A DNA stretch of 64,000 nt from Granulicella aggregans (lineage in GTDB: Bacteria; Acidobacteriota; Terriglobia; Terriglobales; Acidobacteriaceae): the NCBI RefSeq assembly GCF_025685565.1, contig NZ_JAGSYE010000003.1:372001-436000 (forward strand), read 5' to 3'. A program made the position numbers and the translations under genes. Numbering within the stretch: position 1 is the stretch's first letter; the number at the start of each line of letters is the position of its first letter. Under the pieces are notes generated by a model. It ran no database searches, had not been told where the DNA came from, and worked only from the letters and a program-made list of their open reading frames with translations. Positions 1-64,000 of the stretch are shown here, in pieces.

Positions 1-1227
1 AATGCTCCGCAAGTCGCCGCTCGGCTGCATGTCGCCGTTGGTGGGGCTCTCGACGCGCGAACCGACTACGTCGGCGCGGAGGACCAGTTTGCCCAGGGCG
101 CCCAACGTTTTCGAGAGGCCGAAGGACCGCTCTCGCAAAGTGCAATTTTGGCCGAGTTGCGACGCGAGAATGTGCAGTTTCGCAGCCATCTCGCCGGCTC
201 CATCGAGGCCGCCAAGGCCGGATTTGCGATCCAGCAACAATTGATCGCGCGTTTGCACCAAGTGAGTCCCGAAGTTCAAGGGTGGCAGGCCCTGGTCGCG
301 AGCGGAACCCAGATATACAGCTCCAATCCCGAACCTGCGGTGACGCTGCTGAATCAGGCAATTCAGCGAGGCGAGGCGACCCCTGGGTTCAGCCCGAACC
401 TGCTGATCGCCTTGGAGGCCCGCTTGTCGGGTGCTTACCTTCGCTTGAACGATGGTGCCGCAGCCGAGCGCGCAGCTCGCCAGGTCATCGCCACGATAAC
501 GTCCAATGACGGGCCGGAGAGCAATACGCTCTTCCAGCCGCAGATGTTTCTACAGGAAGCGCTGTATCTTGAACGCAAATATCCCGAAGCCCTCGCACAG
601 GGTAAACGGAACTACTTGCGTTTCTCCACGGCGCTGGGGCCGCAAAATCAGCTCACTCTGGCTGCCTTGACGATGCTGGGGCAGACCGAAGGTGCCATGG
701 AAGACTACACGGACGCCATCCGCGATGAACTCATTCTCAACAAACTGGCGGAAGCATTGCCCGGAGGCTCCTACCTTGCTGAGAGCAGCCTCGCGGACGT
801 GGCCGGATTCGAGTGCCACAGCAATCGTATCGAGGCCGGTGTCGAGCATGCCCGCCAGGTAATTGCTGAGAGTAGCAAGGGAGCTTCGCCTCAGCCGGTT
901 TTCCTGAACGTGGCCAATCTTACCCTTGCGGAATGTAGGATCGCCCAGATGGAAGACGAAGGGCGCGCGCCCCGAGCTACGGAACTGACCGAAGCAAATC
1001 GGCTGCTGAACAGCGTGAGCATCGAAACGATCATACAAACCCCCGGTTACGCGGATGTCGAAGGGAACGTCGATGCCGCCAGGGCGCGCCTGGCTCTGCT
1101 GGAGGGCAAACTGGACTCGGCGAAGCTACTCGCTGACAAGGCAGAGCCATATCTTGCCAAACCAGAGGCGGACGCTTACGAACGACGAGCGGTCGCCCGA
1201 GTGAACGAGACGATTGCCGCTCAATGA
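1..1227 (+). CDS. C-terminal part of a TPR-rich protein (5' end outside window)
   Basis: The reading frame is open from the first base of the window, so the start lies upstream. About 408 residues are visible. They are helical and alanine/leucine rich with degenerate tetratricopeptide-type repeats (for example the stretches around positions 330-470 and 560-720, with A..L.......A..L spacing). No catalytic domain and no membrane segment is visible in this part. In Acidobacteriota such tails usually sit behind a Ser/Thr kinase domain or a winged-helix domain, and an ECF sigma factor fragment follows 350 bases downstream, a pairing common for kinase-TPR proteins. That assignment is inference, because the N-terminal domain is not in the window. 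Confidence 0.7.
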   Translation, partial: NAPQVAARLHVAVGGALDARTDYVGAEDQFAQGAQRFREAEGPLSQSAILAELRRENVQFRSHLAGSIEAAKAGFAIQQQLIARLHQVSPEVQGWQALVASGTQIYSSNPEPAVTLLNQAIQRGEATPGFSPNLLIALEARLSGAYLRLNDGAAAERAARQVIATITSNDGPESNTLFQPQMFLQEALYLERKYPEALAQGKRNYLRFSTALGPQNQLTLAALTMLGQTEGAMEDYTDAIRDELILNKLAEALPGGSYLAESSLADVAGFECHSNRIEAGVEHARQVIAESSKGASPQPVFLNVANLTLAECRIAQMEDEGRAPRATELTEANRLLNSVSIETIIQTPGYADVEGNVDAARARLALLEGKLDSAKLLADKAEPYLAKPEADAYERRAVARVNETIAAQ

Positions 1228-1578
1228 TGGATGGTAGTGCCACCAGACGCTCAGTATCCTGCCTTTTCGTAGCACGGCGGTTGTACAGATTTGTCATCAA
1301 GAACCTCGGATAATCGTTCTCGAACCGCCTGCGGTCGAGAGGAATACTATCAAATGTCGGTATCGTCGCGGCTTGGACAGCGTTATACGTAGTGGGTCTA
1401 GCGCAGAATTGCAGATAGCTCGTCCCGATCGATGGTCTTTATCCGAGCCTGTTTCCATCTCACCGCTCTCAAAGGGAACTCCAGCACAATGCATTCAACC
1501 CGAGGCGTGGCCTCCGAATAGCATCACAGCATCCGCACCGATCTGGCAGACAAAGCGACTTCAACAAAATAAGTTTTC
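1228..1578. other. Intergenic region, no gene recognised
   Basis: This 351-base spacer lies between the TPR protein and the sigma factor fragment. Short open frames exist on both strands, but none has a recognisable domain or a convincing ribosome binding site. It would have to carry the promoter of the sigma factor gene; no clear -35/-10 pair stands out. Confidence 0.4.
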
Positions 1579-1953
1579 ATGAGCTTAGCAGGGCAGTTTC
1601 AGGGAATTCGCCTGCCGAACCCAGGGGAAATCACGGAGATGTTGCGGGCCTGGAGTGAGGGCGAGCCCGCGTCAACGGAAGCGCTCTTTGAGCTGGTGTA
1701 TCCAGACCTGCGTCGGATAGCCGGTGCCCTCTTCCGCGGCGAACGCCCGGAAAACCTACTGCAACCAACCTGCGTGGTGAACGAACTCTTTCTCAAGTTG
1801 TTGCGTCAGCGCAGCCTCCGTTTTGAAGACCGCGAGCACTTTTACAGCCTCTGCGCTCGTCTGATGCGCCGGGTGCTGGTCGATCATGCACGCTCCGAAG
1901 GCCGCCAAAAACGGGACGGCGGCGTGCTAGTTCCGCTGCACACTACTGAGTGA
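1579..1953 (+). CDS. Truncated ECF-type RNA polymerase sigma factor
   Basis: The 124-residue product matches the N-terminal half of the sigma-70 subfamily often annotated Sig-70_X6 (TIGR02999 type). It shows the region-2 signatures ITEMLRAWSEGE, YPDLRRIAGAL and HFYSLCARLMRRVLVDHAR. Full members are about 180-200 residues and continue with a sigma-4 helix-turn-helix that reads the -35 element. Here the frame stops right after the linker (VPLHTTE) and I find no sigma-4 remnant in the following 280 bases. It could still bind core polymerase but should not recognise promoters alone, so it is probably a decayed gene. The start has no strong ribosome binding site. Confidence 0.75.
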   Translation: MSLAGQFQGIRLPNPGEITEMLRAWSEGEPASTEALFELVYPDLRRIAGALFRGERPENLLQPTCVVNELFLKLLRQRSLRFEDREHFYSLCARLMRRVLVDHARSEGRQKRDGGVLVPLHTTE

Positions 1954-2320
1954 GCACCGCCAGCCATTTGCGGGGCAGATACGAGTTGACCAGCGCGGAG
2001 TTCGCGCATAGTCGGTGATGGTGCTTCGCGATGCCTCGGTATCGCACCTTATCGAAACCGAATCGCGCTTCAGTATGCGGAAGAATACTTCACCTTGGCC
2101 CGCACTCTGGGGCCGCCAGGGAAATCTCTTTGTTCAAACACACAATCAGAAAAGCTTCGACCCGCTCGGAGCATGAGCCGACGCCCGACCCACCACCGGA
2201 CTTGTAACTTCCGTGCCCACAGCGTGACTCAAAAGTGCTATGCACTATGGGTGGAATAAGTGCCGTGAGCACGATACCCTACGGATAGATTTTGAGCAAG
2301 TCCAAAGGCAAGGGTTGCTA
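1954..2320. other. Intergenic region before the TadG/TadE cluster
   Basis: No gene is recognised in these 367 bases. The missing C-terminal half of the sigma factor cannot be read in any frame. The segment must hold the promoter of the pilin-like cluster that begins at 2321. The purine-rich AAGGCAAGGG just before the GTG at 2321 is the best ribosome binding site. Confidence 0.4.
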
Positions 2321-3730
2321 GTGACACGCACGAAGCTCTGGAATTTGCAAACACTAGGAAGGTTGGTGACGAGACTGCTTGTTGAGGAGAGCGGGGACAT
2401 TCTCGTGCTGACCGCAGTTAGTCTGGTGATGCTTGTAGGTTTCTTAGGGCTGGCTCTGGATGTTGGCAATCTGCTGTACGCCAAGCGCCACATGCAGACT
2501 CTTGCCGATGCCGCAGCCATCGCTGGCTCCTATGAGGTGCAGCAGTGTGGCGTCGCGGGCCCTTGTTCAGTCATGTTTAGCGCCGTCACATCGGCGGCGA
2601 GTGAAAACGGTTATACCTCGCCTAGCATTGCCCAGAATTGCGGCGCGGCCACTGCCAGCGGCGTGACCATATCGGTCAATAACGGACCCTGTGCGCTGGG
2701 CTCGGCCGATCCCAACAACGGCAACAACAAGTATGTGGAAGCGGTCGCCACTGTTCAGCAACGGACCTTTTTTGCCGGCGTGCTGGGTTTCCCCATGGTC
2801 ACTGTTGCCGCCCGAAGCGAGGCGGGACCCTCCTCTGCTGGAAGTAAGTGTCTCTATACGCTGGCAGGATCAGGCTCAAAGTCCTTTGACCTGGAGATCG
2901 GAACGATGGTCGTCCATTGTGCAATCTCCATTGCTTCAGTATCATCGGGCTCGCTTTATGTAGACAATAGTGGGTCATCCTTGCAGGCTACATCCATCAC
3001 GCTGGCAGGAGATGCGAGTTCGGTAAACGTAGTGAGCGGCGGTTCTATCACACCATCTCATCCCACGACCAATGTCGCCGCTCCTCTCGATCCATTGCGC
3101 AACCTTCCTACACCTACCATCCCGTCCCCCACGTACACTGCGGATGGAAATTTGGCCAAAATTCAAGCCGCAACGACTTTGAATCCTGGTTATTACCCAA
3201 ATGGTATCGACATTGCGGGTTCAGGCTACACGATCAGCCTGAATCCTGGTCTTTACTATATCGCTGGCACTAACAACCTCGTAATACCCTCCGTGACGCT
3301 GCGTGGCACGGGTGTAACGCTGTACCTCGCGGACAGCGCGCTTACGTTCAGAAACCAGTCCGTCTTCAATGTATCGGCGCCCACCTCTGGCACATACGCT
3401 GGCATCCTCTACTTTGAGGCGCGTAACAACACGACCAATCTTGTTATCGATAACGATCTGGGTAGCGCTTGGCAAGGAGTCATCTATGTGCCGAATGCCG
3501 ACGTCGAAGTAGATCCAAATATCGCCAATCCCAATACCAGTTCCTCCTCCGCGAACGATATCAACGCGGGCGCAGCTTATACCATCATCGTCGCGCAGAA
3601 CTTCGAACTCACTGGTGGACAGCCTATTTCAAATGGTGTTCAGGTCACAGATTTCAGCATGAAAGCCGACTACTCTTCCTTGCCCAATGGACTTTCCCCC
3701 ACGCCGATGGCTTTTGCCTTGAAAGAGTAA
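2321..3730 (+). CDS. TadG-like Flp pilus-assembly protein
   Basis: The protein (about 469 residues) opens with a short basic segment and one hydrophobic helix at about residues 27-48, followed by LYAKRHMQTLADAAAIAG. This is the classical N-terminal signature of TadG/TadE-like proteins (alanine-rich helix after the membrane anchor). The rest is exported and Ser/Thr/Asn rich. Its second half has short repeating strands (NPGYYPNGIDI, NPGLYYIAGT, VTLRGTGVTLYL) that look like a parallel beta-helix. I chose the GTG at 2321, which has AAGGCAAGGG upstream, over the longer frame opening at 2240. Two TadE genes follow at once, so the three probably form an operon. No tadA/B/C, rcpA or prepilin peptidase is nearby. 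Confidence 0.75.
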   Translation: MTRTKLWNLQTLGRLVTRLLVEESGDILVLTAVSLVMLVGFLGLALDVGNLLYAKRHMQTLADAAAIAGSYEVQQCGVAGPCSVMFSAVTSAASENGYTSPSIAQNCGAATASGVTISVNNGPCALGSADPNNGNNKYVEAVATVQQRTFFAGVLGFPMVTVAARSEAGPSSAGSKCLYTLAGSGSKSFDLEIGTMVVHCAISIASVSSGSLYVDNSGSSLQATSITLAGDASSVNVVSGGSITPSHPTTNVAAPLDPLRNLPTPTIPSPTYTADGNLAKIQAATTLNPGYYPNGIDIAGSGYTISLNPGLYYIAGTNNLVIPSVTLRGTGVTLYLADSALTFRNQSVFNVSAPTSGTYAGILYFEARNNTTNLVIDNDLGSAWQGVIYVPNADVEVDPNIANPNTSSSSANDINAGAAYTIIVAQNFELTGGQPISNGVQVTDFSMKADYSSLPNGLSPTPMAFALKE

Positions 3731-3733
3731 ATT

Positions 3734-4192
3734 ATGTTCAAACACTGCAAACTTAATTTGCTGCATGGCGACCATGGCTCCAGTTTGGTGGAATTGGCTT
3801 TGCTCACGCCTCTGCTGCTAACTATAGTTCTCGGCGCAGTGGATTTAGGAAGAATTTACTTCATGTCCATAGAGGTTGCCGGTGCCACCGATGCGGGGGC
3901 GCTCTACGGAACTCAGCATGTGACCGACGCCGCCGGTATTCAGGCCGTAGTAACGGCAAACGCCTCCGATGTCGTGAACCTCAACGTCGTGTCCACCAAT
4001 GGCTGCGAGTGCGCCGATGGAACGCAATCTTCCACCGCCTGCAACTCGGCTCCATCGTGCTCAAGCAGCAATCTGGTTTACTGGGTCAACGTCACGACCA
4101 CTGCCACCGCTAAGCCTCTGTTCCCATGGCCGGGTATACCCTCAACCGTCACCATCTATAACACCGCGAAAATGCGCAATGGGGGCAACTGA
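3734..4192 (+). CDS. TadE-like pseudopilin
   Basis: The 152-residue protein has the TadE signature near its N-terminus: GSSLVELALLTPLLLTIVLGAVDLGRIYF, a conserved Glu in an otherwise hydrophobic prepilin-like helix (residues about 15-40). TadE proteins are minor pilins processed by the Tad prepilin peptidase and sit in the envelope. A cysteine-rich stretch (CECADG, ACNSAPSC; residues about 90-115) suggests a disulfide-stabilised surface domain. It starts 3 bases after the TadG-like gene and its TGA overlaps the next ATG (TGATG at 4190-4194), so translation of the three genes is likely coupled. Confidence 0.8.
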   Translation: MFKHCKLNLLHGDHGSSLVELALLTPLLLTIVLGAVDLGRIYFMSIEVAGATDAGALYGTQHVTDAAGIQAVVTANASDVVNLNVVSTNGCECADGTQSSTACNSAPSCSSSNLVYWVNVTTTATAKPLFPWPGIPSTVTIYNTAKMRNGGN

Positions 4193-4737
4193 TGCCTCAA
4201 GGCGGTAAAGCTCTTAGCGTCTTGTCCCGCAGTTTTCGCGCGCTTTGCCGCCCTCCCGGTGAGGAGGAATTCCTTCGTTCCGAGCAGGGTGCAGAACTGG
4301 TGGAATTTGCCCTTGCATTCATGATCCTGATGAATTTGATCTTTGGTATTATCAGCTTCTGCCTCGCCCTCTTCAGCGCTGAAATGGTTGCCCATTGTGC
4401 ACAGCAGGGGGCACGTTATGCAGTCGCGCGCGGCGGGGATCATTCAACTCCATGCTCCTCCACGGTCGTCTACGATTGTGTGGCCTCGTCGAGCGACGTG
4501 CAAAACTATATCTACACCGTGGAAGCTGGGCCAATGTCGAAATCGAGCACGACTGTCACCACAACCTGGCCTGGTACAACCCCCGATTGCAACTCAGCCT
4601 GCATCGAATGCAGCCCCACAAACTCTCGGGGCTGTTATGTCGAGGTCTTGGTCTCTTACACATTCCAGTTGCCCATACCCTTGATGGAAAAAATTACACC
4701 TACCTTTTCGAGCACCTCATATCAGGTAATTCAATAA
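4192..4737 (+). CDS. Second TadE-like pseudopilin
   Basis: This 181-residue protein has the TadE pattern after a longer cytoplasmic leader: EQGAELVEFALAFMILMNLIFGIISFCLALF (about residues 30-60), followed by AHCAQQGARYAVARGG, which matches the helix seen in TadE/TadG proteins. Six or more cysteines follow (PCSSTV, DCNSACIEC, RGCYVEV), again suggesting disulfides outside the membrane. It overlaps the previous gene by one base. The gene ends 36 bases before the left end of the IS5 element, so the insertion may have cut off further cluster members. Confidence 0.8.
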   Translation: MPQGGKALSVLSRSFRALCRPPGEEEFLRSEQGAELVEFALAFMILMNLIFGIISFCLALFSAEMVAHCAQQGARYAVARGGDHSTPCSSTVVYDCVASSSDVQNYIYTVEAGPMSKSSTTVTTTWPGTTPDCNSACIECSPTNSRGCYVEVLVSYTFQLPIPLMEKITPTFSSTSYQVIQ

Positions 4738-4773
4738 CAGGTTTTTCTGGGTCCGCCCCTCCGGGATGTCTAG

Positions 4774-6063
4774 GAGCTTGTTGAAATAGGTTCCAGTGTT
4801 TTGGCTGTTTTAAGACTTTCCCGGGTCTTTCTTCGTCTTTGAAGTATGCGTGGAGACGAGCGTTTTCAGGGTGGGATGTTCAGCTATGTGACGTTGGAGC
4901 AGCGGGTTCCCAAGGATCATCCGTTGCGTGAGATTCGGCGGATCACGGATGTCGTTCTGAAGTCTCTGAGCCAGGAGTTCGATAGCCTTTACTCGGCTTC
5001 TGGACGGCCTTCGATCGCGCCGGAATATGTGTTGCGGGCTTTGCTGTTGCAGGCGTTTTACTCTGTCCGCTCGGAGCGCCAGCTGGTGGAGCAGATCGAC
5101 TACAACCTGCTCTTCCGGTGGTTTGTCGGGCTGGGCATGGACGACGCGGCGTGGAACCACGCCGTGTTCTCCAAGAACCGCGACCGGCTGCTGACCTCAG
5201 AGATCGCGCGGCAGTTTTTCGCCGCCGTACTTGAGCAGGCGAAGAGCTTCATGTCGAACGACCACTTTACGGTCGATGGCACCCTGATCCAAGCCTGGGC
5301 GTCCCAGAAGAGCTTCCGCAAGAAGGACGGTTCCGACGGCGACGGTGCCAACTTCCACTACAGTAAGCGTTCCAACGAGACGCATGAATCGACCACCGAC
5401 CCGGACGCGCGGCTGTACAAGAAGAGCTATGGCAGAGAGTCCAAACTGGCCTATCTGGGCCATGCCCTGGTGGAGAACCGCAACGGCCTGATCGCCGCCG
5501 CGATGGCCACCCAGGCCGATGGCTACGCCGAGCGCGAAGCCGCGCTGCTGATGCTGGCCGACAAGCAGAAGGGCCGTTCGCGGCGCATCACCGTGGGCGC
5601 AGACAAGGCCTACGACGCCAAGGACTTCGTGACTGCCGCACGAGCCCTGAACGTGACGCCGCATGTGACCAAAAACGATAAGGGCCGACGCTCGAACATG
5701 GACGGCAGAACGACACGGCACGCCGGGTACGGCATCAGCCTGAGTTGCCGCTGGCTGGTCGAGAAGCCCTTCGACTGGCTGAAGCAGACAGCCGGACTCG
5801 CCCAGGTGAAGGTGCGCGGACTGGCCAAGGTCGACTGCACCTTCGTCTTCGGCTGCGCCGCCCACAACCTGCTCCGGCTGCCGCGGCTGATCGCGGAACA
5901 GCATGCGTAACCATCCCGCGCGAGGCTGCGCCTGACGAGCAAGGCCTCTGGACGGCATCCAAAATCCCCGCAAACAAGACTCGTCCGCAGGGTTCGAACC
6001 AAATCAATCCCCGGATCTCCGCAAAACCAGCATGTGTTCCGTAAATGGAGCGTTCAACAACTC
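4774..6063 (+). mobile_element. Complete IS5-group insertion sequence
   Basis: The 1290-bp element begins GAGCTTGTTGAA at 4774 and ends with the near-inverted TTCAACAACTC at 6063 (one base gap between the two ends). It is flanked by a direct CTAG at 4770-4773 and 6064-6067, which fits the 4-bp YTAR target duplication of the IS5 subgroup. One transposase gene fills most of it. The intact ends, intact gene and perfect duplication suggest a recent insertion. Confidence 0.85.
4846..5910 (+). CDS. IS5 family transposase
   Basis: The 354-residue DDE transposase carries an N-terminal DUF772-type helical domain (YVTLEQRVPKDHPLREIRRI, then ASGRPSIAPEYVLRALLLQ) and a DDE nuclease fold. The first Asp is in FTVDGTLIQAW (about residue 144), the second in TVGADKAYDAKDF (about residue 254) and the Glu in WLVEKPFDWLKQ (about residue 306). 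The length is normal for the family. It lies inside a bounded element with target duplication, so it is probably active. Confidence 0.9.
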   Translation: MRGDERFQGGMFSYVTLEQRVPKDHPLREIRRITDVVLKSLSQEFDSLYSASGRPSIAPEYVLRALLLQAFYSVRSERQLVEQIDYNLLFRWFVGLGMDDAAWNHAVFSKNRDRLLTSEIARQFFAAVLEQAKSFMSNDHFTVDGTLIQAWASQKSFRKKDGSDGDGANFHYSKRSNETHESTTDPDARLYKKSYGRESKLAYLGHALVENRNGLIAAAMATQADGYAEREAALLMLADKQKGRSRRITVGADKAYDAKDFVTAARALNVTPHVTKNDKGRRSNMDGRTTRHAGYGISLSCRWLVEKPFDWLKQTAGLAQVKVRGLAKVDCTFVFGCAAHNLLRLPRLIAEQHA

Positions 6064-6133
6064 CTAGAAGCATATTCTTTTCGGTTCACCTCGAAGACTC
6101 TCTGGATGAACTCCAGAAAACGCCAAAATTCAA

Positions 6134-6310
6134 CTGTCTCGCCGGCAGAAGCGGGGAAACTCCCATTTAGATTTGCGGCGGCTCGCCCTTTCCAACGCGG
6201 TCCACGTAACCGCCATCGACTCGTCGCTCATGAACAAGGCCGGATCCGTCTCTGGCTCGCGCTTGAAATGGATCGACGCTGCGTACCCCGCTCCGCTCTC
6301 ACGCGCTTAA
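6134..6310 (+). pseudogene. Possible C-terminal gene fragment next to the IS5 element
   Basis: An open frame of 58 residues reads LSRRQKRGNSHLDLRRL through ALSNAVHVTAIDSSLMNK and GSRLKWIDAAYPAPLSRA, then TAA at 6308-6310. Composition looks protein-like rather than random, with no start codon context of its own. It may be the tail of a gene broken by rearrangement beside the IS5 element. I do not recognise the family. Confidence 0.25.
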
Positions 6311-6338
6311 CATCCCAGATTCACGATTGTCTGCCGTC

Positions 6339-9300
6339 TCACTGAAGCGTCACGGCCAGAGGCGTTGTACTGCTGTTACCGGACTCATCGCTCACGACGA
6401 CAGAGATCGTCTTGGTGAGGGTCGTATCGACCAGCAGCGCTCCAGACGCAGATGGGCTATGCGCTGCATCCCCGCCGTAACTCGCGACGATCGCATCCTT
6501 TCCTATGGCTAGAGTCTTGGTGGAACAGCTTGCAGAGCCAATCTGAATCGTCTGCGTGCAGAGAGTTATGCCGCCATCGGAAAAGGTCACGGTTCCAGTC
6601 GGAGAAGAGGACCCTACGCTTGCTGCAACAGATGCAGTCAATGTGACCGTACTTCCATACGTGGGCATGGCGGAGGAAGAGGTAAGGGTTGTGGATGTCG
6701 CTACGGGTGCCGCTGCGCCGCCGCCACCGCTGCATCCGGACAAACCGGAGAACACTACACACACGACTGCAAGCAGCACGAAAAGACGTACCGCACTGCG
6801 TCGTTTGCGAGGCATCAGGAGCAAGCCGAGCACTCCGAGTCCCCCGAGCGCAAATGCGGGCGACGTCCGCTGCTGTTGTGTTGCCGATTCGACGGGCGTC
6901 TGGTAGGTCACACTGAGCGTGCTGGTTGCGGAGCCATCGGAGCCCGATACGGGTGTGGCAAAGCTACAACTCAGCCCCGGCGGCAGCGTCCCTTGGCACG
7001 AAAAGACGAGCTGCGCGGCGTGGATTGTGGCCCCCAAAACAGGAGTGACCGCAACCATCGCCGAGCCTGCTGTACCCGATCCCACGCTCACAGTCAGAGC
7101 CGCTGGAGTCACCGCGACCGTGAACGGAGCGGTCAGCGTCACGGCTGCACCGACCGAAGTGGAGCTGCTGTAGTTGCCATCTCCCGAGTAAGTCGCGAAG
7201 ATGCTATTGGCCCCTGCGGCCAGAGACGAAGAGGCGACGGTGACATAGCCGCTGGAAGACGTCCCATCCGAATCGGCCACGAGGGGCGATGTTCCAATCG
7301 TCTTGCCCGTGGTCAAGTCGGAAAAGGTGAGCGTCCCGGTGGGCGAAGCGCCGGAGGGGATGCTGCTGGATACCGTGCTCGATAGGGTGACCTTCTGGCC
7401 TTCTACCAGGCTTGTCCGGCTCGCAATCACACTCGTCGCGCTTGCAGCAGGCGTGATCGTGATCTGCAGGCCGCTGGACTCGCTGGCTGCAAAGGTTGCG
7501 TCTCCTTCGTAGCGGCCGAACAGAGAGTAAGTCCCGCCTGGAGTTCCGCCCACATCGAGCTGTACTTTCCCGCCCACCAGCGTTCCATCCCTCAGGCCCT
7601 GATATCCGGCAACGGTCGTGTTGCTGAGCACGGCTACATCCCCACTGGGCGTTTGCGTAGAGGCGGAGGCGCTTACCGAGACTTCTATCGGAAACGATTC
7701 GCCGTATATCGCCGTCTTGGATCCGGTCGCGGAGAGAGCGGTTACCGTGGGAAGAGTAGTGGATGCCGCCGTGCTCCAGCTCGAGGCTAGATTGTAGGCG
7801 TTGATCGATCCAAGCCCGGTCGCAAGGTCGTAGCCGACGTTTGTCTCGTAGCCGGGCAAAATGCCGAACTGCTGCGTGCTGCTTGTTGTCGTGCAATTGG
7901 CTGTTCCGGCCAGGCACGGAACCATGTTGCCGCCTTGCGTTACGTCATAGAAGGTGCAGCCCGGCGCGGCTGCTGCATTGCCCGACTGGCAGGCCGTCTG
8001 TTTGCTCGGATCGGCATACTGCTGCGCTGCCAGTTTGTAGAGGATGTAGTTGGGATTGCCCAACTGCGTTCCGGTCTGCTGCGAGACCAACGCCATGATC
8101 CCCGCGAAGGCCGGCGAGGCGAACGACGTTCCACCCGCCGCCTGGAGCGCCGTATTCACATCGCAGGCACCCGTTCCGATATCGTCGGATTGGCAGTAAA
8201 TATAGAAGCTGCCCCAAAGTCCATTGCCAGCAAACAGCGAGACATCCGGCAGATCGCGAACGCCGTCGGCGGGAATACCGGGAACGTCGGCTTGCCACGT
8301 TGGTTTGGGATTGCCGCCCGAGCAACTGCCAGGCGTCACGCCATCGGACACCGTGCATTGGCTCGCGCCCCCCGAACCGCCGCCCGTGGTCACATAGTAG
8401 GGCTGCAGAGTCGCGTCGTTGCATACGGCCAGGGGATCGCCGTCGGTCACGCCTTCGGTCTGCAGCGCCCCAAACAGCAGATCGTTGGCGCAACTGTTGT
8501 TCCACGCCGCTTCCGGCACATACGACTTGGCCGATGCGAGCGTCGTCGCATCATTCGACGCATTCCAATACGCGGAAGGATCAGTGTAGTCGCCATAGAG
8601 GTCGGTGCCACCTACGGCCACGGTGTAGGGGGTCGAGGAGATTCCATTCACCTGCAGCCCATAGCTGGCGTATTCCTGATCCTGATCGCACCCAGCGGAA
8701 CCCGAGTCGCCAGTAGATACCATGACCGTCATTCCCTGGGCGTCCGCCTGTTGCCATAACTCGGAATAGAATTGGTTGCCGGAGACGCCAAACGAAAGCT
8801 CGCAACCGCCCCAGCTCTCGCTGACGATCGGCGCCAGGTTATTGGTCACGGTGTAGAGTGCCGCGATGTCGATGCCGGCTGTGGTGTTGGTGTTGGGAGC
8901 CGTGACCAAGTCGATCGTAGCGTTCTTGGCGACAGCGCCCGACCATTCCACGTCCAACGCCGCCTCCACCTCGGAGCCGTTCGTGCCGGGATCGGTGGTC
9001 GGATAGATTACGTTTAGCTTCTTCGCCGGAAGGCCGAAGGTGGAACGGAAGTAGTCCACATCGGCTGGATTGATGTCGGATTCGCCGATAATGGCGATGG
9101 TTTGGCCGGTGCCGTCGATCCCGTCGTTCCACAAAGGACCCACGTTGTACATGGTCGCGAAGTCCGACGGACCCACACCGTAGTACGTCTCGCCCTTGAC
9201 GGTGGTGGTGAACTGCGGCTTGCCCTTGGCCACATCCGCCATCGCCCACTTACCCGTCGTGCTGTCTCGCTTGATCAGTATGGGCTTGGTGTGCATTGCG

Positions 9301-9908
9301 TGGCGCGGGAAGTTATTGAGAGAGGCAAATCCGGCAACGACGGGCGCGAGAGCCGCCGGAATCCGCGGATCGCCGGCGTTCGACCAGTAGATTCCGCTCG
9401 CGGTCTTGTACTGGTGAATCTCGGTATGAAAGGCGGCCTTCAGTTGCGCGTGCGTTCCCGAAAAGGCGATCAGGTCGCCTCCCGCGGGCGTCGATTCGAC
9501 GGTGAACCCGCCTGCCTTGAGCCATGCGGCGATCCTGGCGATGTCCTGTTGCGCCACGCCGAAACGCTGACCGAACGCTTGCGGCGTCAGCCAGCGATGA
9601 TAGTTGGCGCTACCCGGGTTTTGCAGTTCGCCGAGATACCGAGCCAACGACGCATCCTGCGCGGGGTCTCTCTTGAGCACCAGAATCATCTGCTCCAGCG
9701 GAAGCGCCTCGGGCGCCGCGCCCAGATCGCTCTTTGCATTCGCCTGCGGGGGGATATTGCCGCTCAGCGTCACCAGATTGGTGTCGTCGATGTTGGCTGC
9801 GATGCGCGGCGCCGCGCCCTCGCGTCCCTTGGAGGTTTGTCCGAGGGAAACGGCTTGAACGGCGAGAAGAACGAGGAAGGCGAGCGCGAATTGGAATTGC
9901 TTCTGCAT
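6339..9908 (-). CDS. Secreted S53 (pro-kumamolisin/sedolisin) peptidase with Ig-like repeats
   Basis: The product (about 1189 residues) has a Sec signal peptide (residues 1-23), a pro-kumamolisin propeptide (about 60-210) and an S53 serine-carboxyl peptidase domain. The catalytic Glu and Asp are in SEVEAALDVEW (Glu315, Asp319), the oxyanion Asp in STGDSGS (Asp401) and the nucleophile in GGTSFASP (Ser595). S53 enzymes are acid-acting endopeptidases that remove their own propeptide. Ig-like domains follow, then a hydrophobic hairpin around a basic cluster (MPRKRR, about 1031), a Cys-Gly-rich segment and a last Ig-like domain. The ATG at 9908 has ACGGAGAATC upstream; the longer frame overlaps the next gene and is rejected. 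It lies 101 bases behind the FG-GAP gene. Confidence 0.9.
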   Translation of the reverse strand: MQKQFQFALAFLVLLAVQAVSLGQTSKGREGAAPRIAANIDDTNLVTLSGNIPPQANAKSDLGAAPEALPLEQMILVLKRDPAQDASLARYLGELQNPGSANYHRWLTPQAFGQRFGVAQQDIARIAAWLKAGGFTVESTPAGGDLIAFSGTHAQLKAAFHTEIHQYKTASGIYWSNAGDPRIPAALAPVVAGFASLNNFPRHAMHTKPILIKRDSTTGKWAMADVAKGKPQFTTTVKGETYYGVGPSDFATMYNVGPLWNDGIDGTGQTIAIIGESDINPADVDYFRSTFGLPAKKLNVIYPTTDPGTNGSEVEAALDVEWSGAVAKNATIDLVTAPNTNTTAGIDIAALYTVTNNLAPIVSESWGGCELSFGVSGNQFYSELWQQADAQGMTVMVSTGDSGSAGCDQDQEYASYGLQVNGISSTPYTVAVGGTDLYGDYTDPSAYWNASNDATTLASAKSYVPEAAWNNSCANDLLFGALQTEGVTDGDPLAVCNDATLQPYYVTTGGGSGGASQCTVSDGVTPGSCSGGNPKPTWQADVPGIPADGVRDLPDVSLFAGNGLWGSFYIYCQSDDIGTGACDVNTALQAAGGTSFASPAFAGIMALVSQQTGTQLGNPNYILYKLAAQQYADPSKQTACQSGNAAAAPGCTFYDVTQGGNMVPCLAGTANCTTTSSTQQFGILPGYETNVGYDLATGLGSINAYNLASSWSTAASTTLPTVTALSATGSKTAIYGESFPIEVSVSASASTQTPSGDVAVLSNTTVAGYQGLRDGTLVGGKVQLDVGGTPGGTYSLFGRYEGDATFAASESSGLQITITPAASATSVIASRTSLVEGQKVTLSSTVSSSIPSGASPTGTLTFSDLTTGKTIGTSPLVADSDGTSSSGYVTVASSSLAAGANSIFATYSGDGNYSSSTSVGAAVTLTAPFTVAVTPAALTVSVGSGTAGSAMVAVTPVLGATIHAAQLVFSCQGTLPPGLSCSFATPVSGSDGSATSTLSVTYQTPVESATQQQRTSPAFALGGLGVLGLLLMPRKRRSAVRLFVLLAVVCVVFSGLSGCSGGGGAAAPVATSTTLTSSSAMPTYGSTVTLTASVAASVGSSSPTGTVTFSDGGITLCTQTIQIGSASCSTKTLAIGKDAIVASYGGDAAHSPSASGALLVDTTLTKTISVVVSDESGNSSTTPLAVTLQ

Positions 9909-10009
9909 GATTCTCCGTGGAGTGCTAGTTGCCTTGGTGTTGCCAATACCGCTTCCGTGCGACAAGCGATGCAGGAAAGTCGCGGGCGAGGACGGCCTCG
10001 CCCGCGAAA

Positions 10010-13000
10010 CTACTGCACGGTCACGGTGAGCGTCGTGGTTTGCGCGGTGGCGCCGGAAACGGACGGCGTCGCGGTGATCGTAATGGTCGATTGCCCCTTG
10101 GCGGCGACTTTCGCGGCGGCGCTGCCGCCGCACCCGGTCGCTCCTACAACCAACAGCAATCCGGCGACCATGGCGATGGTAAGCGTGTGCCACTTCTTGC
10201 GCCTCTTGCGCGGTAGAAAGAAGAGGATAGCCGCCAAGCCAACCCCGCCTGCCGAGGCACCGAATCCGCCCAGCTTGCCAAGAGCGGTGATCTCCGTGGA
10301 CGAGGCGCTTGCCACCACAACCGTCACCATTTGCATCGCTCCGTGTGTCAGCGTCACCGTGGATGGGCTGACGGTCACGATCAGTCCCTGTTCGGCACCC
10401 GAGGCGGTGAAGGAGACGCTGCCGTTATACGTCGTGTTGGCGGTCACCCCGATCGTGATCGAGCCGGTATTCCCCTGAGGTAGGCTCAGTGAAGCTGAAC
10501 TCGACTGTAGCGCGATCGCCGGCGCGAGCGCAGTGACTGCGACCGATTCAGTCGCGCTTGCCGCGTTGAAGTTGCCGTCGCCCGCGAAGGCTGCCGTGAT
10601 GAGATTCGTCCCCACCGGGAGCGCCGCTGTAGTCAGGGTGGCAACGCCTCCGCTGATCGCACCGGTCCCAAGCATGGCGCCGCCCGTGCTGAACACGATG
10701 TTGCCCTGCGGCGCGTTGGCGGTGAAGGTCGTGGTGAGCGTTGCCGTGAGCGTGACGCTTGCCCCTTGCACCGCCGAGGCCTGAGACGCTACGAGCTTCA
10801 GGGCGGAAGCCCCTTGATTCAGGAACAGGCCGTTTGCCGAGTCGTTGACCGCCAGCACATCCGGTGCCCCATCGTGATTGAAGTCATCGACAAAGGTGAA
10901 GGTGCTGAACGTTCCCATCTCTTCGCTGAGATACGGGCCAAAATCGCCGCCGCCAAGATTCGGATACGTCACCACCCCGTATTGGTCGTTGTCGTCATAC
11001 TGAGAGTAGGCGGAGATCGCGAGATCGGGCAGGCCGTCGTTGTTGAAGTCCGCAAAGGCCGCGCCGAAAGGAAGTGTTCCCTGGGCAACGAGCGTGGGAG
11101 GGCCGAAGCTGGCGCTGCCCTGGTTCGGCATCAACAGCACGCCTTGCGTTCCGGGTATGACGCTATAGCCGTAAGGTCCAGCCTGTAGGAGCCCCGCGGT
11201 GCTCAGCGCAACGTCCGGCTTGCCGTCCTGGTTGTAGTCCGCGACCCTCAGCGACGTAACCAGATATCCGGAAAGGATCGTCGTCGGCGTGCTGAAGGTG
11301 CCGTTTCCGTTGCCCATGGCAAGATACACGTTCGTGTAGTCGTCGTAGGCGTAGTTGTCGTTGAAGGCCAGATCCAGCTTGCCGTCGCCGTTGAAGTCTC
11401 CAAGAGCCACATTGAGCAACTGCAGGCCCGAGGGATAGAACTTCGTGGTGAAGTGTCCCTTGCCGTCATTGATAGAGACGAAGTAGCCGGATGGCGTGAC
11501 AACGGAGCCGCTGCACTCCTGGTCTCCCGGATAGGCAAAGACGATGTCGTTGCTACCTTTACCGGTCAGATCGCCCGTCGTGGCGTAGTTCATTGGGCAG
11601 GCCGGCGAGATCCCCAGCGAGATCGGGGTGTATGCCGAAAACGTTCCATCCCCCTTGCCGGCCGCGTAGCCATAGCCCGTCGCCGAAAGCTCCACCAAAT
11701 CCGGGATGCCATCGCCGTTCAGGTCGACAAAGTGCGAGTCCACTCCGGCCACCGCGGCAACCTCAGCCGCCGATTGCGCGATCACCTTCGTGAAGTTTCC
11801 CTTGCCGTCGTTGAGGAGGGTAACGAATGGGACTACATTCTGGTCGGCCACAATGTTGGTCAGATCCTCCGCAATGATGTCCGGATAACCGTCGCCGTTT
11901 GCATCGCCTTCCGCGAATACACTCAGATTGCTCGCGGGCAGTGTATAGATCGAAGCGGCCGTCGGGTCGAGCGAAGGGTAGCTCACCGCGGCGGCGCCCG
12001 CCAGTTTCCCGCCCGCCAGTCCGTAGTCGAGGATCGCGGTTGACTGCTGGGTATCGATATCCAATACGTCGGGCAGGCCGTCGCCGTTGAAATCGGCGAT
12101 CGTCGGCAGGTTGTACGGACGCTGGCTTGCACCGACCACGCGAGAGCTTGCCGTCGACGAGAAGGTTCCATCGCCGTTACCCGGATACAGGGAGATTGCA
12201 CCGTCGTCATAGGTCACAATGTCCGGCTTACCATCGCCATTCAGATCGGCGAGCGCAAACGCATAGCGCGAGGGCTGCAGAGGAACGGCAACTTTGGGCC
12301 CGCTAAAGTTTTCCTTGCCATCGTTGAACGAGACGTAGACATTGCCATCTCCGACGTTGAACAGAACGTCAGGGCTTCCGTCGCCATTCAGATCCGCGAC
12401 GCTGAAGTTCGATGTCACTAGGCTGAAGCTTGAGACTGTGGCTGCGGTATAGGTGGCGTTGCTGAACGCGCCGGTTCCATCGCCGTTGGCAATGACGAGT
12501 CCGGTGAGTTCGGCGCCCGACTGGTTGGTGACCTCGATCGCCAGGTCAAGGTTTCCATCACCATTCATATCCGCCAGGATCAGCCCCTCCCCTTGCTGCG
12601 GGAATGCAGCTCCAGGAACCTGCGAGTCGCTCTCCGTTTGCGGAGAGCTAAAACTGCTGTCTCCCCGGTTAATATAGCTCTGCACGGTAAACGTGCTCAG
12701 GTAGTCGTTGATTGCGGCGGTATAGTTCTGCGACGTGGTCAGCACCACGATGTCGGGAACGGAGTCGCCATTCACATCGCCGACCACCAGCCCCCCGCCG
12801 TTGTAAAGCTCGGCCCCGGAGGTCGTCGACACGTTGTAAATCACCGGAGACTTGAAGGTCCCGTCTCCGTTGCTGATCCAGACCAGGAAGTCGTTGTCCA
12901 CGTAGTCGAGGCCGACCAGGTCGGCTTTGCCATCGCCGTTTAGGTCGGCGGCTGCGATGTAACTGACATACGTGTCCAAAGCTGAGGTGTCGACATGGGT

Positions 13001-13561
13001 AATCGCGGAGGAGGAGAATTTACCCTTGCCGGGATTGAGCGCAATGTTAAGCTCGCCGTCTCCGTTGAGCGTGGCCAGATCGGCAAGTCCGTCTCCGTTG
13101 AAGTCTCCAACGGCAGTTGAATCAATGATGTAGGCATCGGTGGCAGGAGCTACTCCAATGGCAGGCGCGGCCACAAATCCAGGAAAGTTCACACTCACCC
13201 CCTGCAACTGGGTGGCATTCGGCATAGGTTTGGCGATGGCTGACAGTACAGGCTCTCCGGCGCTGTTCTTCATGGCCTTCAGGGCGGGCAATACCTGGCG
13301 TTCGAACGGACTCATAAAACGACGTTCTGAGCGGGTCGTCGGCAGCGACTCGCTGGAGCGCTTCTGCCGTGCCTCCATCTTCGCCAGGAACTTGGGATTG
13401 GTGTGGCTTGGCGTCGAGAGAACCTGGGAAGAAGATGAGAGTGAGCAGGCCACCAAAGTCAACAAGAGCAACCACGGACCCGACCTCCGCACTGATGTGC
13501 GGATCGATTCTGCCTCCAGCCGTCTTCCTGGGATGCCTTTTGCAAGCTCAATTATGTTCAC
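10010..13561 (-). CDS. Secreted FG-GAP/VCBS repeat protein with Ig-like domain
   Basis: The roughly 1183-residue protein contains more than ten FG-GAP/VCBS repeats with the calcium-binding core DxNGDGxxD (DFNGDGLADLA, DLNGDGKADLV, DVNGDSVPDIV and so on), the units of beta-propeller domains. An Ig-like domain (TLTATLTTTFTANAPQG) follows, then a strand region interrupted by a hydrophobic hairpin with PRKRRKK (about residue 1115) and a GCGGS motif, then a last strand ending TLTVTVQ. The N-terminus has a basic segment and LLLLTLVAC, a possible lipoprotein signal (Cys at about 36). The GTG at 13561 has AGGAGG eight bases upstream, so I prefer it. Adhesive or binding function is inference. Confidence 0.85.
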   Translation of the reverse strand: MNIIELAKGIPGRRLEAESIRTSVRRSGPWLLLLTLVACSLSSSSQVLSTPSHTNPKFLAKMEARQKRSSESLPTTRSERRFMSPFERQVLPALKAMKNSAGEPVLSAIAKPMPNATQLQGVSVNFPGFVAAPAIGVAPATDAYIIDSTAVGDFNGDGLADLATLNGDGELNIALNPGKGKFSSSAITHVDTSALDTYVSYIAAADLNGDGKADLVGLDYVDNDFLVWISNGDGTFKSPVIYNVSTTSGAELYNGGGLVVGDVNGDSVPDIVVLTTSQNYTAAINDYLSTFTVQSYINRGDSSFSSPQTESDSQVPGAAFPQQGEGLILADMNGDGNLDLAIEVTNQSGAELTGLVIANGDGTGAFSNATYTAATVSSFSLVTSNFSVADLNGDGSPDVLFNVGDGNVYVSFNDGKENFSGPKVAVPLQPSRYAFALADLNGDGKPDIVTYDDGAISLYPGNGDGTFSSTASSRVVGASQRPYNLPTIADFNGDGLPDVLDIDTQQSTAILDYGLAGGKLAGAAAVSYPSLDPTAASIYTLPASNLSVFAEGDANGDGYPDIIAEDLTNIVADQNVVPFVTLLNDGKGNFTKVIAQSAAEVAAVAGVDSHFVDLNGDGIPDLVELSATGYGYAAGKGDGTFSAYTPISLGISPACPMNYATTGDLTGKGSNDIVFAYPGDQECSGSVVTPSGYFVSINDGKGHFTTKFYPSGLQLLNVALGDFNGDGKLDLAFNDNYAYDDYTNVYLAMGNGNGTFSTPTTILSGYLVTSLRVADYNQDGKPDVALSTAGLLQAGPYGYSVIPGTQGVLLMPNQGSASFGPPTLVAQGTLPFGAAFADFNNDGLPDLAISAYSQYDDNDQYGVVTYPNLGGGDFGPYLSEEMGTFSTFTFVDDFNHDGAPDVLAVNDSANGLFLNQGASALKLVASQASAVQGASVTLTATLTTTFTANAPQGNIVFSTGGAMLGTGAISGGVATLTTAALPVGTNLITAAFAGDGNFNAASATESVAVTALAPAIALQSSSASLSLPQGNTGSITIGVTANTTYNGSVSFTASGAEQGLIVTVSPSTVTLTHGAMQMVTVVVASASSTEITALGKLGGFGASAGGVGLAAILFFLPRKRRKKWHTLTIAMVAGLLLVVGATGCGGSAAAKVAAKGQSTITITATPSVSGATAQTTTLTVTVQ

Positions 13562-13971
13562 TCCTGTTGCCTCCTGGAAAGTTCGTAAACTCTGCCCATC
13601 GACCGGTTGAAGCCGTGGGGTAAAGGGCACTATGACAACGACCGAGCTGCGGGTTGCGCCACTCGGGACTAATGGTTGAGTCGTCTCCGGCGCGAGATGC
13701 ACAGGAGGACAGGCGAGCTATTTCTCCGATCGTAGGCACAGGCTTTTTGAGCTTGGGATCGGGAAGCTTACCCAACAGCGTCTAGGACTGAATGTGTTGG
13801 ATTTACCCTATTTGGACATTTCGCCCAGCGTCAATTCCTCGAAACATCGGAAAGATCTCAGGAAAATATCCGCGGATAAGTAACCTCAAGTCAAATAGAT
13901 ATGTGTCTTTTGTACCTGCCAGGGAAGAGGCCCGAAAACGAGTTGGCGTGCTGTGCATTTAACATCTTTCT
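13562..13971. promoter_or_regulatory. Divergent intergenic region (FG-GAP gene / winged-helix regulator)
   Basis: These 410 bases separate two genes that point away from each other, so both promoters should be here. The only strong signal I see is the AGGAGG site of the minus-strand gene at about 13570-13575. The stretch around 13795-13830 is AT-richer (TTGGATTTACCCTATTTGGACA) and may hold promoter elements, but I cannot assign -35/-10 boxes with confidence. No gene is recognised. Confidence 0.35.
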
Positions 13972-15996
13972 ATGGAGCTTCCCTTGCGACGCGTGTATTC
14001 CTTCAAGTCGTTCCGGTTCGATGCGACGAGTGGGGATTTGACACACCATGGGATGAGGGTCCGCATCCAGGAGCAGACGGGACTCTTGCTGACCATTTTG
14101 TTGGAGCGCGCTGGCTCCGTGGTGACGCGCCAGCAACTTCGCGATCAAATGTGGCCGGCCGGGGAGCACCTGGGCCACGATCATGCCATCAGCAACGCGG
14201 TCAATCAGTTGCGAAACATCCTTCGCGACAAGCCGACTAAGCCGGTGTTCATTGAGACTATCCCTAAGCGGGGCTACCGTTTTCTGCCCGAAGTCACTTT
14301 TCTGGCGTCGGAGCCAGTTCCCGAGCACTCAGGTCTGGAGCTCACTGAAGAGACGGAATCTCTCGATCGAGGTCTCTCCGAATCGGGGCTGATGCTAGTT
14401 CCGGTGTCCGGTGAACTGGCGCTCGCAGAACCAGAGGCTGCTTCAATCATCGCGTCTCAGCAACCTATCGAATCTGCTCACGACGCTCTCCGCCTGAAGC
14501 GACCGAGAATCGAGCCGTGGGGCAAGTGGCTGGCGGCTGCGGCTATTTTCGTCGTCGTCGGTGCAAGCGGTTTTGTGTTTCGCCGCCACAGTTCCAAGCC
14601 TCAGCCACTCTCGATCGGCATCGCTCCATTTCAAGTGTCGGGTTCCGGCGCGGATCAACTCGCCGAAAGCCTGCGAAGCGCGCTCTCGGGTGCACTGAGC
14701 CAATCTCCGTCCATCAATGTGCGTGGGCAGCACTCGCTGAGCGACGCCGGCCAGGACGATTCCAGCGTACGCCGCAATGCCCAACTGCTGCACCTTGACG
14801 ATCTCTTATTCGGCAACCTCACCCTCGCCGAGGGCCGCTGCGACCTGCAACTGAAACTGGTGCGTGGAAGCGACGCCGTCCATGTAGCCTCGTTTCATTA
14901 CAGCGGGACGACAGACGAACTGGCTTCCCTGCGCGACCGCGCCCAAAAGGACATCGCTGCGGCATTGAAACGACCGCTGCCCGAAGACCGGCGGTCGCGG
15001 CCTGCCACCAACCACAAGGGCTACGAAGACTACCTTCGAGCGCGCAACTATCTGACACCATGGTCCGACGACTCCCTTCCCAAGGCGATCCAGAGCTTCA
15101 AGGCAGCGATCGCCGGAGATCCAAGCGATGCCGATGCCTATTCCGGCATGTCCAGCACCTATATCCTTGCAGCAGAACATGGCCTGGCTCCTCGCGAAGA
15201 GAGTTATCGCACCGCACAAAGATATGCGCTCAAAAGCACCGAGCTGAATCCGCTGGACGCCGAAGGCCACGAAGACCTTGGCTATTTGGCTTTTGTTTAC
15301 GAATGGAACTTCGGGGTTGCGGAAAAGGAGCTTCGGGAAGCCGTGGCGCTTGAGCCCAACAACGCCGAGCATCGCGATATGCTCGCGCTGCTCCTCTGCA
15401 TCACTAATCGATCCAACGAGGCGCTCCATCAGATCGATATAGCTCAGGAGGATGACCCGCTCTGGCCGTCGGTCTATTTTACCGAGATGTACGTCGCCAC
15501 CAGCGCGCGTCAGGAGGAACGAGCCCTCCAGGCTGCGAACCGTCTTGTCCGTATGAAGCCGGATTCGGCCTTGGCGCACGATCAACGGGCATGGGTCCTG
15601 TGGAACACGCGCCACTATGAACAGGCAATCGAGGAATGGCGACTGATGGCGTCCATGGAGAAAGACGCTCCGCGATTGAAATTAGAGAACGCCGGGCTGG
15701 CGGCGTTCCACAGTGGCGGGATGGAAGCGTATGCTCGGCTCCATTTGAAGGCAATCCAATCCGGCACCAGTTGGTCCCATGAGAACGATTTCCTGCCCGC
15801 GGAGTGGTACATGTTTTCCGGTGATCCAGATCGTGCGGTGGCCGAATTGGCGAAGCTCGTCGATCGGCATGATTTCTTCGCTCTACAACTCACCACATCC
15901 CCTTCGTGGATTCCCCTCTACAAGAATCCGCGCTTTCTAGCGCTGGTTGCTCGTGTGGGCCTGCGGCTGTCGCAGATCCAGAGCCCTGCTCGATAG
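13972..15996 (+). CDS. Membrane winged-helix regulator with TPR domain (CadC-like)
   Basis: The 674-residue protein begins with an OmpR/PhoB-type winged-helix domain (residues about 8-105): FDATSGDLTHHG, the recognition-helix region VTRQQLRDQMWPAG...HAISNAVNQLRNIL and the wing IETIPKRGYRFLP. A linker and one transmembrane helix (about 185-202, WLAAAAIFVVVGASGFVF) follow. A domain at about 212-330 resembles the SPFAN/adenylate-cyclase-associated type (IGIAPFQVSG), and a long TPR array (about 350-650) completes it. This is the CadC layout: DNA binding in the cytoplasm, sensing outside. It faces away from the FG-GAP/S53 genes and may regulate them; that is inference from position only. Confidence 0.85.
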   Translation: MELPLRRVYSFKSFRFDATSGDLTHHGMRVRIQEQTGLLLTILLERAGSVVTRQQLRDQMWPAGEHLGHDHAISNAVNQLRNILRDKPTKPVFIETIPKRGYRFLPEVTFLASEPVPEHSGLELTEETESLDRGLSESGLMLVPVSGELALAEPEAASIIASQQPIESAHDALRLKRPRIEPWGKWLAAAAIFVVVGASGFVFRRHSSKPQPLSIGIAPFQVSGSGADQLAESLRSALSGALSQSPSINVRGQHSLSDAGQDDSSVRRNAQLLHLDDLLFGNLTLAEGRCDLQLKLVRGSDAVHVASFHYSGTTDELASLRDRAQKDIAAALKRPLPEDRRSRPATNHKGYEDYLRARNYLTPWSDDSLPKAIQSFKAAIAGDPSDADAYSGMSSTYILAAEHGLAPREESYRTAQRYALKSTELNPLDAEGHEDLGYLAFVYEWNFGVAEKELREAVALEPNNAEHRDMLALLLCITNRSNEALHQIDIAQEDDPLWPSVYFTEMYVATSARQEERALQAANRLVRMKPDSALAHDQRAWVLWNTRHYEQAIEEWRLMASMEKDAPRLKLENAGLAAFHSGGMEAYARLHLKAIQSGTSWSHENDFLPAEWYMFSGDPDRAVAELAKLVDRHDFFALQLTTSPSWIPLYKNPRFLALVARVGLRLSQIQSPAR

Positions 15997-16119
15997 TTGG
16001 TTTGCGGTCCTGGTTTAGCGGGTGCGCCGTGGACTATCGAGCGGCGCGGAAGAGAAGCTCGCTCTGGCAAGCGACGCTTTAGTGTCTGAGTGAGTGAACT
16101 ATAAGGTGGGATTCCGTGT

Positions 16120-16419
16120 GTGCGAGGAAACCGGATCGACGATCAGGAGATCGGGATGCTCTGTCTGCATCTGATTAAGCTGTCGCTCGTCTACATCAAC
16201 ACCCTCATGATCCAGCAGGTACTGGCCGAACCCTCCTGGAGCGGCCGCCTCAACACAGACGACCAGCGAGGCATCACTCCCATGATCCACAGTCACATCA
16301 ATCCCTATGGCAGTTTCCGGCTCGACCTCAACATCCGCTTACCTCTCGACCCGCCGCGTTTCGGGCGGCAATCGGTCGGAGCCCAGCTCCTGCTCGGCTA
16401 CGATCAACTGACCGGGTGA
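16120..16419 (+). pseudogene. C-terminal remnant of a Tn3-family transposase
   Basis: The translated stretch MLCLHLIKLSLVYINTLM, QQVLAEPSWSGRL, ITPMIHSHINPYGSF and LDLNIRLPL matches the conserved C-terminus of one Tn3-family TnpA branch (LHLLQN.LVYINTLM, then LTPLIYSHVNPYGRF). Only about 75 of roughly 1000 residues remain and no Tn3-type 38-bp end is apparent. The rest was lost before or during insertion of the adjacent IS110 element. Confidence 0.75.
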
Positions 16420-16493
16420 CAGATAATGGGATGGCCCGTCGCCTTCCAAAGGCTATTGTGGCAGGCTATGTGCAGGTAAAGGAGGATCGACTC

Positions 16494-17516
16494 TTGACAG
16501 CACACGTTTGTGGCATCGATATCGGCAAGACGGTATTTCATCTGATCGGCCTGAGCGAGCAAGGCCAGATTGTCTTGAAGAAGCGTCTGAACCGGAAGCA
16601 GCTGATTACTCTGACCGTCAATATGCCAGCCTGTCTCATCGGCATGGAGGCGTGCGCCGGGTCCCACTTGCTGGCGCGTGTGCTCCGAGCGCAAGGTCAC
16701 GATGTCAAGCTCATGCCAGCTGAGTATGTCCGACCTTTTGTTAAATCCAATAAGAACGACTACGTCGACGCGGAAGCCATTGCCGAGGCCGTGCAACGGC
16801 CCACGATGCGCTTTGTTCCGATCAAGAATGAAGCACAGCTCGATCTGCAAGCACTGCATCGCGTGCGAGACCGCTGGATGGGCAGGCGCACGGCGGTGAT
16901 CAATCAAATTCGTGGTTTTCTGCTCGAGCACGGGATCGCTGTCAGCGTGGGCCCGGCACATCTGCAGCGACAGATACCTTCCATTCTCGAGGACGCTGAG
17001 AATATCCTATCCCCGCGCATGCGCTCGCTCGTGCTGGAGCTTCGGGGTGAATGGGAGAAGTTGGAAGAACTAATTGATGAGGTGACCCAGGAACTCGCCG
17101 GAGCGGCGAGGGAGGACGAGAATAGCCGGCGTCTGCTGACTGTGCCTGGCGTTGGGCCGCTCACGGCGACCGCGCTCACCGCGGCGGTTGGTAACGGCAT
17201 GGCTTTTCGCAAAGGGCGTGATCTGGCCGCATGGCTAGGCCTGGTTCCACGGCAGCATTCCACAGGCGGCAAATCAAGGTTGCTGGGCATTAGCAAGCGC
17301 GGCAATCCTTATCTGCGAAGGCTCTTTGTGCATGGAGCTCGATCCGTGCTCGCACGGGTGAAACGAAGCCAGCATCGATTCGGAGGATGGCTGGATCGCC
17401 TGGAAGCCAGATCCCCGCGCAACGTGGCCATCGTGGCGTTAGCCAACAAGCTCGCGCGCATAGCGTGGGCAGTGCTGACTAGCGGCCAAGAGTATTGCGC
17501 GACGGTCGGCACGTAA
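16494..17516 (+). CDS. IS110 family (IS1111 group) transposase
   Basis: The protein (about 340 residues) has the RuvC-like DEDD domain typical of IS110: GIDIGKTVFH (first Asp), GMEACAGSH (Glu) and NDYVDAEAI (Asp pair). The C-terminal Transposase_20 domain follows, with VPGVGPLTATAL and GLVPRQHSTGGKSRLLGISKRGN carrying the catalytic-serine region. IS110 enzymes recombine through a guide (bridge) RNA made from the element's noncoding ends. The TTG at 16494 follows AAAGGAGG by eight bases and starts directly at MTAHVCGIDIGK; the frame is open from 16416 and an earlier start cannot be excluded. It stands next to the Tn3 remnant. Confidence 0.9.
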   Translation: MTAHVCGIDIGKTVFHLIGLSEQGQIVLKKRLNRKQLITLTVNMPACLIGMEACAGSHLLARVLRAQGHDVKLMPAEYVRPFVKSNKNDYVDAEAIAEAVQRPTMRFVPIKNEAQLDLQALHRVRDRWMGRRTAVINQIRGFLLEHGIAVSVGPAHLQRQIPSILEDAENILSPRMRSLVLELRGEWEKLEELIDEVTQELAGAAREDENSRRLLTVPGVGPLTATALTAAVGNGMAFRKGRDLAAWLGLVPRQHSTGGKSRLLGISKRGNPYLRRLFVHGARSVLARVKRSQHRFGGWLDRLEARSPRNVAIVALANKLARIAWAVLTSGQEYCATVGT

Positions 17517-18071
17517 GGAAAAGCTGGAAATCACCCTGTGATTCCCATTCTCCTCACGCGAGTTGCTGCGGGTTTTATACAAAGAGTTCCTACCAGGTTT
17601 GCGAGCAGATTCACTGATGGCTGAACAGGTCCATCCGGCCCACCTTGAGCCTTAAGGGGCAATCGGTCTGACGTTGAGACCGCCCAGATAATTAGGAGAG
17701 GGCAGGCGCGGATTCCATTATGGCTCGAAGCAGATCGACCGCTTCAACACGAAGCCGCATACATTGGCGCAGACCGCTTCACCATCAAAAATTTGCTTGC
17801 AATCAGGCGACGGACCATACATTGCCCCTGGTGACAGCAATGTTGAGTTCACCCCTTCGTGGCGCGGATCGATACGTTCTCACAATCCTGAGTGCGGGAA
17901 CGCTGCCAAAGGCCGCCAATTTTACCTTTTCGAGGCGTCGGGCAAAATAGCCAAGGGCCTGTTCGAGTAACCGGCAGATGTCACTAAAGACTAACCCTAG
18001 GTTACGCCGCGATCAGGCTTGGAGTTGGATTTTAGCTGACCGTAATGACCCAGTAATCGTTTAATCGTTTC
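17517..18071. other. Noncoding region behind the IS110 gene
   Basis: The first part (to about 17700) is probably the right noncoding end of the IS110 element, where IS1111-group members carry subterminal repeats; I could not fix the boundary. Two short overlapping frames at 17720-17970 show no known domain. The last 60 bases must contain the promoter of the VWFA gene at 18072. Confidence 0.35.
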
Positions 18072-19106
18072 ATGAACTATGCGGTTCTGTTCTTTTCGCT
18101 TTCATGCGTGATCGTCGCGGGTTCCCTTACCTTGCAAGCACAGGATGCGCCTTCACCGGGCGCGCCTCCTTGGGCAAGTAGTGCCACTGGTCAGACGGAC
18201 GGCGACCTATCGACGCCTCGATTGAAGGTAAGGGCTGATTTGGTCAATGTCTACTTGTCCGTAAGCGACAAGAGCGGATACATCACAAACATCCAGAAGG
18301 GCGGATGTGCGATCGAGGAAGATAAAGTCCCTCAGAAGATCAAGGACTTTACCTTTGAGGATAATCTTCCGCTGTCGATCGGGCTGCTCCTCGATACAAG
18401 CTCCAGCCAGAGACATGTGATGCCGTTTGAGCGGGAAGCCGCTAGACTCTTCCTAAACCACCTCGCAATGCCGAAAGACGAGACGTTTCTCATTTCCTTC
18501 GACTCGAACGTCGATCTGTTGGCGGATTTTTCGAATGAGCCTGCCTTTATCCAACAGGCAATCGACCACGCAGCGTTCAAAGCCGGTGCGAGCCCGGCAG
18601 GTAGGTCTATGACCGGTAATGGCGCTATTGGCGGAGCGCTGCTTTATGACGCGCTCTATCTTGCGGCCCACGACGAACTGCAGCAAGCAGCCGGCCGCAG
18701 GGTTCTCTTAGTTGTCACGGATGGTAATGATGAAGGCTCGCAGCAGGATCTGAAATCTGCGATTGCGGCGGCACAGAAAGCGAACACAATTGTCTACGTC
18801 GTTCTAACCACCGACAAATCGTCCACCGATAGGCGACAAGCCTACCGGGCTATGGTCGAGATGGATCGCCTGGCCCGCTCGACGGGTGGCCGCGTGATCG
18901 ATGTTGGTACTGATCAAAGGAAGCTGGATACCGCTTTCACGCAAATCGAGCACGAGTTGCGGGCGCAGTATCTGGCGAGCTACACATCGACCAACGTCCG
19001 AATGAACCTCCCTTTGAGAAAGCTCAGTGTCAAGTGCGGAGAGGGAGAAAAAGTCCAAGTGCAGAAAGCGTATTACGTATTGACCGATGAGTCAGGAGAC
19101 GAGTAA
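18072..19106 (+). CDS. Acidobacterial VWFA-related domain protein
   Basis: The 344-residue protein has a Sec signal peptide (residues 1-24, ending LTLQAQ) and the layout of the acidobacterial VWFA family (TIGR03436 type): KVRADLVNVYLSVSDKSG, then the MIDAS motif DTSSS (about 109-113), a threonine/serine-rich loop, and LVVTDGNDEGS for the second metal-site strand (about 220). It ends with a beta-rich segment (LRKLSVKCGEGEKVQVQKAYYVL). Such proteins are secreted and thought to mediate protein-protein contacts through a metal ion. No partner is encoded beside it. The family is a strong phylum marker. Confidence 0.85.
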   Translation: MNYAVLFFSLSCVIVAGSLTLQAQDAPSPGAPPWASSATGQTDGDLSTPRLKVRADLVNVYLSVSDKSGYITNIQKGGCAIEEDKVPQKIKDFTFEDNLPLSIGLLLDTSSSQRHVMPFEREAARLFLNHLAMPKDETFLISFDSNVDLLADFSNEPAFIQQAIDHAAFKAGASPAGRSMTGNGAIGGALLYDALYLAAHDELQQAAGRRVLLVVTDGNDEGSQQDLKSAIAAAQKANTIVYVVLTTDKSSTDRRQAYRAMVEMDRLARSTGGRVIDVGTDQRKLDTAFTQIEHELRAQYLASYTSTNVRMNLPLRKLSVKCGEGEKVQVQKAYYVLTDESGDE

Positions 19107-19132
19107 CGCTGGTTCTGATTTCGTCTCTGCTT

Positions 19133-19633
19133 CTACAGAGTAGATTCTACCATTCTCCCTACGGTGGGAAGTTTGGCCCCCGGGGTTTCAATTGCACATG
19201 CAGTACAAAGCTCGCATATAAATACGTGACCTAACTTTTGAAGGGACTCATACATGATGGGCTTGCCATCTCTATCCAACAACCCTTTCGGCTCATTCCA
19301 TTGGTGCTTGCACGATAGCAGTGGAAAGAGCCGATCATATAGACGAACTGTCGCAGCTTCTGCGCCAGCATTGTCAATATACTCAACAAGGTCGAAGTAG
19401 GCTAAAGGCGAAAGATCGGGTATGACGGAGGCAGGCCTGAGATTGAAGAGGATTTCCTTGTAAAGGATCGTCCCAACGAAACCAAGAGCCTTTCTAGATA
19501 CAGCCTCCAGCTGGGTGACGATGAGGCGCAACTCTTCCAACTGAGAGAGCAGATTATCATCCATATAGGGAATTGCCTCCAACGTCTGAGACAGACAGAG
19601 TCTCGTGACAGAATAAACCTTCTTGAGTGACAC
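19133..19633 (-). CDS. Hypothetical protein with cysteine cluster
   Basis: This 166-residue product is not one I recognise. The first 80 residues are helical (SQLEELRLIVTQLEAVSRKALGFVG). The C-terminal part has LLSCKHQW and FICELCTACAIE, a Cys-x-His plus CxxCxxC arrangement that could bind zinc. Base composition is AT-richer than its neighbours. It converges on the VWFA gene, 26 bases away, and lies downstream of the chemotaxis protein on the same strand with a 35-base gap. An alternative start is the ATG of MDDNLLSQ. The real coding status is moderately likely. Confidence 0.5.
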   Translation of the reverse strand: MSLKKVYSVTRLCLSQTLEAIPYMDDNLLSQLEELRLIVTQLEAVSRKALGFVGTILYKEILFNLRPASVIPDLSPLAYFDLVEYIDNAGAEAATVRLYDRLFPLLSCKHQWNEPKGLLDRDGKPIMYESLQKLGHVFICELCTACAIETPGAKLPTVGRMVESTL

Positions 19634-19668
19634 AAAGTAGCTCAGTCACAGATGAACAGTCGATTCCA

Positions 19669-21306
19669 TCAGAAGGATTGGAAATTCTCTTCCATCGGAA
19701 ATGAGTTCAATTCCGCTGCGGTTGGCTTCGCGGACTGTGGGCCCGCTTTGACGGGTCCACTTGTTTTTCTGTTGCTACTGCCAGAGGGTTTCCTCGTCTG
19801 CGAGGCACGAGTATGGTACGTCTGCCAGGTCGAGGTAGCAGCCCGACGCGTGGAACGAAGAGACATACCAGACGATTGCCCACCACCACCGACCATCTCC
19901 TGGAGCCGTCCGATTACGTCTTTCAGCGTCTCGGACTGAGAGCTCAACTCTTCTGCTGCTGCCGCACTCTCTTCCGCGCTCGCTGCATTTGTTTGCGTGA
20001 CCTGCTCCATCTGACCGATCGCTCGGCCGATCTGGTCGATGCCACGAGACTGCTCTTCGCTCCCTAGGCTTACTTCATCGACCATCACCTTTACCTTCAA
20101 AGAATCTTCAGTCACGGCCCGGATAGCAAGAGCTACCTGGTCTACCTTGCCCTTACCCTCGTTCGACCGAGTAATAGAGTCTTCGATCAACGTGGCCGTG
20201 TCTTTTGCCGCTTGGGCACTGCGCTGCGCCAGACTCCGGACCTCATCAGCAACAACGGCGAAGCCCATACCTGCTTCACCCGCCCGTGCGGCTTCTACCG
20301 CGGCGTTCAAGGCAAGGATGTTGGTCTGGAACGCAATCTCGTCAATTACTTTGATGATCTTCGAGATTTTCCCGCTTGACTCCGTGATGAGATCCATGGA
20401 GACGACCATGTCTTCGAGGAATCGGTTCGCCTGGTTGACCTTGTCCTGTGACCGTGACAGGAGCTCAGCCGTCGAGCGCGAGTTATCCGTGTTCTTGCGT
20501 GCCATCGAGTTGATCTCCTCGGAAGATGCCGAAGTCTCTTCAAGAGAAGCAGCTTGCTCGGATGCGCCCTGCGCCAGCGATTGGCTTGAAGATGAGACCT
20601 GGCCTGCGGCGGTGGCAACCTGCTCAGCGCCATCGCTCAACTCAAGAATGCTGCTCTGCAAGATAACATTGATTCCTCGGACAACCCACACGATACCGCA
20701 ACCGACTCCCAGGCCAAGCACGATCATGAAGATGCCTACGTTCCTCGCGGTTGGAATCATGGCGATATCGTCTTCGCCTACCTTCACGGCAAACTTGTAT
20801 TGGGCCTGAGAGATCTCATCGCCGGCATCGCTGATGGGCGAAGCCAAGGCATCGACCTTTTCTCGCAAAACCGTGTCCGCGGCAACCAAGTTGCCCTTCT
20901 CAATGAGTTCATAATCCTCATTGAGCGCCTGGGAAAAGGCTGGCATCTTATCGAGCACCTCTGTTTGCATCTTCTGCTTCAGCTCCGGACTCGCGGCATT
21001 CGCAACGAACTCCCCTCCTTCTTTCAAGACGCGTGCCGATTCTGTTTCTATAACGCCGCGAAGCCGCGCGATCTCTTTAGCATCGTTCATGTGCGCCCGT
21101 GCATTGATTCCACGAGCGGATCCCAGGATGTCAGACGTGAGATTGTTGACATCTCCAGCCAAGTAAAGATTGCGCGCTTTGTTGGTAGCAACGTCTGTAA
21201 GTGAGTCGCCGAGAGTGCCGAGGTTCCTCATGGAGACCAAGCCGATCGCTATGGTTATGACAAGCGATGCACCGAATCCCGCATATAACTTTTTGCTGAT
21301 GGTCAT
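19669..21306 (-). CDS. Methyl-accepting chemotaxis protein
   Basis: The 545-residue protein has a first transmembrane helix (about 8-28), a four-helix-bundle periplasmic sensor of the 4HB_MCP type (about 30-185), a second helix (about 188-210), a short linker and a long coiled-coil signalling domain (about 225-500). The hairpin tip is clear: [42 protein letters not shown] (about 335-375), the part that contacts CheA and CheW. Repeated EEQSRG and [13 protein letters not shown] segments are methylation-helix candidates. A Gly/Ser/Arg-rich tail follows, without the CheR-binding pentapeptide. The ATG has GAGGTG upstream. No other chemotaxis gene is nearby. Confidence 0.92.
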
Positions 21307-21405
21307 ATTTCACCTCAATAGTCTTGTCTTGAGTTGCTTGCGCAGGCGATGCCAACGCACTTGCTGCTGTCTTCTGAAACCTGCTCATTGAAGATTTGCT
21401 GACGG

Positions 21406-22212
21406 TCAGAAAAGCCGTGACACCGACTTGAAGATCCTGTCGCTCCGGACGGAATAACCTATCGAGAAAAGCGCATGAAATCTGGCGGAGTCCTTCAGGT
21501 ATCCGGTTCTGATATCCAATTGAGTGAGCCTTCGGATTGTGATCGAGAACCCTCCGTCGACGACATACTCAAGGTTGCCGTTCGCAAGAATCGTCGGCGC
21601 GTATTCAGCGAACCCCGTAACGGTTTCCGATAGACTGCGTCCTCCAGCGACGCTTGGAGCCCATGACATTCGGCGGGCACCCGCGAGGGTCGTGAGCGTG
21701 CTGCCTCCAACTTCGTTCAGGAAGTAGGCTTTCTTGATCGTCTGTGTCCAGATTGCGGTGACTCCGGGATCGTAGCTGCCGGAGGTCCAATTCGAACCGC
21801 CTCCTGGAAAGCTCAATCCGACAATTGAGGAGCGGGGATAGATGCTGTTGGGTTTGCCCAAAGCGAACTTGGCGCTGAGCGCCGGATCCATAGTTTGAAG
21901 GGAATGACTGTCGGAGGTGTTCGATCGCTGGTAAACCTCATCGCCAAACAAGAAGCGAACTTCTACCTGATTGGTCAACCCAAAACGCAAGAGTGTTTCT
22001 GGAAGGTCGGCGACATACTGTTTTTTTTGATAAGTGACTCCCGCTCCGTTTTCAACCTGCAGGCTCTGGCCGGGAATCAGATCGGGCGAATTGCCCACCG
22101 TGGGCCGTTCAGTGGAGATCACGGGTAGCTGAGTTTCCTGAGCGGAGGCAATCCATCCTCGGCTGCCCATGCTTAACAAGCAAACGACCCCAAATTTGAC
22201 AATGCTTTTCAA
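21406..22212 (-). CDS. Outer-membrane transporter-like protein (MetA-pathway phenol type)
   Basis: The 268-residue protein has a signal peptide (about 1-24) and the sequence ISTERPTVGNSPDLIPGQSLQVENGAGV, typical of the Phenol_MetA_deg family of predicted outer-membrane barrels (start of the mature chain followed by alternating beta strands). The strands end in an aromatic residue (SVSRLF), as expected for Bam-inserted barrels. Substrate is unknown; the family name comes from phenol degradation loci. It starts at a TTG with GGAG five bases upstream. It is 99 bases upstream of the chemotaxis receptor on the same strand, so the two may be co-transcribed. Confidence 0.75.
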   Translation of the reverse strand: MKSIVKFGVVCLLSMGSRGWIASAQETQLPVISTERPTVGNSPDLIPGQSLQVENGAGVTYQKKQYVADLPETLLRFGLTNQVEVRFLFGDEVYQRSNTSDSHSLQTMDPALSAKFALGKPNSIYPRSSIVGLSFPGGGSNWTSGSYDPGVTAIWTQTIKKAYFLNEVGGSTLTTLAGARRMSWAPSVAGGRSLSETVTGFAEYAPTILANGNLEYVVDGGFSITIRRLTQLDIRTGYLKDSARFHALFSIGYSVRSDRIFKSVSRLF

Positions 22213-22579
22213 TGACGCTCCAAATCTTGTGAGTGATTGGGTTGGAATCGCAAGCTGCTCAACATGAAGAGATCGATAGCGCTGACATAGAAACGGTCCT
22301 CAAGAAGGAGATTTCATAAAGACATCCTTCGTTCGGCCTAGATCTCGGTATTTACGAAATCTTTATAGATCGAGCATCGTCTTATCGGCTGCGCCGAAGA
22401 TCCGCTCCATGCCACTATCGTGCTACTCAGGAGAACCAAATACAGCTGACATGAATGAGTCCGGTCCGCGTTTCGACCGGTGGCATCACCCGTCGCCAAC
22501 CTCGAAGCCCTCGCCGCCGACTGGTCCGTCCTCGTTAGATTCATCCAAAGACCGCCTCTAGAAGTCTTCACTCTGATAG
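22213..22579. other. Intergenic region upstream of the outer-membrane protein
   Basis: No gene is recognised in this 367-base region. The AT-rich part at about 22300-22390 (TCGGTATTTACGAAATCTTTATAG) could hold the minus-strand promoter of the outer-membrane protein. The part from about 22480 has another composition and probably belongs to the transposon debris that follows. Confidence 0.35.
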
Positions 22580-23044
22580 ATGGGAAAAATAGCCGAACTA
22601 CTGATCGTCGACGAGCTAGGCTTCGTGCCCCTGCCCTATGTCCATGTGGTCTTCACCGTGCCCGAGCAACTGGCGCCGCCGGCACTCCGCAACCAGCGTC
22701 GGTTCTACAACCTGCTGTTTCGGGCCGCTTCCGAGACCCTGCTGGAGATCGCGGCCGATCCACACCATCTCGGTGCACGCATCGGCGTACTCTCCGTGTT
22801 GCACACCTGTTCGCAGGACCTCGGACTTCATCTCCACCTTCACTGTCTCGTCCCCGCCGGTGGACTGGCGCTTGATCGCTCCCGATGGGTCGCGTCAAGA
22901 CGTAACTTCTTTCTACCGGTTCGCGTGCTCAGCCGGATGTTCCGCGGCAAGCTGCTCACCTTCCTCAGGCAGAGCTATCGATGTCGTTTTTCCTTTACCT
23001 ATATAACGGTTTCGTTGGTTCCAAAGGACTTACGCTATTCCTAA
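22580..23044 (+). pseudogene. Chimeric transposon debris: IstB fragment joined to IS91-type transposase fragment
   Basis: The single open frame joins two unrelated pieces. Residues 1-19 (GKIAELLIVDELGFVPL) match the Walker B region of IS21 IstB helper ATPases (LLIIDDLGFLPL type). Residues about 20-125 (PYVHVVFTVPEQLAPPALRNQ, VLHTCSQDLGLHLHLHCLVPAGGL) match the Y2/HUH transposase of IS91/IS801, including the HUH-type LHLHCLVPAGG. After residue about 130 the sequence no longer looks like either. There is no catalytic tyrosine region, so the product is not a functional enzyme. Confidence 0.7.
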
Positions 23045-23045
23045 A

Positions 23046-23105
23046 GGTGTAGAAATGTTCCTTAGCCTATAGAACTCTTCCTATACCTGTAGAACGATTG
23101 CTCAT
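23046..23105 (+). repeat. Three 20-bp degenerate tandem repeats
   Basis: The motif (C)CTGTAGAAC recurs with TAGAA at 23050, 23070 and 23090, exactly 20 bases apart, each followed by a T/C-rich stretch. Units are GGTGTAGAAATGTTCCTTAG, CCTATAGAACTCTTCCTATA and CCTGTAGAACGATTGCTCAT. Terminal repeat blocks of about 20 bp are known at the ends of IS21-type elements, and an IstB fragment lies next to it, so this may be an orphan transposon end. Confidence 0.5.
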
Positions 23106-23210
23106 GCGATTTCGTTGTCAAACCGATCGTCAACGACGTTCAGTGGTTGGAGTGCCCGGCTTCTTTTGTACCAGTGGAATTGATACAAACTGGGATCAAA
23201 GGAGCGTTCT

Positions 23211-23492
23211 ATGGCACGAGGGAAGAAGCATAGTCCAGAGCAGGTTGTGAACCTGTTACGTCAGATCGAAGTCTCTATTGCGAACGGTAAAACGACGTCG
23301 CTCGCGTGCAAGGAAGCGGGGATCACGGACCAGACTTACTACCGTTGGCGTAAGGAGTATGGCGGGCTGCAGGTGGATCAAGCGCGGCGGCTGAAGGAAC
23401 TGGAACAGGAGAACGCGAAGTTGAAGCGCATCGTGGCCAACCTCAGCCTCGAGAAGCTGGTGCTGAAGGACATCGCGGAGGGAAATTTCTAA
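23211..23492 (+). CDS. IS3 transposase OrfA (helix-turn-helix, leucine zipper)
   Basis: The 93-residue protein has the transposase_8 helix-turn-helix (SPEQVVNLLRQIE...GKTTSLACKEAGITDQTYYRWRKEYGG) and a C-terminal coiled coil (RRLKELEQENAKLKRIVANLSLEKLVLKDI), used for DNA end binding and multimerisation. It belongs to the IS407-like branch by sequence. An A AAT TTC heptamer stands immediately before its stop codon, so a -1 frameshift can join it to OrfB. The ATG has AAAGGAGCG upstream. Confidence 0.9.
   Translation: MARGKKHSPEQVVNLLRQIEVSIANGKTTSLACKEAGITDQTYYRWRKEYGGLQVDQARRLKELEQENAKLKRIVANLSLEKLVLKDIAEGNF
23483..23489 (+). promoter_or_regulatory. Probable -1 frameshift site
   Basis: The heptamer AAATTTC fits the slippery pattern X XXY YYZ in the OrfA frame (codons AAT TTC), directly followed by TAA (23490-23492). 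The -1 frame is open through the junction (KFLSPERRRCAVNHARQVHG) into OrfB, so the fused OrfAB transposase can be made here. This is how IS3 elements control activity. Confidence 0.6.
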
Positions 23493-23515
23493 GCCCTGAG
23501 CGACGTCGCTGTGCG

Positions 23516-24418
23516 GTGAACCATGCGCGACAGGTGCATGGGCTGAGCGAGCGGCATGCGTGCCTTGTGGTGCAACAGCCACGTGGCACGCAGCGCTACC
23601 GCCCGACACAGCGCGAGGACGAAGATGCTCTCACCCAGGCCATCGTGACCCTAGCTGGTCAGTATGGCCGCTATGGTTATCGCCGCATTACAGCTCTGCT
23701 CAGACACGCAGGCTGGCATGTCGGCAAGGACCGGGTGGAGAGAATCTGGCGTCGCGAGGGGCTGAAAGTTCCACAACAGCAGAAGCCAAGAGGCCGGTTG
23801 TGGTTGAACGATGGCTCGTGCGTGCGCTTGCGGCCTGAGCATGTCAACCATGTCTGGAGCTACGACTTCGTGAGCGCTAGGACATACGACGGAAGGACGG
23901 TGCGGATGTTGAACCTGATCGATGAGCACAGCCGGGAGAGCCTTCTGGTCCGGCCAGAGCGTCGCTGGTCGAGCGCGAAGGTGATCGAGGTTCTGGCCGA
24001 CGTGATGGTGATCAAAGGAGTGCCGCAGCATATACGCTCGGACAACGGCCCTGAGTTCGTAGCTCGGGATCTGCGCAAATGGCTTGCGAACACAGGTGCA
24101 AAGACACTCTACATCGAACCCGGTTCACCATGGGAGAACGGCTACTGTGAATCGTTCAACTCGAAGCTGCGCGACGAGTTCCTCAACGGGGAGATCTTCT
24201 ACTCCATGAAGGAGATCAGGATCCTGGCTGAACGATGGAGGATCCACTACAACACCATCCGGCCTCACTCCTCGTTGAGCTATCGGCCGCCAGCGCCAGA
24301 GTCGTGGCAGGGCGGAACTGAAACAGGGTATGGAGAAGTGGAAAGCAAAGTGCGCTTCCCACTTCCCCACACCCTCGACGGCGGCTACTTGATCACAAAA
24401 GAAGCTGCGCTACACTGA
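23516..24418 (+). CDS. IS3 transposase OrfB (integrase catalytic domain)
   Basis: The product has an HTH_21 region (GQYGRYGYRRITALLRHAGW) and an rve DDE catalytic domain. First Asp: WSYDFVSARTYDG; second Asp: HIRSDNGPEFVA; Glu: PGSPWENGYCESFNSKLRDEF. The C-terminus has the usual HYNTIRPHSSLSYRPPAPE. It is read from the GTG at 23516, or more likely as an OrfAB fusion from the frameshift site at 23483, because the frame is open up to there. It appears intact. Confidence 0.92.
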   Translation: MNHARQVHGLSERHACLVVQQPRGTQRYRPTQREDEDALTQAIVTLAGQYGRYGYRRITALLRHAGWHVGKDRVERIWRREGLKVPQQQKPRGRLWLNDGSCVRLRPEHVNHVWSYDFVSARTYDGRTVRMLNLIDEHSRESLLVRPERRWSSAKVIEVLADVMVIKGVPQHIRSDNGPEFVARDLRKWLANTGAKTLYIEPGSPWENGYCESFNSKLRDEFLNGEIFYSMKEIRILAERWRIHYNTIRPHSSLSYRPPAPESWQGGTETGYGEVESKVRFPLPHTLDGGYLITKEAALH

Positions 24419-24607
24419 TAACCCGCGGTACAAAAGATCGGGCAGACCACTTTATTGTCCGTTTTCTGACGGGCCCCCCAGTATGCTTGCAGAAGCCGTA
24501 GAGCTCATCGAGGAACAGCTCAATCTACAATCTGTTTGACGTACCCCAGGGCAAAGCCTTGGCTGACCTTGGAAAAAGCGAGAAACGTTGCAACAGAGCC
24601 ATTCGTA

Positions 24608-25286
24608 CTACCCGCGGATATATGCATCCATGTTGTTAGAGGATTTATCTGCCGTTTTGGCCCGGCTGGTGGTCACGTCTTGAATAGTTTGGAAGAGTTT
24701 TGATTGCATATCCTGCTGGATCTTCCAACGATCCATTCGAGATTTTTCGGCGTCACGCATAATGGTTGCGTATATTAACTGTGCTTCCCTCGCATCTGAC
24801 AAGTACTGTGCCCATTGCTCTTTGGATTGCCCAGCATCCCTTAGAGCATCGCCTTCTGTCATCTGTATGACAGAAGCGCTGTCAAACGCAGCTTCACTCC
24901 TCATAAGTATCTCCAGCTTTTCTTTCAATACGCCGGAGGCAAGTTCATTCAACCCCTCTCCAATGCTTTTCCAGGCCGAATCGCGATCATCCCACTTCGT
25001 CACCGGCTTGGCATCTTTCGGAAGCGCCTGAAGCTGGGCGAGATCAGTTTCTTTCCACGCGCAATCACGAATGAGGATCGGAACGAGAATAGCTTCTTTG
25101 CGCATCCTGCGTTCTAAGGCGGCGGGCAATTCTTCTTCGCAGCAAAAATCTGAGGCAAGAAAGTCGGGACTGACGAGAAAAACGATGATATCCGCACTGG
25201 TGAGATGCTGGTCAATGTGGTGCTTCCACTCATCTCCGGCTCCAATCCTGGCATCGTCCCACACCTGGAATGATTTCTTTCGGGTA
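24608..25286 (-). pseudogene. TIR-domain protein, N-terminus cut by an IS element
   Basis: The visible chain begins YTRKKSFQVWDDARIGAGDEW and continues DQHLTSADIIVFLVSPDFLASDFCCEEEL, the second half of a bacterial TIR domain (PF13676 type), followed by a helical tail of about 110 residues. The first 40 or so TIR residues, with the start codon, are missing because the IS1182-type element ends at 25287 inside the frame. TIR proteins in bacteria are often NAD-consuming immune effectors; the Glu pair in SDFCCEEE lies where the catalytic Glu is expected. The N-terminal part is not found on the other side of the IS, so material was deleted. Confidence 0.75.
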
Positions 25287-26803
25287 TAGCAGCCCGTGGT
25301 GCAAGTAGCTGAATTCCATTGGGTGCTCTATGGGGTATTTCTGGAGCGATAGCATCCGGTGTTACTGGGCAAGTGGGGCCATTTGGAGTTGGACTGCGCG
25401 GTGGTGCCGATTCTGGCAGGTGAGCCACACGAAGAGGCGCAAAATGAAGTGTACGGCGCGGTTCCTCAGCTCTCGCGGAGTGCCCGCGCCGAGCAGTTTC
25501 CGCATCACCAGGCTCAGGTTGAAGGCGCTGACATGGGCCAACTGGCGCTTGAGGATGTTCTCGCGTCCCCGCAGGTGGCAGCGGCGCATCCCGCCGGTTT
25601 CGTAGCAGTGGGCGAAGCTGCGCTCGACCAGTTCGCCGCGCCGCTTGAGCAGGCTCTTGCCGTAGCTGCCCCGCACCCGCCGCCGATTGTCGTAAGTCGC
25701 CCGCTGCTCCTCGGCCTTGCCCCGCCAGCGCCGCTTGCCCTTCTGCCGCTTCTCCGGAATGTAGCTGCGCAGCCCGTAGCTCTTCACCCGCGTCAGGACC
25801 GCTCCGCTCAGATAGCCCTTGTCCGTGACCAGTTCTTCGATGCCGTTGAGGTTGACCTTCGCAGCTTCTGAAGGCATCTCCGACTGACGCGCCGCCAGCT
25901 CGGCCACCGCCGAGCCGGCCTCGATCAACGTCTCGTCCAGCGTGGCCGTGTCGCCCTTGTCGGCGGCCTGCAGGGTCACCGCAACCACCGCGCCGGTGTC
26001 CAGATCGACGGCGTGCTCGGCCTTGTGGGCCAGGTGCGTTCGCCCGTCCTTCATCTTCGCAATCCGCGCATCCTCGTCGACCGGGCTCTTCCACTCCTTG
26101 TTCGAGGTGCGCTTCCTGCGCTTGCGGTCCAGCCGTGTCAGGTCTTCGCGCGTTGGCGTTGCGATGCCCGACGCCCTGGCCAGTGCGGTCAGAAACTCCT
26201 CGTAACTCGCGCCCGTGTCGCGCCCCACGATCGAACGCATCGCCGCGTTGGCCTCGAGCGTCGTCGCGTCGACGGCCACGCGCTTGCCCTCGATCAGCCC
26301 GCGCCGCGCCAGCACCTCCAGCACCCAGCCGAACACGGCCGCATGCGTCTCCAGATCGATCCGCCGCCGCGTGCGCGAAATCGTCGAATGGTCCGGCGTG
26401 TATTCGTCGAGCGCGATGCCGACGAAGCGCCGCAGCGCGAGCGAATCGGCCATCCGCCAGGCGATCCCGCGCTCCGCCCCGATGCCTTCGAAATACCCGA
26501 TCAACAAAGACCGGAAGTAGATCCCAGGGGTCAGCGACGGACGGCCGAACTGCGCCGCGTAGAACTTCGCGCAACGGTCTTCGACAAACCGGTCGAAGCC
26601 CTCCGTGTCCAGCACAGCATTGAGACGCTCATAAAAAGGATGCCCTGGAGAGGCCGCCAACTGCGTGTGCGCCACCCACAAACCCTCTTGCCGCTCCCGA
26701 TCCTGCCGCCGACCCATCGCCATGAACAAAGCTTACAAACCGGCGCTGTGAATACCCCTGAAATCACCCGCACACGTATCTACACTTGCACCACGGGCTG
26801 CTA
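25287..26803 (-). mobile_element. IS1182-type insertion sequence
   Basis: The element is bounded by a 20-bp perfect inverted repeat that starts TAGCAGCCCGTGGTGCAAG at 25287 and is mirrored at 26784-26803. It is 1517 bp long with one transposase gene. There is no obvious target duplication, and both flanking genes are truncated exactly at the ends, which points to IS-mediated deletion. Confidence 0.8.
25362..26723 (-). CDS. IS1182-type DDE transposase
   Basis: The 453-residue enzyme has an N-terminal DUF772 domain (FGRPSLTPGIYFRSLLIGYFEG, HSTISRTRRRI) and a DDE_Tnp_1 fold: first Asp in VAVDATTLEANAA, second in VTDKGYLSG, Glu in ELVERSFAHCYETGG. The spacing and the insert with RKRRKRTSNKEWKSPVDEDARIAKMKDGRTHLAHKAEHAVDL fit the IS1182/IS5-like 1.5-kb elements. 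I use the ATG at 26723; a TTG at 26729 is possible. It appears intact. Confidence 0.85.
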   Translation of the reverse strand: MAMGRRQDRERQEGLWVAHTQLAASPGHPFYERLNAVLDTEGFDRFVEDRCAKFYAAQFGRPSLTPGIYFRSLLIGYFEGIGAERGIAWRMADSLALRRFVGIALDEYTPDHSTISRTRRRIDLETHAAVFGWVLEVLARRGLIEGKRVAVDATTLEANAAMRSIVGRDTGASYEEFLTALARASGIATPTREDLTRLDRKRRKRTSNKEWKSPVDEDARIAKMKDGRTHLAHKAEHAVDLDTGAVVAVTLQAADKGDTATLDETLIEAGSAVAELAARQSEMPSEAAKVNLNGIEELVTDKGYLSGAVLTRVKSYGLRSYIPEKRQKGKRRWRGKAEEQRATYDNRRRVRGSYGKSLLKRRGELVERSFAHCYETGGMRRCHLRGRENILKRQLAHVSAFNLSLVMRKLLGAGTPRELRNRAVHFILRLFVWLTCQNRHHRAVQLQMAPLAQ

Positions 26804-27691
26804 GGCGTCACGTTCCAATTCCTCAAGATCACGTAGGAATTTGGACGCCTCAGATTTGCCGGCGGGCATCTGCGCCAACCACGGCACTGAGCGTTTAGCC
26901 ACTGCCATCAGTTCGCGACTGTGTGCCGCGTCTAGCGTTCGGCCAGTCACCAGCCGATTCTGAAGGATCGGCGCACATAACTGTGCTTTCCGGCTGTTTG
27001 GGTCAATCAACTGTTGCAACTTGGCATAGGCAGCATAATCGGCGGGTTCTAGGATGCTACTTTTAGGTTGCGACTCAAAAGCTGCCAACTTCGGGATGCC
27101 GGAGTGAGATTGAAAGCGGGGATCTTTTTGAATCGCGCGAAACACAATACTGCGGCGATAGCTATATCTCGGAATTTCCTCTCCAACTACTTTTAGTCGC
27201 TGACCCAATGGAACACTGGAAAGCGCCCGCTCTAGCACAACATGCAGAGCTGCCATGTAACCATCGGTCATAATGGCTAGGAATTTATTCTCAGTTAAGT
27301 CTCGATAGTCACCAACGTTGACGCTGCCATAGACTAGTCGCAGTCCTGAATCCTGAGGAATCGCACCTAGAGCAGCGAGCATCGGCTTGTTGCGATCTTT
27401 AGGCCATCCCCGCAACTCTTTCATGTGAAGGTTGGTACGATTATGAGCGGCAAGAGTGCTACGCCACTTACGCATACAAGTATTCCAACTTCGATCATTT
27501 CCCATGAATCCGGCGACAACTACATGAGAATCTCCCTGTGTCATGCTCTCGTCGATATATGCAGTCAGCATCAGCGCCCAATCCGGCGGAAAGTCGTGTG
27601 GAGACTCGAAAATCCCGTCTAGGGAACAGTCTGCCTCAAGTGCTGGGTTAGCAATGTGTGTTTGTGTGGGAAATGCGGATAGGGTTGCCAT
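26801..27691 (-). CDS. DUF3800 family protein, C-terminus possibly cut by the IS
   Basis: The sequence MLTAYIDESMTQGDSHVVVAGFMGN (starting at 27571) is the DUF3800 hallmark (YxDESG...gg...), a predicted RNase H-like fold of unknown role often found on mobile DNA. Later conserved stretches include LRLVYGSVNVGDYRD and SSILEPADYAAYA. The stop codon TAG at 26801-26803 is contributed by the first three bases of the IS1182-type end, so the native C-terminus may be missing. The ATG at 27691 gives 296 residues; the internal ATG at 27571 aligns with the domain start and may be the real one. Confidence 0.7.
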   Translation of the reverse strand: MATLSAFPTQTHIANPALEADCSLDGIFESPHDFPPDWALMLTAYIDESMTQGDSHVVVAGFMGNDRSWNTCMRKWRSTLAAHNRTNLHMKELRGWPKDRNKPMLAALGAIPQDSGLRLVYGSVNVGDYRDLTENKFLAIMTDGYMAALHVVLERALSSVPLGQRLKVVGEEIPRYSYRRSIVFRAIQKDPRFQSHSGIPKLAAFESQPKSSILEPADYAAYAKLQQLIDPNSRKAQLCAPILQNRLVTGRTLDAAHSRELMAVAKRSVPWLAQMPAGKSEASKFLRDLEELERDA

Positions 27692-27711
27692 AGGCAACGG
27701 ATTATGACACA

Positions 27712-28842
27712 GTGTATGGGTTAGTCATCTCAGTTTATGCCGTCTCAACGCTCTCCTGCTCTGCGTCAAATTCCACTTGGTCCGAAACGACTCGTTATAT
27801 CGTCGGCCTTAATGGTGAGCCCCTCACCGAGTTGAATGGAAGCGGAGTGTGGCAGCTTACAAACCTATTCGCAGGCGGACGCCTACTAGCGACCTACTCG
27901 GCAAGCACGATGACGTTCGCTCTCAACGATTGGCTAGGCACAAAGCGCGTCTCGATTACGCCTGCCGGGGTCGTATACGGAACGTTTGCAAGCCTTCCGT
28001 ATGGGGACGGTTTGACTTCGACAGGGACCGATTCGTCAGCCGTTCACTTCACCGGCAAAGAACGGGATGCAGAGTCAGGATTGGATGATTTCGGGGCCAG
28101 GTATTACGGTAGCAATATGGGCCGATGGATGTCGCCTGATTGGAGTGCAAAGACAGAACCCGTACCATACGCGAATCTTGGTGATCCTCAGAGCTTGAAC
28201 CTCTACGCATACGTGAGAGGCAATCCGGTAGGCAGGGCGGATCTTGATGGCCATATCGAGGATATGGGGGATTTCTTTGACACCCTTGATAACGCGGCGT
28301 GGAACAGTGGGGCAAAGAATCTTAGTGATCAGAATGCAGCATTAGCAGCGAAGGAGTTTGCAAGGGGGCAAGCGGCTGCGCAAGCCGAGGATGAAGCCAT
28401 ATCAAGCGGCGATGAGAAAAAAGCCAAAAAAATCGTTGAGACGACTTGGGGCGACACGAGAGCAGTAAAACAATGGTACAGTCTTGCAAAGAAAGATCGC
28501 GATACGCTTTACGATCCAGCCTCCTGGAGTAGCGGAAACGTAGACCTAGATTTTATTAAGGCCCGATATAATTTCGAATTTGCAAAAGCTGCACAGAGCC
28601 TGTTTACATTTGCCGAAGATTTTATATCTACTGCCACGAGTGCCACTGGCGATCCGGAAACTGTTCTAGGAAGACTAACTAACCTAGGTATCTCGGAAGC
28701 AAAGTATGGTACGGATCTTGCTAAAGGTGGTTATAAAGCTTCATTTTCGCAGCAGGTGCGCGAAGCGGAGCAGGCTTACATAAGCGCAGCTGCGACGCAC
28801 TCATATGGAGTTGAAAAGGGATGGTGGCCAGCTGATCAGTAG
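27712..28842 (+). CDS. RHS-repeat C-terminal tip with unrecognised toxin-like domain
   Basis: The first 175 residues are the end of an RHS/YD-repeat shell: RYIVGLNGEPLTELNG, LNDWLGTKRVSITPAG and the RHS-associated core HFTGKERDAESGLDDFGARYY...GRWMSPDW...NLYAYVRGNPVGRADLDGH. In RHS proteins this core is where the shell closes and a variable C-terminal effector begins. The remaining 200 residues (from about HIEDMGDFFDTL) are helical, with many Ala/Lys/Glu, and match no toxin family I know. The N-terminal shell, secretion signal and most repeats are absent, so this is an orphan tip as used for toxin exchange, or a pseudogene. A candidate immunity gene follows 47 bases downstream. Confidence 0.75.
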   Translation: MYGLVISVYAVSTLSCSASNSTWSETTRYIVGLNGEPLTELNGSGVWQLTNLFAGGRLLATYSASTMTFALNDWLGTKRVSITPAGVVYGTFASLPYGDGLTSTGTDSSAVHFTGKERDAESGLDDFGARYYGSNMGRWMSPDWSAKTEPVPYANLGDPQSLNLYAYVRGNPVGRADLDGHIEDMGDFFDTLDNAAWNSGAKNLSDQNAALAAKEFARGQAAAQAEDEAISSGDEKKAKKIVETTWGDTRAVKQWYSLAKKDRDTLYDPASWSSGNVDLDFIKARYNFEFAKAAQSLFTFAEDFISTATSATGDPETVLGRLTNLGISEAKYGTDLAKGGYKASFSQQVREAEQAYISAAATHSYGVEKGWWPADQ

Positions 28843-28889
28843 TTATACTGGTAAAAGTGTGTCAATAAAAATCTCACTGGAGATATCGT

Positions 28890-29411
28890 GTGAAACCTTC
28901 TTCTAAGATTGTCGCGACAGCAGTTGTTGCCAGTTTTATTCTGGCTCTCGTCGGCCTCTTTCATTCGCAGGCCAAGGCGGTGATGTGGCATCTCGTTCAC
29001 GGTAGAGATGTAACTTGGGATAACCATGTCGTCACGTTACCAATCTGGTGGACGCCTTCGGTCGGTTCGAGTGGAGGTAGCTTGAAGCTGACTCGCGCGA
29101 CTCTGTTTGGCGCGGACGTAGAATTGAATGTGACCAAGAAAGGATCAGCCGCCTTGCTAGAGTCTTCGGATGCTGCGCTACATTGGCAGGAAGAAAGCCT
29201 TCCCAAGATGGCATCTGGCGCTAGGTCAGAAGCATTTAAGGCGTATACAGTCGTTACTGCCGGCGGAGAAGTATTTTGTGTGGGATCTGCGGCGGATGAC
29301 GTTTCCGTTAGCTTTGTTTGCCGTGTAACGGGGACAGACTGGGATGTTCGATTTCTGGGAGATGAGACCGCTGCTTCGGACGCCAGAGCCATTGTGGGTA
29401 GCCTACGTTAA
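28890..29411 (+). CDS. Small exported protein downstream of the RHS tip (immunity candidate)
   Basis: The 173-residue protein starts at a GTG with GGAG five bases upstream and has an N-terminal hydrophobic helix (about 8-27, VATAVVASFILALVGLFHSQ) acting as signal peptide or anchor. The mature part has MWHLVHGRDVTWDNHVVTLPIWW and mixed strands, with a Cys pair (EVFCVG, VSFVCRV). I do not recognise a family. Genes immediately behind RHS tips usually encode the cognate immunity protein, and an envelope location would suit a toxin acting at or entering through the envelope. Both points are inference. Confidence 0.6.
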   Translation: MKPSSKIVATAVVASFILALVGLFHSQAKAVMWHLVHGRDVTWDNHVVTLPIWWTPSVGSSGGSLKLTRATLFGADVELNVTKKGSAALLESSDAALHWQEESLPKMASGARSEAFKAYTVVTAGGEVFCVGSAADDVSVSFVCRVTGTDWDVRFLGDETAASDARAIVGSLR

Positions 29412-29799
29412 CAGACGCATTGTTGATTTAACTCAAAGAGCGGAATTTGCAAAGTTAGGTGCCTCATCTCTGTCTCGAAACGGAGGAAGCGAAGGGTAGA
29501 TTCCAGCTCAAGATGAATAACATCGTCCTTGACGAAGCTGTTCATTTCCCAAACCGCGAGCTTCGGGCGTATTTGTGGCAGGGACAATTGCACCAGTCGC
29601 AGACTCCGCGCCCGGGCTGCTCGCACTAAAGGCCGTTGGCTGAAGCTTACCAAATTCACGGCCGAAGTCTCCCCAAGTTTCTAGCCAGCCTTTGACCCGA
29701 CTATGTGAACAGCAGGGCGCGGACATCCGCGCCCTGTCGGGTCGTGAAGCCAATACTCAACATAGTCCGACTGTGAACATAGAGCTTCCTATGTTGTGC
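29412..29799. other. Noncoding region with hairpins between RHS locus and conjugative element
   Basis: No gene is convincing in this 388-base stretch. It contains two strong palindromes, listed separately (29713-29736 and 29783-29814). AACATAG occurs at 29759-29765 and again just before the second hairpin. It may be one end of, or a scar within, the conjugative element. Confidence 0.4.
29713..29736. repeat. Perfect GC-rich palindrome
   Basis: CAGGGCGCGGA is followed after two bases by its exact complement TCCGCGCCCTG: an 11-bp stem with a very short loop. There is no T tract on either side, so a standard terminator is unlikely; a protein-binding palindrome or recombination remnant is possible. 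Confidence 0.6.
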
Positions 29800-29814
29800 T
29801 TAACATAGGAAGCT
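29783..29814. repeat. Perfect 13-bp inverted repeat at the ardC breakpoint
   Basis: AGCTTCCTATGTT (29783-29795) and AACATAGGAAGCT (29802-29814) are exact complements around a 6-base loop. On the minus strand the right arm replaces the ArdC coding sequence right after HNYSF and supplies its TAA stop. This placement suggests the end of a small mobile element or an excision scar. Confidence 0.65.
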
Positions 29815-30015
29815 GTAATTGTGGAACCTGCCCATAGCCAGGAGGTAGGCGGTTAGACCTTCACTGTGTCCCTCTTCCAACTGGTCGATAAGGGCTTTGA
29901 CATTGGCGGCGATGACCTCTTTGGAGGTTTGCGGTTGCTTTGTCTGCTGCTGTTGGAGGTTCTGGATAAAGGGGCTGACGGTGGGTGCGGTGGTGGCGAC
30001 GATGGCGGTGTTCAT
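29800..30015 (-). pseudogene. N-terminal fragment of an ArdC-like antirestriction protein
   Basis: After a Gln/Thr-rich leader the 71-residue frame reads VKALIDQLEEGHSEGLTAYLLAMGRFHNYSF, the start of the N-terminal ArdC/SSNP domain (LE.G.SE.L..YL.AM.RFH.YS). ArdC proteins bind single-stranded DNA and protect entering conjugative DNA from restriction; the full protein adds a zinc metallopeptidase domain. Everything after the first conserved block is missing, cut at the 13-bp inverted repeat. ArdC genes are regular cargo of conjugative elements, which supports placing the element's left part here. Confidence 0.6.
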
Positions 30016-30737
30016 GGGTGGTTCCTCCGTTTTTGAGTGGCTGTGCTGTGTTTGCTCACAAACACGCCTTGGCCATGGCCCACGCCATCGAGGGCGGCAA
30101 GTGCAGGGTGTGGGAAAAGTGGCCGTCAGGCCAGCCGGAGGCCGGAGGAAGCGAATACCTGGAGCTGCACGGAGCTTTTTCCATCGCCTTGCGCGCGCCA
30201 GGAGCGGCGCTCCTCAGAAAGGCTTGGTTTCCTTGCCGGGCGCGGAGCGCCGGGGATCGCGTTCGCCGTTGTTTTTTTCGGAGGGGAGTTGCGGGGAGGG
30301 CTGACCTCCCTGCTGAGGAGGGTGGCGGAGGACCGAAGGGCCGGAGGCAGGGAGGCGATCCTCCCTCTTAAAAAACGAGGTCAGAAATCTCTTCCGTGAA
30401 AAGAAGAAAGGAATGAAGTGGTGCGGAGCCTGATGCTCAAGGCAAGGCAAAATTGCAGGAGGACTTGAGTGTCGCTATGATGAATCATACCCGTTGGCAG
30501 CGCCTAGTTGAGGGGTTGTCGGCCCAGAAGCCGCTTCGAGCCTCGCTCTTGGCGGTTTCTGTTTTTTAGGATCAGATTGAATAGTTAAGCGAACTTACGT
30601 GTACGTCGATAGCTTCACGAGCGAAACGCGGCAACATCAGCATCACAACACAGCAGGCGATCGCTCGAAGCATTTTCATCGTGAGCAGTGATATCACTCG
30701 GAACATACTTCGGGCCTGTGACGCCGCAGGCGAAGCT
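30016..30737. other. Noncoding, G-rich region upstream of the ardC fragment
   Basis: No gene with domain support is visible in these 722 bases. Several overlapping frames on the plus strand (29897-30450) are Arg/Gly-rich and look like random translation of GC-rich DNA. Runs such as GGAGGGGAGTTGCGGGGAGGG and the purine-rich stretch near 30385-30420 stand out. It must include the promoter of the ardC fragment and the end of the M20 peptidase transcript. Confidence 0.35.
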
Positions 30738-32225
30738 CTAGTTCATCGCCATCAATGCCGCCATCGTCTCCGCCCCATCCCAAAGATTCTGCATCCGCAG
30801 ATTCTCATTCGCCGCATGTTGATTGTCGTCGTGGTTGGCGATCGGCACCATGATCATCTTCGTCTCCGCCGCCCGCTCCATCGCGTCCAGCGGCACGGTC
30901 CCGCCCATCGTCGGCAGCAGCACCACCCTGCCCCGCGCGCTCTTTACGGCCGCAATCACCTCCGCCGCCACGGGAAGGTCCATCGGCGTGCGCGATGCCT
31001 CCTCCACCCCATCCAGCTTCACCTGCGCCACCTTCGCATGACCCAGCAGCTCCTCGCGCGTCGGCTCCGCATACGTCACAAAATAGCCCTGCGACTTCAC
31101 GTAATCCACCACCCGCTGCTGCTCCACCTTGCCTTCGGTCCCCACTACCAGCCGCATGTCCAGGTTCACCGTCGCGGACACCGGAATCGCATTCGGCGAC
31201 CGCGCCCCGGTCTGCCCCGACGAGATCCCGTTGATGTTCAGCGAAGGCTCGTTCAGCAGCTCCAGCAGATGCCGCCCGCCGCCGTCCATGTGCCCCAGCG
31301 CGAACTCCCTGCGCAGCATCTCGTCGTTTACCGGAGCGTCTGCCAGCGCCTTCTTCTCCACCGGCCCCAGCGGCTGAATGCCGTCGTAGAAATGCGGAAT
31401 CAGCACCCGTCCATTCGCATCCTTCATCCCCGCCAGCAGCTCCACCAGCATCATCGCCGGGTTCGGTGCCCAGTTGCCATAGAGCCCGCTGTGCAGCGCA
31501 TGGTTCGGCCCATAGACCGTGATCTGCACATGCGCGTCCCCACGCGCGCCAAACGCCAGCGACTGCGCCCGCGTCTGGTCCACCGGCCCATCGCAGACCA
31601 GCCAGATGTCGCCCCGAATCAGCTCGCGGTTGGCCATTAAAATCTGCTCCAGGTGCGCCGACCCGGCCTCCTCCTCACCCTCCCAGATAAACCGCACATT
31701 CGCCGACAGCTTCACCCCCGCAGCCTGCAACGCCCGCAGCGCGGTCAGCTGCGCGAAGATTGCCGCTTTGTCATCCCCCGCCCCGCGCGCATACACCCGC
31801 TCTTCTCCATCCAACATCTTCATCACCGGCGTAAACGGCTTGCCCGACTCCCACTCCGAAGGCGTCACCGGCTGCCCGTCATAGTGCGCATAAAACACGA
31901 TCGTCCGCGTCGCCCCCGGAATCTTCAACTCGCCCCATACCACCGGTGGAACCCCCGCCAGCCCCGCAGCGGTCAGCAGCTTCGTCTCCGCTCCAACACT
32001 CCGCAACTGCGCCTCCAGATACTCCGCATTCTGCCGCAGCCCCGCCGGATCCAGCGCCACATTCGGCATCGATAGGAACGCCTCATACTGCTTCGTCAGC
32101 TCCGCATGACGCGGCGCGGTATAAGCCTTGGCGGCGGCAGCAGCCTCGGCGGTTTGGGCAAAACCAGCAGCAGCCGACGACGTGGCAACCACAAGGGCAA
32201 GTAAAGAGTTTCTTGCATTGGACAT
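30738..32225 (-). CDS. Secreted M20 family metallopeptidase
   Basis: The 495-residue protein has a Sec signal peptide (about 1-23, ending GFAQT) and an M20/M25/M40 co-catalytic zinc peptidase fold. Visible metal-site motifs are VFYAHYDGQPV (first His and catalytic Asp), YARGAGDDKAAI (bridging Asp), WEGEEEAGS (catalytic Glu and metal Glu) and DGPVDQ (metal Asp). A dimerisation domain with GPNHALHSGLYGNWAPNP sits in the middle and IANHDDNQHAANENLRM gives the last metal His. Such enzymes are exopeptidases or dipeptidases. It lies on the same strand as the conjugation genes but has no obvious link to transfer; it may be cargo or host DNA. Confidence 0.9.
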   Translation of the reverse strand: MSNARNSLLALVVATSSAAAGFAQTAEAAAAAKAYTAPRHAELTKQYEAFLSMPNVALDPAGLRQNAEYLEAQLRSVGAETKLLTAAGLAGVPPVVWGELKIPGATRTIVFYAHYDGQPVTPSEWESGKPFTPVMKMLDGEERVYARGAGDDKAAIFAQLTALRALQAAGVKLSANVRFIWEGEEEAGSAHLEQILMANRELIRGDIWLVCDGPVDQTRAQSLAFGARGDAHVQITVYGPNHALHSGLYGNWAPNPAMMLVELLAGMKDANGRVLIPHFYDGIQPLGPVEKKALADAPVNDEMLRREFALGHMDGGGRHLLELLNEPSLNINGISSGQTGARSPNAIPVSATVNLDMRLVVGTEGKVEQQRVVDYVKSQGYFVTYAEPTREELLGHAKVAQVKLDGVEEASRTPMDLPVAAEVIAAVKSARGRVVLLPTMGGTVPLDAMERAAETKMIMVPIANHDDNQHAANENLRMQNLWDGAETMAALMAMN

Positions 32226-32842
32226 GCAAAAACCCTAGCACGGCTTTCAATGATGTTGAAACGGTCCTGCTTTGAAGGGTACGAGCTTCAGCTCGTACAT
32301 TCAGTAGTCCGCTGACAGGGGGCTAATCCCTATCGACATTGCAGTCGTGCATGACCATTGCGTAAAGGGGCGACCGATCGCGTCCTTGTCCATCGAACTG
32401 AACGCCGATTCAAAGCCGCATTCGAGACAACAGAGCGCATCGCGAGTGTCGGAGAGCTTCTTGCGGACAACGTCCTGGGGCAGCTTGTCGTCTTCAATAA
32501 ACATGCGGCGATTGTAGTGCAATCGGAAGTTCCCCGACACCGTCGGGTGGGCAACTTGACGTCTGTAACGAACGTGAGGTGAATGTAGACCGCAACCCTG
32601 AAATTGGCCCAGCTTGTGGTGTACGACGCTGCCAAGGTTCCGTTTCCATTTTGTGCTGCCCTCGTAGGTTTTCACTTGCGCCTTCGTTACGCCAAGGTGC
32701 ATCATACTGATAACGGCATATAAGTGCAGCGGCGAAAGCCGTGGTGCCGGTCACCCGCCAGCAATGGTCTCCACGAGTGTAGGGATAATCAAGAGGCGCA
32801 TGGCAGTTTGAGACGGTCCCCTTCATCGGGGGCCGTTTCTGT
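32226..32842. other. Region without a convincing gene
   Basis: A minus-strand frame at 32301-32705 and plus-strand frames in the same place show no recognisable domain; I cannot support any of them. A hairpin terminator is present at 32813-32841. The segment separates the M20 gene from the conjugation block and may mark a boundary between them. Confidence 0.35.
32813..32841 (+). terminator. Hairpin with T-rich tail
   Basis: ACGGTCCCC (32813-32821) pairs with GGGGGCCGT (32828-32836), with one G-T pair, around the loop TTCATC. TTTCTGTTT follows on the plus strand. It reads as an intrinsic terminator in the plus direction, although no plus-strand gene ends here; the minus-strand gene at 32843 ends just beside it and could use the stem. 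Confidence 0.45.
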
Positions 32843-33475
32843 TTATGTTCGGATCATCAACCCGTGTCTGGTATTGTGCAGGATGATCCAGAACCGAACG
32901 GGTTTGCCGTCCGGGCGGGTCGAACCGTATCCCGGATCGCGGACGAAGGCCGTCTCGACGATCATTTCGAGCCGTCCCTTCGCTGGCTTCCGCACCTTGA
33001 AGAAGATGTCGTACTCGACCGTATCGCCGTTTTCAGCGACCAGTTCGACGGAAAAGTAGTTGCCCCGGCTTTTATTGTGCCGCGGCTTCCGGGCCGGCAT
33101 TCCCTGGATGATCTCGGGCAGCCACTTGGACATTTCATAGCGCCGAAAGTCGAATATCCGGGCCTCGTAGTCATCGGGGTAGATCAACAGCGGATCGAAC
33201 GTTTCACCGTCTCGCGGCCCGCGCGAAAAGCAGTGAAGCGTGAATCGCACTTCCACATCGAAGACTTCGGCTGCATGGGCGCCCTCAGCGGGGCGGGTGA
33301 AGCGGAAGATGCGAGGATGAAGGTGAGACAGGTCGTAGACCCGTCCGCCGTAATTGAAGTCCTTCCACTGCACAGGCTTTAGTTCCTCTGATTTTGCGGG
33401 TTCCCGGAAGCCGCAAACGGCGGCATTTCGGGATTCTGGGAACCAAGGCGACGCGGGGCTGACACAGCCCGACAC
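32843..33475 (-). CDS. Conserved hypothetical protein of the conjugative element
   Basis: The 210-residue product has no signal peptide or membrane segment. The core reads FNYGGRVYDLSHLHPRIFRF, EVRFTLHCFSRGP, FDFRRYEMSKWLPEIIQGM and YFSVELVAENGDTVEYDIFFKV, with conserved-looking aromatic, His and Cys residues. I recall similar small proteins on proteobacterial plasmids and islands but cannot give a function. It is read in the same direction as the relaxase, 59 bases downstream of it. The first 30 residues (GTG start) look less conserved, so the true start may be near SEELKPVQW. Confidence 0.6.
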   Translation of the reverse strand: MSGCVSPASPWFPESRNAAVCGFREPAKSEELKPVQWKDFNYGGRVYDLSHLHPRIFRFTRPAEGAHAAEVFDVEVRFTLHCFSRGPRDGETFDPLLIYPDDYEARIFDFRRYEMSKWLPEIIQGMPARKPRHNKSRGNYFSVELVAENGDTVEYDIFFKVRKPAKGRLEMIVETAFVRDPGYGSTRPDGKPVRFWIILHNTRHGLMIRT

Positions 33476-33534
33476 AACTGCTCGTACTCACCGACACCCA
33501 TCATAAAGCGACTCTTATCATCGGGCGCATACGG

Positions 33535-36500
33535 TTACAGACCGATCCCCTGGTCGTTGCCCTGATCGCTGCTACTGGGCTGCACGTTGAGGCTGTCTGG
33601 TACCGCATGGGATGGCTCGTGTCCTGCGTGCTCAAGGGCATTCTCTCGGGTAATTGGCTGGGCTTCGCGGTCGTAGAAATTGCTCTGTGGGTCAATATGC
33701 AACCAGCCTCCTGTCTGATCGTGCTTGTAGCTTTCGATGTCGCCTGTCTCCCGCTTCCATTCGTACCCTTCCGTTTCCTTGGGCAAAGCTGCTTCGATGG
33801 GCGCATAGTGCCGAGCATCAACTTCGGCTTCGTGATGGATGATCTCGGGGAGCGAAACCATCGCCTCGGTAGATGGTTCACGGCGTAGGTCATCCTGCGG
33901 GTGCTCTCTGCTGTTGGTCATCGGTGGCTCCTGAACGTGCTGGTTGGCGGTCGGTTCGACCGGCGCTCTTTGAAGCTCTATCGCTGAGGTCTTGGTCACG
34001 TCGGTACTAAGGCGTTCGCCAAGAGTTCCGGCGTCGTTGGTATAAATCCGCGCGTCCTGTGACGCGCGGGAAACGGAGACATAAGCAAAGCGTGTGTTGA
34101 TGAGTTCCGGGTGAACAGTCGTATCCATGTTCACCAATACCCGGTCTGTGGTGAGTCCCTGTGAACTGTGCGAGGTCACGGTGTAGCCGTGGTCGAAGTG
34201 CCGCATCTTGGCGGAATCGAAGCTGACGGTGCGCTCTTTCTCGCCGTCCATCTTCACGTCGATCTGCTTGCCGTCGATACGGTCGATGGTTCCGAGGTCA
34301 CGGTTGGAGACTCCCAACTCGCGATTCGTAGACGTGAACTGGATGCGGTCGCCCTGGGCAAAGTCCCGGCTGATCTCGCGGTACGCCGTAATGCCACTCA
34401 AGCGTTCCGGGTCGTAGGTGACTTGCTTCCCGTCCTCCGTGGCGACGGTGATCCGATTGGCTGCGGCATCAATGGAAGCGACGGTCGCATAGGTGCGCGG
34501 CTCGATCCCATGCTCCTTGCTGCCCCGCGAATAGAACAAAATGTCGCCCTGTTGGTAGTTTGCCACCCATTCTCTATCGACACTGGTAAGCTCCGATCGC
34601 TGCGTCAACACGTCCATACGGTGGTCGTCTTTCGCGACAATACCGGAGCCTTTCAACTCATTCCGAATGGCATCGTTGATGTCGCGGCGACTGGCGTTAT
34701 CCGGCGATACGACAAGCGTGTTCTCCGGCTTGGCTGCATAGTCCTTGGCGATGGCCTCGATACGCTGGGCATTGTCGGGGATCTCGGTCACGCGCCCTTG
34801 CTGCTGCAATAATCCAACGCCCGTCGCCGTTTCGTTCTTGGCAAAGTGTTCGACGACGCGAAGCAACTCCGGGTCCTTCTGGCGCATGATCTGGTCAAGC
34901 TGCGAGGTCTGCATCCCGGCCTGTTGCATCTGCTCGAACGGCTTGCCAGCGTCTACGCCCTGATGCTGGCGGGTGTCTCCCACGAGCAAAACCCTGTCCT
35001 GCGGCTTTATCTTTTCCATGAAGCTCTGCATCTGCCGGGTGCTGGCGAGGCTGGATTCATCGACCATATAAAGGTGTCTGCGGTCGGGGTCGCCCTTCGT
35101 CTGCTCCTCGCCGCCGCGAGCAAGGAAACCTTGCAAGGTGTCCGCCGAAATCCCGGCGTCTCGTAGCTGGGCTGTGGCTCGACTGGTCGGTGCAAAGCCT
35201 TCGACCGCATAACCGTTCCGCTCCGCGCCTTCACGGATGGCGGACAGCGTACTGGTCTTACCTGAGCCCGCGAGTCCCTGCAAACCGTGGACGCGGTCAT
35301 GGGACGACAGCACCTCCTCAATGGCTCTCCGCTGCGCCGGGTTGAGAAGTTCGCTGGTGTCGGCGTGGGCCGCAGCCCGCTCCTGGGGCAGCACCGGCTC
35401 GACGGCATTCTGGCCGCGTTTCATGTGTCCGACCGTTGCAAGTTCTGCCGCGATGGTTTCGCGTGTGGTGAACTGCCGACCTGTCTCATGCTTCTCGCCG
35501 TTCACCGTTTGGAATTCACCGCTGCCGTGCCTTTGATCGAAGTTCGACCGCACCTGGTCATAGGTAAGGTCGCCCATGCCGCGCCGCAAGGCGTCGCGCA
35601 TGATGTCCCGTTCGTCGGTGACGGCCTCCCGCTCGAAGCTACGATCCTTGGCAAAGCTGACAGCTTCCTGCGCCCTTTGGGGCGCATCCGGTACCCGGTT
35701 CTGTGCCAGCCCCTCCGCCCTTTCTCTAGCTGCTGCGACCACATGATCCGCCTGGTTGCCAAACTCGGCCGCAATCTGGCGATGAGCGGCGATCACCTCG
35801 GACGGAGTGTGAATCTCTTTCCGGTCGCGGGTGTTGTGAGCCGCAATCTCCGCTGCCTCCGGCCCGCTGAAGCCGCTCCGTGCGATGGCCTCCTCGATCT
35901 GCTGTCGGCGTGGGCTGGAGGCTTCAAGATACTCGGCGGTGTAGCCCTTCACGTCGGGAGCGCCGCTCTTGCCAGCCTCGATCTCGTAACCGAGATTGCG
36001 GAGCCGGTAGGTAAACTCCGACTGGTAGACGGCGGTCGCAAACTGCTGACTATCGAAGTAAGCTTGCGGCTGAAGTGCGCGAGTCGAACCGTCGGGCCGC
36101 TCGGTCATATTGAAGATGACGGCGTGGGTATGGAGCTGGGGTGCGGCGTAGCCATCAACCGGGCGGGCGGTGTCATGCTCGAACTTGGCAACGATGAATT
36201 TGCCGGTGGTTTCGGCGGGATTATTGCCACCGATCCGGGCTTGGGTGTACCGCTCTAACTCGGTGAGCGCGATAGTCACCGCTTGCCGGTGGGCTTCGCG
36301 GACACGATCATCGCCTCCCACCAAAGCGGTCAGCGAAACGGACTTGGGGGCGGAGAACGTCGCGTCCCACCCGGCCCGATGCTCTACCGGTTTGACGGTG
36401 GTTCCGTCGGCTGTGGTGTACTCCTGGCCCTTGCGATGTTGGACCAACTGCTCGGCAGTATGGGGATTTTGACCCTCACTCAAACGCGCGAAGTGCTGCG

Positions 36501-36663
36501 CGTCAATGGCTCCGGTGAGGCCATACTTCTTGGCCAACTGCCCCTGCCATTCTCCGAGAATCGTATCGCCCTGCTTCCAATAGTTCTGCTCGGCAGACGT
36601 GAACTCTTTGGCGTGGTAGGTCTGCGCCTGACCCGAGCTGATTGGCTTGGAAATGGTGAGCAT
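33535..36663 (-). CDS. MobF-family relaxase (TrwC/TraI-like) with helicase domain
   Basis: The 1042-residue protein starts with the MobF signature MLTISKPISSGQAQTYHAKEF and HRAGWDATFSAPKSVS, and carries the three-His metal site in APQLHTHAVIFN (about residue 175). The catalytic Tyr is expected near the N-terminus (candidates at residues 16 and 28). A TraI-type helicase follows: Walker A GLAGSGKTST (about 466), MVDESSLAS and a C-terminal TVTSHSSQGLT motif with VSVSRA. Relaxases of this class nick oriT, stay covalently bound and unwind the strand for transfer. It begins 8 bases after the coupling-protein gene, so it is the last core gene of the transfer operon. Confidence 0.92.
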   Translation of the reverse strand: MLTISKPISSGQAQTYHAKEFTSAEQNYWKQGDTILGEWQGQLAKKYGLTGAIDAQHFARLSEGQNPHTAEQLVQHRKGQEYTTADGTTVKPVEHRAGWDATFSAPKSVSLTALVGGDDRVREAHRQAVTIALTELERYTQARIGGNNPAETTGKFIVAKFEHDTARPVDGYAAPQLHTHAVIFNMTERPDGSTRALQPQAYFDSQQFATAVYQSEFTYRLRNLGYEIEAGKSGAPDVKGYTAEYLEASSPRRQQIEEAIARSGFSGPEAAEIAAHNTRDRKEIHTPSEVIAAHRQIAAEFGNQADHVVAAARERAEGLAQNRVPDAPQRAQEAVSFAKDRSFEREAVTDERDIMRDALRRGMGDLTYDQVRSNFDQRHGSGEFQTVNGEKHETGRQFTTRETIAAELATVGHMKRGQNAVEPVLPQERAAAHADTSELLNPAQRRAIEEVLSSHDRVHGLQGLAGSGKTSTLSAIREGAERNGYAVEGFAPTSRATAQLRDAGISADTLQGFLARGGEEQTKGDPDRRHLYMVDESSLASTRQMQSFMEKIKPQDRVLLVGDTRQHQGVDAGKPFEQMQQAGMQTSQLDQIMRQKDPELLRVVEHFAKNETATGVGLLQQQGRVTEIPDNAQRIEAIAKDYAAKPENTLVVSPDNASRRDINDAIRNELKGSGIVAKDDHRMDVLTQRSELTSVDREWVANYQQGDILFYSRGSKEHGIEPRTYATVASIDAAANRITVATEDGKQVTYDPERLSGITAYREISRDFAQGDRIQFTSTNRELGVSNRDLGTIDRIDGKQIDVKMDGEKERTVSFDSAKMRHFDHGYTVTSHSSQGLTTDRVLVNMDTTVHPELINTRFAYVSVSRASQDARIYTNDAGTLGERLSTDVTKTSAIELQRAPVEPTANQHVQEPPMTNSREHPQDDLRREPSTEAMVSLPEIIHHEAEVDARHYAPIEAALPKETEGYEWKRETGDIESYKHDQTGGWLHIDPQSNFYDREAQPITRENALEHAGHEPSHAVPDSLNVQPSSSDQGNDQGIGL

Positions 36664-36671
36664 ACGAGCCT

Positions 36672-38741
36672 CTAATGGCCTACAAAGTCAAAGGCTGCCT
36701 GGAGTCCTTCGTCGCTCTCAACCTCGCTGAAATCCACTGGAGCATCAGGGACAGTTCCAGCCTCGGCAGGTTCCTCTTCGGTCGGTTCGTCAACCACCGG
36801 CACGGCGGCATCATCTACCTTTGGAGAGACGACTTGCTTCACCTTCGGCACCTCGGCCTCAAGGTCAACTGTCAGCTCCCGTGCCGGTAGAGCCTTCGGT
36901 ACAAGGGTGAGTGGATCGAAGCCTAGCGCATCGTCTTCCATGTCGCGGGCTACGAAGCCGCGAGTCCTTTGAGGCAAGTCCATGTACTCGAAATGGAAGC
37001 GGGCGACGTGGTTTCCCAGCTTGAGAAACGCATGGCGGTTCTCAAGTCCTGAGATTTCAGAGTCCATGACCAAAGGCTCCACTTGGCGGTCCAATGTGAA
37101 GTTCTTCCCAGAGCGTGTACCGTCAAAGTGCGTCTCCTTCATACGCTCGATCTCGATCTTTCCGATGGCGTTCGACACCCACTCCGCCGCCTTTGGCTCA
37201 GTGGTCTTGAGGAAGATTTTCGTGGCTGGCTGCGAGAGCATTACCTCGGCTAGATGGCCGTAGATCACCTCAAGCTGGGCTTTCCCTTGGAAGCCGAGGA
37301 CGAGAGGGTTCTGGCTCTTCCGGTTCTCTGTGATGGCCGTATGGAGCTGAGGGAGACGCTGCAAACTCGCCAGTTCGTCCAAGACAAACCACACTGGTTT
37401 CTGGGTGCCCTGCGGGGCTGTTAAGAGCCGCAAAACCAATAGGTCGATCCAAAGGCTGTGCAGAGGCCGGAGGGCTTCGCGCTCGGTTGCGCTGGAGGTA
37501 ATGAAAATCCAACCCTTGCGCGTCTCGGACCACTCTGTGGCACTCCAAGTCGTCGTCGATTGCTCTTTGGTGGGCAGCATCCGTAGGCTGTCAGCTACCA
37601 GTCCGAGCGAAGCGAGGACGCCATTGCGCTGCTGCTGCGCGCCCTTCGCAATCATCGCCTGCATCTCTGTTCCGAGCACACGTTTGTCGATCTCATCCGG
37701 GTTGGACAGCCATGCGACCAACTGCGTCGGCGTCGGCCCAAAGGTGAGGAGATGGGCAAAGATCTTCTGAGGTGTCTCGGTGAAGAACTCACCCTTCTTG
37801 TCGCTGGTCGGCTGGTAGAGCGAGGCTGCAATCGCCTTGGCTTCCGCCTTCCGACGAAGCTCCTCGGACGGCCCCCAGTAGGGGCAGCGGGCATCCAGAG
37901 GATTGAGCACAATATCCCCACGGTCGGCGTCGTAGAACCTCTGAATAAACTCGCAGGCCGGGTCGTAAACGATAGCCATTTCGTCCCGGTCTTGAATCTG
38001 CCTGAGTATCTGCATAATGAGGCTGGTCTTCCCGGCCCCGGTGTCGCCCATGAGTTCGATGTGCTGCGCCTCGGCCCTTAGCGGTATCCTCATCATCTGC
38101 TTGGCTTCGGTGGTCTTGAAGCCAATCCCGTCGCCCTGGACCGTCTCGTTGAACTCTTTGGGAGTCAGCAGCACCGGCCCTTTCAAGAGACGACCGTACT
38201 TCATTTGCTTCCGGCGCTTGATGTCCTTCCGTATGGAAAGCGGGAGCTGGGCAAGCAATGAAAGGAGCCCAAATAGGAGCGGAAGTTTATAGATATCCCA
38301 GAGCTGGTCGCCTTGGAAGACGCTCGTCTTCAGGTACTCGTGCAAGCGCTTGTCGAGGTACTGTTGCTCTGGCCCGCGATAGAGCGCGCGGAGTCCACGC
38401 GCTACCGCCTTACCCGAAAGCGCAAGCGGAATATGCTTGCCACCGGGGGCGGGACTTGTACCTTGCTGGACATCGGCTTCGACGGCGAGTTGACCCATCT
38501 TGGTGCCGTCGCCAACGTAAAGCAGTTGGTACTTGTCCTTCTTGCTCATGGCCGCCCCCGCTGCCGCTCGCGCGTAGATCGGTGTGTAGAACTGCTGCAA
38601 AGGCGTCTGACCGTAGGTAAAGCGAACATACAGAAAGCAGCCGGTCATCACGAATGCAAGGAACACCGCACCGTAGGTATAGATCGGAGAATGCGGCGGA
38701 AAGATGATCGTTTCTTTTCGTCCCCACTGTTGACTTGCCAT
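36672..38741 (-). CDS. Type IV coupling protein (VirD4/TraD/TrwB-like)
   Basis: The protein (about 689 residues) has two N-terminal transmembrane regions (about 19-40 and 152-170), then a RecA-like pump with Walker A GDTGAGKTSL (about 233-240), IVYDPACEF, a Walker B VWFVLDELASLQRLPQL and LGFQGKAQLEVIYG. It ends with an acidic, proline-rich tail (EEPAEAGTVPDAPVDFSEVESDEG), a feature that helps recruit relaxosomes in other T4CPs. These hexameric ATPases link the relaxosome to the secretion channel. The ATG at 38741 shares one base with the TGA of the upstream small gene (TGATG), giving coupled translation. Confidence 0.92.
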   Translation of the reverse strand: MASQQWGRKETIIFPPHSPIYTYGAVFLAFVMTGCFLYVRFTYGQTPLQQFYTPIYARAAAGAAMSKKDKYQLLYVGDGTKMGQLAVEADVQQGTSPAPGGKHIPLALSGKAVARGLRALYRGPEQQYLDKRLHEYLKTSVFQGDQLWDIYKLPLLFGLLSLLAQLPLSIRKDIKRRKQMKYGRLLKGPVLLTPKEFNETVQGDGIGFKTTEAKQMMRIPLRAEAQHIELMGDTGAGKTSLIMQILRQIQDRDEMAIVYDPACEFIQRFYDADRGDIVLNPLDARCPYWGPSEELRRKAEAKAIAASLYQPTSDKKGEFFTETPQKIFAHLLTFGPTPTQLVAWLSNPDEIDKRVLGTEMQAMIAKGAQQQRNGVLASLGLVADSLRMLPTKEQSTTTWSATEWSETRKGWIFITSSATEREALRPLHSLWIDLLVLRLLTAPQGTQKPVWFVLDELASLQRLPQLHTAITENRKSQNPLVLGFQGKAQLEVIYGHLAEVMLSQPATKIFLKTTEPKAAEWVSNAIGKIEIERMKETHFDGTRSGKNFTLDRQVEPLVMDSEISGLENRHAFLKLGNHVARFHFEYMDLPQRTRGFVARDMEDDALGFDPLTLVPKALPARELTVDLEAEVPKVKQVVSPKVDDAAVPVVDEPTEEEPAEAGTVPDAPVDFSEVESDEGLQAAFDFVGH

Positions 38742-39106
38742 CACGCACGCTCCAGGTCTTGCTTCGTCTCAAGGGCAAGCGCCGTCTTCCGTTTCTTGAC
38801 CTCGACCATGATTCCGTCGAATACCTCGGGCGTGATCTTGAGGCCGGTTGTGAGCGGCTTTAAGAGGTTCGTGAGCATCAACCGAACCCCGACGATCTCG
38901 CTCAACTCAACGCTGGCGGTAGGTTCGACAGGGTGAGGGTTGAGTTCGCTGAGGATGAGCCGTCGGATGAGTTCTCCCGGCGTAATTCCACGGTCAGCAC
39001 AGTGCTTTGCAAGTGCCGCCAGCTCATCCCGGTTGAGCTTTGTACCGGCAGTCTTGACCCGGTAACTGGCTCTCAGGGTCACAACTTCATCGTTGAGTAA
39101 TGGCAT
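38741..39106 (-). CDS. Ribbon-helix-helix-like relaxosome accessory protein (MobC/TrwA-like)
   Basis: The 121-residue protein has VVTLRASYRVKTAGTKLNRDELAALAKHC, then RGITPGELIRRLILSEL, which fits the strand-helix-helix layout of small oriT-binding proteins. A second helical domain (residues about 60-120) could mediate tetramerisation or contact with the coupling protein. Position fits the role: upstream of the coupling protein and relaxase, beside the candidate oriT. The ATG at 39106 has GGAG six bases upstream; a TTG at 39118 is less likely. Confidence 0.65.
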   Translation of the reverse strand: MPLLNDEVVTLRASYRVKTAGTKLNRDELAALAKHCADRGITPGELIRRLILSELNPHPVEPTASVELSEIVGVRLMLTNLLKPLTTGLKITPEVFDGIMVEVKKRKTALALETKQDLERA

Positions 39107-39313
39107 CGTTTGCTCCAAGAAAGCTGAGGCGCTTTAGGGTGCTCTGAAGCGCTCCGAAGCGCCTTGTGATCTGTAAGCCCTTTGATTTCCGCTGCTGGAT
39201 CAGAGCGCCTTATGCCGCTCCAGCACGACCCTCGGAGGGGTGGAGTGTCATAATTCATCCGGTGCGTAGCACCGTTTCCATACCTGCACAAATGATTGAG
39301 GGGGCAATGCTCA
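39107..39313. other. Candidate origin of transfer (oriT)
   Basis: The only real gap inside the transfer operon (about 200 bases) contains a dense set of repeats. The heptamer-like AAGCGC/GGCGCTT motif occurs at 39127-39134, 39146-39151, 39156-39161 and, as GAGCGCCTT, at 39203-39211. TGCTGGA (39193-39199) is inverted at 39219-39225. A short hairpin CGGTGC-GTA-GCACCG lies at 39260-39274. The sequence GGTGCGTA resembles the R388 nic region, where MobF TrwC acts. Two ribbon-helix-helix-like genes flank the gap. The assignment is inference. Confidence 0.5.
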
Positions 39314-39637
39314 TTACTTCGTCGCCGCAATAGCCGATGGAATTGCCGCTGGGGGTGGTACTGACGTTGCTGGCTTACGTCCCGGCTTACCCTTTGGAGC
39401 ATCATCCGTGCCGCGCTTGATTCGCAGCGAGTGGATCGGCTTTGCATCGTTCGGCGCACCGATGAACTTCTGGAAGTCCTTGTCTTTGGTGAAGACGTAT
39501 TCGAGGGCCTTATTGACTACGTCGTCTGCGCCAACGCGGGTGAACGCAGCATACTGATTGACGAGATTGGCTGTAGGCTCTTCGAGTGAAACGGTGGCTG
39601 TGACTTTCCGGCTGGTGGTGATCTCAAGCAATGGCAT
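39314..39637 (-). CDS. Small ribbon-helix-helix-like protein of the transfer operon
   Basis: The 107-residue protein has a possible ribbon-helix-helix core (KVTATVSLEEPTANLVNQYAAFTRVGADDVVNKALEYVF, residues about 10-50) and a basic, proline-rich tail (KGKPGRKPATSVPPPAAIPS). The ATG at 39637 has AGGGAGAAC upstream; the longer frame runs into trbB and is rejected. The first 14 bases overlap the end of trbB. It borders the candidate oriT on the side opposite the other small DNA-binding gene, so a role in the relaxosome or in operon control is likely. Confidence 0.6.
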   Translation of the reverse strand: MPLLEITTSRKVTATVSLEEPTANLVNQYAAFTRVGADDVVNKALEYVFTKDKDFQKFIGAPNDAKPIHSLRIKRGTDDAPKGKPGRKPATSVPPPAAIPSAIAATK

Positions 39638-40679
39638 GGACGTTCTCCCTCTTGTTGCTGGTTGAAATGATTGGGTGAATTGCCGGAACATCGCGATCTG
39701 TTGCGAGATCCCCCGCACGGTCAAAGATGGTGTCGTATATAAACTGTTTGGTGTTGCGGTCATATCCACGCACGGCGATAATCTCGCTCACCTTGCGACC
39801 GGTGGCGAATCTCCCCACCTGGGCGACGATCTGAACTGTCTCGGCAATCTCCGCCGATATGTCGTCGCGGTTCGATTGCTGGTGCGAACGCATCGCCAGT
39901 TCACCGAACCGGCGAAGGGCTTTCACCGCAGAGCTGGCGTGAATCGTCGCCATCGAACCTGCATGGCCCGTATTGAACGAATCGAGCAGGGTGCGGGCTT
40001 CTTCACCGCGCACCTCGCCGAGGATGATGCGGTCGGGTCTCCACCGCAATGCGGCCTTCAATAGATCATTGAAGCTCACCGTTCCGGTGTGCGATTCCGT
40101 CTGGCATTCGGACGCCAGCAAATTCGGCTTGCCGATACGCAGCTCCGACGTGTCTTCAATCACCACAATGCGCTCTTCCTCGGGGATGTAATCGGCGAGC
40201 GCGTTGAGCAGTGTCGTCTTTCCACTGCCAGTTCCGCCGCTAATCAGCATCGTCTTTCCGGCCTCGATATAGCCGCTGAGAGTCGTGCCTATCTCCGGTG
40301 TCATCGCGCCAGTCTGAATGAGGTCTGCGATGGTGAAGCGGGCCTTGGAGAACTTCCGAATGGTGACGGCGGGGTTGGGCCGCACGACGGGCGGGAGAAC
40401 CGCCGCGAGGCGGCTACCGTCCGGCAGTTGGGCATTCAAGAGCGGGTGCGCCTCATCCAACCTGCGGCTCAACTTGTTCGCAATCACCTCAAGGCCGGTG
40501 CGGAGCGCCTTCGCATCGAAGACGATCTCCGCGTGCTCCAACCTGCCCTTGCGCTCGAACCACCACTGCCCGTTCGGATTGCCCATAATCTCGCTCACAG
40601 AGTCATCAAGCAGCAATTCCTTGATGGGCTGCAGAAACGATATGAGGAGGTCTAAATCATGATTTGGGTCGTGATTCAT
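39624..40679 (-). CDS. trbB: T4SS traffic ATPase TrbB/VirB11
   Basis: The protein (about 351 residues) has the GspE/VirB11 layout: an N-terminal domain with VSEIMGNPNGQWWFERKGR, then Walker A GGTGSGKTTLLNAL (about 148-156), the Asp box VVIEDTSELRI, Walker B ALRWRPDRIILGEVRGEEA and the His box GHAGSMATIHASSA. These hexameric ATPases work at the cytoplasmic base of the conjugation channel. The ATG at 40679 has TAGGAGC upstream. A Ser/Arg-containing C-terminal extension of about 30 residues follows the core. Confidence 0.93.
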   Translation of the reverse strand: MNHDPNHDLDLLISFLQPIKELLLDDSVSEIMGNPNGQWWFERKGRLEHAEIVFDAKALRTGLEVIANKLSRRLDEAHPLLNAQLPDGSRLAAVLPPVVRPNPAVTIRKFSKARFTIADLIQTGAMTPEIGTTLSGYIEAGKTMLISGGTGSGKTTLLNALADYIPEEERIVVIEDTSELRIGKPNLLASECQTESHTGTVSFNDLLKAALRWRPDRIILGEVRGEEARTLLDSFNTGHAGSMATIHASSAVKALRRFGELAMRSHQQSNRDDISAEIAETVQIVAQVGRFATGRKVSEIIAVRGYDRNTKQFIYDTIFDRAGDLATDRDVPAIHPIISTSNKRENVHAIA

Positions 40680-40687
40680 AGCAGCTC

Positions 40688-41371
40688 CTAGTCGAATGCC
40701 TGGTCGGCGCGGTAGCGAACGATAGTGAGTCCAAGCGGATTGAAGGCGAGCGCGTTGTTCTCTACGTGGTCGGCAAAGACATAGGTCACGCTGGCCGTCC
40801 ACCGCTCCGTCTTGATCTCCGTATGGTCGTTGGCGTTGGTGTACACCTTCTCGAACTCGATACGGGCGGAATAGGGCGACTGCCGGAGGTCATCGAGGAC
40901 AACGCTCTTGATGTTGATATCGACATACGGAAGCGTGCTGTCCTGCTGGAACGTCGCAATCGTTTTGGTCAACTGCTCCTGCCGGATGACGGCCTGCTGG
41001 ACATCCGAGTTGAGGAAGTAAAGCGCCTGCGTCTGGTCGCGCTCGATGGTGTATCGGTTGCGCTGGAAGTACAGGTTGGCCCACCGAGAGAGGTAATATT
41101 TGTTCTCTGCCTCCTGCGGCTTGTACTCGTAATTGCGGTAGTCGATGGCGTCGGCGTGGCCCACGTCGTCGATGCGGATGACGAGCGGCTTCATGCCGGC
41201 AAGCGCCTTCTGGCTCTTGAAGGTCAGCGCGCCCAGCATCAGGCAGACGACGCACAATACGAGAATCGTGATCTTCAGATAGGTGTTCATCACAAGCGGG
41301 TCGCCGTACTGCTCAAGATAGCGTTCGGCTGCGCGGGTGATCTCGGGCGATTTCGTCTCTTGAACTGGCAT
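40688..41371 (-). CDS. trbF: T4SS inner-membrane component TrbF/VirB8
   Basis: The 227-residue protein has a cytoplasmic N-terminus (ITRAAERYLEQYGDPLVMNTYLK), one transmembrane helix (about 34-53, ITILVLCVVCLMLGALTF) and a periplasmic VirB8-like domain with NKYYLSRWANLYFQRNRYTIERDQTQALYFL and RWTASVTYVFA. VirB8 proteins nucleate channel assembly. It sits between trbL and trbB with short gaps (8-13 bases), as in other trb operons. Confidence 0.88.
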   Translation of the reverse strand: MPVQETKSPEITRAAERYLEQYGDPLVMNTYLKITILVLCVVCLMLGALTFKSQKALAGMKPLVIRIDDVGHADAIDYRNYEYKPQEAENKYYLSRWANLYFQRNRYTIERDQTQALYFLNSDVQQAVIRQEQLTKTIATFQQDSTLPYVDINIKSVVLDDLRQSPYSARIEFEKVYTNANDHTEIKTERWTASVTYVFADHVENNALAFNPLGLTIVRYRADQAFD

Positions 41372-41384
41372 TTGCGTGTCTCCT

Positions 41385-42245
41385 TTAACCCATCACTGCT
41401 GAAGTAACGGCACCCGTAACTGCGCCCATGCCCGCGTCATGTCCACTGCTGCTGCCAGAGAAGATGGAGGCTGTAATCGCAGGAATCTTGAGAATGAGGA
41501 AGACGTTGACGATGACAAGCACGATCAGCAACGGAAGATTCTTGACGAGATTGATCGGATTGGTAAAGTCGGTCAGATTAGCGTAATAGCTAATGAACAG
41601 GTGTCCTAGAACACTCATCGTTGCGGCAGCAACCACCTTGTAGAAGGCGAAGCTCAGGTACGCCTTGAACCAGCCCCAGAAGAGAAACTCCAGTTTCTCA
41701 ACGACTAGGAAGGGAATGAAGATTGGGCCAAGAAGTCCAATGATCGTTCCCGCAACTGCACCATAGGCCAGGATCACAGTGGCGATAGCGGAAAGCACTG
41801 TGAGTCCGACCTGGGTACTGATATAGGCGAATAGCATATAGGGTGCCGTGAACATCGCCATGCCGGGACCGGACTTCGCCAAAGCTGCGTCGATCGACTG
41901 GAACATCGACTGAATTCCGTCCTGTCCGATGGTCTGAGCGAGGCTGGTCGTGCCTTGACTGATGAAACCTTTGAGGGAGTACCCGATGCCGGGAATGCTG
42001 CTGTCGTAATACTTCACGAACATATAGGCGAAGCTGAGCAGCATGAAGAAGTTGAGGAACTTCGCCATGTCGAAGCCTGGGCCGCCGCGTGAGGATGCAA
42101 GGGCTTCCTGCACGCCGAACCAGACCATCATGATCGTTGCCAGCGAAAGGACCATGCGAAGCCCGATCGCATCGACATTGGGGGACATCGTAGCCGTCAA
42201 AGTGTCGCATTGTTGCCCAATGAAGGTAAGTAATTGGTTTCCCAT
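41385..42245 (-). CDS. trbL: T4SS polytopic membrane protein TrbL/VirB6
   Basis: The 286-residue protein has about six transmembrane helices (for example MVLSLATIMMVWFGVQEAL, FLNFFMLLSFAYMFVKYY, GLTVLSAIATVILAYGAVAGTIIGLLGPIFIPFLV and LPLLIVLVIVNVFLILKIP). The conserved central region GLLGPIFIPFLVVEKLEFLFWGWFKAYLSFAFYKVV matches TrbL/VirB6 proteins, which form the inner-membrane passage for DNA. It is shorter than IncP TrbL (about 500 residues) because the hydrophilic tail is short (SGSSSGHDAGMGAV). Confidence 0.85.
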   Translation of the reverse strand: MGNQLLTFIGQQCDTLTATMSPNVDAIGLRMVLSLATIMMVWFGVQEALASSRGGPGFDMAKFLNFFMLLSFAYMFVKYYDSSIPGIGYSLKGFISQGTTSLAQTIGQDGIQSMFQSIDAALAKSGPGMAMFTAPYMLFAYISTQVGLTVLSAIATVILAYGAVAGTIIGLLGPIFIPFLVVEKLEFLFWGWFKAYLSFAFYKVVAAATMSVLGHLFISYYANLTDFTNPINLVKNLPLLIVLVIVNVFLILKIPAITASIFSGSSSGHDAGMGAVTGAVTSAVMG

Positions 42246-42260
42246 AATCGCCCCGTCTGA

Positions 42261-43067
42261 TCAGTAGCTGAATGCTTTGGTGATACCTGTTGTGTCATGC
42301 GAGACGTGACTGTTGTAGTTCGTCTCGTATCCGTCGGCGGCCTGCATGGACAGCTTCAAAGCGTCCTGCTGCTGCTTCTGCTGCACCATCTGCTGCAAGC
42401 TCTGGGCTTGTGTCATCTGGCTAGCTTCCTGTTGCGTGCGGAGCTGAAGGAGCATCGCCTGGTTGATGCGTTGCAAGGTCGCGAGCTCAGTCTGTTGGGT
42501 CGGGTCTGTGGAGTGACTGGCGGTTTCGAGCGTCTTGATATCGGCTTCGCGTTGCGGGGCATTCGTCCGCACCGTGCCGATCGTTTGTAGGCTTGTTGCA
42601 TTCACCGCGTCGGCTAAATCGACCGTTGCACCCTGCGCCGCGATAGCCTGTTGGCCTTGGGCGTTCAATGAGCTGTAGCCGGAGATTTGCCCGGTGCGCT
42701 GAATGCTTGCACCCTGGTTCGCCGCCGCCGCGCCGTTGCCGTTGCTTGCTGCATTGGTCCAAGGAAGCGAATTGCCGTATGTGTTCGCTGGATGAGCGAC
42801 CGGTGTCCATGTCTGCTGCACCATGTTGCTGTACGCGGTGTAGTAGCTGGATGGTGCCGTCGCCATTCGTTGTGCGAGGTTGTAGGTCTCCATCACGTTC
42901 TGCGTAGTCTTGATCGTGGTTGTATAGAGTTGACTGCCCTGGATAAGCTGCTGCACCGCGTGTGCTGACTGCGTAGGATCAAGCACGATGCCACTGCTTA
43001 ACTGCGCGTATGCAGGTTTGGCAAGGGTGGCAAGGGCCAGAATTAGGAACAAAAGGGTGCCTTTCAT
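42261..43067 (-). CDS. trbJ: T4SS periplasmic protein TrbJ/VirB5-like
   Basis: The protein (about 268 residues) has a signal peptide (about 1-21, ending PAYAQ) and VLDPTQSAHAVQQLIQGSQLYTTTIKTTQNVMETYNLAQRM, the N-terminal helix typical of TrbJ. The C-terminal half is a long Gln-rich coiled coil (MTQAQSLQQMVQQKQQQDALK). VirB5-type proteins cap the pilus or help adhesion. The ATG at 43067 has GGAG six to seven bases upstream; the in-frame start at 43079 is less likely. Confidence 0.8.
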   Translation of the reverse strand: MKGTLLFLILALATLAKPAYAQLSSGIVLDPTQSAHAVQQLIQGSQLYTTTIKTTQNVMETYNLAQRMATAPSSYYTAYSNMVQQTWTPVAHPANTYGNSLPWTNAASNGNGAAAANQGASIQRTGQISGYSSLNAQGQQAIAAQGATVDLADAVNATSLQTIGTVRTNAPQREADIKTLETASHSTDPTQQTELATLQRINQAMLLQLRTQQEASQMTQAQSLQQMVQQKQQQDALKLSMQAADGYETNYNSHVSHDTTGITKAFSY

Positions 43068-43135
43068 GGTTTTCTCCATGCTCGCGGTCCGGGTTGGGAG
43101 TGACTGTTGGGGTGTAGGACGACTACAGAAAAGGG

Positions 43136-43390
43136 TCAGCGCTTCGAGGCGGCGATATCATTCTGGAGATCCATGATCTTGTTGCCCAGAGGATTCATCT
43201 TGTCTCGCTGCGCTTTGCACTCAGCTTGAGTGCGCTGGATCACTTCAACTGGGGCGAGCAGGCAATCCTTTTGGTATTGGGCGTTCAACGTATCGAACTG
43301 CGTGCTGAGTGCGGTGAGTTGATCTTGCTTACTCTTACAGCCTGCAAGAGCAAGCACGGTGAACGCAATAACGATTGCTGTCTTACGCAT
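43136..43390 (-). CDS. Small lipoprotein, TrbK-like entry exclusion candidate
   Basis: The 84-residue protein has a lipoprotein signal with lipobox LALAGC (Cys at about 18), then a coiled-coil-like region with three more Cys (KDCLLAP, QAECKAQRDKM). In IncP and Ti-type trb operons a small lipoprotein, TrbK, lies next to trbJ and prevents entry of a second identical plasmid. Position and size fit; sequence alone cannot prove it. The ATG at 43390 has AAGGAG six bases upstream. Confidence 0.6.
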   Translation of the reverse strand: MRKTAIVIAFTVLALAGCKSKQDQLTALSTQFDTLNAQYQKDCLLAPVEVIQRTQAECKAQRDKMNPLGNKIMDLQNDIAASKR

Positions 43391-43400
43391 GGAGGACTCC

Positions 43401-44723
43401 TTAAAACGACTGCGCGATACGGTGATTCTCATAGGCCGGCAAGAGCATGTCTTGTGTGAAATAAACCTTCACGCGGTGCCCTTCCCGGATTGTGAGCGTT
43501 GGTGGAATCTGAATGAACTTGTCGAGAATCGTCGTAGCCGATTGCGACACGCTCGACGCTGCACCGTTGGTGAAGGACTGTGAACCGGAGCTGTTGAGAT
43601 TCGATCCGCCCTGGCTGAGTTGAGAGGCACCGGAGATGACGCCGAGTGCAATCGACGTTCCGAAGATTTGGAGATAGTGATTGTTGACCTGGTCCTTGAG
43701 TCCCTCTTCTCCGATCTGGTCGAGACCGTGGAATTGATCCAAGTCCACGCTGTATCCGTCCGGCATAAGCAGACGATGAAAGGCAACGGAAATCCGGCGC
43801 TGCTGCCCGAACCCGGCACTGCCGATCTTGCGGGCCTCGCCCAGCACGATCGTTCCTTCTGGTATGAGTATGTGCTGATGGTCGTGGGAATACACGGGAT
43901 TCGACACAAGAACCTTCACCGGCCCCACGGCGTCACCGTCCAAACGGTTCATAAGTACCGTGTCGAGAGTCAGTCCTTCGTAGATCACATAGGGCTGGCC
44001 GGTGGCGGCGTCGATGTTAACCTCGGTCGGACGCTTATAGTCGGTCGCCGGGAACTGGTCCCCCGATGGCCTTGGCTCTCCCGCGACGCGGGGAGCGGTT
44101 AACCCGGCCGGCTGACTAGGTTGCAACGTGGCGGCGTAAGGGTTTTGCGCTGTCGATGGCTGTGGCGACTGGTTCTGCGGTGCCGGAGTCTCCGGCGAAC
44201 TCGCATAGGCGATGTTCGACGAAAACCGGGCCGTATCCGCCCGCTCCTTCTCGGTAGCGGCAAGCTGCTCTCCCGCCTGCTGCGAGGGTGTGAGCTGGGG
44301 TTGGCCGTTCGCCTGGGTGCCGTTGGACGTGTTAGCGCCTGCCGGTGACAGGGGACGGCCATCCGGTCCGAAACCCGACGCTGCCGCCTCCTGCGCCCCT
44401 GTACCGCTTGCCGCTCGATTGCCGGATGCGGCTGCCACCTGAGCGTCCTGCTGTGCCTTTAGCTTATCGGCCCCAAGCTGATGCTGTAGCGCATCCACGT
44501 TCGTTGCCGTGTTGTCCTGGACGTAGGGCTGCGGTCCCGCAGCCTTAGCCTTCTCCGCGTCCGTGGGAGCCTTCTTCCGGGAGCTGATGACAGTCGCCAT
44601 AATCAGCAGCAGTACCGCCCCCATGTAGAGAAACATCTTGAGGTTCTTCTGCAAGACGCCTTTGGGCTGCGGCGTGTGGTCTGTAAGCTTCGGGTCTGCT
44701 GCTGCGGTGATGGTATCGGCCAT
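43401..44723 (-). CDS. trbI: T4SS core protein TrbI/VirB10
   Basis: The protein (about 440 residues) has a cytoplasmic N-terminus, one transmembrane helix (about 31-47, MFLYMGAVLLLIMATVI), a long Ala/Gln/Pro-rich periplasmic linker (about 60-225) and the conserved VirB10 beta-barrel domain: VIYEGLTLDTVLMNRLDGD, LIPEGTIVLGEARKI, RISVAFHRLLMPDGYSVDL and the C-terminal VYFTQDMLLP. It spans both membranes in the channel core. The ATG at 44723 has GAGGAAGGAC upstream. It follows trbG by 4 bases. Confidence 0.92.
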   Translation of the reverse strand: MADTITAAADPKLTDHTPQPKGVLQKNLKMFLYMGAVLLLIMATVISSRKKAPTDAEKAKAAGPQPYVQDNTATNVDALQHQLGADKLKAQQDAQVAAASGNRAASGTGAQEAAASGFGPDGRPLSPAGANTSNGTQANGQPQLTPSQQAGEQLAATEKERADTARFSSNIAYASSPETPAPQNQSPQPSTAQNPYAATLQPSQPAGLTAPRVAGEPRPSGDQFPATDYKRPTEVNIDAATGQPYVIYEGLTLDTVLMNRLDGDAVGPVKVLVSNPVYSHDHQHILIPEGTIVLGEARKIGSAGFGQQRRISVAFHRLLMPDGYSVDLDQFHGLDQIGEEGLKDQVNNHYLQIFGTSIALGVISGASQLSQGGSNLNSSGSQSFTNGAASSVSQSATTILDKFIQIPPTLTIREGHRVKVYFTQDMLLPAYENHRIAQSF

Positions 44724-44727
44724 GACG

Positions 44728-45504
44728 TTAGTCCTTCCTCGTGAAGTCCATCTTCTTCTTGCCCAGCTCGACGTACCCGTTGTCCATGACCTTCGAGATG
44801 ATGTACGTCCCATCGCGCAGGTCGTAGTTGATGAGATTCGGCTTGCCGTCCCGCATCTCGTAAACGCTGAACTTCTCCGGCGCATTCGTCTTGATGTAGG
44901 TGAACTTGTCGTCGTGGTAGATCGACTGGATATCGAAGGGGGCCTCGTTCAGCTTGATCGTGTAGTCGAACTTCAACGCCAGCGGGTAGGCGCTTCTGTA
45001 CTCATCTACGGTCGCTCCGACATGGGACTGAAGAGTCGAAATCTGCTGATGGGCCTGTTCAAGCTGGGCGGCTGGAACGTATTGGGCCGGGCCATTCGTA
45101 GCGACGATGTTGGAAGCATCCGCTGGCTGGATGATGACCTTGAGATCGGGGTCGCCGCCCGATGCGGTGATGTCGGTCAAGGTGAAGCTGTAGATGTTGC
45201 CCTTGTCCGTAATGAGGTTGAGATTCGAGCTAATGCCCGCCTTTGCCGGATGGACGAAGCAGAAGTTGCCCACCACGTCCACAATCCAGAAGTCTTTGTC
45301 GCCGGTCGCGGCCTCCATGATCTTCTCGGTTGCCGGAATGACGATAAGCGTCGTGTACTTGACCTTTGCCCGGATCGGCACGATGTCCTGGGAGTGGTAG
45401 GAGACGTTGCGCGAGGCGGTCTGGGCCGATGCAGTTGGGGCATAGACCGCTAGACTGCAGAGCGTAGTGAGCAAGATTGCGATTGCGGTTGTAAGTTTCT
45501 TCAT
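44728..45504 (-). CDS. trbG: T4SS core protein TrbG/VirB9
   Basis: The 258-residue protein has a signal peptide (about 1-27, ending TASAQ), the N-terminal VirB9 domain (TTLIVIPATEKIMEAATGDKDFWIVD, FCFVHPAKAGISSNLNLITDKGNIYSF) and the C-terminal CTD: LKFDYTIKLNEAPFDIQSIYHDDKFTYIK and YIISKVMDNGYVELGKKK. VirB9 pairs with VirB10 and a lipoprotein in the outer-membrane complex. The ATG has AAGGAGTTACGCC upstream. Confidence 0.9.
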   Translation of the reverse strand: MKKLTTAIAILLTTLCSLAVYAPTASAQTASRNVSYHSQDIVPIRAKVKYTTLIVIPATEKIMEAATGDKDFWIVDVVGNFCFVHPAKAGISSNLNLITDKGNIYSFTLTDITASGGDPDLKVIIQPADASNIVATNGPAQYVPAAQLEQAHQQISTLQSHVGATVDEYRSAYPLALKFDYTIKLNEAPFDIQSIYHDDKFTYIKTNAPEKFSVYEMRDGKPNLINYDLRDGTYIISKVMDNGYVELGKKKMDFTRKD

Positions 45505-45515
45505 GGCGTAACTCC

Positions 45516-47978
45516 TTAGCGGCGCGGTTGAAATGGGTGGGTGTTAGCGAGCTGGCGAACACCCTCGGCGATGCCGTACTGAGCAAAGGCTTCTCGCTTG
45601 AGAAGGTTGTCGCGGGCGTTATTGGTCGCAATCCAGTACGAGACGGAATCGACGTTGAGCCGAACCTTCTTGCTGGACTGAGCTTTGCGAATCAGCATCT
45701 CGCCGGGTGGAATGAGGTCTGCGATGATGTCGATTTCGGTGTCGTTGAGGTGGAACGCCTCGCGGTAGACCTGGCGGTTCATCTCAGGATTGGCAAGGAA
45801 GATTTTGGTCGGGCAGCTCTCAGCGACAATCGCCAGCATCCCCGAATCCTCAAGCTCCTTGATGGATTGCGTAGCAAGGATCATCGCCGCGTTGTGCTTC
45901 CGCCACGTCTTCTGAGCGGTCACGATGTAAGAGCGGATGGTTTCGTTCTTGATGAAGAGCCATGCCTCATCGAGCAGGAACGTCTTGAAGGTCGCCAGTT
46001 TCTCCGGGTTGGCGATCTCGTTGCTGGCCCGGTGGAGGACATAAAAGAGCAAAGGCTCCAACACTTCGGGAGCATCACCCCAGCCGGCAAAGTTGAACGT
46101 CTGGAAGCTGGCGAAGCTGAGCGTGTCTTCTACGTTGTCGAAGAGGAATCCATATTGGCCCTCCTTGGTCCAACGGTGCAACCGCTCCTTCAACTCACCG
46201 ATGATCTGGCTGAACGTCGATAGCGTCCGCTGCTCCGGCGCAACGACATACATCCGCTCGATGGCCTCCCACAACTTGCGCTCTTCCTTGAAATCGAGTT
46301 TGTACCGCTTGTCGTTGCCCTCGATGAGCACGCGAAAGAACGAAAACAGAAATTGCAGGTTCTCCTTACTCTCCGGCAGGCTGAACGGATTGATGGTGAA
46401 ATCCCGACTCTCCTGGCCGACGTTCAGATAGGTTCCACCGAAGATCTCCGTGAGCGACTGAAACGAGCCGCCGATGTCGAAGATGTACGTCTGCGGCCGG
46501 TATTTCTGAGCGTTCGTAAGAAGAAAATTGCATAAGAAACTCTTACCGGAGCCGGTCATTCCGAGAATCAAAGTGTGCGCCACCTCGCCGTTGTGGAGGT
46601 TGAGGTAGTACGGCGTGGCGTTGTCCGTCTCCAGTACCGCGAGGTATTCGGAGCGGAGGTGCGGGTTCGTCTTCTCGCCCGGGTGGATGGTGAAGAGAAA
46701 CGAGAGATCGGCGTAGTTGGAGTTGAGCAGGTACATCTTGCGAAGGTTCTGGGCGTAGTTGCCTGGAACGGTCGCAAACAAGGCATTGAGCTGGTTGTAG
46801 GTCTCTGTGAAGAGCGCACCATCGGCGTTTGTAAACACGCCGATGAACTCGCCCATCTCCCGATTGATAGTCGGGAGGTCGTTGCTATACAGCACGACCG
46901 TAAGAGAGAAGTCACCCAGAGTCTGGCCGTCGCCTAGCGCCCGTAGACACTCGCCAAGGTTTTCGATGTCGGCCTGCTTCGACTCGTCGATCAGCACGTC
47001 GCGCTGGTTCGCCTTAGCCGGGTCGCTCCCCATCTGTGACACGAAACCGGACTTGCTCATGTTGAAGTGGCGACGACGCTTGTCCACTTCCTTGCGGGCC
47101 TTCGCCATCGAAAGCGGTGTCCACTCGGTGACGACGTAAAAGTTGCCCTCGATCTTGAAGAGCCGGTCAAGGACCAGCGGGCGCGTCTCCGCGATAGCCT
47201 CTTTCATCGTGAGGATGCGGACAAAGTGGTCGCCGACGCGGAGGTGGTCACGCTCTGCTTCGATGTTGGAGTTCACCACCTGGAAGTCGAGATACTGGGT
47301 CGATTGCGGCTTGCCCGCGATCCTCCACGTATCGAAGTTGAGCAGCCGGCGAAAGAAGCTGAACTGCGCCTGCTGCCCCTGGACCGCGATGGGCATAAGG
47401 TCGGCAAGATGCCGGGTGAAATTCTGTACGCATTGCTCAAGCCGCACCATGTCGGTGTCGATCTGCTTGCGGAGCAGAACCTTCATGTTGTCGTTGGTGA
47501 ACTGTGCCTTGAGTTCACGGATCGCGCCCTGCGGATCGCGCGGCATTCTTCCCAGCGCGGAGAGGATGCCGGTCTTCGACCGCGCGCCTTCCAGAACGAC
47601 AACATAGAAGATATCGATCTGGTAGAGCCGGTCGCGTTTCGATTCAAAGAACCGTCGCCGCTGCTCGATGGCGGTGTCGATCAGCTCGTCGTCGTAGTTT
47701 GCGAACGGAACCACCGGCCAGTTGGTTTTGAAGAGATACTGATAGACGTGGAACCCTTCGCCGAAGGACTTCAGCGCGGATTCGAGTCGCTTTACCGCGT
47801 ACTTCTGCTCGTCGCTATCGAGACTTTCGTAGTCCACGCCCGTGACATCCAGAACCATTCCGAGGTCGCCGCTCTTCGTGAGGAATGCCGTTTCAGTCCA
47901 GAACCCATATAGGTTGACGTGTGCGCTGAGTGCGTCCGCTTCCTTCCACGGCTGGATGACTTTCGAGAGATTGAGCAT
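45516..47978 (-). CDS. trbE: T4SS assembly ATPase TrbE/VirB4
   Basis: The 820-residue protein has the CagE/TrbE/VirB N-terminal domain (DLGMVLDVTGVDYESLD, FHVYQYLFKTNW) and a C-terminal RecA-like ATPase: Walker A GMTGSGKSFLCNFLL (about 476-484), TYIFDIGGSF, Walker B TFLLDEAWLFIKNE and MILATQSIKELEDSG. VirB4 is the largest and most conserved energy provider of T4SS. It shares one base with the upstream trbD gene (TAATG). The length is usual. Confidence 0.94.
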   Translation of the reverse strand: MLNLSKVIQPWKEADALSAHVNLYGFWTETAFLTKSGDLGMVLDVTGVDYESLDSDEQKYAVKRLESALKSFGEGFHVYQYLFKTNWPVVPFANYDDELIDTAIEQRRRFFESKRDRLYQIDIFYVVVLEGARSKTGILSALGRMPRDPQGAIRELKAQFTNDNMKVLLRKQIDTDMVRLEQCVQNFTRHLADLMPIAVQGQQAQFSFFRRLLNFDTWRIAGKPQSTQYLDFQVVNSNIEAERDHLRVGDHFVRILTMKEAIAETRPLVLDRLFKIEGNFYVVTEWTPLSMAKARKEVDKRRRHFNMSKSGFVSQMGSDPAKANQRDVLIDESKQADIENLGECLRALGDGQTLGDFSLTVVLYSNDLPTINREMGEFIGVFTNADGALFTETYNQLNALFATVPGNYAQNLRKMYLLNSNYADLSFLFTIHPGEKTNPHLRSEYLAVLETDNATPYYLNLHNGEVAHTLILGMTGSGKSFLCNFLLTNAQKYRPQTYIFDIGGSFQSLTEIFGGTYLNVGQESRDFTINPFSLPESKENLQFLFSFFRVLIEGNDKRYKLDFKEERKLWEAIERMYVVAPEQRTLSTFSQIIGELKERLHRWTKEGQYGFLFDNVEDTLSFASFQTFNFAGWGDAPEVLEPLLFYVLHRASNEIANPEKLATFKTFLLDEAWLFIKNETIRSYIVTAQKTWRKHNAAMILATQSIKELEDSGMLAIVAESCPTKIFLANPEMNRQVYREAFHLNDTEIDIIADLIPPGEMLIRKAQSSKKVRLNVDSVSYWIATNNARDNLLKREAFAQYGIAEGVRQLANTHPFQPRR

Positions 47979-48274
47979 TACCGCACCTCTACCTTCGGAA
48001 CTGTCTGTTTGGCGGTGTCATACCGCAGTTTGAACTTCTCGGAGCGTCCGAGAATCTTGAGAAACGCCGGGTCGGAGTTCGTCACCCAGTGGCCGAAGAT
48101 GCAGCCGCCGATGAACACCAGGACGGCCCCGATGATCGTGTTGAACAGGTTGAACATCCCCACCGCCGTCACCGCGATCATGAAGAAAAGGGTGCGTTCG
48201 ATGCCCATATAGGTAAGGGGCTTATGCAGACTCTTGAAGACTCGGTTGCGGCGCTTCTGAGTTGGTTCTGGCAT
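47978..48274 (-). CDS. trbD: T4SS membrane protein TrbD/VirB3
   Basis: The 98-residue protein has a basic N-terminus (KRRNRVFKSLHKPLTYMGIER) typical of VirB3, two hydrophobic segments (about 28-65, LFFMIAVTAVGMF and IIGAVLVFIGGCIFG) and a soluble tail with DPAFLKILGRSEKFKLRYD. VirB3 connects the pilin supply to VirB4. Its stop codon overlaps the trbE start by one base. Confidence 0.85.
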   Translation of the reverse strand: MPEPTQKRRNRVFKSLHKPLTYMGIERTLFFMIAVTAVGMFNLFNTIIGAVLVFIGGCIFGHWVTNSDPAFLKILGRSEKFKLRYDTAKQTVPKVEVR

Positions 48275-48343
48275 AAACCCCTCGCTGTAGAAGGCGGTTG
48301 AAGGTGGAATGGGATAGATCGAAGGGCAATGGCGACAAAAGGG

Positions 48344-48667
48344 CTAGGAACCCCAGAGCCATGTAAGGATGTTGGTCGCCATGATCGCAATCCCGGTTCC
48401 GGCGGCGGCCCCTGCGAGCGTCTTCTTCGCTCCCGGTTCTCCGTGCGCGAATGCGTAGCCGCCGATCACGATTGCAATGAGGCTAGCGGCCTTTGCAATC
48501 GTTCCGGTAAAGAGCGTCTGGATAGAGCTGATGCCGCTGTCGAACGGCGACGCATGGGCGGCGAGTGGGAAGATCAATACGCATAGGAGCAGGGCTGCTC
48601 CGCGTACAAGATAGAGCTTCGTGCGCTCAATCGTTGCTGTTGGGATGATGATTCGTCTGCGTGTCAT
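48344..48667 (-). CDS. trbC: Conjugative pilin TrbC/VirB2
   Basis: The 107-residue prepilin has a long signal region (about 1-40, YLVRGAALLLCVLIFPLAAHAS) and a mature part with two hydrophobic helices (TIAKAASLIAIVIGGYAFAHGEPGAKK and LAGAAAGTGIAIMATNILTWLWG). The GYAFAHGEPGAKKTLAGAAAG loop is typical of TrbC/VirB2 pilins, which build the pilus. It is the first gene of the trb operon, and the operon promoter should lie at 48668-48802. Confidence 0.85.
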   Translation of the reverse strand: MTRRRIIIPTATIERTKLYLVRGAALLLCVLIFPLAAHASPFDSGISSIQTLFTGTIAKAASLIAIVIGGYAFAHGEPGAKKTLAGAAAGTGIAIMATNILTWLWGS

Positions 48668-48802
48668 GAGGCACCTCGAACGACCGGGTTGGTCGTGATA
48701 GCCATGACACTAGGCCGCGATTCCTACCGCGTCCAATACATATTTCCGATACCGTTTTCCGCCAAATGCGGCTTCGCCATAGGGAATTCCTATATCCAAT
48801 CA
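48668..48802 (-). promoter_or_regulatory. Probable trb operon promoter region
   Basis: This 135-base gap separates the end of the LysR gene from the pilin gene, both on the minus strand. It contains GGAATTCC within ATAGGGAATTCCTAT (about 48780-48794), a near-perfect palindrome that may be an operator, and AT-rich sequence near 48739-48760. No exact promoter boxes can be fixed by eye. Confidence 0.4.
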
Positions 48803-49762
48803 TCAACCGAAGAGCAAACGGTTTTCGTCTTTTTTCGATGGCCGAACTGACCGAACTGGCTTGGCGGGCGGCAGCACCCGGAACTTTTTTTGCAGCTCTT
48901 TTACGAGCCGTGGCAAAGCCTTGTGTGAAGTCGATCTGCCCAGGATCAATGCGCTATCGACAGTCCACGTCACCCCAACGATTGGCCGGGTGACAAGCCC
49001 CCTATGCAAGTGGGCACCCTCTGGAACAAGCGCGTAGCCGTAGCTGGATTCCACCATCCATTGGAGGTCGTTGGGAGATTTGCTGATGCTTGCAACGTCG
49101 CTCGCAATCCCGATCTCAGTCAGCATCTCCATCAACCGGTCGTGGGCTTCTGGGTGCTGCTTCGGTTCACGGAAGATCGTCAGTTTCGATGCAAGATCGT
49201 CTGGCGTGATCGCCTTCAATTTCGACAACGGATCGTCGGCTCTCATGCAGACTACGAGCCGACTCTTGGTGAATGGATACGTCTTCAGGCCCAACCCTGT
49301 CACGGGAAGCGTCAGCAATGCAGCGTCAATGTCGCCTCTGTCGAGCAGCGTAAGAAGCTCGACGTTATCGCCACTTTGAGACTTGATCTCGCACGAAGGA
49401 TAGAGCGCCGTGTGGGTGGAGCAGACCGTCTCGAACAGAGAGTGGTCGACGAACAATGAGAAGCCCAGGCGCATGGGCAGAAAGGCGACGGTCTCTGTAG
49501 ACCGCGCCGCAGCCAGCAAGTCGTCGCAGAGCTGGAGGATGTGTTTGCTTCCGGCAATCAGTATCTCCGCTGCGGCAGTCGTTCGAACTCCATTGTTATG
49601 CCGCACGAGCAAACCGACCTGAGCCGCCTGAGCGAGTTGCTTCATCTGCTCACTGAGGCCAGGTTGCGATATGAAGAGGCGGATGGCGGCGCGGGTGATA
49701 TTGCCTTCTTCGGCCACGACGGAGAGGTTCTTAAGATGACGGAGATCGATCGGGTCTGGCAT
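48803..49762 (-). CDS. LysR-family transcriptional regulator of the conjugative element
   Basis: The product (about 319 residues) has the LysR winged helix (LRHLKNLSVVAEEGNITRAAIRLFISQPGLSEQMKQLAQ, residues about 5-45) and a substrate-binding-like effector domain (MRLGFSLFVDHSLFETV...LPVTGLGLKTYPF). The region after the helix-turn-helix, VGLLVRHNNGVRTTAAAEILI, replaces the usual LF.R..RGV.LT. The ATG at 49762 is chosen because it begins exactly at the domain; the frame extends upstream. It lies directly ahead of the trb operon on the same strand, as LysR-type TraR genes do in Tn4371-like elements, and may control transfer. Divergent to the excisionase-like gene. Confidence 0.85.
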   Translation of the reverse strand: MPDPIDLRHLKNLSVVAEEGNITRAAIRLFISQPGLSEQMKQLAQAAQVGLLVRHNNGVRTTAAAEILIAGSKHILQLCDDLLAAARSTETVAFLPMRLGFSLFVDHSLFETVCSTHTALYPSCEIKSQSGDNVELLTLLDRGDIDAALLTLPVTGLGLKTYPFTKSRLVVCMRADDPLSKLKAITPDDLASKLTIFREPKQHPEAHDRLMEMLTEIGIASDVASISKSPNDLQWMVESSYGYALVPEGAHLHRGLVTRPIVGVTWTVDSALILGRSTSHKALPRLVKELQKKFRVLPPAKPVRSVRPSKKDENRLLFG

Positions 49763-50060
49763 ATGGGGAGTCCCTCTCTGATAGCGCCGTGCGCGATTCG
49801 GAGAGCGGCTTACTGCACAATGCAAGTCAAGCCCGAAGTCAATCCAATTGTGGGCGCATGTACCAGCAAAGTCAATGTGATGCGCCACAGCGAAAGTCAA
49901 GTTTGACCTCAAAAGCCGTCATCGGAAAAGCCTATGCCAACTCGGATTTTGCCATCGGATATATCTATTGGACGGCAGCGGCCCCTGGCCCCATCCTTGA
50001 GACATCCTTCACTGGGTATCGCACCACTCGATACCGCAGGAACCCCCTGGAGTCCCGCCA
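49763..50060. promoter_or_regulatory. Divergent control region with four AAGTCAA boxes
   Basis: Between the LysR gene and the excisionase-like gene the heptamer AAGTCAA occurs at 49824-49830, 49836-49842, 49869-49875 and 49894-49900, all in the same orientation. Spacings are 12, 33 and 25 bases. Divergent autoregulated promoters are the rule for LysR regulators, so these are candidate operator sites, for LysR or for the small HTH protein. Confidence 0.45.
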
Positions 50061-50426
50061 ATGGCAGAAGTAAACGTCACCGAGCGCAAGGGCCCGAGCC
50101 GCGTCACGCTCCCTCAAGTTGAGGAACTCCTGGTCGTCGGACATGAGACCGCAGAGATGCTCTCCATCAGCCGGAGCGCCCTCGTTAGGGGTGGAGTAAT
50201 GAGCGCGCCAGACAACGTGCTGCCTCGGATGCTCACTGTTTCTGAGGTCGCCACATTCTTGTCAGTGAGCGACGACACCATCTTGAAACAGTTCGGCTCT
50301 CTACCAGGTGTCGTTGACATTGGCACATCAGGCGGCTTGCACCTTCGACAGAAGCGGGTGCTGAGAATCCCACAAAGGACGTTGGAGCGGTACATTGCTG
50401 ACAGGCAAGTAAAAGTACGGAGATAA
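50061..50426 (+). CDS. Excisionase-like small HTH protein
   Basis: The 121-residue protein has two helix-turn-helix-like parts: LLVVGHETAEMLSISRSALV (about 27-46) and LTVSEVATFLSVSDDTILKQFGSLPGVVDIG...QKRVLRIPQRTLERYIADRQ (about 58-115). The second matches the MerR-like/HTH_17 excisionase fold that ends R.p...le.yi. The ATG at 50061 follows GGAG by eight bases; an internal ATG at 50199 would give only the second domain. It lies 75-200 bases from the att-like site, as expected for a recombination directionality factor. Confidence 0.6.
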   Translation: MAEVNVTERKGPSRVTLPQVEELLVVGHETAEMLSISRSALVRGGVMSAPDNVLPRMLTVSEVATFLSVSDDTILKQFGSLPGVVDIGTSGGLHLRQKRVLRIPQRTLERYIADRQVKVRR

Positions 50427-50499
50427 GATCTTGATGTTTCGAACCCTTGCTGCTGCTGTCGAGTTCTTGACGAGGAGCAGCGGGAAGGGCACCCTCTCC

Positions 50500-50519
50500 T
50501 TTGTGTCAATTTTGTGTCA
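50500..50519 (+). repeat. Two TTTGTGTCA repeats, 11 bp apart
   Basis: TTTGTGTCA occurs at 50500-50508 and 50511-50519. The 11-base spacing is one helical turn, as for arm-type binding sites of tyrosine integrases. They lie about 80 bases from the tRNA-like core and 75 bases after the excisionase-like gene. Confidence 0.5.
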
Positions 50520-50593
50520 CGGACCTGCGGGATAGCCGGAATGAGCGGGATCATCGGCTCTTGCAATCAATAAGTTATAGATTCTAAAACCGC

Positions 50594-50624
50594 CGGGCGG
50601 GTTCGATCCCGACCCGCGCCTCCA
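50594..50624 (+). other. 3' end of a tRNA gene: probable att site of the element
   Basis: GGTTCGATCCC followed by the acceptor end CCGCGCC-T-CCA looks like the T-loop and 3' end of a tRNA; the end CGCGCCTCCA is typical of tRNA-Cys. No matching 5' acceptor (GGCGCGG) or anticodon arm lies upstream, and the T stem is only partly paired, so this is not a functional tRNA. Elements that integrate into tRNA 3' ends leave such a fragment at their far end. It marks the probable right border of the conjugative element. A tmRNA end is a less likely alternative. Confidence 0.5.
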
Positions 50625-50665
50625 AAATTCCTCAACAACTTACGCTCAAGGGTTTACTGGACTCG

Positions 50666-50895
50666 CTACCGTTTGACGACGGTCTCGATCTTGATCGGTT
50701 CCCCGGTCTGGTACTTGCGACCGACTGCGCCGCCCGCTGCGCTTTTACTAACTTGCCAAGACCAGGAATCTTGAACTCTCCGTTCTTCGGTGAGGAAATG
50801 CCGGCGGTCTCGAAGAGTTGGCGTTGAATCCCCGCCGCGAGCTGCTCACCTCCGCATCGCGTCTTGATCTGCTGGCTTCCCGACGGACGAGGGAG
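50666..50895 (-). pseudogene. Frameshifted HU/IHF-like gene remnant
   Basis: On the minus strand one frame reads QLAAGIQRQLFETAGI, then NGEFKIPGLGKLVKAQR, and after a shift of one base the next frame reads AVGRKYQTGEPIKIETVVKR and TAG (50666-50668). Together they match the second half of HU-type DNA-bending proteins (GEF.LPGLGKL...R.GRNP.TGE.I.I...VVKF). The frameshift in the arm region and the missing start make it a pseudogene. It lies 41 bases outside the tRNA-like border, so it probably belongs to the host side. Confidence 0.65.
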
Positions 50896-51119
50896 CGCTG
50901 ATCAGGTTGTATATGTTAACGAAGGCTGATATGACCTTTGCCCGCCAGCGTCGTGGGAACCACAATCGGCTCGGCATTGCGGTGCTGATGAGGCACCCGG
51001 ATTTTCGGAAAATTTCTGGCGGGTGACGAAAGCCCGCACGCACCCTATCCTTACTGCTTAGCGGCCTGCTCGACAACCGACCTGCCCGCCGTGAACAAAA
51101 GCCTAGAATAGGGACTATC

Positions 51120-53588
51120 GTGCCATTGAGGAACATCTTTCCCACGCCGAATCTACTGAAGCGCGTTGCATTGTCCGTCTTCACGATCGTAGCTCTCAAT
51201 CCCTCGTTCGCAGTCATCAGCAATGCCGATGCTCAAGCTCCTGGCAGGAATGACGGCACGACGTGGCAGGCGCATTGGATCGCCTTTCCCTCCCAAAGCC
51301 AATCGGATAAGGGCCTTGCCAAGGACAATCGAGAACAAACCCAACGGATGCCCCTCTTTCGTGATGAATTCATGGTGCGCAAAGCAATTGCAAAAGCGAG
51401 CCTGAGAATTTCTGGCTTGGGTCAATACGAGGCGCATATCAATGCACACAATGTCACGGACGCCGTGTTGACTCCCGGATGGACGGACTACCGCAAGCGC
51501 GTCTTCTACAACACGTACGATGTGAGCGACCGGCTTGTGCGAGGCAAGAACACGATTGGCGTAATGCTCGGCCGGGGTATGTACGACGTCCCTGAGACCA
51601 AGGGGCGCTACACAAAGTTCAGTGGTTCCTTCGGCACGCCAAAGCTGATTGCACAACTGGACATCCGCTACGTCGATGGAACAACGGAGACGATCAGTAC
51701 CGATGCCGGCTGGAGAACAGCTCCTGGCCCAATTACCTTCAGTTCCGTCTACGGCGGAGAAGACTTCGACGCCCGCCTGGAGCCATCAGGTTGGGACGGT
51801 CCGGCCTTCGACGCGCCGGCGTGGTCGCATGCGGAAGTTGTCGAGGGGCCCGGGGGGATCCTGGAGCCCGAGACAATCCCTCCGATCAAACCATTCGAAC
51901 GCTTCGATCCTGTTTCAGTTACCCATCCAGCACCGGACGTGACCGTCTACGACCTTGGCCAGAATTTTTCAGGATGGCCGGAGATTCAGGTCTCTGGCGA
52001 ACGCGGCACAGAGATTCGGATGATCGCCGGCGAGTTATTGGATGAACACGGCTTTGTCACCCAACACAGCGCCAACGCATCCCCCGGCGATGAAAATTCC
52101 TTTAGCTACACGCTCAAAGGACAGGGCCTTGAGCGCTGGCATCCCCGATTCAGCTATTGGGGGTTTCGTTATGTTCAGGTGGACGGCCCCGAGTCGGTCA
52201 TCCACCACCTTGACGGGCGTTTTCTTCATGATGCAGTGGACGTCACTGGTTCGTTCACAAGCTCCGATGAACTGTTCAACCGGATTCATAAACTGATCAA
52301 CATGGCGATGCTGAGCAACATGGTCAGCGTTCTCACAGACTGCCCGCATCGCGAGAAACTCGGCTGGTTGGAGCAGACGCATCTGGCCGCAGCATCGCTC
52401 ATGTACAACTACGATCTCTCGACGCTCTACACGAAAATTGCCGACGACATGCAGGACGCGCAACTGGCCAACGGCCTCGTGCCATCAATCGCTCCTGAGT
52501 TTCCCGTCTTCGAAGGAGCATTTCGGGACTCGCCGGAGTGGGGCATAGCGGACATCCTGAGCACGTGGTCAGCCTATGAGTTTTACGGCGATCGAAACAC
52601 TCTGAAGAACCACTACGGCTCTATGGTCCGCTATCTTGACTATCTGCAAGGACAAACACAGAACCATCTGCTGACCTATGGTCTGGGTGACTGGTACGAC
52701 ATCGGTCCCGGAGAACCGGGTCCATCCAAACTCACTTCAAAGGGCGTGACCGCAACGTCCGTGTACTACCAGGCACTCACTCGCATGGAACGCATCGCCG
52801 TTCTAACTGGCCATGCGAATGATGTTTCGCGGTACAAGCAGGAAGCAGCTCGGGTGAAGGCGGCGTTCAACGCAGAATACTTTCACCCGGATACCAATCA
52901 GTACGACAAGGGCAGCCAGACAGCCGATGCGATGCCGCTCGTCGTTGGGTTGGTGCCCGAAGATCGCCGGGCCGCAGTTCTGGTGAATTTGATCGGGGAC
53001 ATCCGCAAGCACTCCGACCATGTGACTGCCGGAGATGTCGGATATCACTACGTGGTGCGCGCCCTGACCGATGGAGACCGCTCAGATGTCCTGTACGACA
53101 TGCTGAGCCGTACAGACAAGCCGAGTTACGGCGACCAGCTTGCGCACGGCGCTACGACGTTGACCGAGGCGTGGGACGCGGACCCAAACTCGTCTCAAAA
53201 TCACTTCATGCTCGGCCATGCGGAGGAATGGTTCTACCGCGGATTGGCGGGTATCCAATTCAATCTCGATCGCGACAGAGACGAGCGAATCATCATCCAT
53301 CCGGCAATCGTTGGCAATATCCACAGTGCCAGGGCGACCTTTCGCTCCAGCAGGGGAGACATAGAGAGTGGATGGTCAATCAATGAGGATACGCTGCGTA
53401 TGAACGTGGTCATTCCGCGAGGTTCGACGGCAACGATTACCCTTCCATCCGGATTTGCAAGAGGTGTCCGTATCAATGGAAGTCCATTGCGAACCGGAGG
53501 AGCAATCCTGAAAGTTGAGGCTTCGTCAGGATCTGTTCGTTGTGTCGTCAGTTCAGGCATATTTACGATCGAGGCTTCGAAGCTCTAG
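51120..53588 (+). CDS. GH78 alpha-L-rhamnosidase
   Basis: The 822-residue exported enzyme has a signal region (about 1-39, ending NADAQA). It shows the GH78 order: an N-terminal beta domain (FRDEFMVRKAIAKASLRISGLGQYEAHINAHNV, WTDYRKRVFYNTYDVS), the rhamnosidase-B domain (YDLGQNFSGWPEIQVSGERGTEI) and an (alpha/alpha)6 barrel. The barrel has VSVLTDCPHREKLGWLEQTHLAA (about 402-425), where GH78 enzymes keep acidic residues of the active site, and TTLTEAWDADPNSSQNHFMLG (about 680-700), with the proposed general base Glu. It removes terminal alpha-L-rhamnose from glycans or glycosides. It starts the downstream glycan locus. Confidence 0.9.
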   Translation: MPLRNIFPTPNLLKRVALSVFTIVALNPSFAVISNADAQAPGRNDGTTWQAHWIAFPSQSQSDKGLAKDNREQTQRMPLFRDEFMVRKAIAKASLRISGLGQYEAHINAHNVTDAVLTPGWTDYRKRVFYNTYDVSDRLVRGKNTIGVMLGRGMYDVPETKGRYTKFSGSFGTPKLIAQLDIRYVDGTTETISTDAGWRTAPGPITFSSVYGGEDFDARLEPSGWDGPAFDAPAWSHAEVVEGPGGILEPETIPPIKPFERFDPVSVTHPAPDVTVYDLGQNFSGWPEIQVSGERGTEIRMIAGELLDEHGFVTQHSANASPGDENSFSYTLKGQGLERWHPRFSYWGFRYVQVDGPESVIHHLDGRFLHDAVDVTGSFTSSDELFNRIHKLINMAMLSNMVSVLTDCPHREKLGWLEQTHLAAASLMYNYDLSTLYTKIADDMQDAQLANGLVPSIAPEFPVFEGAFRDSPEWGIADILSTWSAYEFYGDRNTLKNHYGSMVRYLDYLQGQTQNHLLTYGLGDWYDIGPGEPGPSKLTSKGVTATSVYYQALTRMERIAVLTGHANDVSRYKQEAARVKAAFNAEYFHPDTNQYDKGSQTADAMPLVVGLVPEDRRAAVLVNLIGDIRKHSDHVTAGDVGYHYVVRALTDGDRSDVLYDMLSRTDKPSYGDQLAHGATTLTEAWDADPNSSQNHFMLGHAEEWFYRGLAGIQFNLDRDRDERIIIHPAIVGNIHSARATFRSSRGDIESGWSINEDTLRMNVVIPRGSTATITLPSGFARGVRINGSPLRTGGAILKVEASSGSVRCVVSSGIFTIEASKL

Positions 53589-53776
53589 CATCCGGTCTCT
53601 TTTCATCAAGCCCCTGCCGCTGAGAGGTACAAAACCCGAAGTCCAAGCCCAGTCTTTCTTTCGCCTTGGAGACGGTCGCATAAAACAGTCAGAGGAACGG
53701 TTCCCCAGGATTTATCCTGAATCCTACTCTGCCGCCGTCCGACTGTCGCGGTTTTGGCCGGGGATCGACAGAAACC

Positions 53777-55141
53777 ATGGGTGAAATGAAGTCCACATCG
53801 GGTCAGGCTTTCGCGCCGTCAGCCGGTGCATCAGTGCAAGCGATCGATGGGCGTGCCGCCCTCGTGCAGCAGGTGCTCGCATCCAGGACGTTTGCGAAGT
53901 CTGTCCGCCTCACGCGCTTTCTCGAATTCATCTGCCTGAAGACGATCGAAGGCAAGGCAAGAGAGCTCAACGAACAACAGATCGGCATTCACGTCTTTGA
54001 TCGTTCGCCCGACTACAGCGCCTCCGACGACAGCATCGTCCGGACCCAGGCCCGCTTGCTGCGGCAGCGTCTTGAAGAGTACTTCGAGCATGAGTGTCCA
54101 ACCAGCCCTGAGATTATTTCGATTCCGAAGGGCGGCTATGTGCCGGTCTTCGAGCCGAGAAGCGGAAGACTCCAATCCCCTGCGCAACTTCACGGCTCTG
54201 ACGTCGCCGCCCCGACAGGGCAGATCCAGGTAGCATCGCCAGAGCAGCAGACAACTTCACAGAGAATTCCGGAGGGCAACGCGAAGCGGCGCAGTCTTTC
54301 TCTGTCCCTCTCCGTTGCAGTGGCCGCTATCCTCATGGCGGTACTCTTCCTTTATCTATGGCGGATCAATCGCATCGAGACGCCCTCCGATACGCTCTGG
54401 TCAAACGTCTTCAGCAGCGGGCGCCCGGTCGTGATTGTTCCGTCGGACGATGCTCTCGTTCTTTTCGAAGAGCTGACGCAGTCGGCAGTACCTCTCGATC
54501 AGTATCTGAGCGGAAGTTACCTGCAAAAGGCCAAGCTGCCGCAGGCGGGCAACACGCCACTAAGCTCAGAATGGTTTGCAGCGCATCAATATACAAGCAC
54601 CGCCGACCTGAATCTTGCCATGCGGCTTGGCCGAATCCCCGAGGCCGTCAAATCGAACGTTGAGACCCGTAACGCCCGGGTCGTACGCATCGACGATCTG
54701 AAGAGCCGGAACGTCATCCTGATCGGCGGGATTGGAGCGAATCCCTGGGTCAGCCTCTTTTCAAAGCGCCTCAACTTCGACGTGAACTACGACTGGAAGA
54801 ACTCCCAGGGATACGTCTTGAACAAGCATCCTGAACGGGGCGAGTCTGAGATGTACCGTGACGCCACCTCCGACGGCTCCCACCGAAGCTATGGCGTGCT
54901 CGCCTGGTTGCCTGGCATCGAGGACGACGGGCAGGTGCTGCTGTTCCAGGGAACGGGGATGGCAGGCACAGAGTCCGCCGCGGACTTTCCGTTCAACGTG
55001 AATTCGTTCCGAAGCTTCGCGAAACAGATTGGTGCCACCCCGGAAAAGATGCCCTACTTCGAGGCGCTGCTGGAGACGACTAGCGTTGGGGGAAACGCGC
55101 CCGAAGCTCGTCTCGTCGCCTTTCGAGTCATCAAGCCTTGA
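53777..55141 (+). CDS. Membrane-anchored winged-helix-like regulator of glycan locus
   Basis: The 454-residue protein begins with a helical DNA-binding-like domain: LTRFLEFICLKTIEGKARELNEQQIGIHVFDRSPDYSASDDSIVRTQARLLRQRLEEYFE and IPKGGYVPVF (residues about 40-130). The pattern, ending in PKG.Y.P.F, resembles a winged-helix wing and is frequent in acidobacterial regulators beside TonB receptors. One transmembrane helix (about 178-196) and a C-terminal extracytoplasmic domain with RPVVIVPSDDALVLFEELT and NVILIGGIGANPWV follow. I infer that it senses a glycan signal and controls the genes around it. No closer name is known to me. Confidence 0.65.
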   Translation: MGEMKSTSGQAFAPSAGASVQAIDGRAALVQQVLASRTFAKSVRLTRFLEFICLKTIEGKARELNEQQIGIHVFDRSPDYSASDDSIVRTQARLLRQRLEEYFEHECPTSPEIISIPKGGYVPVFEPRSGRLQSPAQLHGSDVAAPTGQIQVASPEQQTTSQRIPEGNAKRRSLSLSLSVAVAAILMAVLFLYLWRINRIETPSDTLWSNVFSSGRPVVIVPSDDALVLFEELTQSAVPLDQYLSGSYLQKAKLPQAGNTPLSSEWFAAHQYTSTADLNLAMRLGRIPEAVKSNVETRNARVVRIDDLKSRNVILIGGIGANPWVSLFSKRLNFDVNYDWKNSQGYVLNKHPERGESEMYRDATSDGSHRSYGVLAWLPGIEDDGQVLLFQGTGMAGTESAADFPFNVNSFRSFAKQIGATPEKMPYFEALLETTSVGGNAPEARLVAFRVIKP

Positions 55142-55314
55142 CCTCCACTCTCTCTTCGTCTCATTCGAAGACTCTCCTTTCCTCCTCCAGAAAATAGAAC
55201 CGGCGCGTGGCCGCCTTAGGTCGACTCACTCTGCGTCGGTCAGAGGTCCCCGATCGCCTCAGGCGTACCTCTACATGCCGGAAAACATCGGAAAATGGGC
55301 AAAACATTTGATTG

Positions 55315-55345
55315 ACGGTGAAATCCGGCTTCCAACGGTGAAATC
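55315..55345. repeat. Two ACGGTGAAATC repeats upstream of the GH89 gene
   Basis: ACGGTGAAATC occurs at 55315-55325 and 55335-55345, a 20-base (two-turn) spacing, about 45 bases before the GH89 start codon. The following bases are also alike (CGGCTTCC / GCTTCCGG). They are candidate operator sites for the upstream membrane regulator. Confidence 0.45.
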
Positions 55346-55389
55346 GCTTCCGGTTTGTTAACGGCGAAGCAATACTCCACGAATCAATC

Positions 55390-57642
55390 ATGTGGACAAG
55401 ACGTAAATTTCTCGAGGCGTCCTGCGCGAGTGTCGGGGCAGCTCTGACGGCAACCGAACTGGTCGCTGCAACCCACGCCGCGGACGATAGACGACCGCCT
55501 CGAAAACCAGTTCGGCTGGAAGACACAGCTGTCTCTTCGGCCCGGGCTGTGCTCGGCCGTCAACTCGGAGAGCGCGCCGCGGCGTTCGATTTGAAGTGGA
55601 TCTCGGCGGAGGATGGCCGCGAGGTATACGAACTTTCCGCCACGGCGGGGCGCGTCATGGTCTCCGGCAGCAGCGGTGTCGCCATCTGCCGTGGTGCCTA
55701 TGAGTACCTCAGACACTCCTGTAACGCCATGATCACCTGGAGTGGCAGCCACCTCGATCTTCCCGCCGCGCTGCCTTCGGTCGAACACCGGCGCGTCGTC
55801 TCCCCCTACAAGTTCGTCCAGTACCTCAATCCCTGCACCTTCGGTTACACGATGGCCTTCTGGGACTGGCCTCGCTGGGAGCACGAACTCGACTGGATGG
55901 CCCTCCACGGAATCAACCTGCCCCTCGCCATGGAAGGGCAGGAGGCAATCTGGCAGCGCGTCTGGCTCTCACTCGGACTCACGCAGGCCGAGATCGACGA
56001 GTTCTCCACCGGGCCAGCTCATCTTCCGTGGCATCGCATGGGCAACATCAACAACCTCGACGGACCGCTCCCGCAGGGCATCATCGACGCCAAGCGCGTC
56101 CTTCAAGGAAAGATCCTCGACCGCATGCGCGAATTGGGCATGAAGCCCGTCGCTCCCGCCTTCGCCGGCTTCGTCCCTCAAGGCTTCAAGCGGCTTCACC
56201 CGGACACCGAGACCTTTACGCTGCTCTGGCTCCCCGAGGAGTTCAAGACCATCCCCCGCAGCACGCGCACCTTCATCCTCCATCCCGGCGAACAGGACCT
56301 TTACAAGCAGATAGGCAAAAAGTTCATCGACGAATACAAGGCCGAGTACGGCGAAGTGGAGTACTACCTCGCCGACACCTTCAACGAACTCCGTGTCCCG
56401 GTCAGCGAAGAACATCGCTACGAAGACCTCGAACGCTTCGGCCGCACCGTCTTCGAGAGCATCCAGGCCGGCGATCCCAAAGGGACCTGGGTCATGCAGG
56501 GCTGGCTCTTCGTCTACGACTCCGCATTCTGGGACAACTCTTCGGTCGAGGCGTTGCTCCGCGGTGTACCGAACGACCGCATGATCATCATCGACTATGC
56601 CAACGACCTCGCCCCCGCCGTGAAAACCAAGTATGCCCCCGGCCAGTGGAAGACTCAGAAGGCGTTCTTCGGCAAGCAGTGGATCAACGGCATGGCCCAC
56701 ACCTTCGGCGGCAACAACAACATCAAGGGCAACCTCGCCCTCATGGCCTCTGAGCCTGCCGCCGTCCTGACCAGTCCAGACAAAGGGAATCTGGTCGGCT
56801 GGGGCATGTGTCCCGAAGGCATCGAGAACAACGAGGTCGTCTACGAGTTGATGACCGACGCTGGCTGGCGCTCCGAAGCGATCGATCTCAACACCTGGAT
56901 TCCCAGGTACTGCGCGTCACGCTATGGCTCGTGTCCTCCCGCAATGCAAGAAGCCTGGACACTTCTCCGGCAGAGCGCCTACGCAAGCCATACCTGGATG
57001 ACCAATCAGGCATGGCAGACAGAGCCCGGCAATCATCCGGTCTCTGCGCAGATCGACTCCGGGCCGACCTTTCAGAGAGCCGTTGCGCTCTTCCTTTCCT
57101 GCGCGGATCAACTCGCAGGAAATGCGCTCTATCGCAACGACCTCATCGAGCTCGTCGCTCAAGCTGTTGGCGGTCACATCGACCAGCAGCTTGCCATCGC
57201 CGTCCAGGCCGTCGACGCTCGCCAGAACGAAGCCACCGTTGACGCTTCGACTCGCGCTCTCGACTGGATGAACCGGATCGATGCGCTCATGAACCTCCGT
57301 CCCGACCGGCGTCTTGAAACCTGGACCATCGCCGCACGCTCCTGGGCAAAGTCTCCCGACGAGGCGGCCTTCTACGACGAGAACGCGCGTCGCCTCATCA
57401 CCACCTGGGGCTGGCCTGAGCTCTCCGACTACGCCTCCCGCGTCTGGTCGGGTCTCATCCGCGATTACTACGCAGCCCGCTGGGCCGCTTGGTTCGAGAG
57501 CCGCCGAACGAGCAGCCACTTCTCGCTTGATATCTGGCAGCAGACCTGGCTCTCGTCGCCGTATCGCCCCAGCACTCCGCGCCCTGTTCCAGACCTGATC
57601 GCCGAGTGCCACCAGCTGCTCGCCGAATGCAAAGCCACCTAA
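55390..57642 (+). CDS. GH89 alpha-N-acetylglucosaminidase (NAGLU-like), Tat-exported
   Basis: The 750-residue enzyme has a twin-arginine signal (WTRRKFLEASCA, residues 2-13). The GH89 order is clear: an N-terminal domain (about 45-120), a catalytic barrel with YLNPCTFGYTMAFWDWPRWEHELDWMALHGINLPLAMEGQE, YYLADTFNEL (Glu about 332, expected acid/base), WVMQGWLF and CPEGIENNEVVYEL (Glu about 477, expected nucleophile), then a C-terminal helical domain. The equivalents in human NAGLU are Glu316 and Glu446. It removes terminal alpha-GlcNAc from glycans. The next gene encodes an HGSNAT-like acetyltransferase. The Tat signal implies export of the folded protein. Confidence 0.93.
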   Translation: MWTRRKFLEASCASVGAALTATELVAATHAADDRRPPRKPVRLEDTAVSSARAVLGRQLGERAAAFDLKWISAEDGREVYELSATAGRVMVSGSSGVAICRGAYEYLRHSCNAMITWSGSHLDLPAALPSVEHRRVVSPYKFVQYLNPCTFGYTMAFWDWPRWEHELDWMALHGINLPLAMEGQEAIWQRVWLSLGLTQAEIDEFSTGPAHLPWHRMGNINNLDGPLPQGIIDAKRVLQGKILDRMRELGMKPVAPAFAGFVPQGFKRLHPDTETFTLLWLPEEFKTIPRSTRTFILHPGEQDLYKQIGKKFIDEYKAEYGEVEYYLADTFNELRVPVSEEHRYEDLERFGRTVFESIQAGDPKGTWVMQGWLFVYDSAFWDNSSVEALLRGVPNDRMIIIDYANDLAPAVKTKYAPGQWKTQKAFFGKQWINGMAHTFGGNNNIKGNLALMASEPAAVLTSPDKGNLVGWGMCPEGIENNEVVYELMTDAGWRSEAIDLNTWIPRYCASRYGSCPPAMQEAWTLLRQSAYASHTWMTNQAWQTEPGNHPVSAQIDSGPTFQRAVALFLSCADQLAGNALYRNDLIELVAQAVGGHIDQQLAIAVQAVDARQNEATVDASTRALDWMNRIDALMNLRPDRRLETWTIAARSWAKSPDEAAFYDENARRLITTWGWPELSDYASRVWSGLIRDYYAARWAAWFESRRTSSHFSLDIWQQTWLSSPYRPSTPRPVPDLIAECHQLLAECKAT

Positions 57643-57675
57643 ACCGCACGAGAAGACGAAGAGAGGAGACGACCT

Positions 57676-58827
57676 ATGCCGCTTTCATACGCAATCGAAC
57701 CCGAAGCGAAGAAGCCATCCACCCGGCTCATCTCTATCGACGTCCTGCGCGGCATCACTGTCGCCTTCATGATCGCGGTGAACAACAACGGCTACAACGA
57801 TGCCGCCTACCGTTTCATGAATCACTCCCCCTGGAACGGCTTTACCGCGACCGACCTCGTCTTCCCCACTTTTCTCTTCATCATGGGGATCTCGGTCGTC
57901 CTCTCCTTTGGCGGTTCACGCATTCAGGCGACATCGAAGTCCACTCTCCTTGTCCACATCCTGCGCCGCTTCTGCCTGCTGGTCTTCTTCGGCCTCATCG
58001 TCAACGGGTTTCCCTACTTCCACCTCGGGACCCTGCGCATCTATGGAGTCCTGCAGCGCATCGCGGTCTGCTATCTTCTCGCCAGCCTTTTGCAGTTGAT
58101 TACCGATCGCATCACTCCGCGCATCGTCCTGCTTGTCGCCTCGCTCGCAGCCTACTGGGTCATCCTCCGCTGGATTCCCGTCCCCGGCCATGGCATGCCT
58201 GTCCGCGACTTCCCCCTGCTCGACCGCGATATCAATCTCGCCGCCTATGTCGACCGTCACATCTTTCCCAATCGCCTCTTCGAAGGAACGCGCGATCCCG
58301 AGGGTCTGCTTAGCGATATCCCAGCCTTTGCCAGCACTCTCCTGGGCATGATCGCCGGATGGTGGCTCAAGACCGGCCGCGACGCCACCTCAAAGGTCCG
58401 CGCTCTCGTTATCTCCGGAGTTCTGCTGCTCGCTGCTGGCCTGCTCTGGTCGCAGTCCTTCCCGATCAACAAGAAGCTCTGGACCAGCTCCTACGTTCTC
58501 TACGCTGGCGGGTGGAGCGTACTCATCCTCGCCGCGTGTTACTTCGCCATCGAGATCAAACAGTGGCGCGGCGCCTGGACCTTCCCGTGGATCGTCTTTG
58601 GCACCAACGCCATTACTGCATACGTCTTCTCCGAGTTGCTGTCCACCGCCGTCTCTGTCTTCCCCTTCCGGCATGGAGAACCGTTCCAGCCGTTCGTATA
58701 CTCCAGTTTCTTTCAGCACATCGGAAGTCCGGCCTTTGGATCGCTGGTTTACTCAGCGCTCTTCGCCGCCTTCTGCTGGATCCCCGTCTGGCTGCTCTAC
58801 CGCAGACGGGTCTTCCTCCGACTTTAG
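57676..58827 (+). CDS. HGSNAT-like transmembrane acyltransferase
   Basis: The 383-residue protein has about ten transmembrane helices and the N-terminal signature of the heparan-alpha-glucosaminide N-acetyltransferase family: TRLISIDVLRGITVAFMIAVNNNG, then PWNGFTATDLVFPTFLFIMGIS, and later LGTLRIYGVLQRIAVCYLLAS. The human enzyme moves acetyl groups from cytosolic acetyl-CoA to terminal glucosamine on the other side of the membrane. Bacterial members are poorly studied and may act on other amino sugars. It lies 33 bases after the GH89 gene with GAGGAG before the ATG, so the two are co-transcribed. Together they could acetylate and then remove terminal glucosamine. Confidence 0.85.
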   Translation: MPLSYAIEPEAKKPSTRLISIDVLRGITVAFMIAVNNNGYNDAAYRFMNHSPWNGFTATDLVFPTFLFIMGISVVLSFGGSRIQATSKSTLLVHILRRFCLLVFFGLIVNGFPYFHLGTLRIYGVLQRIAVCYLLASLLQLITDRITPRIVLLVASLAAYWVILRWIPVPGHGMPVRDFPLLDRDINLAAYVDRHIFPNRLFEGTRDPEGLLSDIPAFASTLLGMIAGWWLKTGRDATSKVRALVISGVLLLAAGLLWSQSFPINKKLWTSSYVLYAGGWSVLILAACYFAIEIKQWRGAWTFPWIVFGTNAITAYVFSELLSTAVSVFPFRHGEPFQPFVYSSFFQHIGSPAFGSLVYSALFAAFCWIPVWLLYRRRVFLRL

Positions 58828-58918
58828 TAGAAACCCGTACGCCAGAGCAGCACGCACGCAGGTATCAGATCGCCGAAAGATCAAGACCAAACGCAACGCT
58901 TGAAAGGAGTCCTACAGC

Positions 58919-61900
58919 ATGAAGAAGCTCTTGCAACACCTCACTCTACTCGCCGCCGTCCTCGGTCTTGGCAGCATTGCCAGGGCCCAGAGTACCTCTG
59001 CCAACCTCACCGGCAAGATCGTCGATTCGACCGGAGCGGTGGTGCCTCACGCCAAGGTCGAAGCCAAGAACACCGGCACCAATCTCACCAAGTCCGCGGA
59101 GACGGACGGCTCAGGCGTCTACACGATCTCGACTCTGCCTCCGGGACAGTACACGTTGACCGCCGCGGCGCCAGGATTCACCACCCGAGTCCAGACCGGG
59201 ATCGTGCTCACGGTCGCGCAGTCCGCCACATTGGACATTAGCCTGCAAACTGGAGCGACGCAGGACACCGTCACAGTAGAAGGCGGGGCCGAGTTGATCA
59301 ATACCACTACGGCCGAGATCAGCCAGGTCATCGGAGAAGATGCCGTGAGAGATCTCCCGCTCAACGGCCGCGATCCTTCTAGCCTCGTCAATCTATCCGT
59401 CGGCGTCACCAACGAACTCATCTCGCAGGCCTCGACGCTTCCCGGCTCCAACTCGTTCCCGCTTGAATCCGGCGCATCCGCAGGCGGCCAGCGCCAGGGC
59501 AGCACCTGGTATCTCCTTGACGGCGTCGCCAACATGGACACCTTCGCCCTGCTCGCCGCCCCATTTCCCAACGCGGACGCGACCCAGGAGTTCAGGGTCA
59601 TCTCGAACAACTTTGACGCACGCTATGGCTTCGCTCCCAGCGCAGTCGTCAGCATCCAGACCAAGTCCGGCACCAACCAGTTCCACGGCGGCGGCTTCGA
59701 GTTCATTCGCAACAAAGCCGTAAATGCTTCCAACTGGTTCAGCGGCGCAGTCGACGGTCTCCATCGCAACCAGTTCGGCGGCTACATTGGCGGACCCATC
59801 ATCAGAGACAAGCTCTTCTTCTTCTCGAACTACCAGGGAACGCGTTCGAGCTATCAGGCCAACACGAACATAACCTACACTCCCACCGCCGCGATGCTCG
59901 CGGGCGACTTCAGCGCCGTACCCGCCTCCGATCTTCAAGGGCCGCTCACCAGCGCCTTCCACACCGTCAACGGCAAGCCGAACCAGGTCGACACCTCGCT
60001 CTTCAGTCCAGGCGCACTGGCCATCGCCAAGTCTTTGCCTCTCGGCCAGGATCCCGCAACCGGCAAGACCAACTTCGCCTCTCCAGCGCAGAAGCTGACC
60101 TACAACGAGAACACCTCCCGTCTCGACTACACCATCAATCCCAACCAGCGCGTCTTCCTTCGCGCCTTCACCTACCTCTACAACCAGCCCGGGGCGACCG
60201 TGCCCGGGGACATCCTCGCCGGCGTCAATGGCCAGGGCGGAACGTATCTGAACCTCGTAGCTGGCCATACCTGGACCGTCACGCCGACACTGGTCAACAG
60301 CGCAACGCTCTCCTGGGCCGAGATCGACTTCCACACCGGCACGGTCGAGAAGGACACGAGTGGCGCACCGATCTGTCTCTCCCGATTCATCAATGTCAAC
60401 GATCCAGCCGGACAGTGCTACATCGGCGGACTGTCTGCATTTGACGGCAATGTCCTCTACGGCGGCGGTCTCGGCTTCAATGCCTTCACCGGAAATCCCA
60501 ACGACACCCGGCGCCGTTACTGGTGGTTCACTGACACGGTCACCAAGACCATCGGCAAACATACCCTAACCGCCGGGGCCGACATCATGCATCGCTACGG
60601 CTTTGAGTTCTACGGCGGCAGCGTCAATGCAAACGCCGGATTCAACGGCCAGTACACCGGCTTCCCGCTCTCGGACTTCCTCCTCGGTTATCTCAACAGC
60701 CTTGGCCAGGGGGCTGGCGAGCAGGGCAGCGAATCGGGCTACATGATCGGCCTCTACGGCCAGGATCAGTTCAAGGTCCGGCCGAACATCACCGTTACAG
60801 CAGGTCTTCGTTGGGACCCCAACTTCCCTCTCCAGGTCGCGAGCGGTCGTGGCGCAGCCTTCGTTCCCGGACAGCAGAGCACCCGCTACCCCAACGCTCC
60901 CGTTGGCCTGGTCTTTCCCGGAGACAAAGGCATCAACAATGGCCTCATGCCCACTACCTATGGCTACTTCGAACCTCGCATCGGCGTCGCCTGGCAGATC
61001 CATCCCAGCACAGTTGTACGTTCCGGCTTCGGCATGTTCACGACGCCGCTCGAAGACGCCTTCTACAACCATGTCTGGGACACCGCACCGTTCGCCCCCG
61101 CCTACAACTTGAACGGCTCCGGATCAACGCCGCTCTCCTTCGACAATCCCTGGAGCAGCTTCGCTGGAACGGGTGGCACGAGCCCCTTCCCTCCGTTCGC
61201 CTCCCCCTCGCAACTTCCGGCATCGAACTCCACCTTCATTACTCCGCTCGCTGTCCCGGCAGTCTTTTCTTCCAACTTCAAGCTCGGCATCACTCAGAGC
61301 TGGAACCTATCCCTGGAACAGTCCTTCGGCAGCCAGTTCGTGCTGCATATGGCTTACGTTGGAGCTGAATCCTTCCACCAGGCCACAACGGTCGACCAGA
61401 ACCCAGGAGGCTTCGTATGCCCGACTGGCGTTGCCGTCAATCCTGCGAACTGCAATGACGTCCGTGCCAACGGTAACTTTGCGCAGATCATTCAGGTCCA
61501 GCCTGCCGCCACTTCCAGCTACCATGCTCTGCAACTGGGCTTTGAAAAGCGTTTCTCGCACGGACTACAGTTTCAATCGAACTTGACCTGGTCGCACGAT
61601 ACCGACGTAGGCGGCTCCGGCGACCCCTCCTTCGAGTCGAGCGTCAGCGATCCGCATAACGTAGGCCACGACCAGGGACCATCCAGCCTGAACTACCCTC
61701 TCGTATCGGTCTCGAACCTGATCTATCGCTTCCCCACACTTGAACACAAAAACGCACTGCTCAAGAACACACTGGGGGGATGGGAGGTCTCCGGCCTCTA
61801 CACCGCACAGTCCGGTCCACCGTTCACGATCAATGGCGGCGCAGGAAACAACAACTCGGGCTTCCTGGTCGGACAGGATCGCGCGGACCAGGTAGCGGGC

Positions 61901-62239
61901 GTTCCGTTCAAAGTTCGCCAGGGCGGCAAGAGCAACTGGCTCAACAACTACTTCAACCAGGCGGCGTTCACGAACAATGCGTACGGAACTGCAGGAAACT
62001 CGAAGAAGTTTCAGATCCAGGAAGCTCCAATCGGGACTGCGGACATCGCAGTCATAAAGAACTGGACCGCCTACGAACGTTACAAGCTGCAGTTCCGCGC
62101 AGAAGCGTTCAACGCCCTGAATCACCCAAGCTTCGGCCAGCCGGATTCAAACCCCGGCGACTCGAACTTTGGGCAGATCACCGGAATTGGCGCAGTACAA
62201 CCACGCGTCATGCAAGGGGGTTTGAAGTTTTCATTTTGA
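58919..62239 (+). CDS. Oar-like TonB-dependent receptor with carboxypeptidase-regulatory domain
   Basis: The 1106-residue outer-membrane protein has a signal peptide (about 1-21, ending ARAQS), a carboxypeptidase-regulatory beta domain (about 26-108, SANLTGKIVDSTGAVVPHAKVEAKNTGT...GVYTISTLPPGQYTLTAAAPGF), a plug (VIGEDAVRDLPLNGRDPSSLVNLSVGV) and a large barrel ending GGLKFSF with the terminal aromatic residue. Such receptors import large glycans and other substrates in Acidobacteriota; no SusD partner is present. The ATG has AAAGGAGTCC upstream. It follows the acetyltransferase by 91 bases and is likely the uptake gate for the glycan handled by the upstream enzymes. Confidence 0.92.
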   Translation: MKKLLQHLTLLAAVLGLGSIARAQSTSANLTGKIVDSTGAVVPHAKVEAKNTGTNLTKSAETDGSGVYTISTLPPGQYTLTAAAPGFTTRVQTGIVLTVAQSATLDISLQTGATQDTVTVEGGAELINTTTAEISQVIGEDAVRDLPLNGRDPSSLVNLSVGVTNELISQASTLPGSNSFPLESGASAGGQRQGSTWYLLDGVANMDTFALLAAPFPNADATQEFRVISNNFDARYGFAPSAVVSIQTKSGTNQFHGGGFEFIRNKAVNASNWFSGAVDGLHRNQFGGYIGGPIIRDKLFFFSNYQGTRSSYQANTNITYTPTAAMLAGDFSAVPASDLQGPLTSAFHTVNGKPNQVDTSLFSPGALAIAKSLPLGQDPATGKTNFASPAQKLTYNENTSRLDYTINPNQRVFLRAFTYLYNQPGATVPGDILAGVNGQGGTYLNLVAGHTWTVTPTLVNSATLSWAEIDFHTGTVEKDTSGAPICLSRFINVNDPAGQCYIGGLSAFDGNVLYGGGLGFNAFTGNPNDTRRRYWWFTDTVTKTIGKHTLTAGADIMHRYGFEFYGGSVNANAGFNGQYTGFPLSDFLLGYLNSLGQGAGEQGSESGYMIGLYGQDQFKVRPNITVTAGLRWDPNFPLQVASGRGAAFVPGQQSTRYPNAPVGLVFPGDKGINNGLMPTTYGYFEPRIGVAWQIHPSTVVRSGFGMFTTPLEDAFYNHVWDTAPFAPAYNLNGSGSTPLSFDNPWSSFAGTGGTSPFPPFASPSQLPASNSTFITPLAVPAVFSSNFKLGITQSWNLSLEQSFGSQFVLHMAYVGAESFHQATTVDQNPGGFVCPTGVAVNPANCNDVRANGNFAQIIQVQPAATSSYHALQLGFEKRFSHGLQFQSNLTWSHDTDVGGSGDPSFESSVSDPHNVGHDQGPSSLNYPLVSVSNLIYRFPTLEHKNALLKNTLGGWEVSGLYTAQSGPPFTINGGAGNNNSGFLVGQDRADQVAGVPFKVRQGGKSNWLNNYFNQAAFTNNAYGTAGNSKKFQIQEAPIGTADIAVIKNWTAYERYKLQFRAEAFNALNHPSFGQPDSNPGDSNFGQITGIGAVQPRVMQGGLKFSF

Positions 62240-62281
62240 TCTGCATGGATCTTCTGTCCATTGAGCGGAATGCCGGGCCTC

Positions 62282-62317
62282 TTCGGTACCAGTTAGGACG
62301 ATAAAACTGGTACCGAA
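62282..62317 (+). terminator. Perfect 13-bp hairpin after the receptor gene
   Basis: TTCGGTACCAGTT (62282-62294) pairs exactly with AACTGGTACCGAA (62305-62317) around a 10-base loop, 43 bases after the receptor stop. There is no T tract, so it may act as a Rho-independent-like stall, an mRNA-stabilising stem or a protein site. I list it as terminator because of its place. Confidence 0.45.
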
Positions 62318-62422
62318 AGTAGCCGGGCAATGAAAACAGGACTATCTTTCGAGGGGTTCAAGTCCGTGCCAACGACCAATGGGAACAATTCAGCCGTGCA
62401 AATGAGCATAGAGAGCGTTGCA

Positions 62423-62578
62423 TGGCACGAGGGAAGAAGCATGGTCCCGAGCAGGTGGTGAACCTGTTACGTCAGATTGAAGTGTCTGTGGCGAACGGGA
62501 AGACGACGTCGCTGGCGTGTAAGGATGCCGGGATCACGGACCAGACGTACTACCGTTGGCGCAAGAATGCGGCGTGCT
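62423..62578 (+). pseudogene. Truncated second copy of IS3 orfA
   Basis: The frame reads MARGKKHGPEQVVNLLRQIEVSVANG, then KTTSLACKDAGITDQTYYRWRK and stops after NAAC. It is nearly identical to the first 48 residues of the intact OrfA at 23211 (changes S to G, I to V and E to D). The coiled coil, OrfB and the right end are gone. It is a relic of a related insertion behind the glycan locus. Confidence 0.8.
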
Positions 62579-62677
62579 GAAGTAATCCAGCCGCAAAAGT
62601 GACAACGACCCTTGAAGTGCCGGGCTGAGAACAAGAGTCTGGCGGTCGAGGCCTTGGTCTCCTGCGAGGATCACATC

Positions 62678-64000
62678 TCACGGACTGACGATCGGGCAGG
62701 CTACTTCTCCGTCCTGGCACTTTGACGTTAGCACTGCCGTCACGCTGTGCGAGAGCTGTCCCGAGGTTGCGGTCACATGGATGGTCCACACCTGCGTTCT
62801 CCAGCCCGATCCACATCCTCCAAGTGCGAGCAGACCGGCGAACAACAGGACCGCCAGCAAGCCGCCGCCGACGCGTCTCACGCGCCTGCGAATACCCGAG
62901 CACAACGGAAGCAAAAGCACGCCCGCGAGCAGCGACGCCGCCAGCGTGGTTCCCCCGCTGACTCCGCCGCGCAGGCTGGCCCACGGACCTGAAGGATAAT
63001 TTGGTGTCTGAATGACCAGCGTCGCCGGTGTTGTTCCGCTCACTCCAGCCGCGATTGAGGCTGGAGTAAGTGTGACCTGCGATCCGTCGGGCGTGCCGGT
63101 GACCGCGAGGTCGACGGTGGATGCCATTCCCGACGGATTCGTCTCCGAGACCGACAGCATGAAGGTCGCAGTACCGCCATGGAAGATGGTCAGATTCGGA
63201 TTGGTTAGAGTGAGCCCGAAGTCCTCGACCGTGACGGCGGCGGGCGGACTCGCAGCAGCGGCGTAAAGTGTGTTGCCGCCGTAGCTGGCCGTAATCGAGT
63301 GGGTGCCAAGGCTCAGCGTACTCACCACAAAGGTTGCGGTTTGATTGGAGAGCGGGGCGGTGCCGATCAGCACCGTACCGTCGAAAAACGAAACCGTACC
63401 TGTGGGTGCCGGTCCGATGAATGAGATGGTCGCCGTGATGGTGACGGGATTGTTGAGGAATACCAGGTTCGGTGTCGCAACAACGTTCACGACCACCGGC
63501 GAAACGATGAGCACGGTCTGCGTCACGGTCGGGGCCGCGGCGTACTGTGCGTTCCCCGCCTGGTTCGCGGCCACAACCACCGTGCCTGTGCCGGTAAAGG
63601 TCAGCAGGGTTCCGTTTACCGCTGCCGGCCCAGAGACCACGCTGAAGCTGACGGGCAATCCGGACGAGGCTGTGGCTGCCAGGGTTACGGTTGGCGCGCC
63701 TGCGGCGATGGGCGAAGCAAGCGGCGCGAACGTAATCGTCTGCAGCTCCTTGGCAACATTGAAGGTCGCCGTGGAGGTTCCGGCGGCATAGATGCCGCTG
63801 GCCGCCTGCGACGCCTGTAACACGACGGCACCCGCGCCGGTCAGCGTTACGGTCGAACCGGCAATAGTAGCCGGGCCGCTCAACACCGAGTAGGTAATCG
63901 CTCCGGGCGAGTTCGAGACAGCCGCAACGGTGAAGGGAGGATTGCCCAACGTCTGGTTCGCTACGCTGAAAGTGATGGTTGGGGCAGTAAGGTCGAGTGC
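62678..64000 (-). CDS. Ig-like repeat surface protein with hydrophobic-hairpin tail (N-terminus outside window)
   Basis: The frame is open to the window end, so about 440 C-terminal residues are visible. Repeated bacterial Ig-like domains appear ([57 protein letters not shown], then the Big_3-type [24 protein letters not shown]...[15 protein letters not shown]). After [11 protein letters not shown]-like strands comes a pair of hydrophobic segments around [11 protein letters not shown], a GGCGSG sequence, a last strand ([21 protein letters not shown]) and a short Cys-containing end. This is the same tail type as in the two proteins at 6-13.6 kb. Adhesion or cell-surface structure is likely; the N-terminal domain is unknown. 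Confidence 0.8.

Follow-up and report, generated by a model that had tools for sequence, protein, structure and literature searches.

The window analysed here, a stretch of 64,000 nucleotides of Granulicella aggregans DNA on contig 3 of a 5.7-Mb genome, carries two plus-strand genes separated by 33 bases, one for a GH89 α-N-acetylglucosaminidase and the other for a NagX-type membrane protein with the fold of the human acetyltransferase HGSNAT (Table 1). At this locus, the closest named relatives belong to the genus Granulicella (Acidobacteriaceae). The 454-amino-acid protein encoded upstream of the pair has no Pfam match; its gene and that of the TonB receptor accompany pairs of the window type in five related genomes; one of these has the two rearranged, with the receptor on the other side of GH89. 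The GH78 gene, considered as a further part of the unit, was absent at the related loci searched and, because this neighbour is not conserved with the pair, probably lies outside the core unit. The conjugation-type secretion genes further upstream (VirB11-like T2SSE, TrbL, TrbI, VirB4/TraG-like and TrbC), which are followed by a LysR regulator, raise the possibility that an integrated conjugative element adjoins the GH78-GH89 genes.

Table 1. Features of the window and of the Bacteroidota loci discussed in the text (positions are those of the window unless a locus, L, is named)
Feature	Position	Strand	Basis or remark
Conjugation-type secretion genes	40002-48667	-	
LysR regulator	48803-49912		after the conjugation-type genes
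GH78 α-L-rhamnosidase	51120..53588	+	not conserved with the pair
454-aa protein, probable regulator by position	53777..55141	+	immediately upstream of GH89
GH89 α-N-acetylglucosaminidase (NAGLU homologue), 750 aa	55390..57642	+	Pfam; human NAGLU match; catalytic E333 and E476; N-terminal twin-arginine motif TRRKFLE
HGSNAT-fold transmembrane acetyltransferase (NagX type), 383 aa	57676..58827	+	HGSNAT_cat; NCBIfam NagX; HGSNAT sequence and predicted fold
TonB-dependent outer-membrane receptor type protein	58919..62239	+	CarboxypepD_reg and OMP_b-brl_4; directly downstream of NagX
Bacteroidota locus, B. xylanisolvens	L059:1907-15780		SusC, SusD, 1-3 Exo_endo_phos, two GH89s, glycerate kinase, GntP, sometimes NagX
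Loci similar to L059	L055, L062, L071, L073, L075-L077, L079-L081, L087, L089, L092, L093, L104, L114		
Conserved Bacteroidota locus proteins	L109:4848-5696, L109:6486-7769, L093:4964-5767, L093:6569-7837		no useful Pfam or NCBIfam match

The two proteins of the pair

The GH89 ORF is full-length and has the three-domain layout of NAGLU (N-terminal domain, TIM-barrel and C-terminal domain), with all three Pfam families above their curated cut-offs (NAGLU, 414 bits; NAGLU_C, 163; NAGLU_N, 79). By sequence comparison, its closest solved structure is human NAGLU (4xwh, E 1.6e-122). E333 and E476 align with the catalytic Glu residues of human NAGLU and CpGH89 and are invariant in an alignment of 9 diverse GH89s. 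A sequence-only reading of this DNA had noted both the 33-base spacing and the catalytic Glu pair; the alignment bears out the latter, and the positions, strand and families of the two ORFs were confirmed from the ORF list, Pfam, and sequence and fold comparisons. Export signals, which were read by eye and with simple patterns instead of a signal predictor and are ambiguous for a few N-termini, take the form of a twin-arginine motif (TRRKFLE and variants) on the window-type GH89s, Sec-like N-termini in a second Acidobacteriota group, and lipoprotein-like or Sec-like N-termini in Bacteroides. Such export-type N-termini indicate that GH89 is probably located in the periplasm, where the acetyl group would be presented by a protein of the HGSNAT type.

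The second ORF matches Pfam HGSNAT_cat and, in sequence, human HGSNAT itself (E 2.9e-27). Against NCBIfam NF046061 (NagX) it scores 178.6 bits (E 1.9e-52) and does not reach the equivalog cut-off of 480; on this score the protein belongs to the same superfamily and is not a proven equivalog for free glucosamine acetylation. An AlphaFold2 model (16 rows, mean pLDDT 84.9, pTM 0.86) matched human HGSNAT in Foldseek with a TMq of 0.79 (E 2e-14), residues 16-383 of the model covering HGSNAT 266-663, and VIA-align superposed about 340 residues with a Z of about 39, an rmsd of 2.4 and 29% identity. The next fold match was the GPI acyltransferase GWT1, with a Z of about 20, and all others fell below Z 6. 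Because the model matches HGSNAT along its full length and everything other than HGSNAT and GWT1 scores below Z 6, the window NagX is, as modelled, an HGSNAT-fold protein and no ordinary transporter.

In the printed sequence alignment, H50 of the window NagX corresponds to H297 of human HGSNAT (H269 in the short isoform), N36 to N258, R121 to R344 and E209 to E471; H269, N258, R344 and E471, all in short-isoform numbering, lie at the acetyl-CoA site in the published HGSNAT structure (PMC11357348). H50, which corresponds to the catalytic His, is shared by 84/84 NagX relatives, N36 is found in 63 of the 84 and in 24 of the 26 that are linked to GH89, and R121 and E209 are nearly invariant in alignment A2. 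Judged by alignment, the catalytic His and the acetyl-CoA-site residues of the HGSNAT fold are thus present in the window protein. Two observations count against a dedicated unit: among the 84 relatives, no residue distinguished GH89-linked from other NagX proteins, and the host genome encodes three more good NagX paralogues and one distant relative, all away from GH89. Neighbours of the good paralogues include SelO, TonB receptors and GH92. One paralogue, beside SelO (L038, C2:989810 of the same genome), falls within the clade of NagX proteins linked to the second GH89 group; GH89 of that group is absent from this genome, and the paralogue has perhaps lost its GH89 partner.

Linkage and recurrence of GH89 and NagX

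Linkage within 3 kb was assessed in 100 genomes from the Acidobacteriaceae, the family of the host genome; 58 of them have NagX-type genes and 10 GH89, very short GH20 and GH89 fragments having been removed from the counts by hand. NagX lies within this distance of 7/12 GH89 places and of 5/126 GH20 places (Fisher p = 3.3e-6), or, when only genomes with NagX are counted, of 7/12 and 5/98 (p = 1.6e-5), and all ten GH89 genomes carry NagX somewhere (p = 0.0025); these p-values overstate certainty, as related genomes are not independent, a point to which the trees described in the next paragraph are relevant. Of the five GH89 places with no NagX nearby, two sit no more than 700 bases from where a contig ends. 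GlcNAc is also released by GH20, yet GH20 is seldom linked to NagX, and the linkage is therefore not merely to GlcNAc release. In the phylum sample of 297 genomes, GH89 was found in 14, with NagX beside 12/14 strong GH89 places. The Bacteroidales sample of 99 genomes includes 7 with GH89, and NagX is near 2/14 of their GH89 places, both in one genome, which is the sampling centre itself; in this sample the GH89-NagX link is an exception. No NagX was present at the GH89 loci examined from Flavobacterium, Akkermansia and Ignavibacteria.

Across all Acidobacteriota and Bacteroidota loci, 26 GH89-NagX pairs are less than 500 bases apart, with both genes on the same strand in every case; GH89 leads in 18 of them and NagX in the other 8. 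The pairs occur in the window-type clade, in a second Acidobacteriota clade that is only about 24% identical to the window type and in which nothing but the pair is conserved across 10/10 loci, and with the second GH89 found in Bacteroides and Barnesiella, in addition to three single Bacteroidota cases. The pairing label changes 11 times on the NagX tree, 9 of the changes being forced by supported branches, and at least 7 times on the GH89 tree, which comes from a short search, and the tree distances of the partners correlate weakly (Mantel rho 0.24, 2/2000 permutations). Because both gene orders and separate clades are represented, the sequences argue for repeated association of GH89 and NagX, gains and losses being indistinguishable on the trees. 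The adjacency exceeds chance, and the check for co-occurrence in other genomes that accompanied the sequence-only reading was thus positive, with linkage far above the GH20 control and recurrence in separate clades.

Proposed acetylation before hydrolysis and its alternatives

Taken together, the GH89-NagX pair is real, recurrent and mechanistically coherent, and is built from known families. We consider it reasonably likely that GH89 and NagX together make up a periplasmic acetylate-then-hydrolyse unit, for which we infer the acceptor (glycan-bound α-GlcN), the order in which the steps occur and the nature of the glycan. In the proposed model, a glycan is probably imported by the TonB receptor, and NagX in the inner membrane would take acetyl from cytoplasmic acetyl-CoA and pass it, via N36/H50 at the periplasmic end of the channel, on to the unsubstituted amine of an α-GlcN residue at the non-reducing terminus. 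The exported GH89 would then cut the resulting terminal α-GlcNAc, and the freed GlcNAc would enter the usual NagA route; nagA scores over its cut-off in the host genome. Linkage, fold, active-site residues and cellular side all support the bacterial acetylate-then-hydrolyse route that the sequence-only reading had put forward, its heparan-like part excepted.

The product of GH89 enzymes is GlcNAc, not GlcN, with the acetyl group already on the sugar, and for this reason an enzyme acting on free GlcN would be superfluous next to GH89, whereas one that prepares the substrate of GH89 would not. Family knowledge of GH89 thus leaves nothing for NagX to do under the main alternative, in which NagX acetylates free periplasmic GlcN and GH89 is a mere neighbour in amino-sugar scavenging, some GlcN being released by GH89 or another enzyme and turned by NagX into transportable GlcNAc. 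This alternative draws on fitness data from five other bacteria, in which NagX is needed for free glucosamine use (Price et al., PMC9007349), on the NCBIfam name of the family, which refers to glucosamine N-acetylation, and on the presence of NagX near GH20 and at GH92-bearing loci. Linkage to GH89 is, however, far more frequent than linkage to GH20, and overall we regard acetylation of free GlcN as an unlikely function for the NagX of this pair.

A unit specific for heparan sulfate or heparosan-like glycans, as in the lysosome, would employ the same two enzyme families, and a GH89 of B. thetaiotaomicron, Bt3590, cleaves heparosan oligosaccharides (PMC8225759). Against this stand the absence of any genome-wide match to Hepar_II_III_C, the sole lyase family searched, the failure to identify a sulfatase in the window genes that were scanned near the pair, and the surroundings of related pairs, where the scanned genes included none of GAG type. 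Considered as a heparan degradation locus, the pair likewise had no GAG-type genes beside it among the scanned window genes. What is conserved beside the pair is instead a gene for a probable regulator and one for an outer-membrane receptor of the TonB-dependent type, so that the heparan-like substrate suggested earlier is unsupported and heparan specificity very improbable. In a distant Acidobacteriota (L023:3372-9094), the neighbours of GH89 include a GH106 rhamnosidase and an SGSH_C-domain (N-sulphoglucosamine sulphohydrolase-type) sulfatase; this context is more heparan-like, and there is no NagX within the 20 kb examined. That the membrane protein is no acetyltransferase and merely transports the GlcNAc freed by GH89, in line with an older annotation of NagX as a GlcNAc-related transporter, including in an Acidobacteria paper (PMC6252331), is hardly credible given its whole-length HGSNAT fold, far above any transporter, and its conserved acetyl-CoA-site residues.

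Bacteroidota loci and comparison with known systems

In 21 Bacteroidota loci, Exo_endo_phos proteins, two GH89s, a glycerate kinase and a GntP permease are encoded together, mostly behind SusC/SusD-type genes; NagX is present in 7 of the 21, and an eighth NagX locus, L109, is a shorter version. The two GH89s within one such locus are only 32% identical. The lipoteichoic acid of C. difficile has a 6-P-6 linked repeat of two α-GlcNAc and glyceric acid (PMC6972965; PMC10642750), and about 15% of one of its residues is unacetylated glucosamine (PMC10642750). By gene content, the Bacteroidota locus fits a lipoteichoic acid of α-GlcNAc, phosphate and glyceric acid, with the phosphodiesterase call resting on the broad Exo_endo_phos family and the substrate of GntP being putative. 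On this reading, phosphodiesterases would cut the 6-P-6 links, the two distinct GH89s would remove the two α-GlcNAc residues, NagX would re-acetylate the unacetylated fraction, and GntP and glycerate kinase would take up glycerate. A PDB sequence search gave no match for the phosphodiesterase-like protein or for two family-less proteins of L109. We tentatively suggest, as a possibility somewhat short of even, that GH89 and NagX form a repeatedly assembled module in which NagX acetylates α-GlcN across the inner membrane for GH89, and which in gut Bacteroidota serves a locus for glyceric-acid lipoteichoic acid. The Bacteroidota locus yields a concrete prediction, namely the use of another bacterium's teichoic acid; no paper on a teichoic-acid-type locus with GH89 in Bacteroidota was found in the open-licence literature.

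In the lysosome, HGSNAT and NAGLU catalyse steps of heparan sulfate degradation, in which terminal α-glucosamine is acetylated and then cleaved, and are associated with the storage diseases MPS IIIC and IIIB in humans, respectively. The bacterial pair shares both families and their catalytic residues with the human enzymes, as well as the topology, with acetyl coming from the cytoplasmic side and hydrolysis taking place on the opposite side; the order of steps is presumed to be the same. Bacterial NagX, however, lacks the luminal domain of HGSNAT (383 versus 663 amino acids), the bacterial genes are adjacent, unlike the human pair, and on present evidence the bacterial substrate is not heparan. 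The bacterial proteins thereby provide compact HGSNAT models without the luminal domain, and, if the proposed model is true, trans-membrane acetylation to enable cleavage is a strategy wider than lysosomal heparan breakdown.

Trans-membrane acetyl transfer by NagX, by analogy with HGSNAT, was proposed by Price et al. in 2022 (PMC9007349); NagX as a bacterial HGSNAT-like enzyme acting on free glucosamine is thus already on record as a proposal, and what is new here is that its coupling to GH89 is specific and recurrent. A search of the open-licence literature found no paper on GH89-acetyltransferase coupling, which is weak evidence of absence. The NagX of the Shewanella SO_3504 type (PMC9007349) belongs to the same family, NF046061, and has the same catalytic His, whereas the window NagX is linked to GH89 and not to a chitin/GlcNAc operon, scores 179 bits against the cut-off of 480 and has glycan-bound α-GlcN as its proposed acceptor; the pair makes the question of the bacterial NagX acceptor directly testable. 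With the bacterial enzymes CpGH89 and Bt3590, the window GH89 has the fold family and the catalytic Glu pair in common, but, unlike the window enzyme, these two have been described in the open-licence literature without a partner acetyltransferase.
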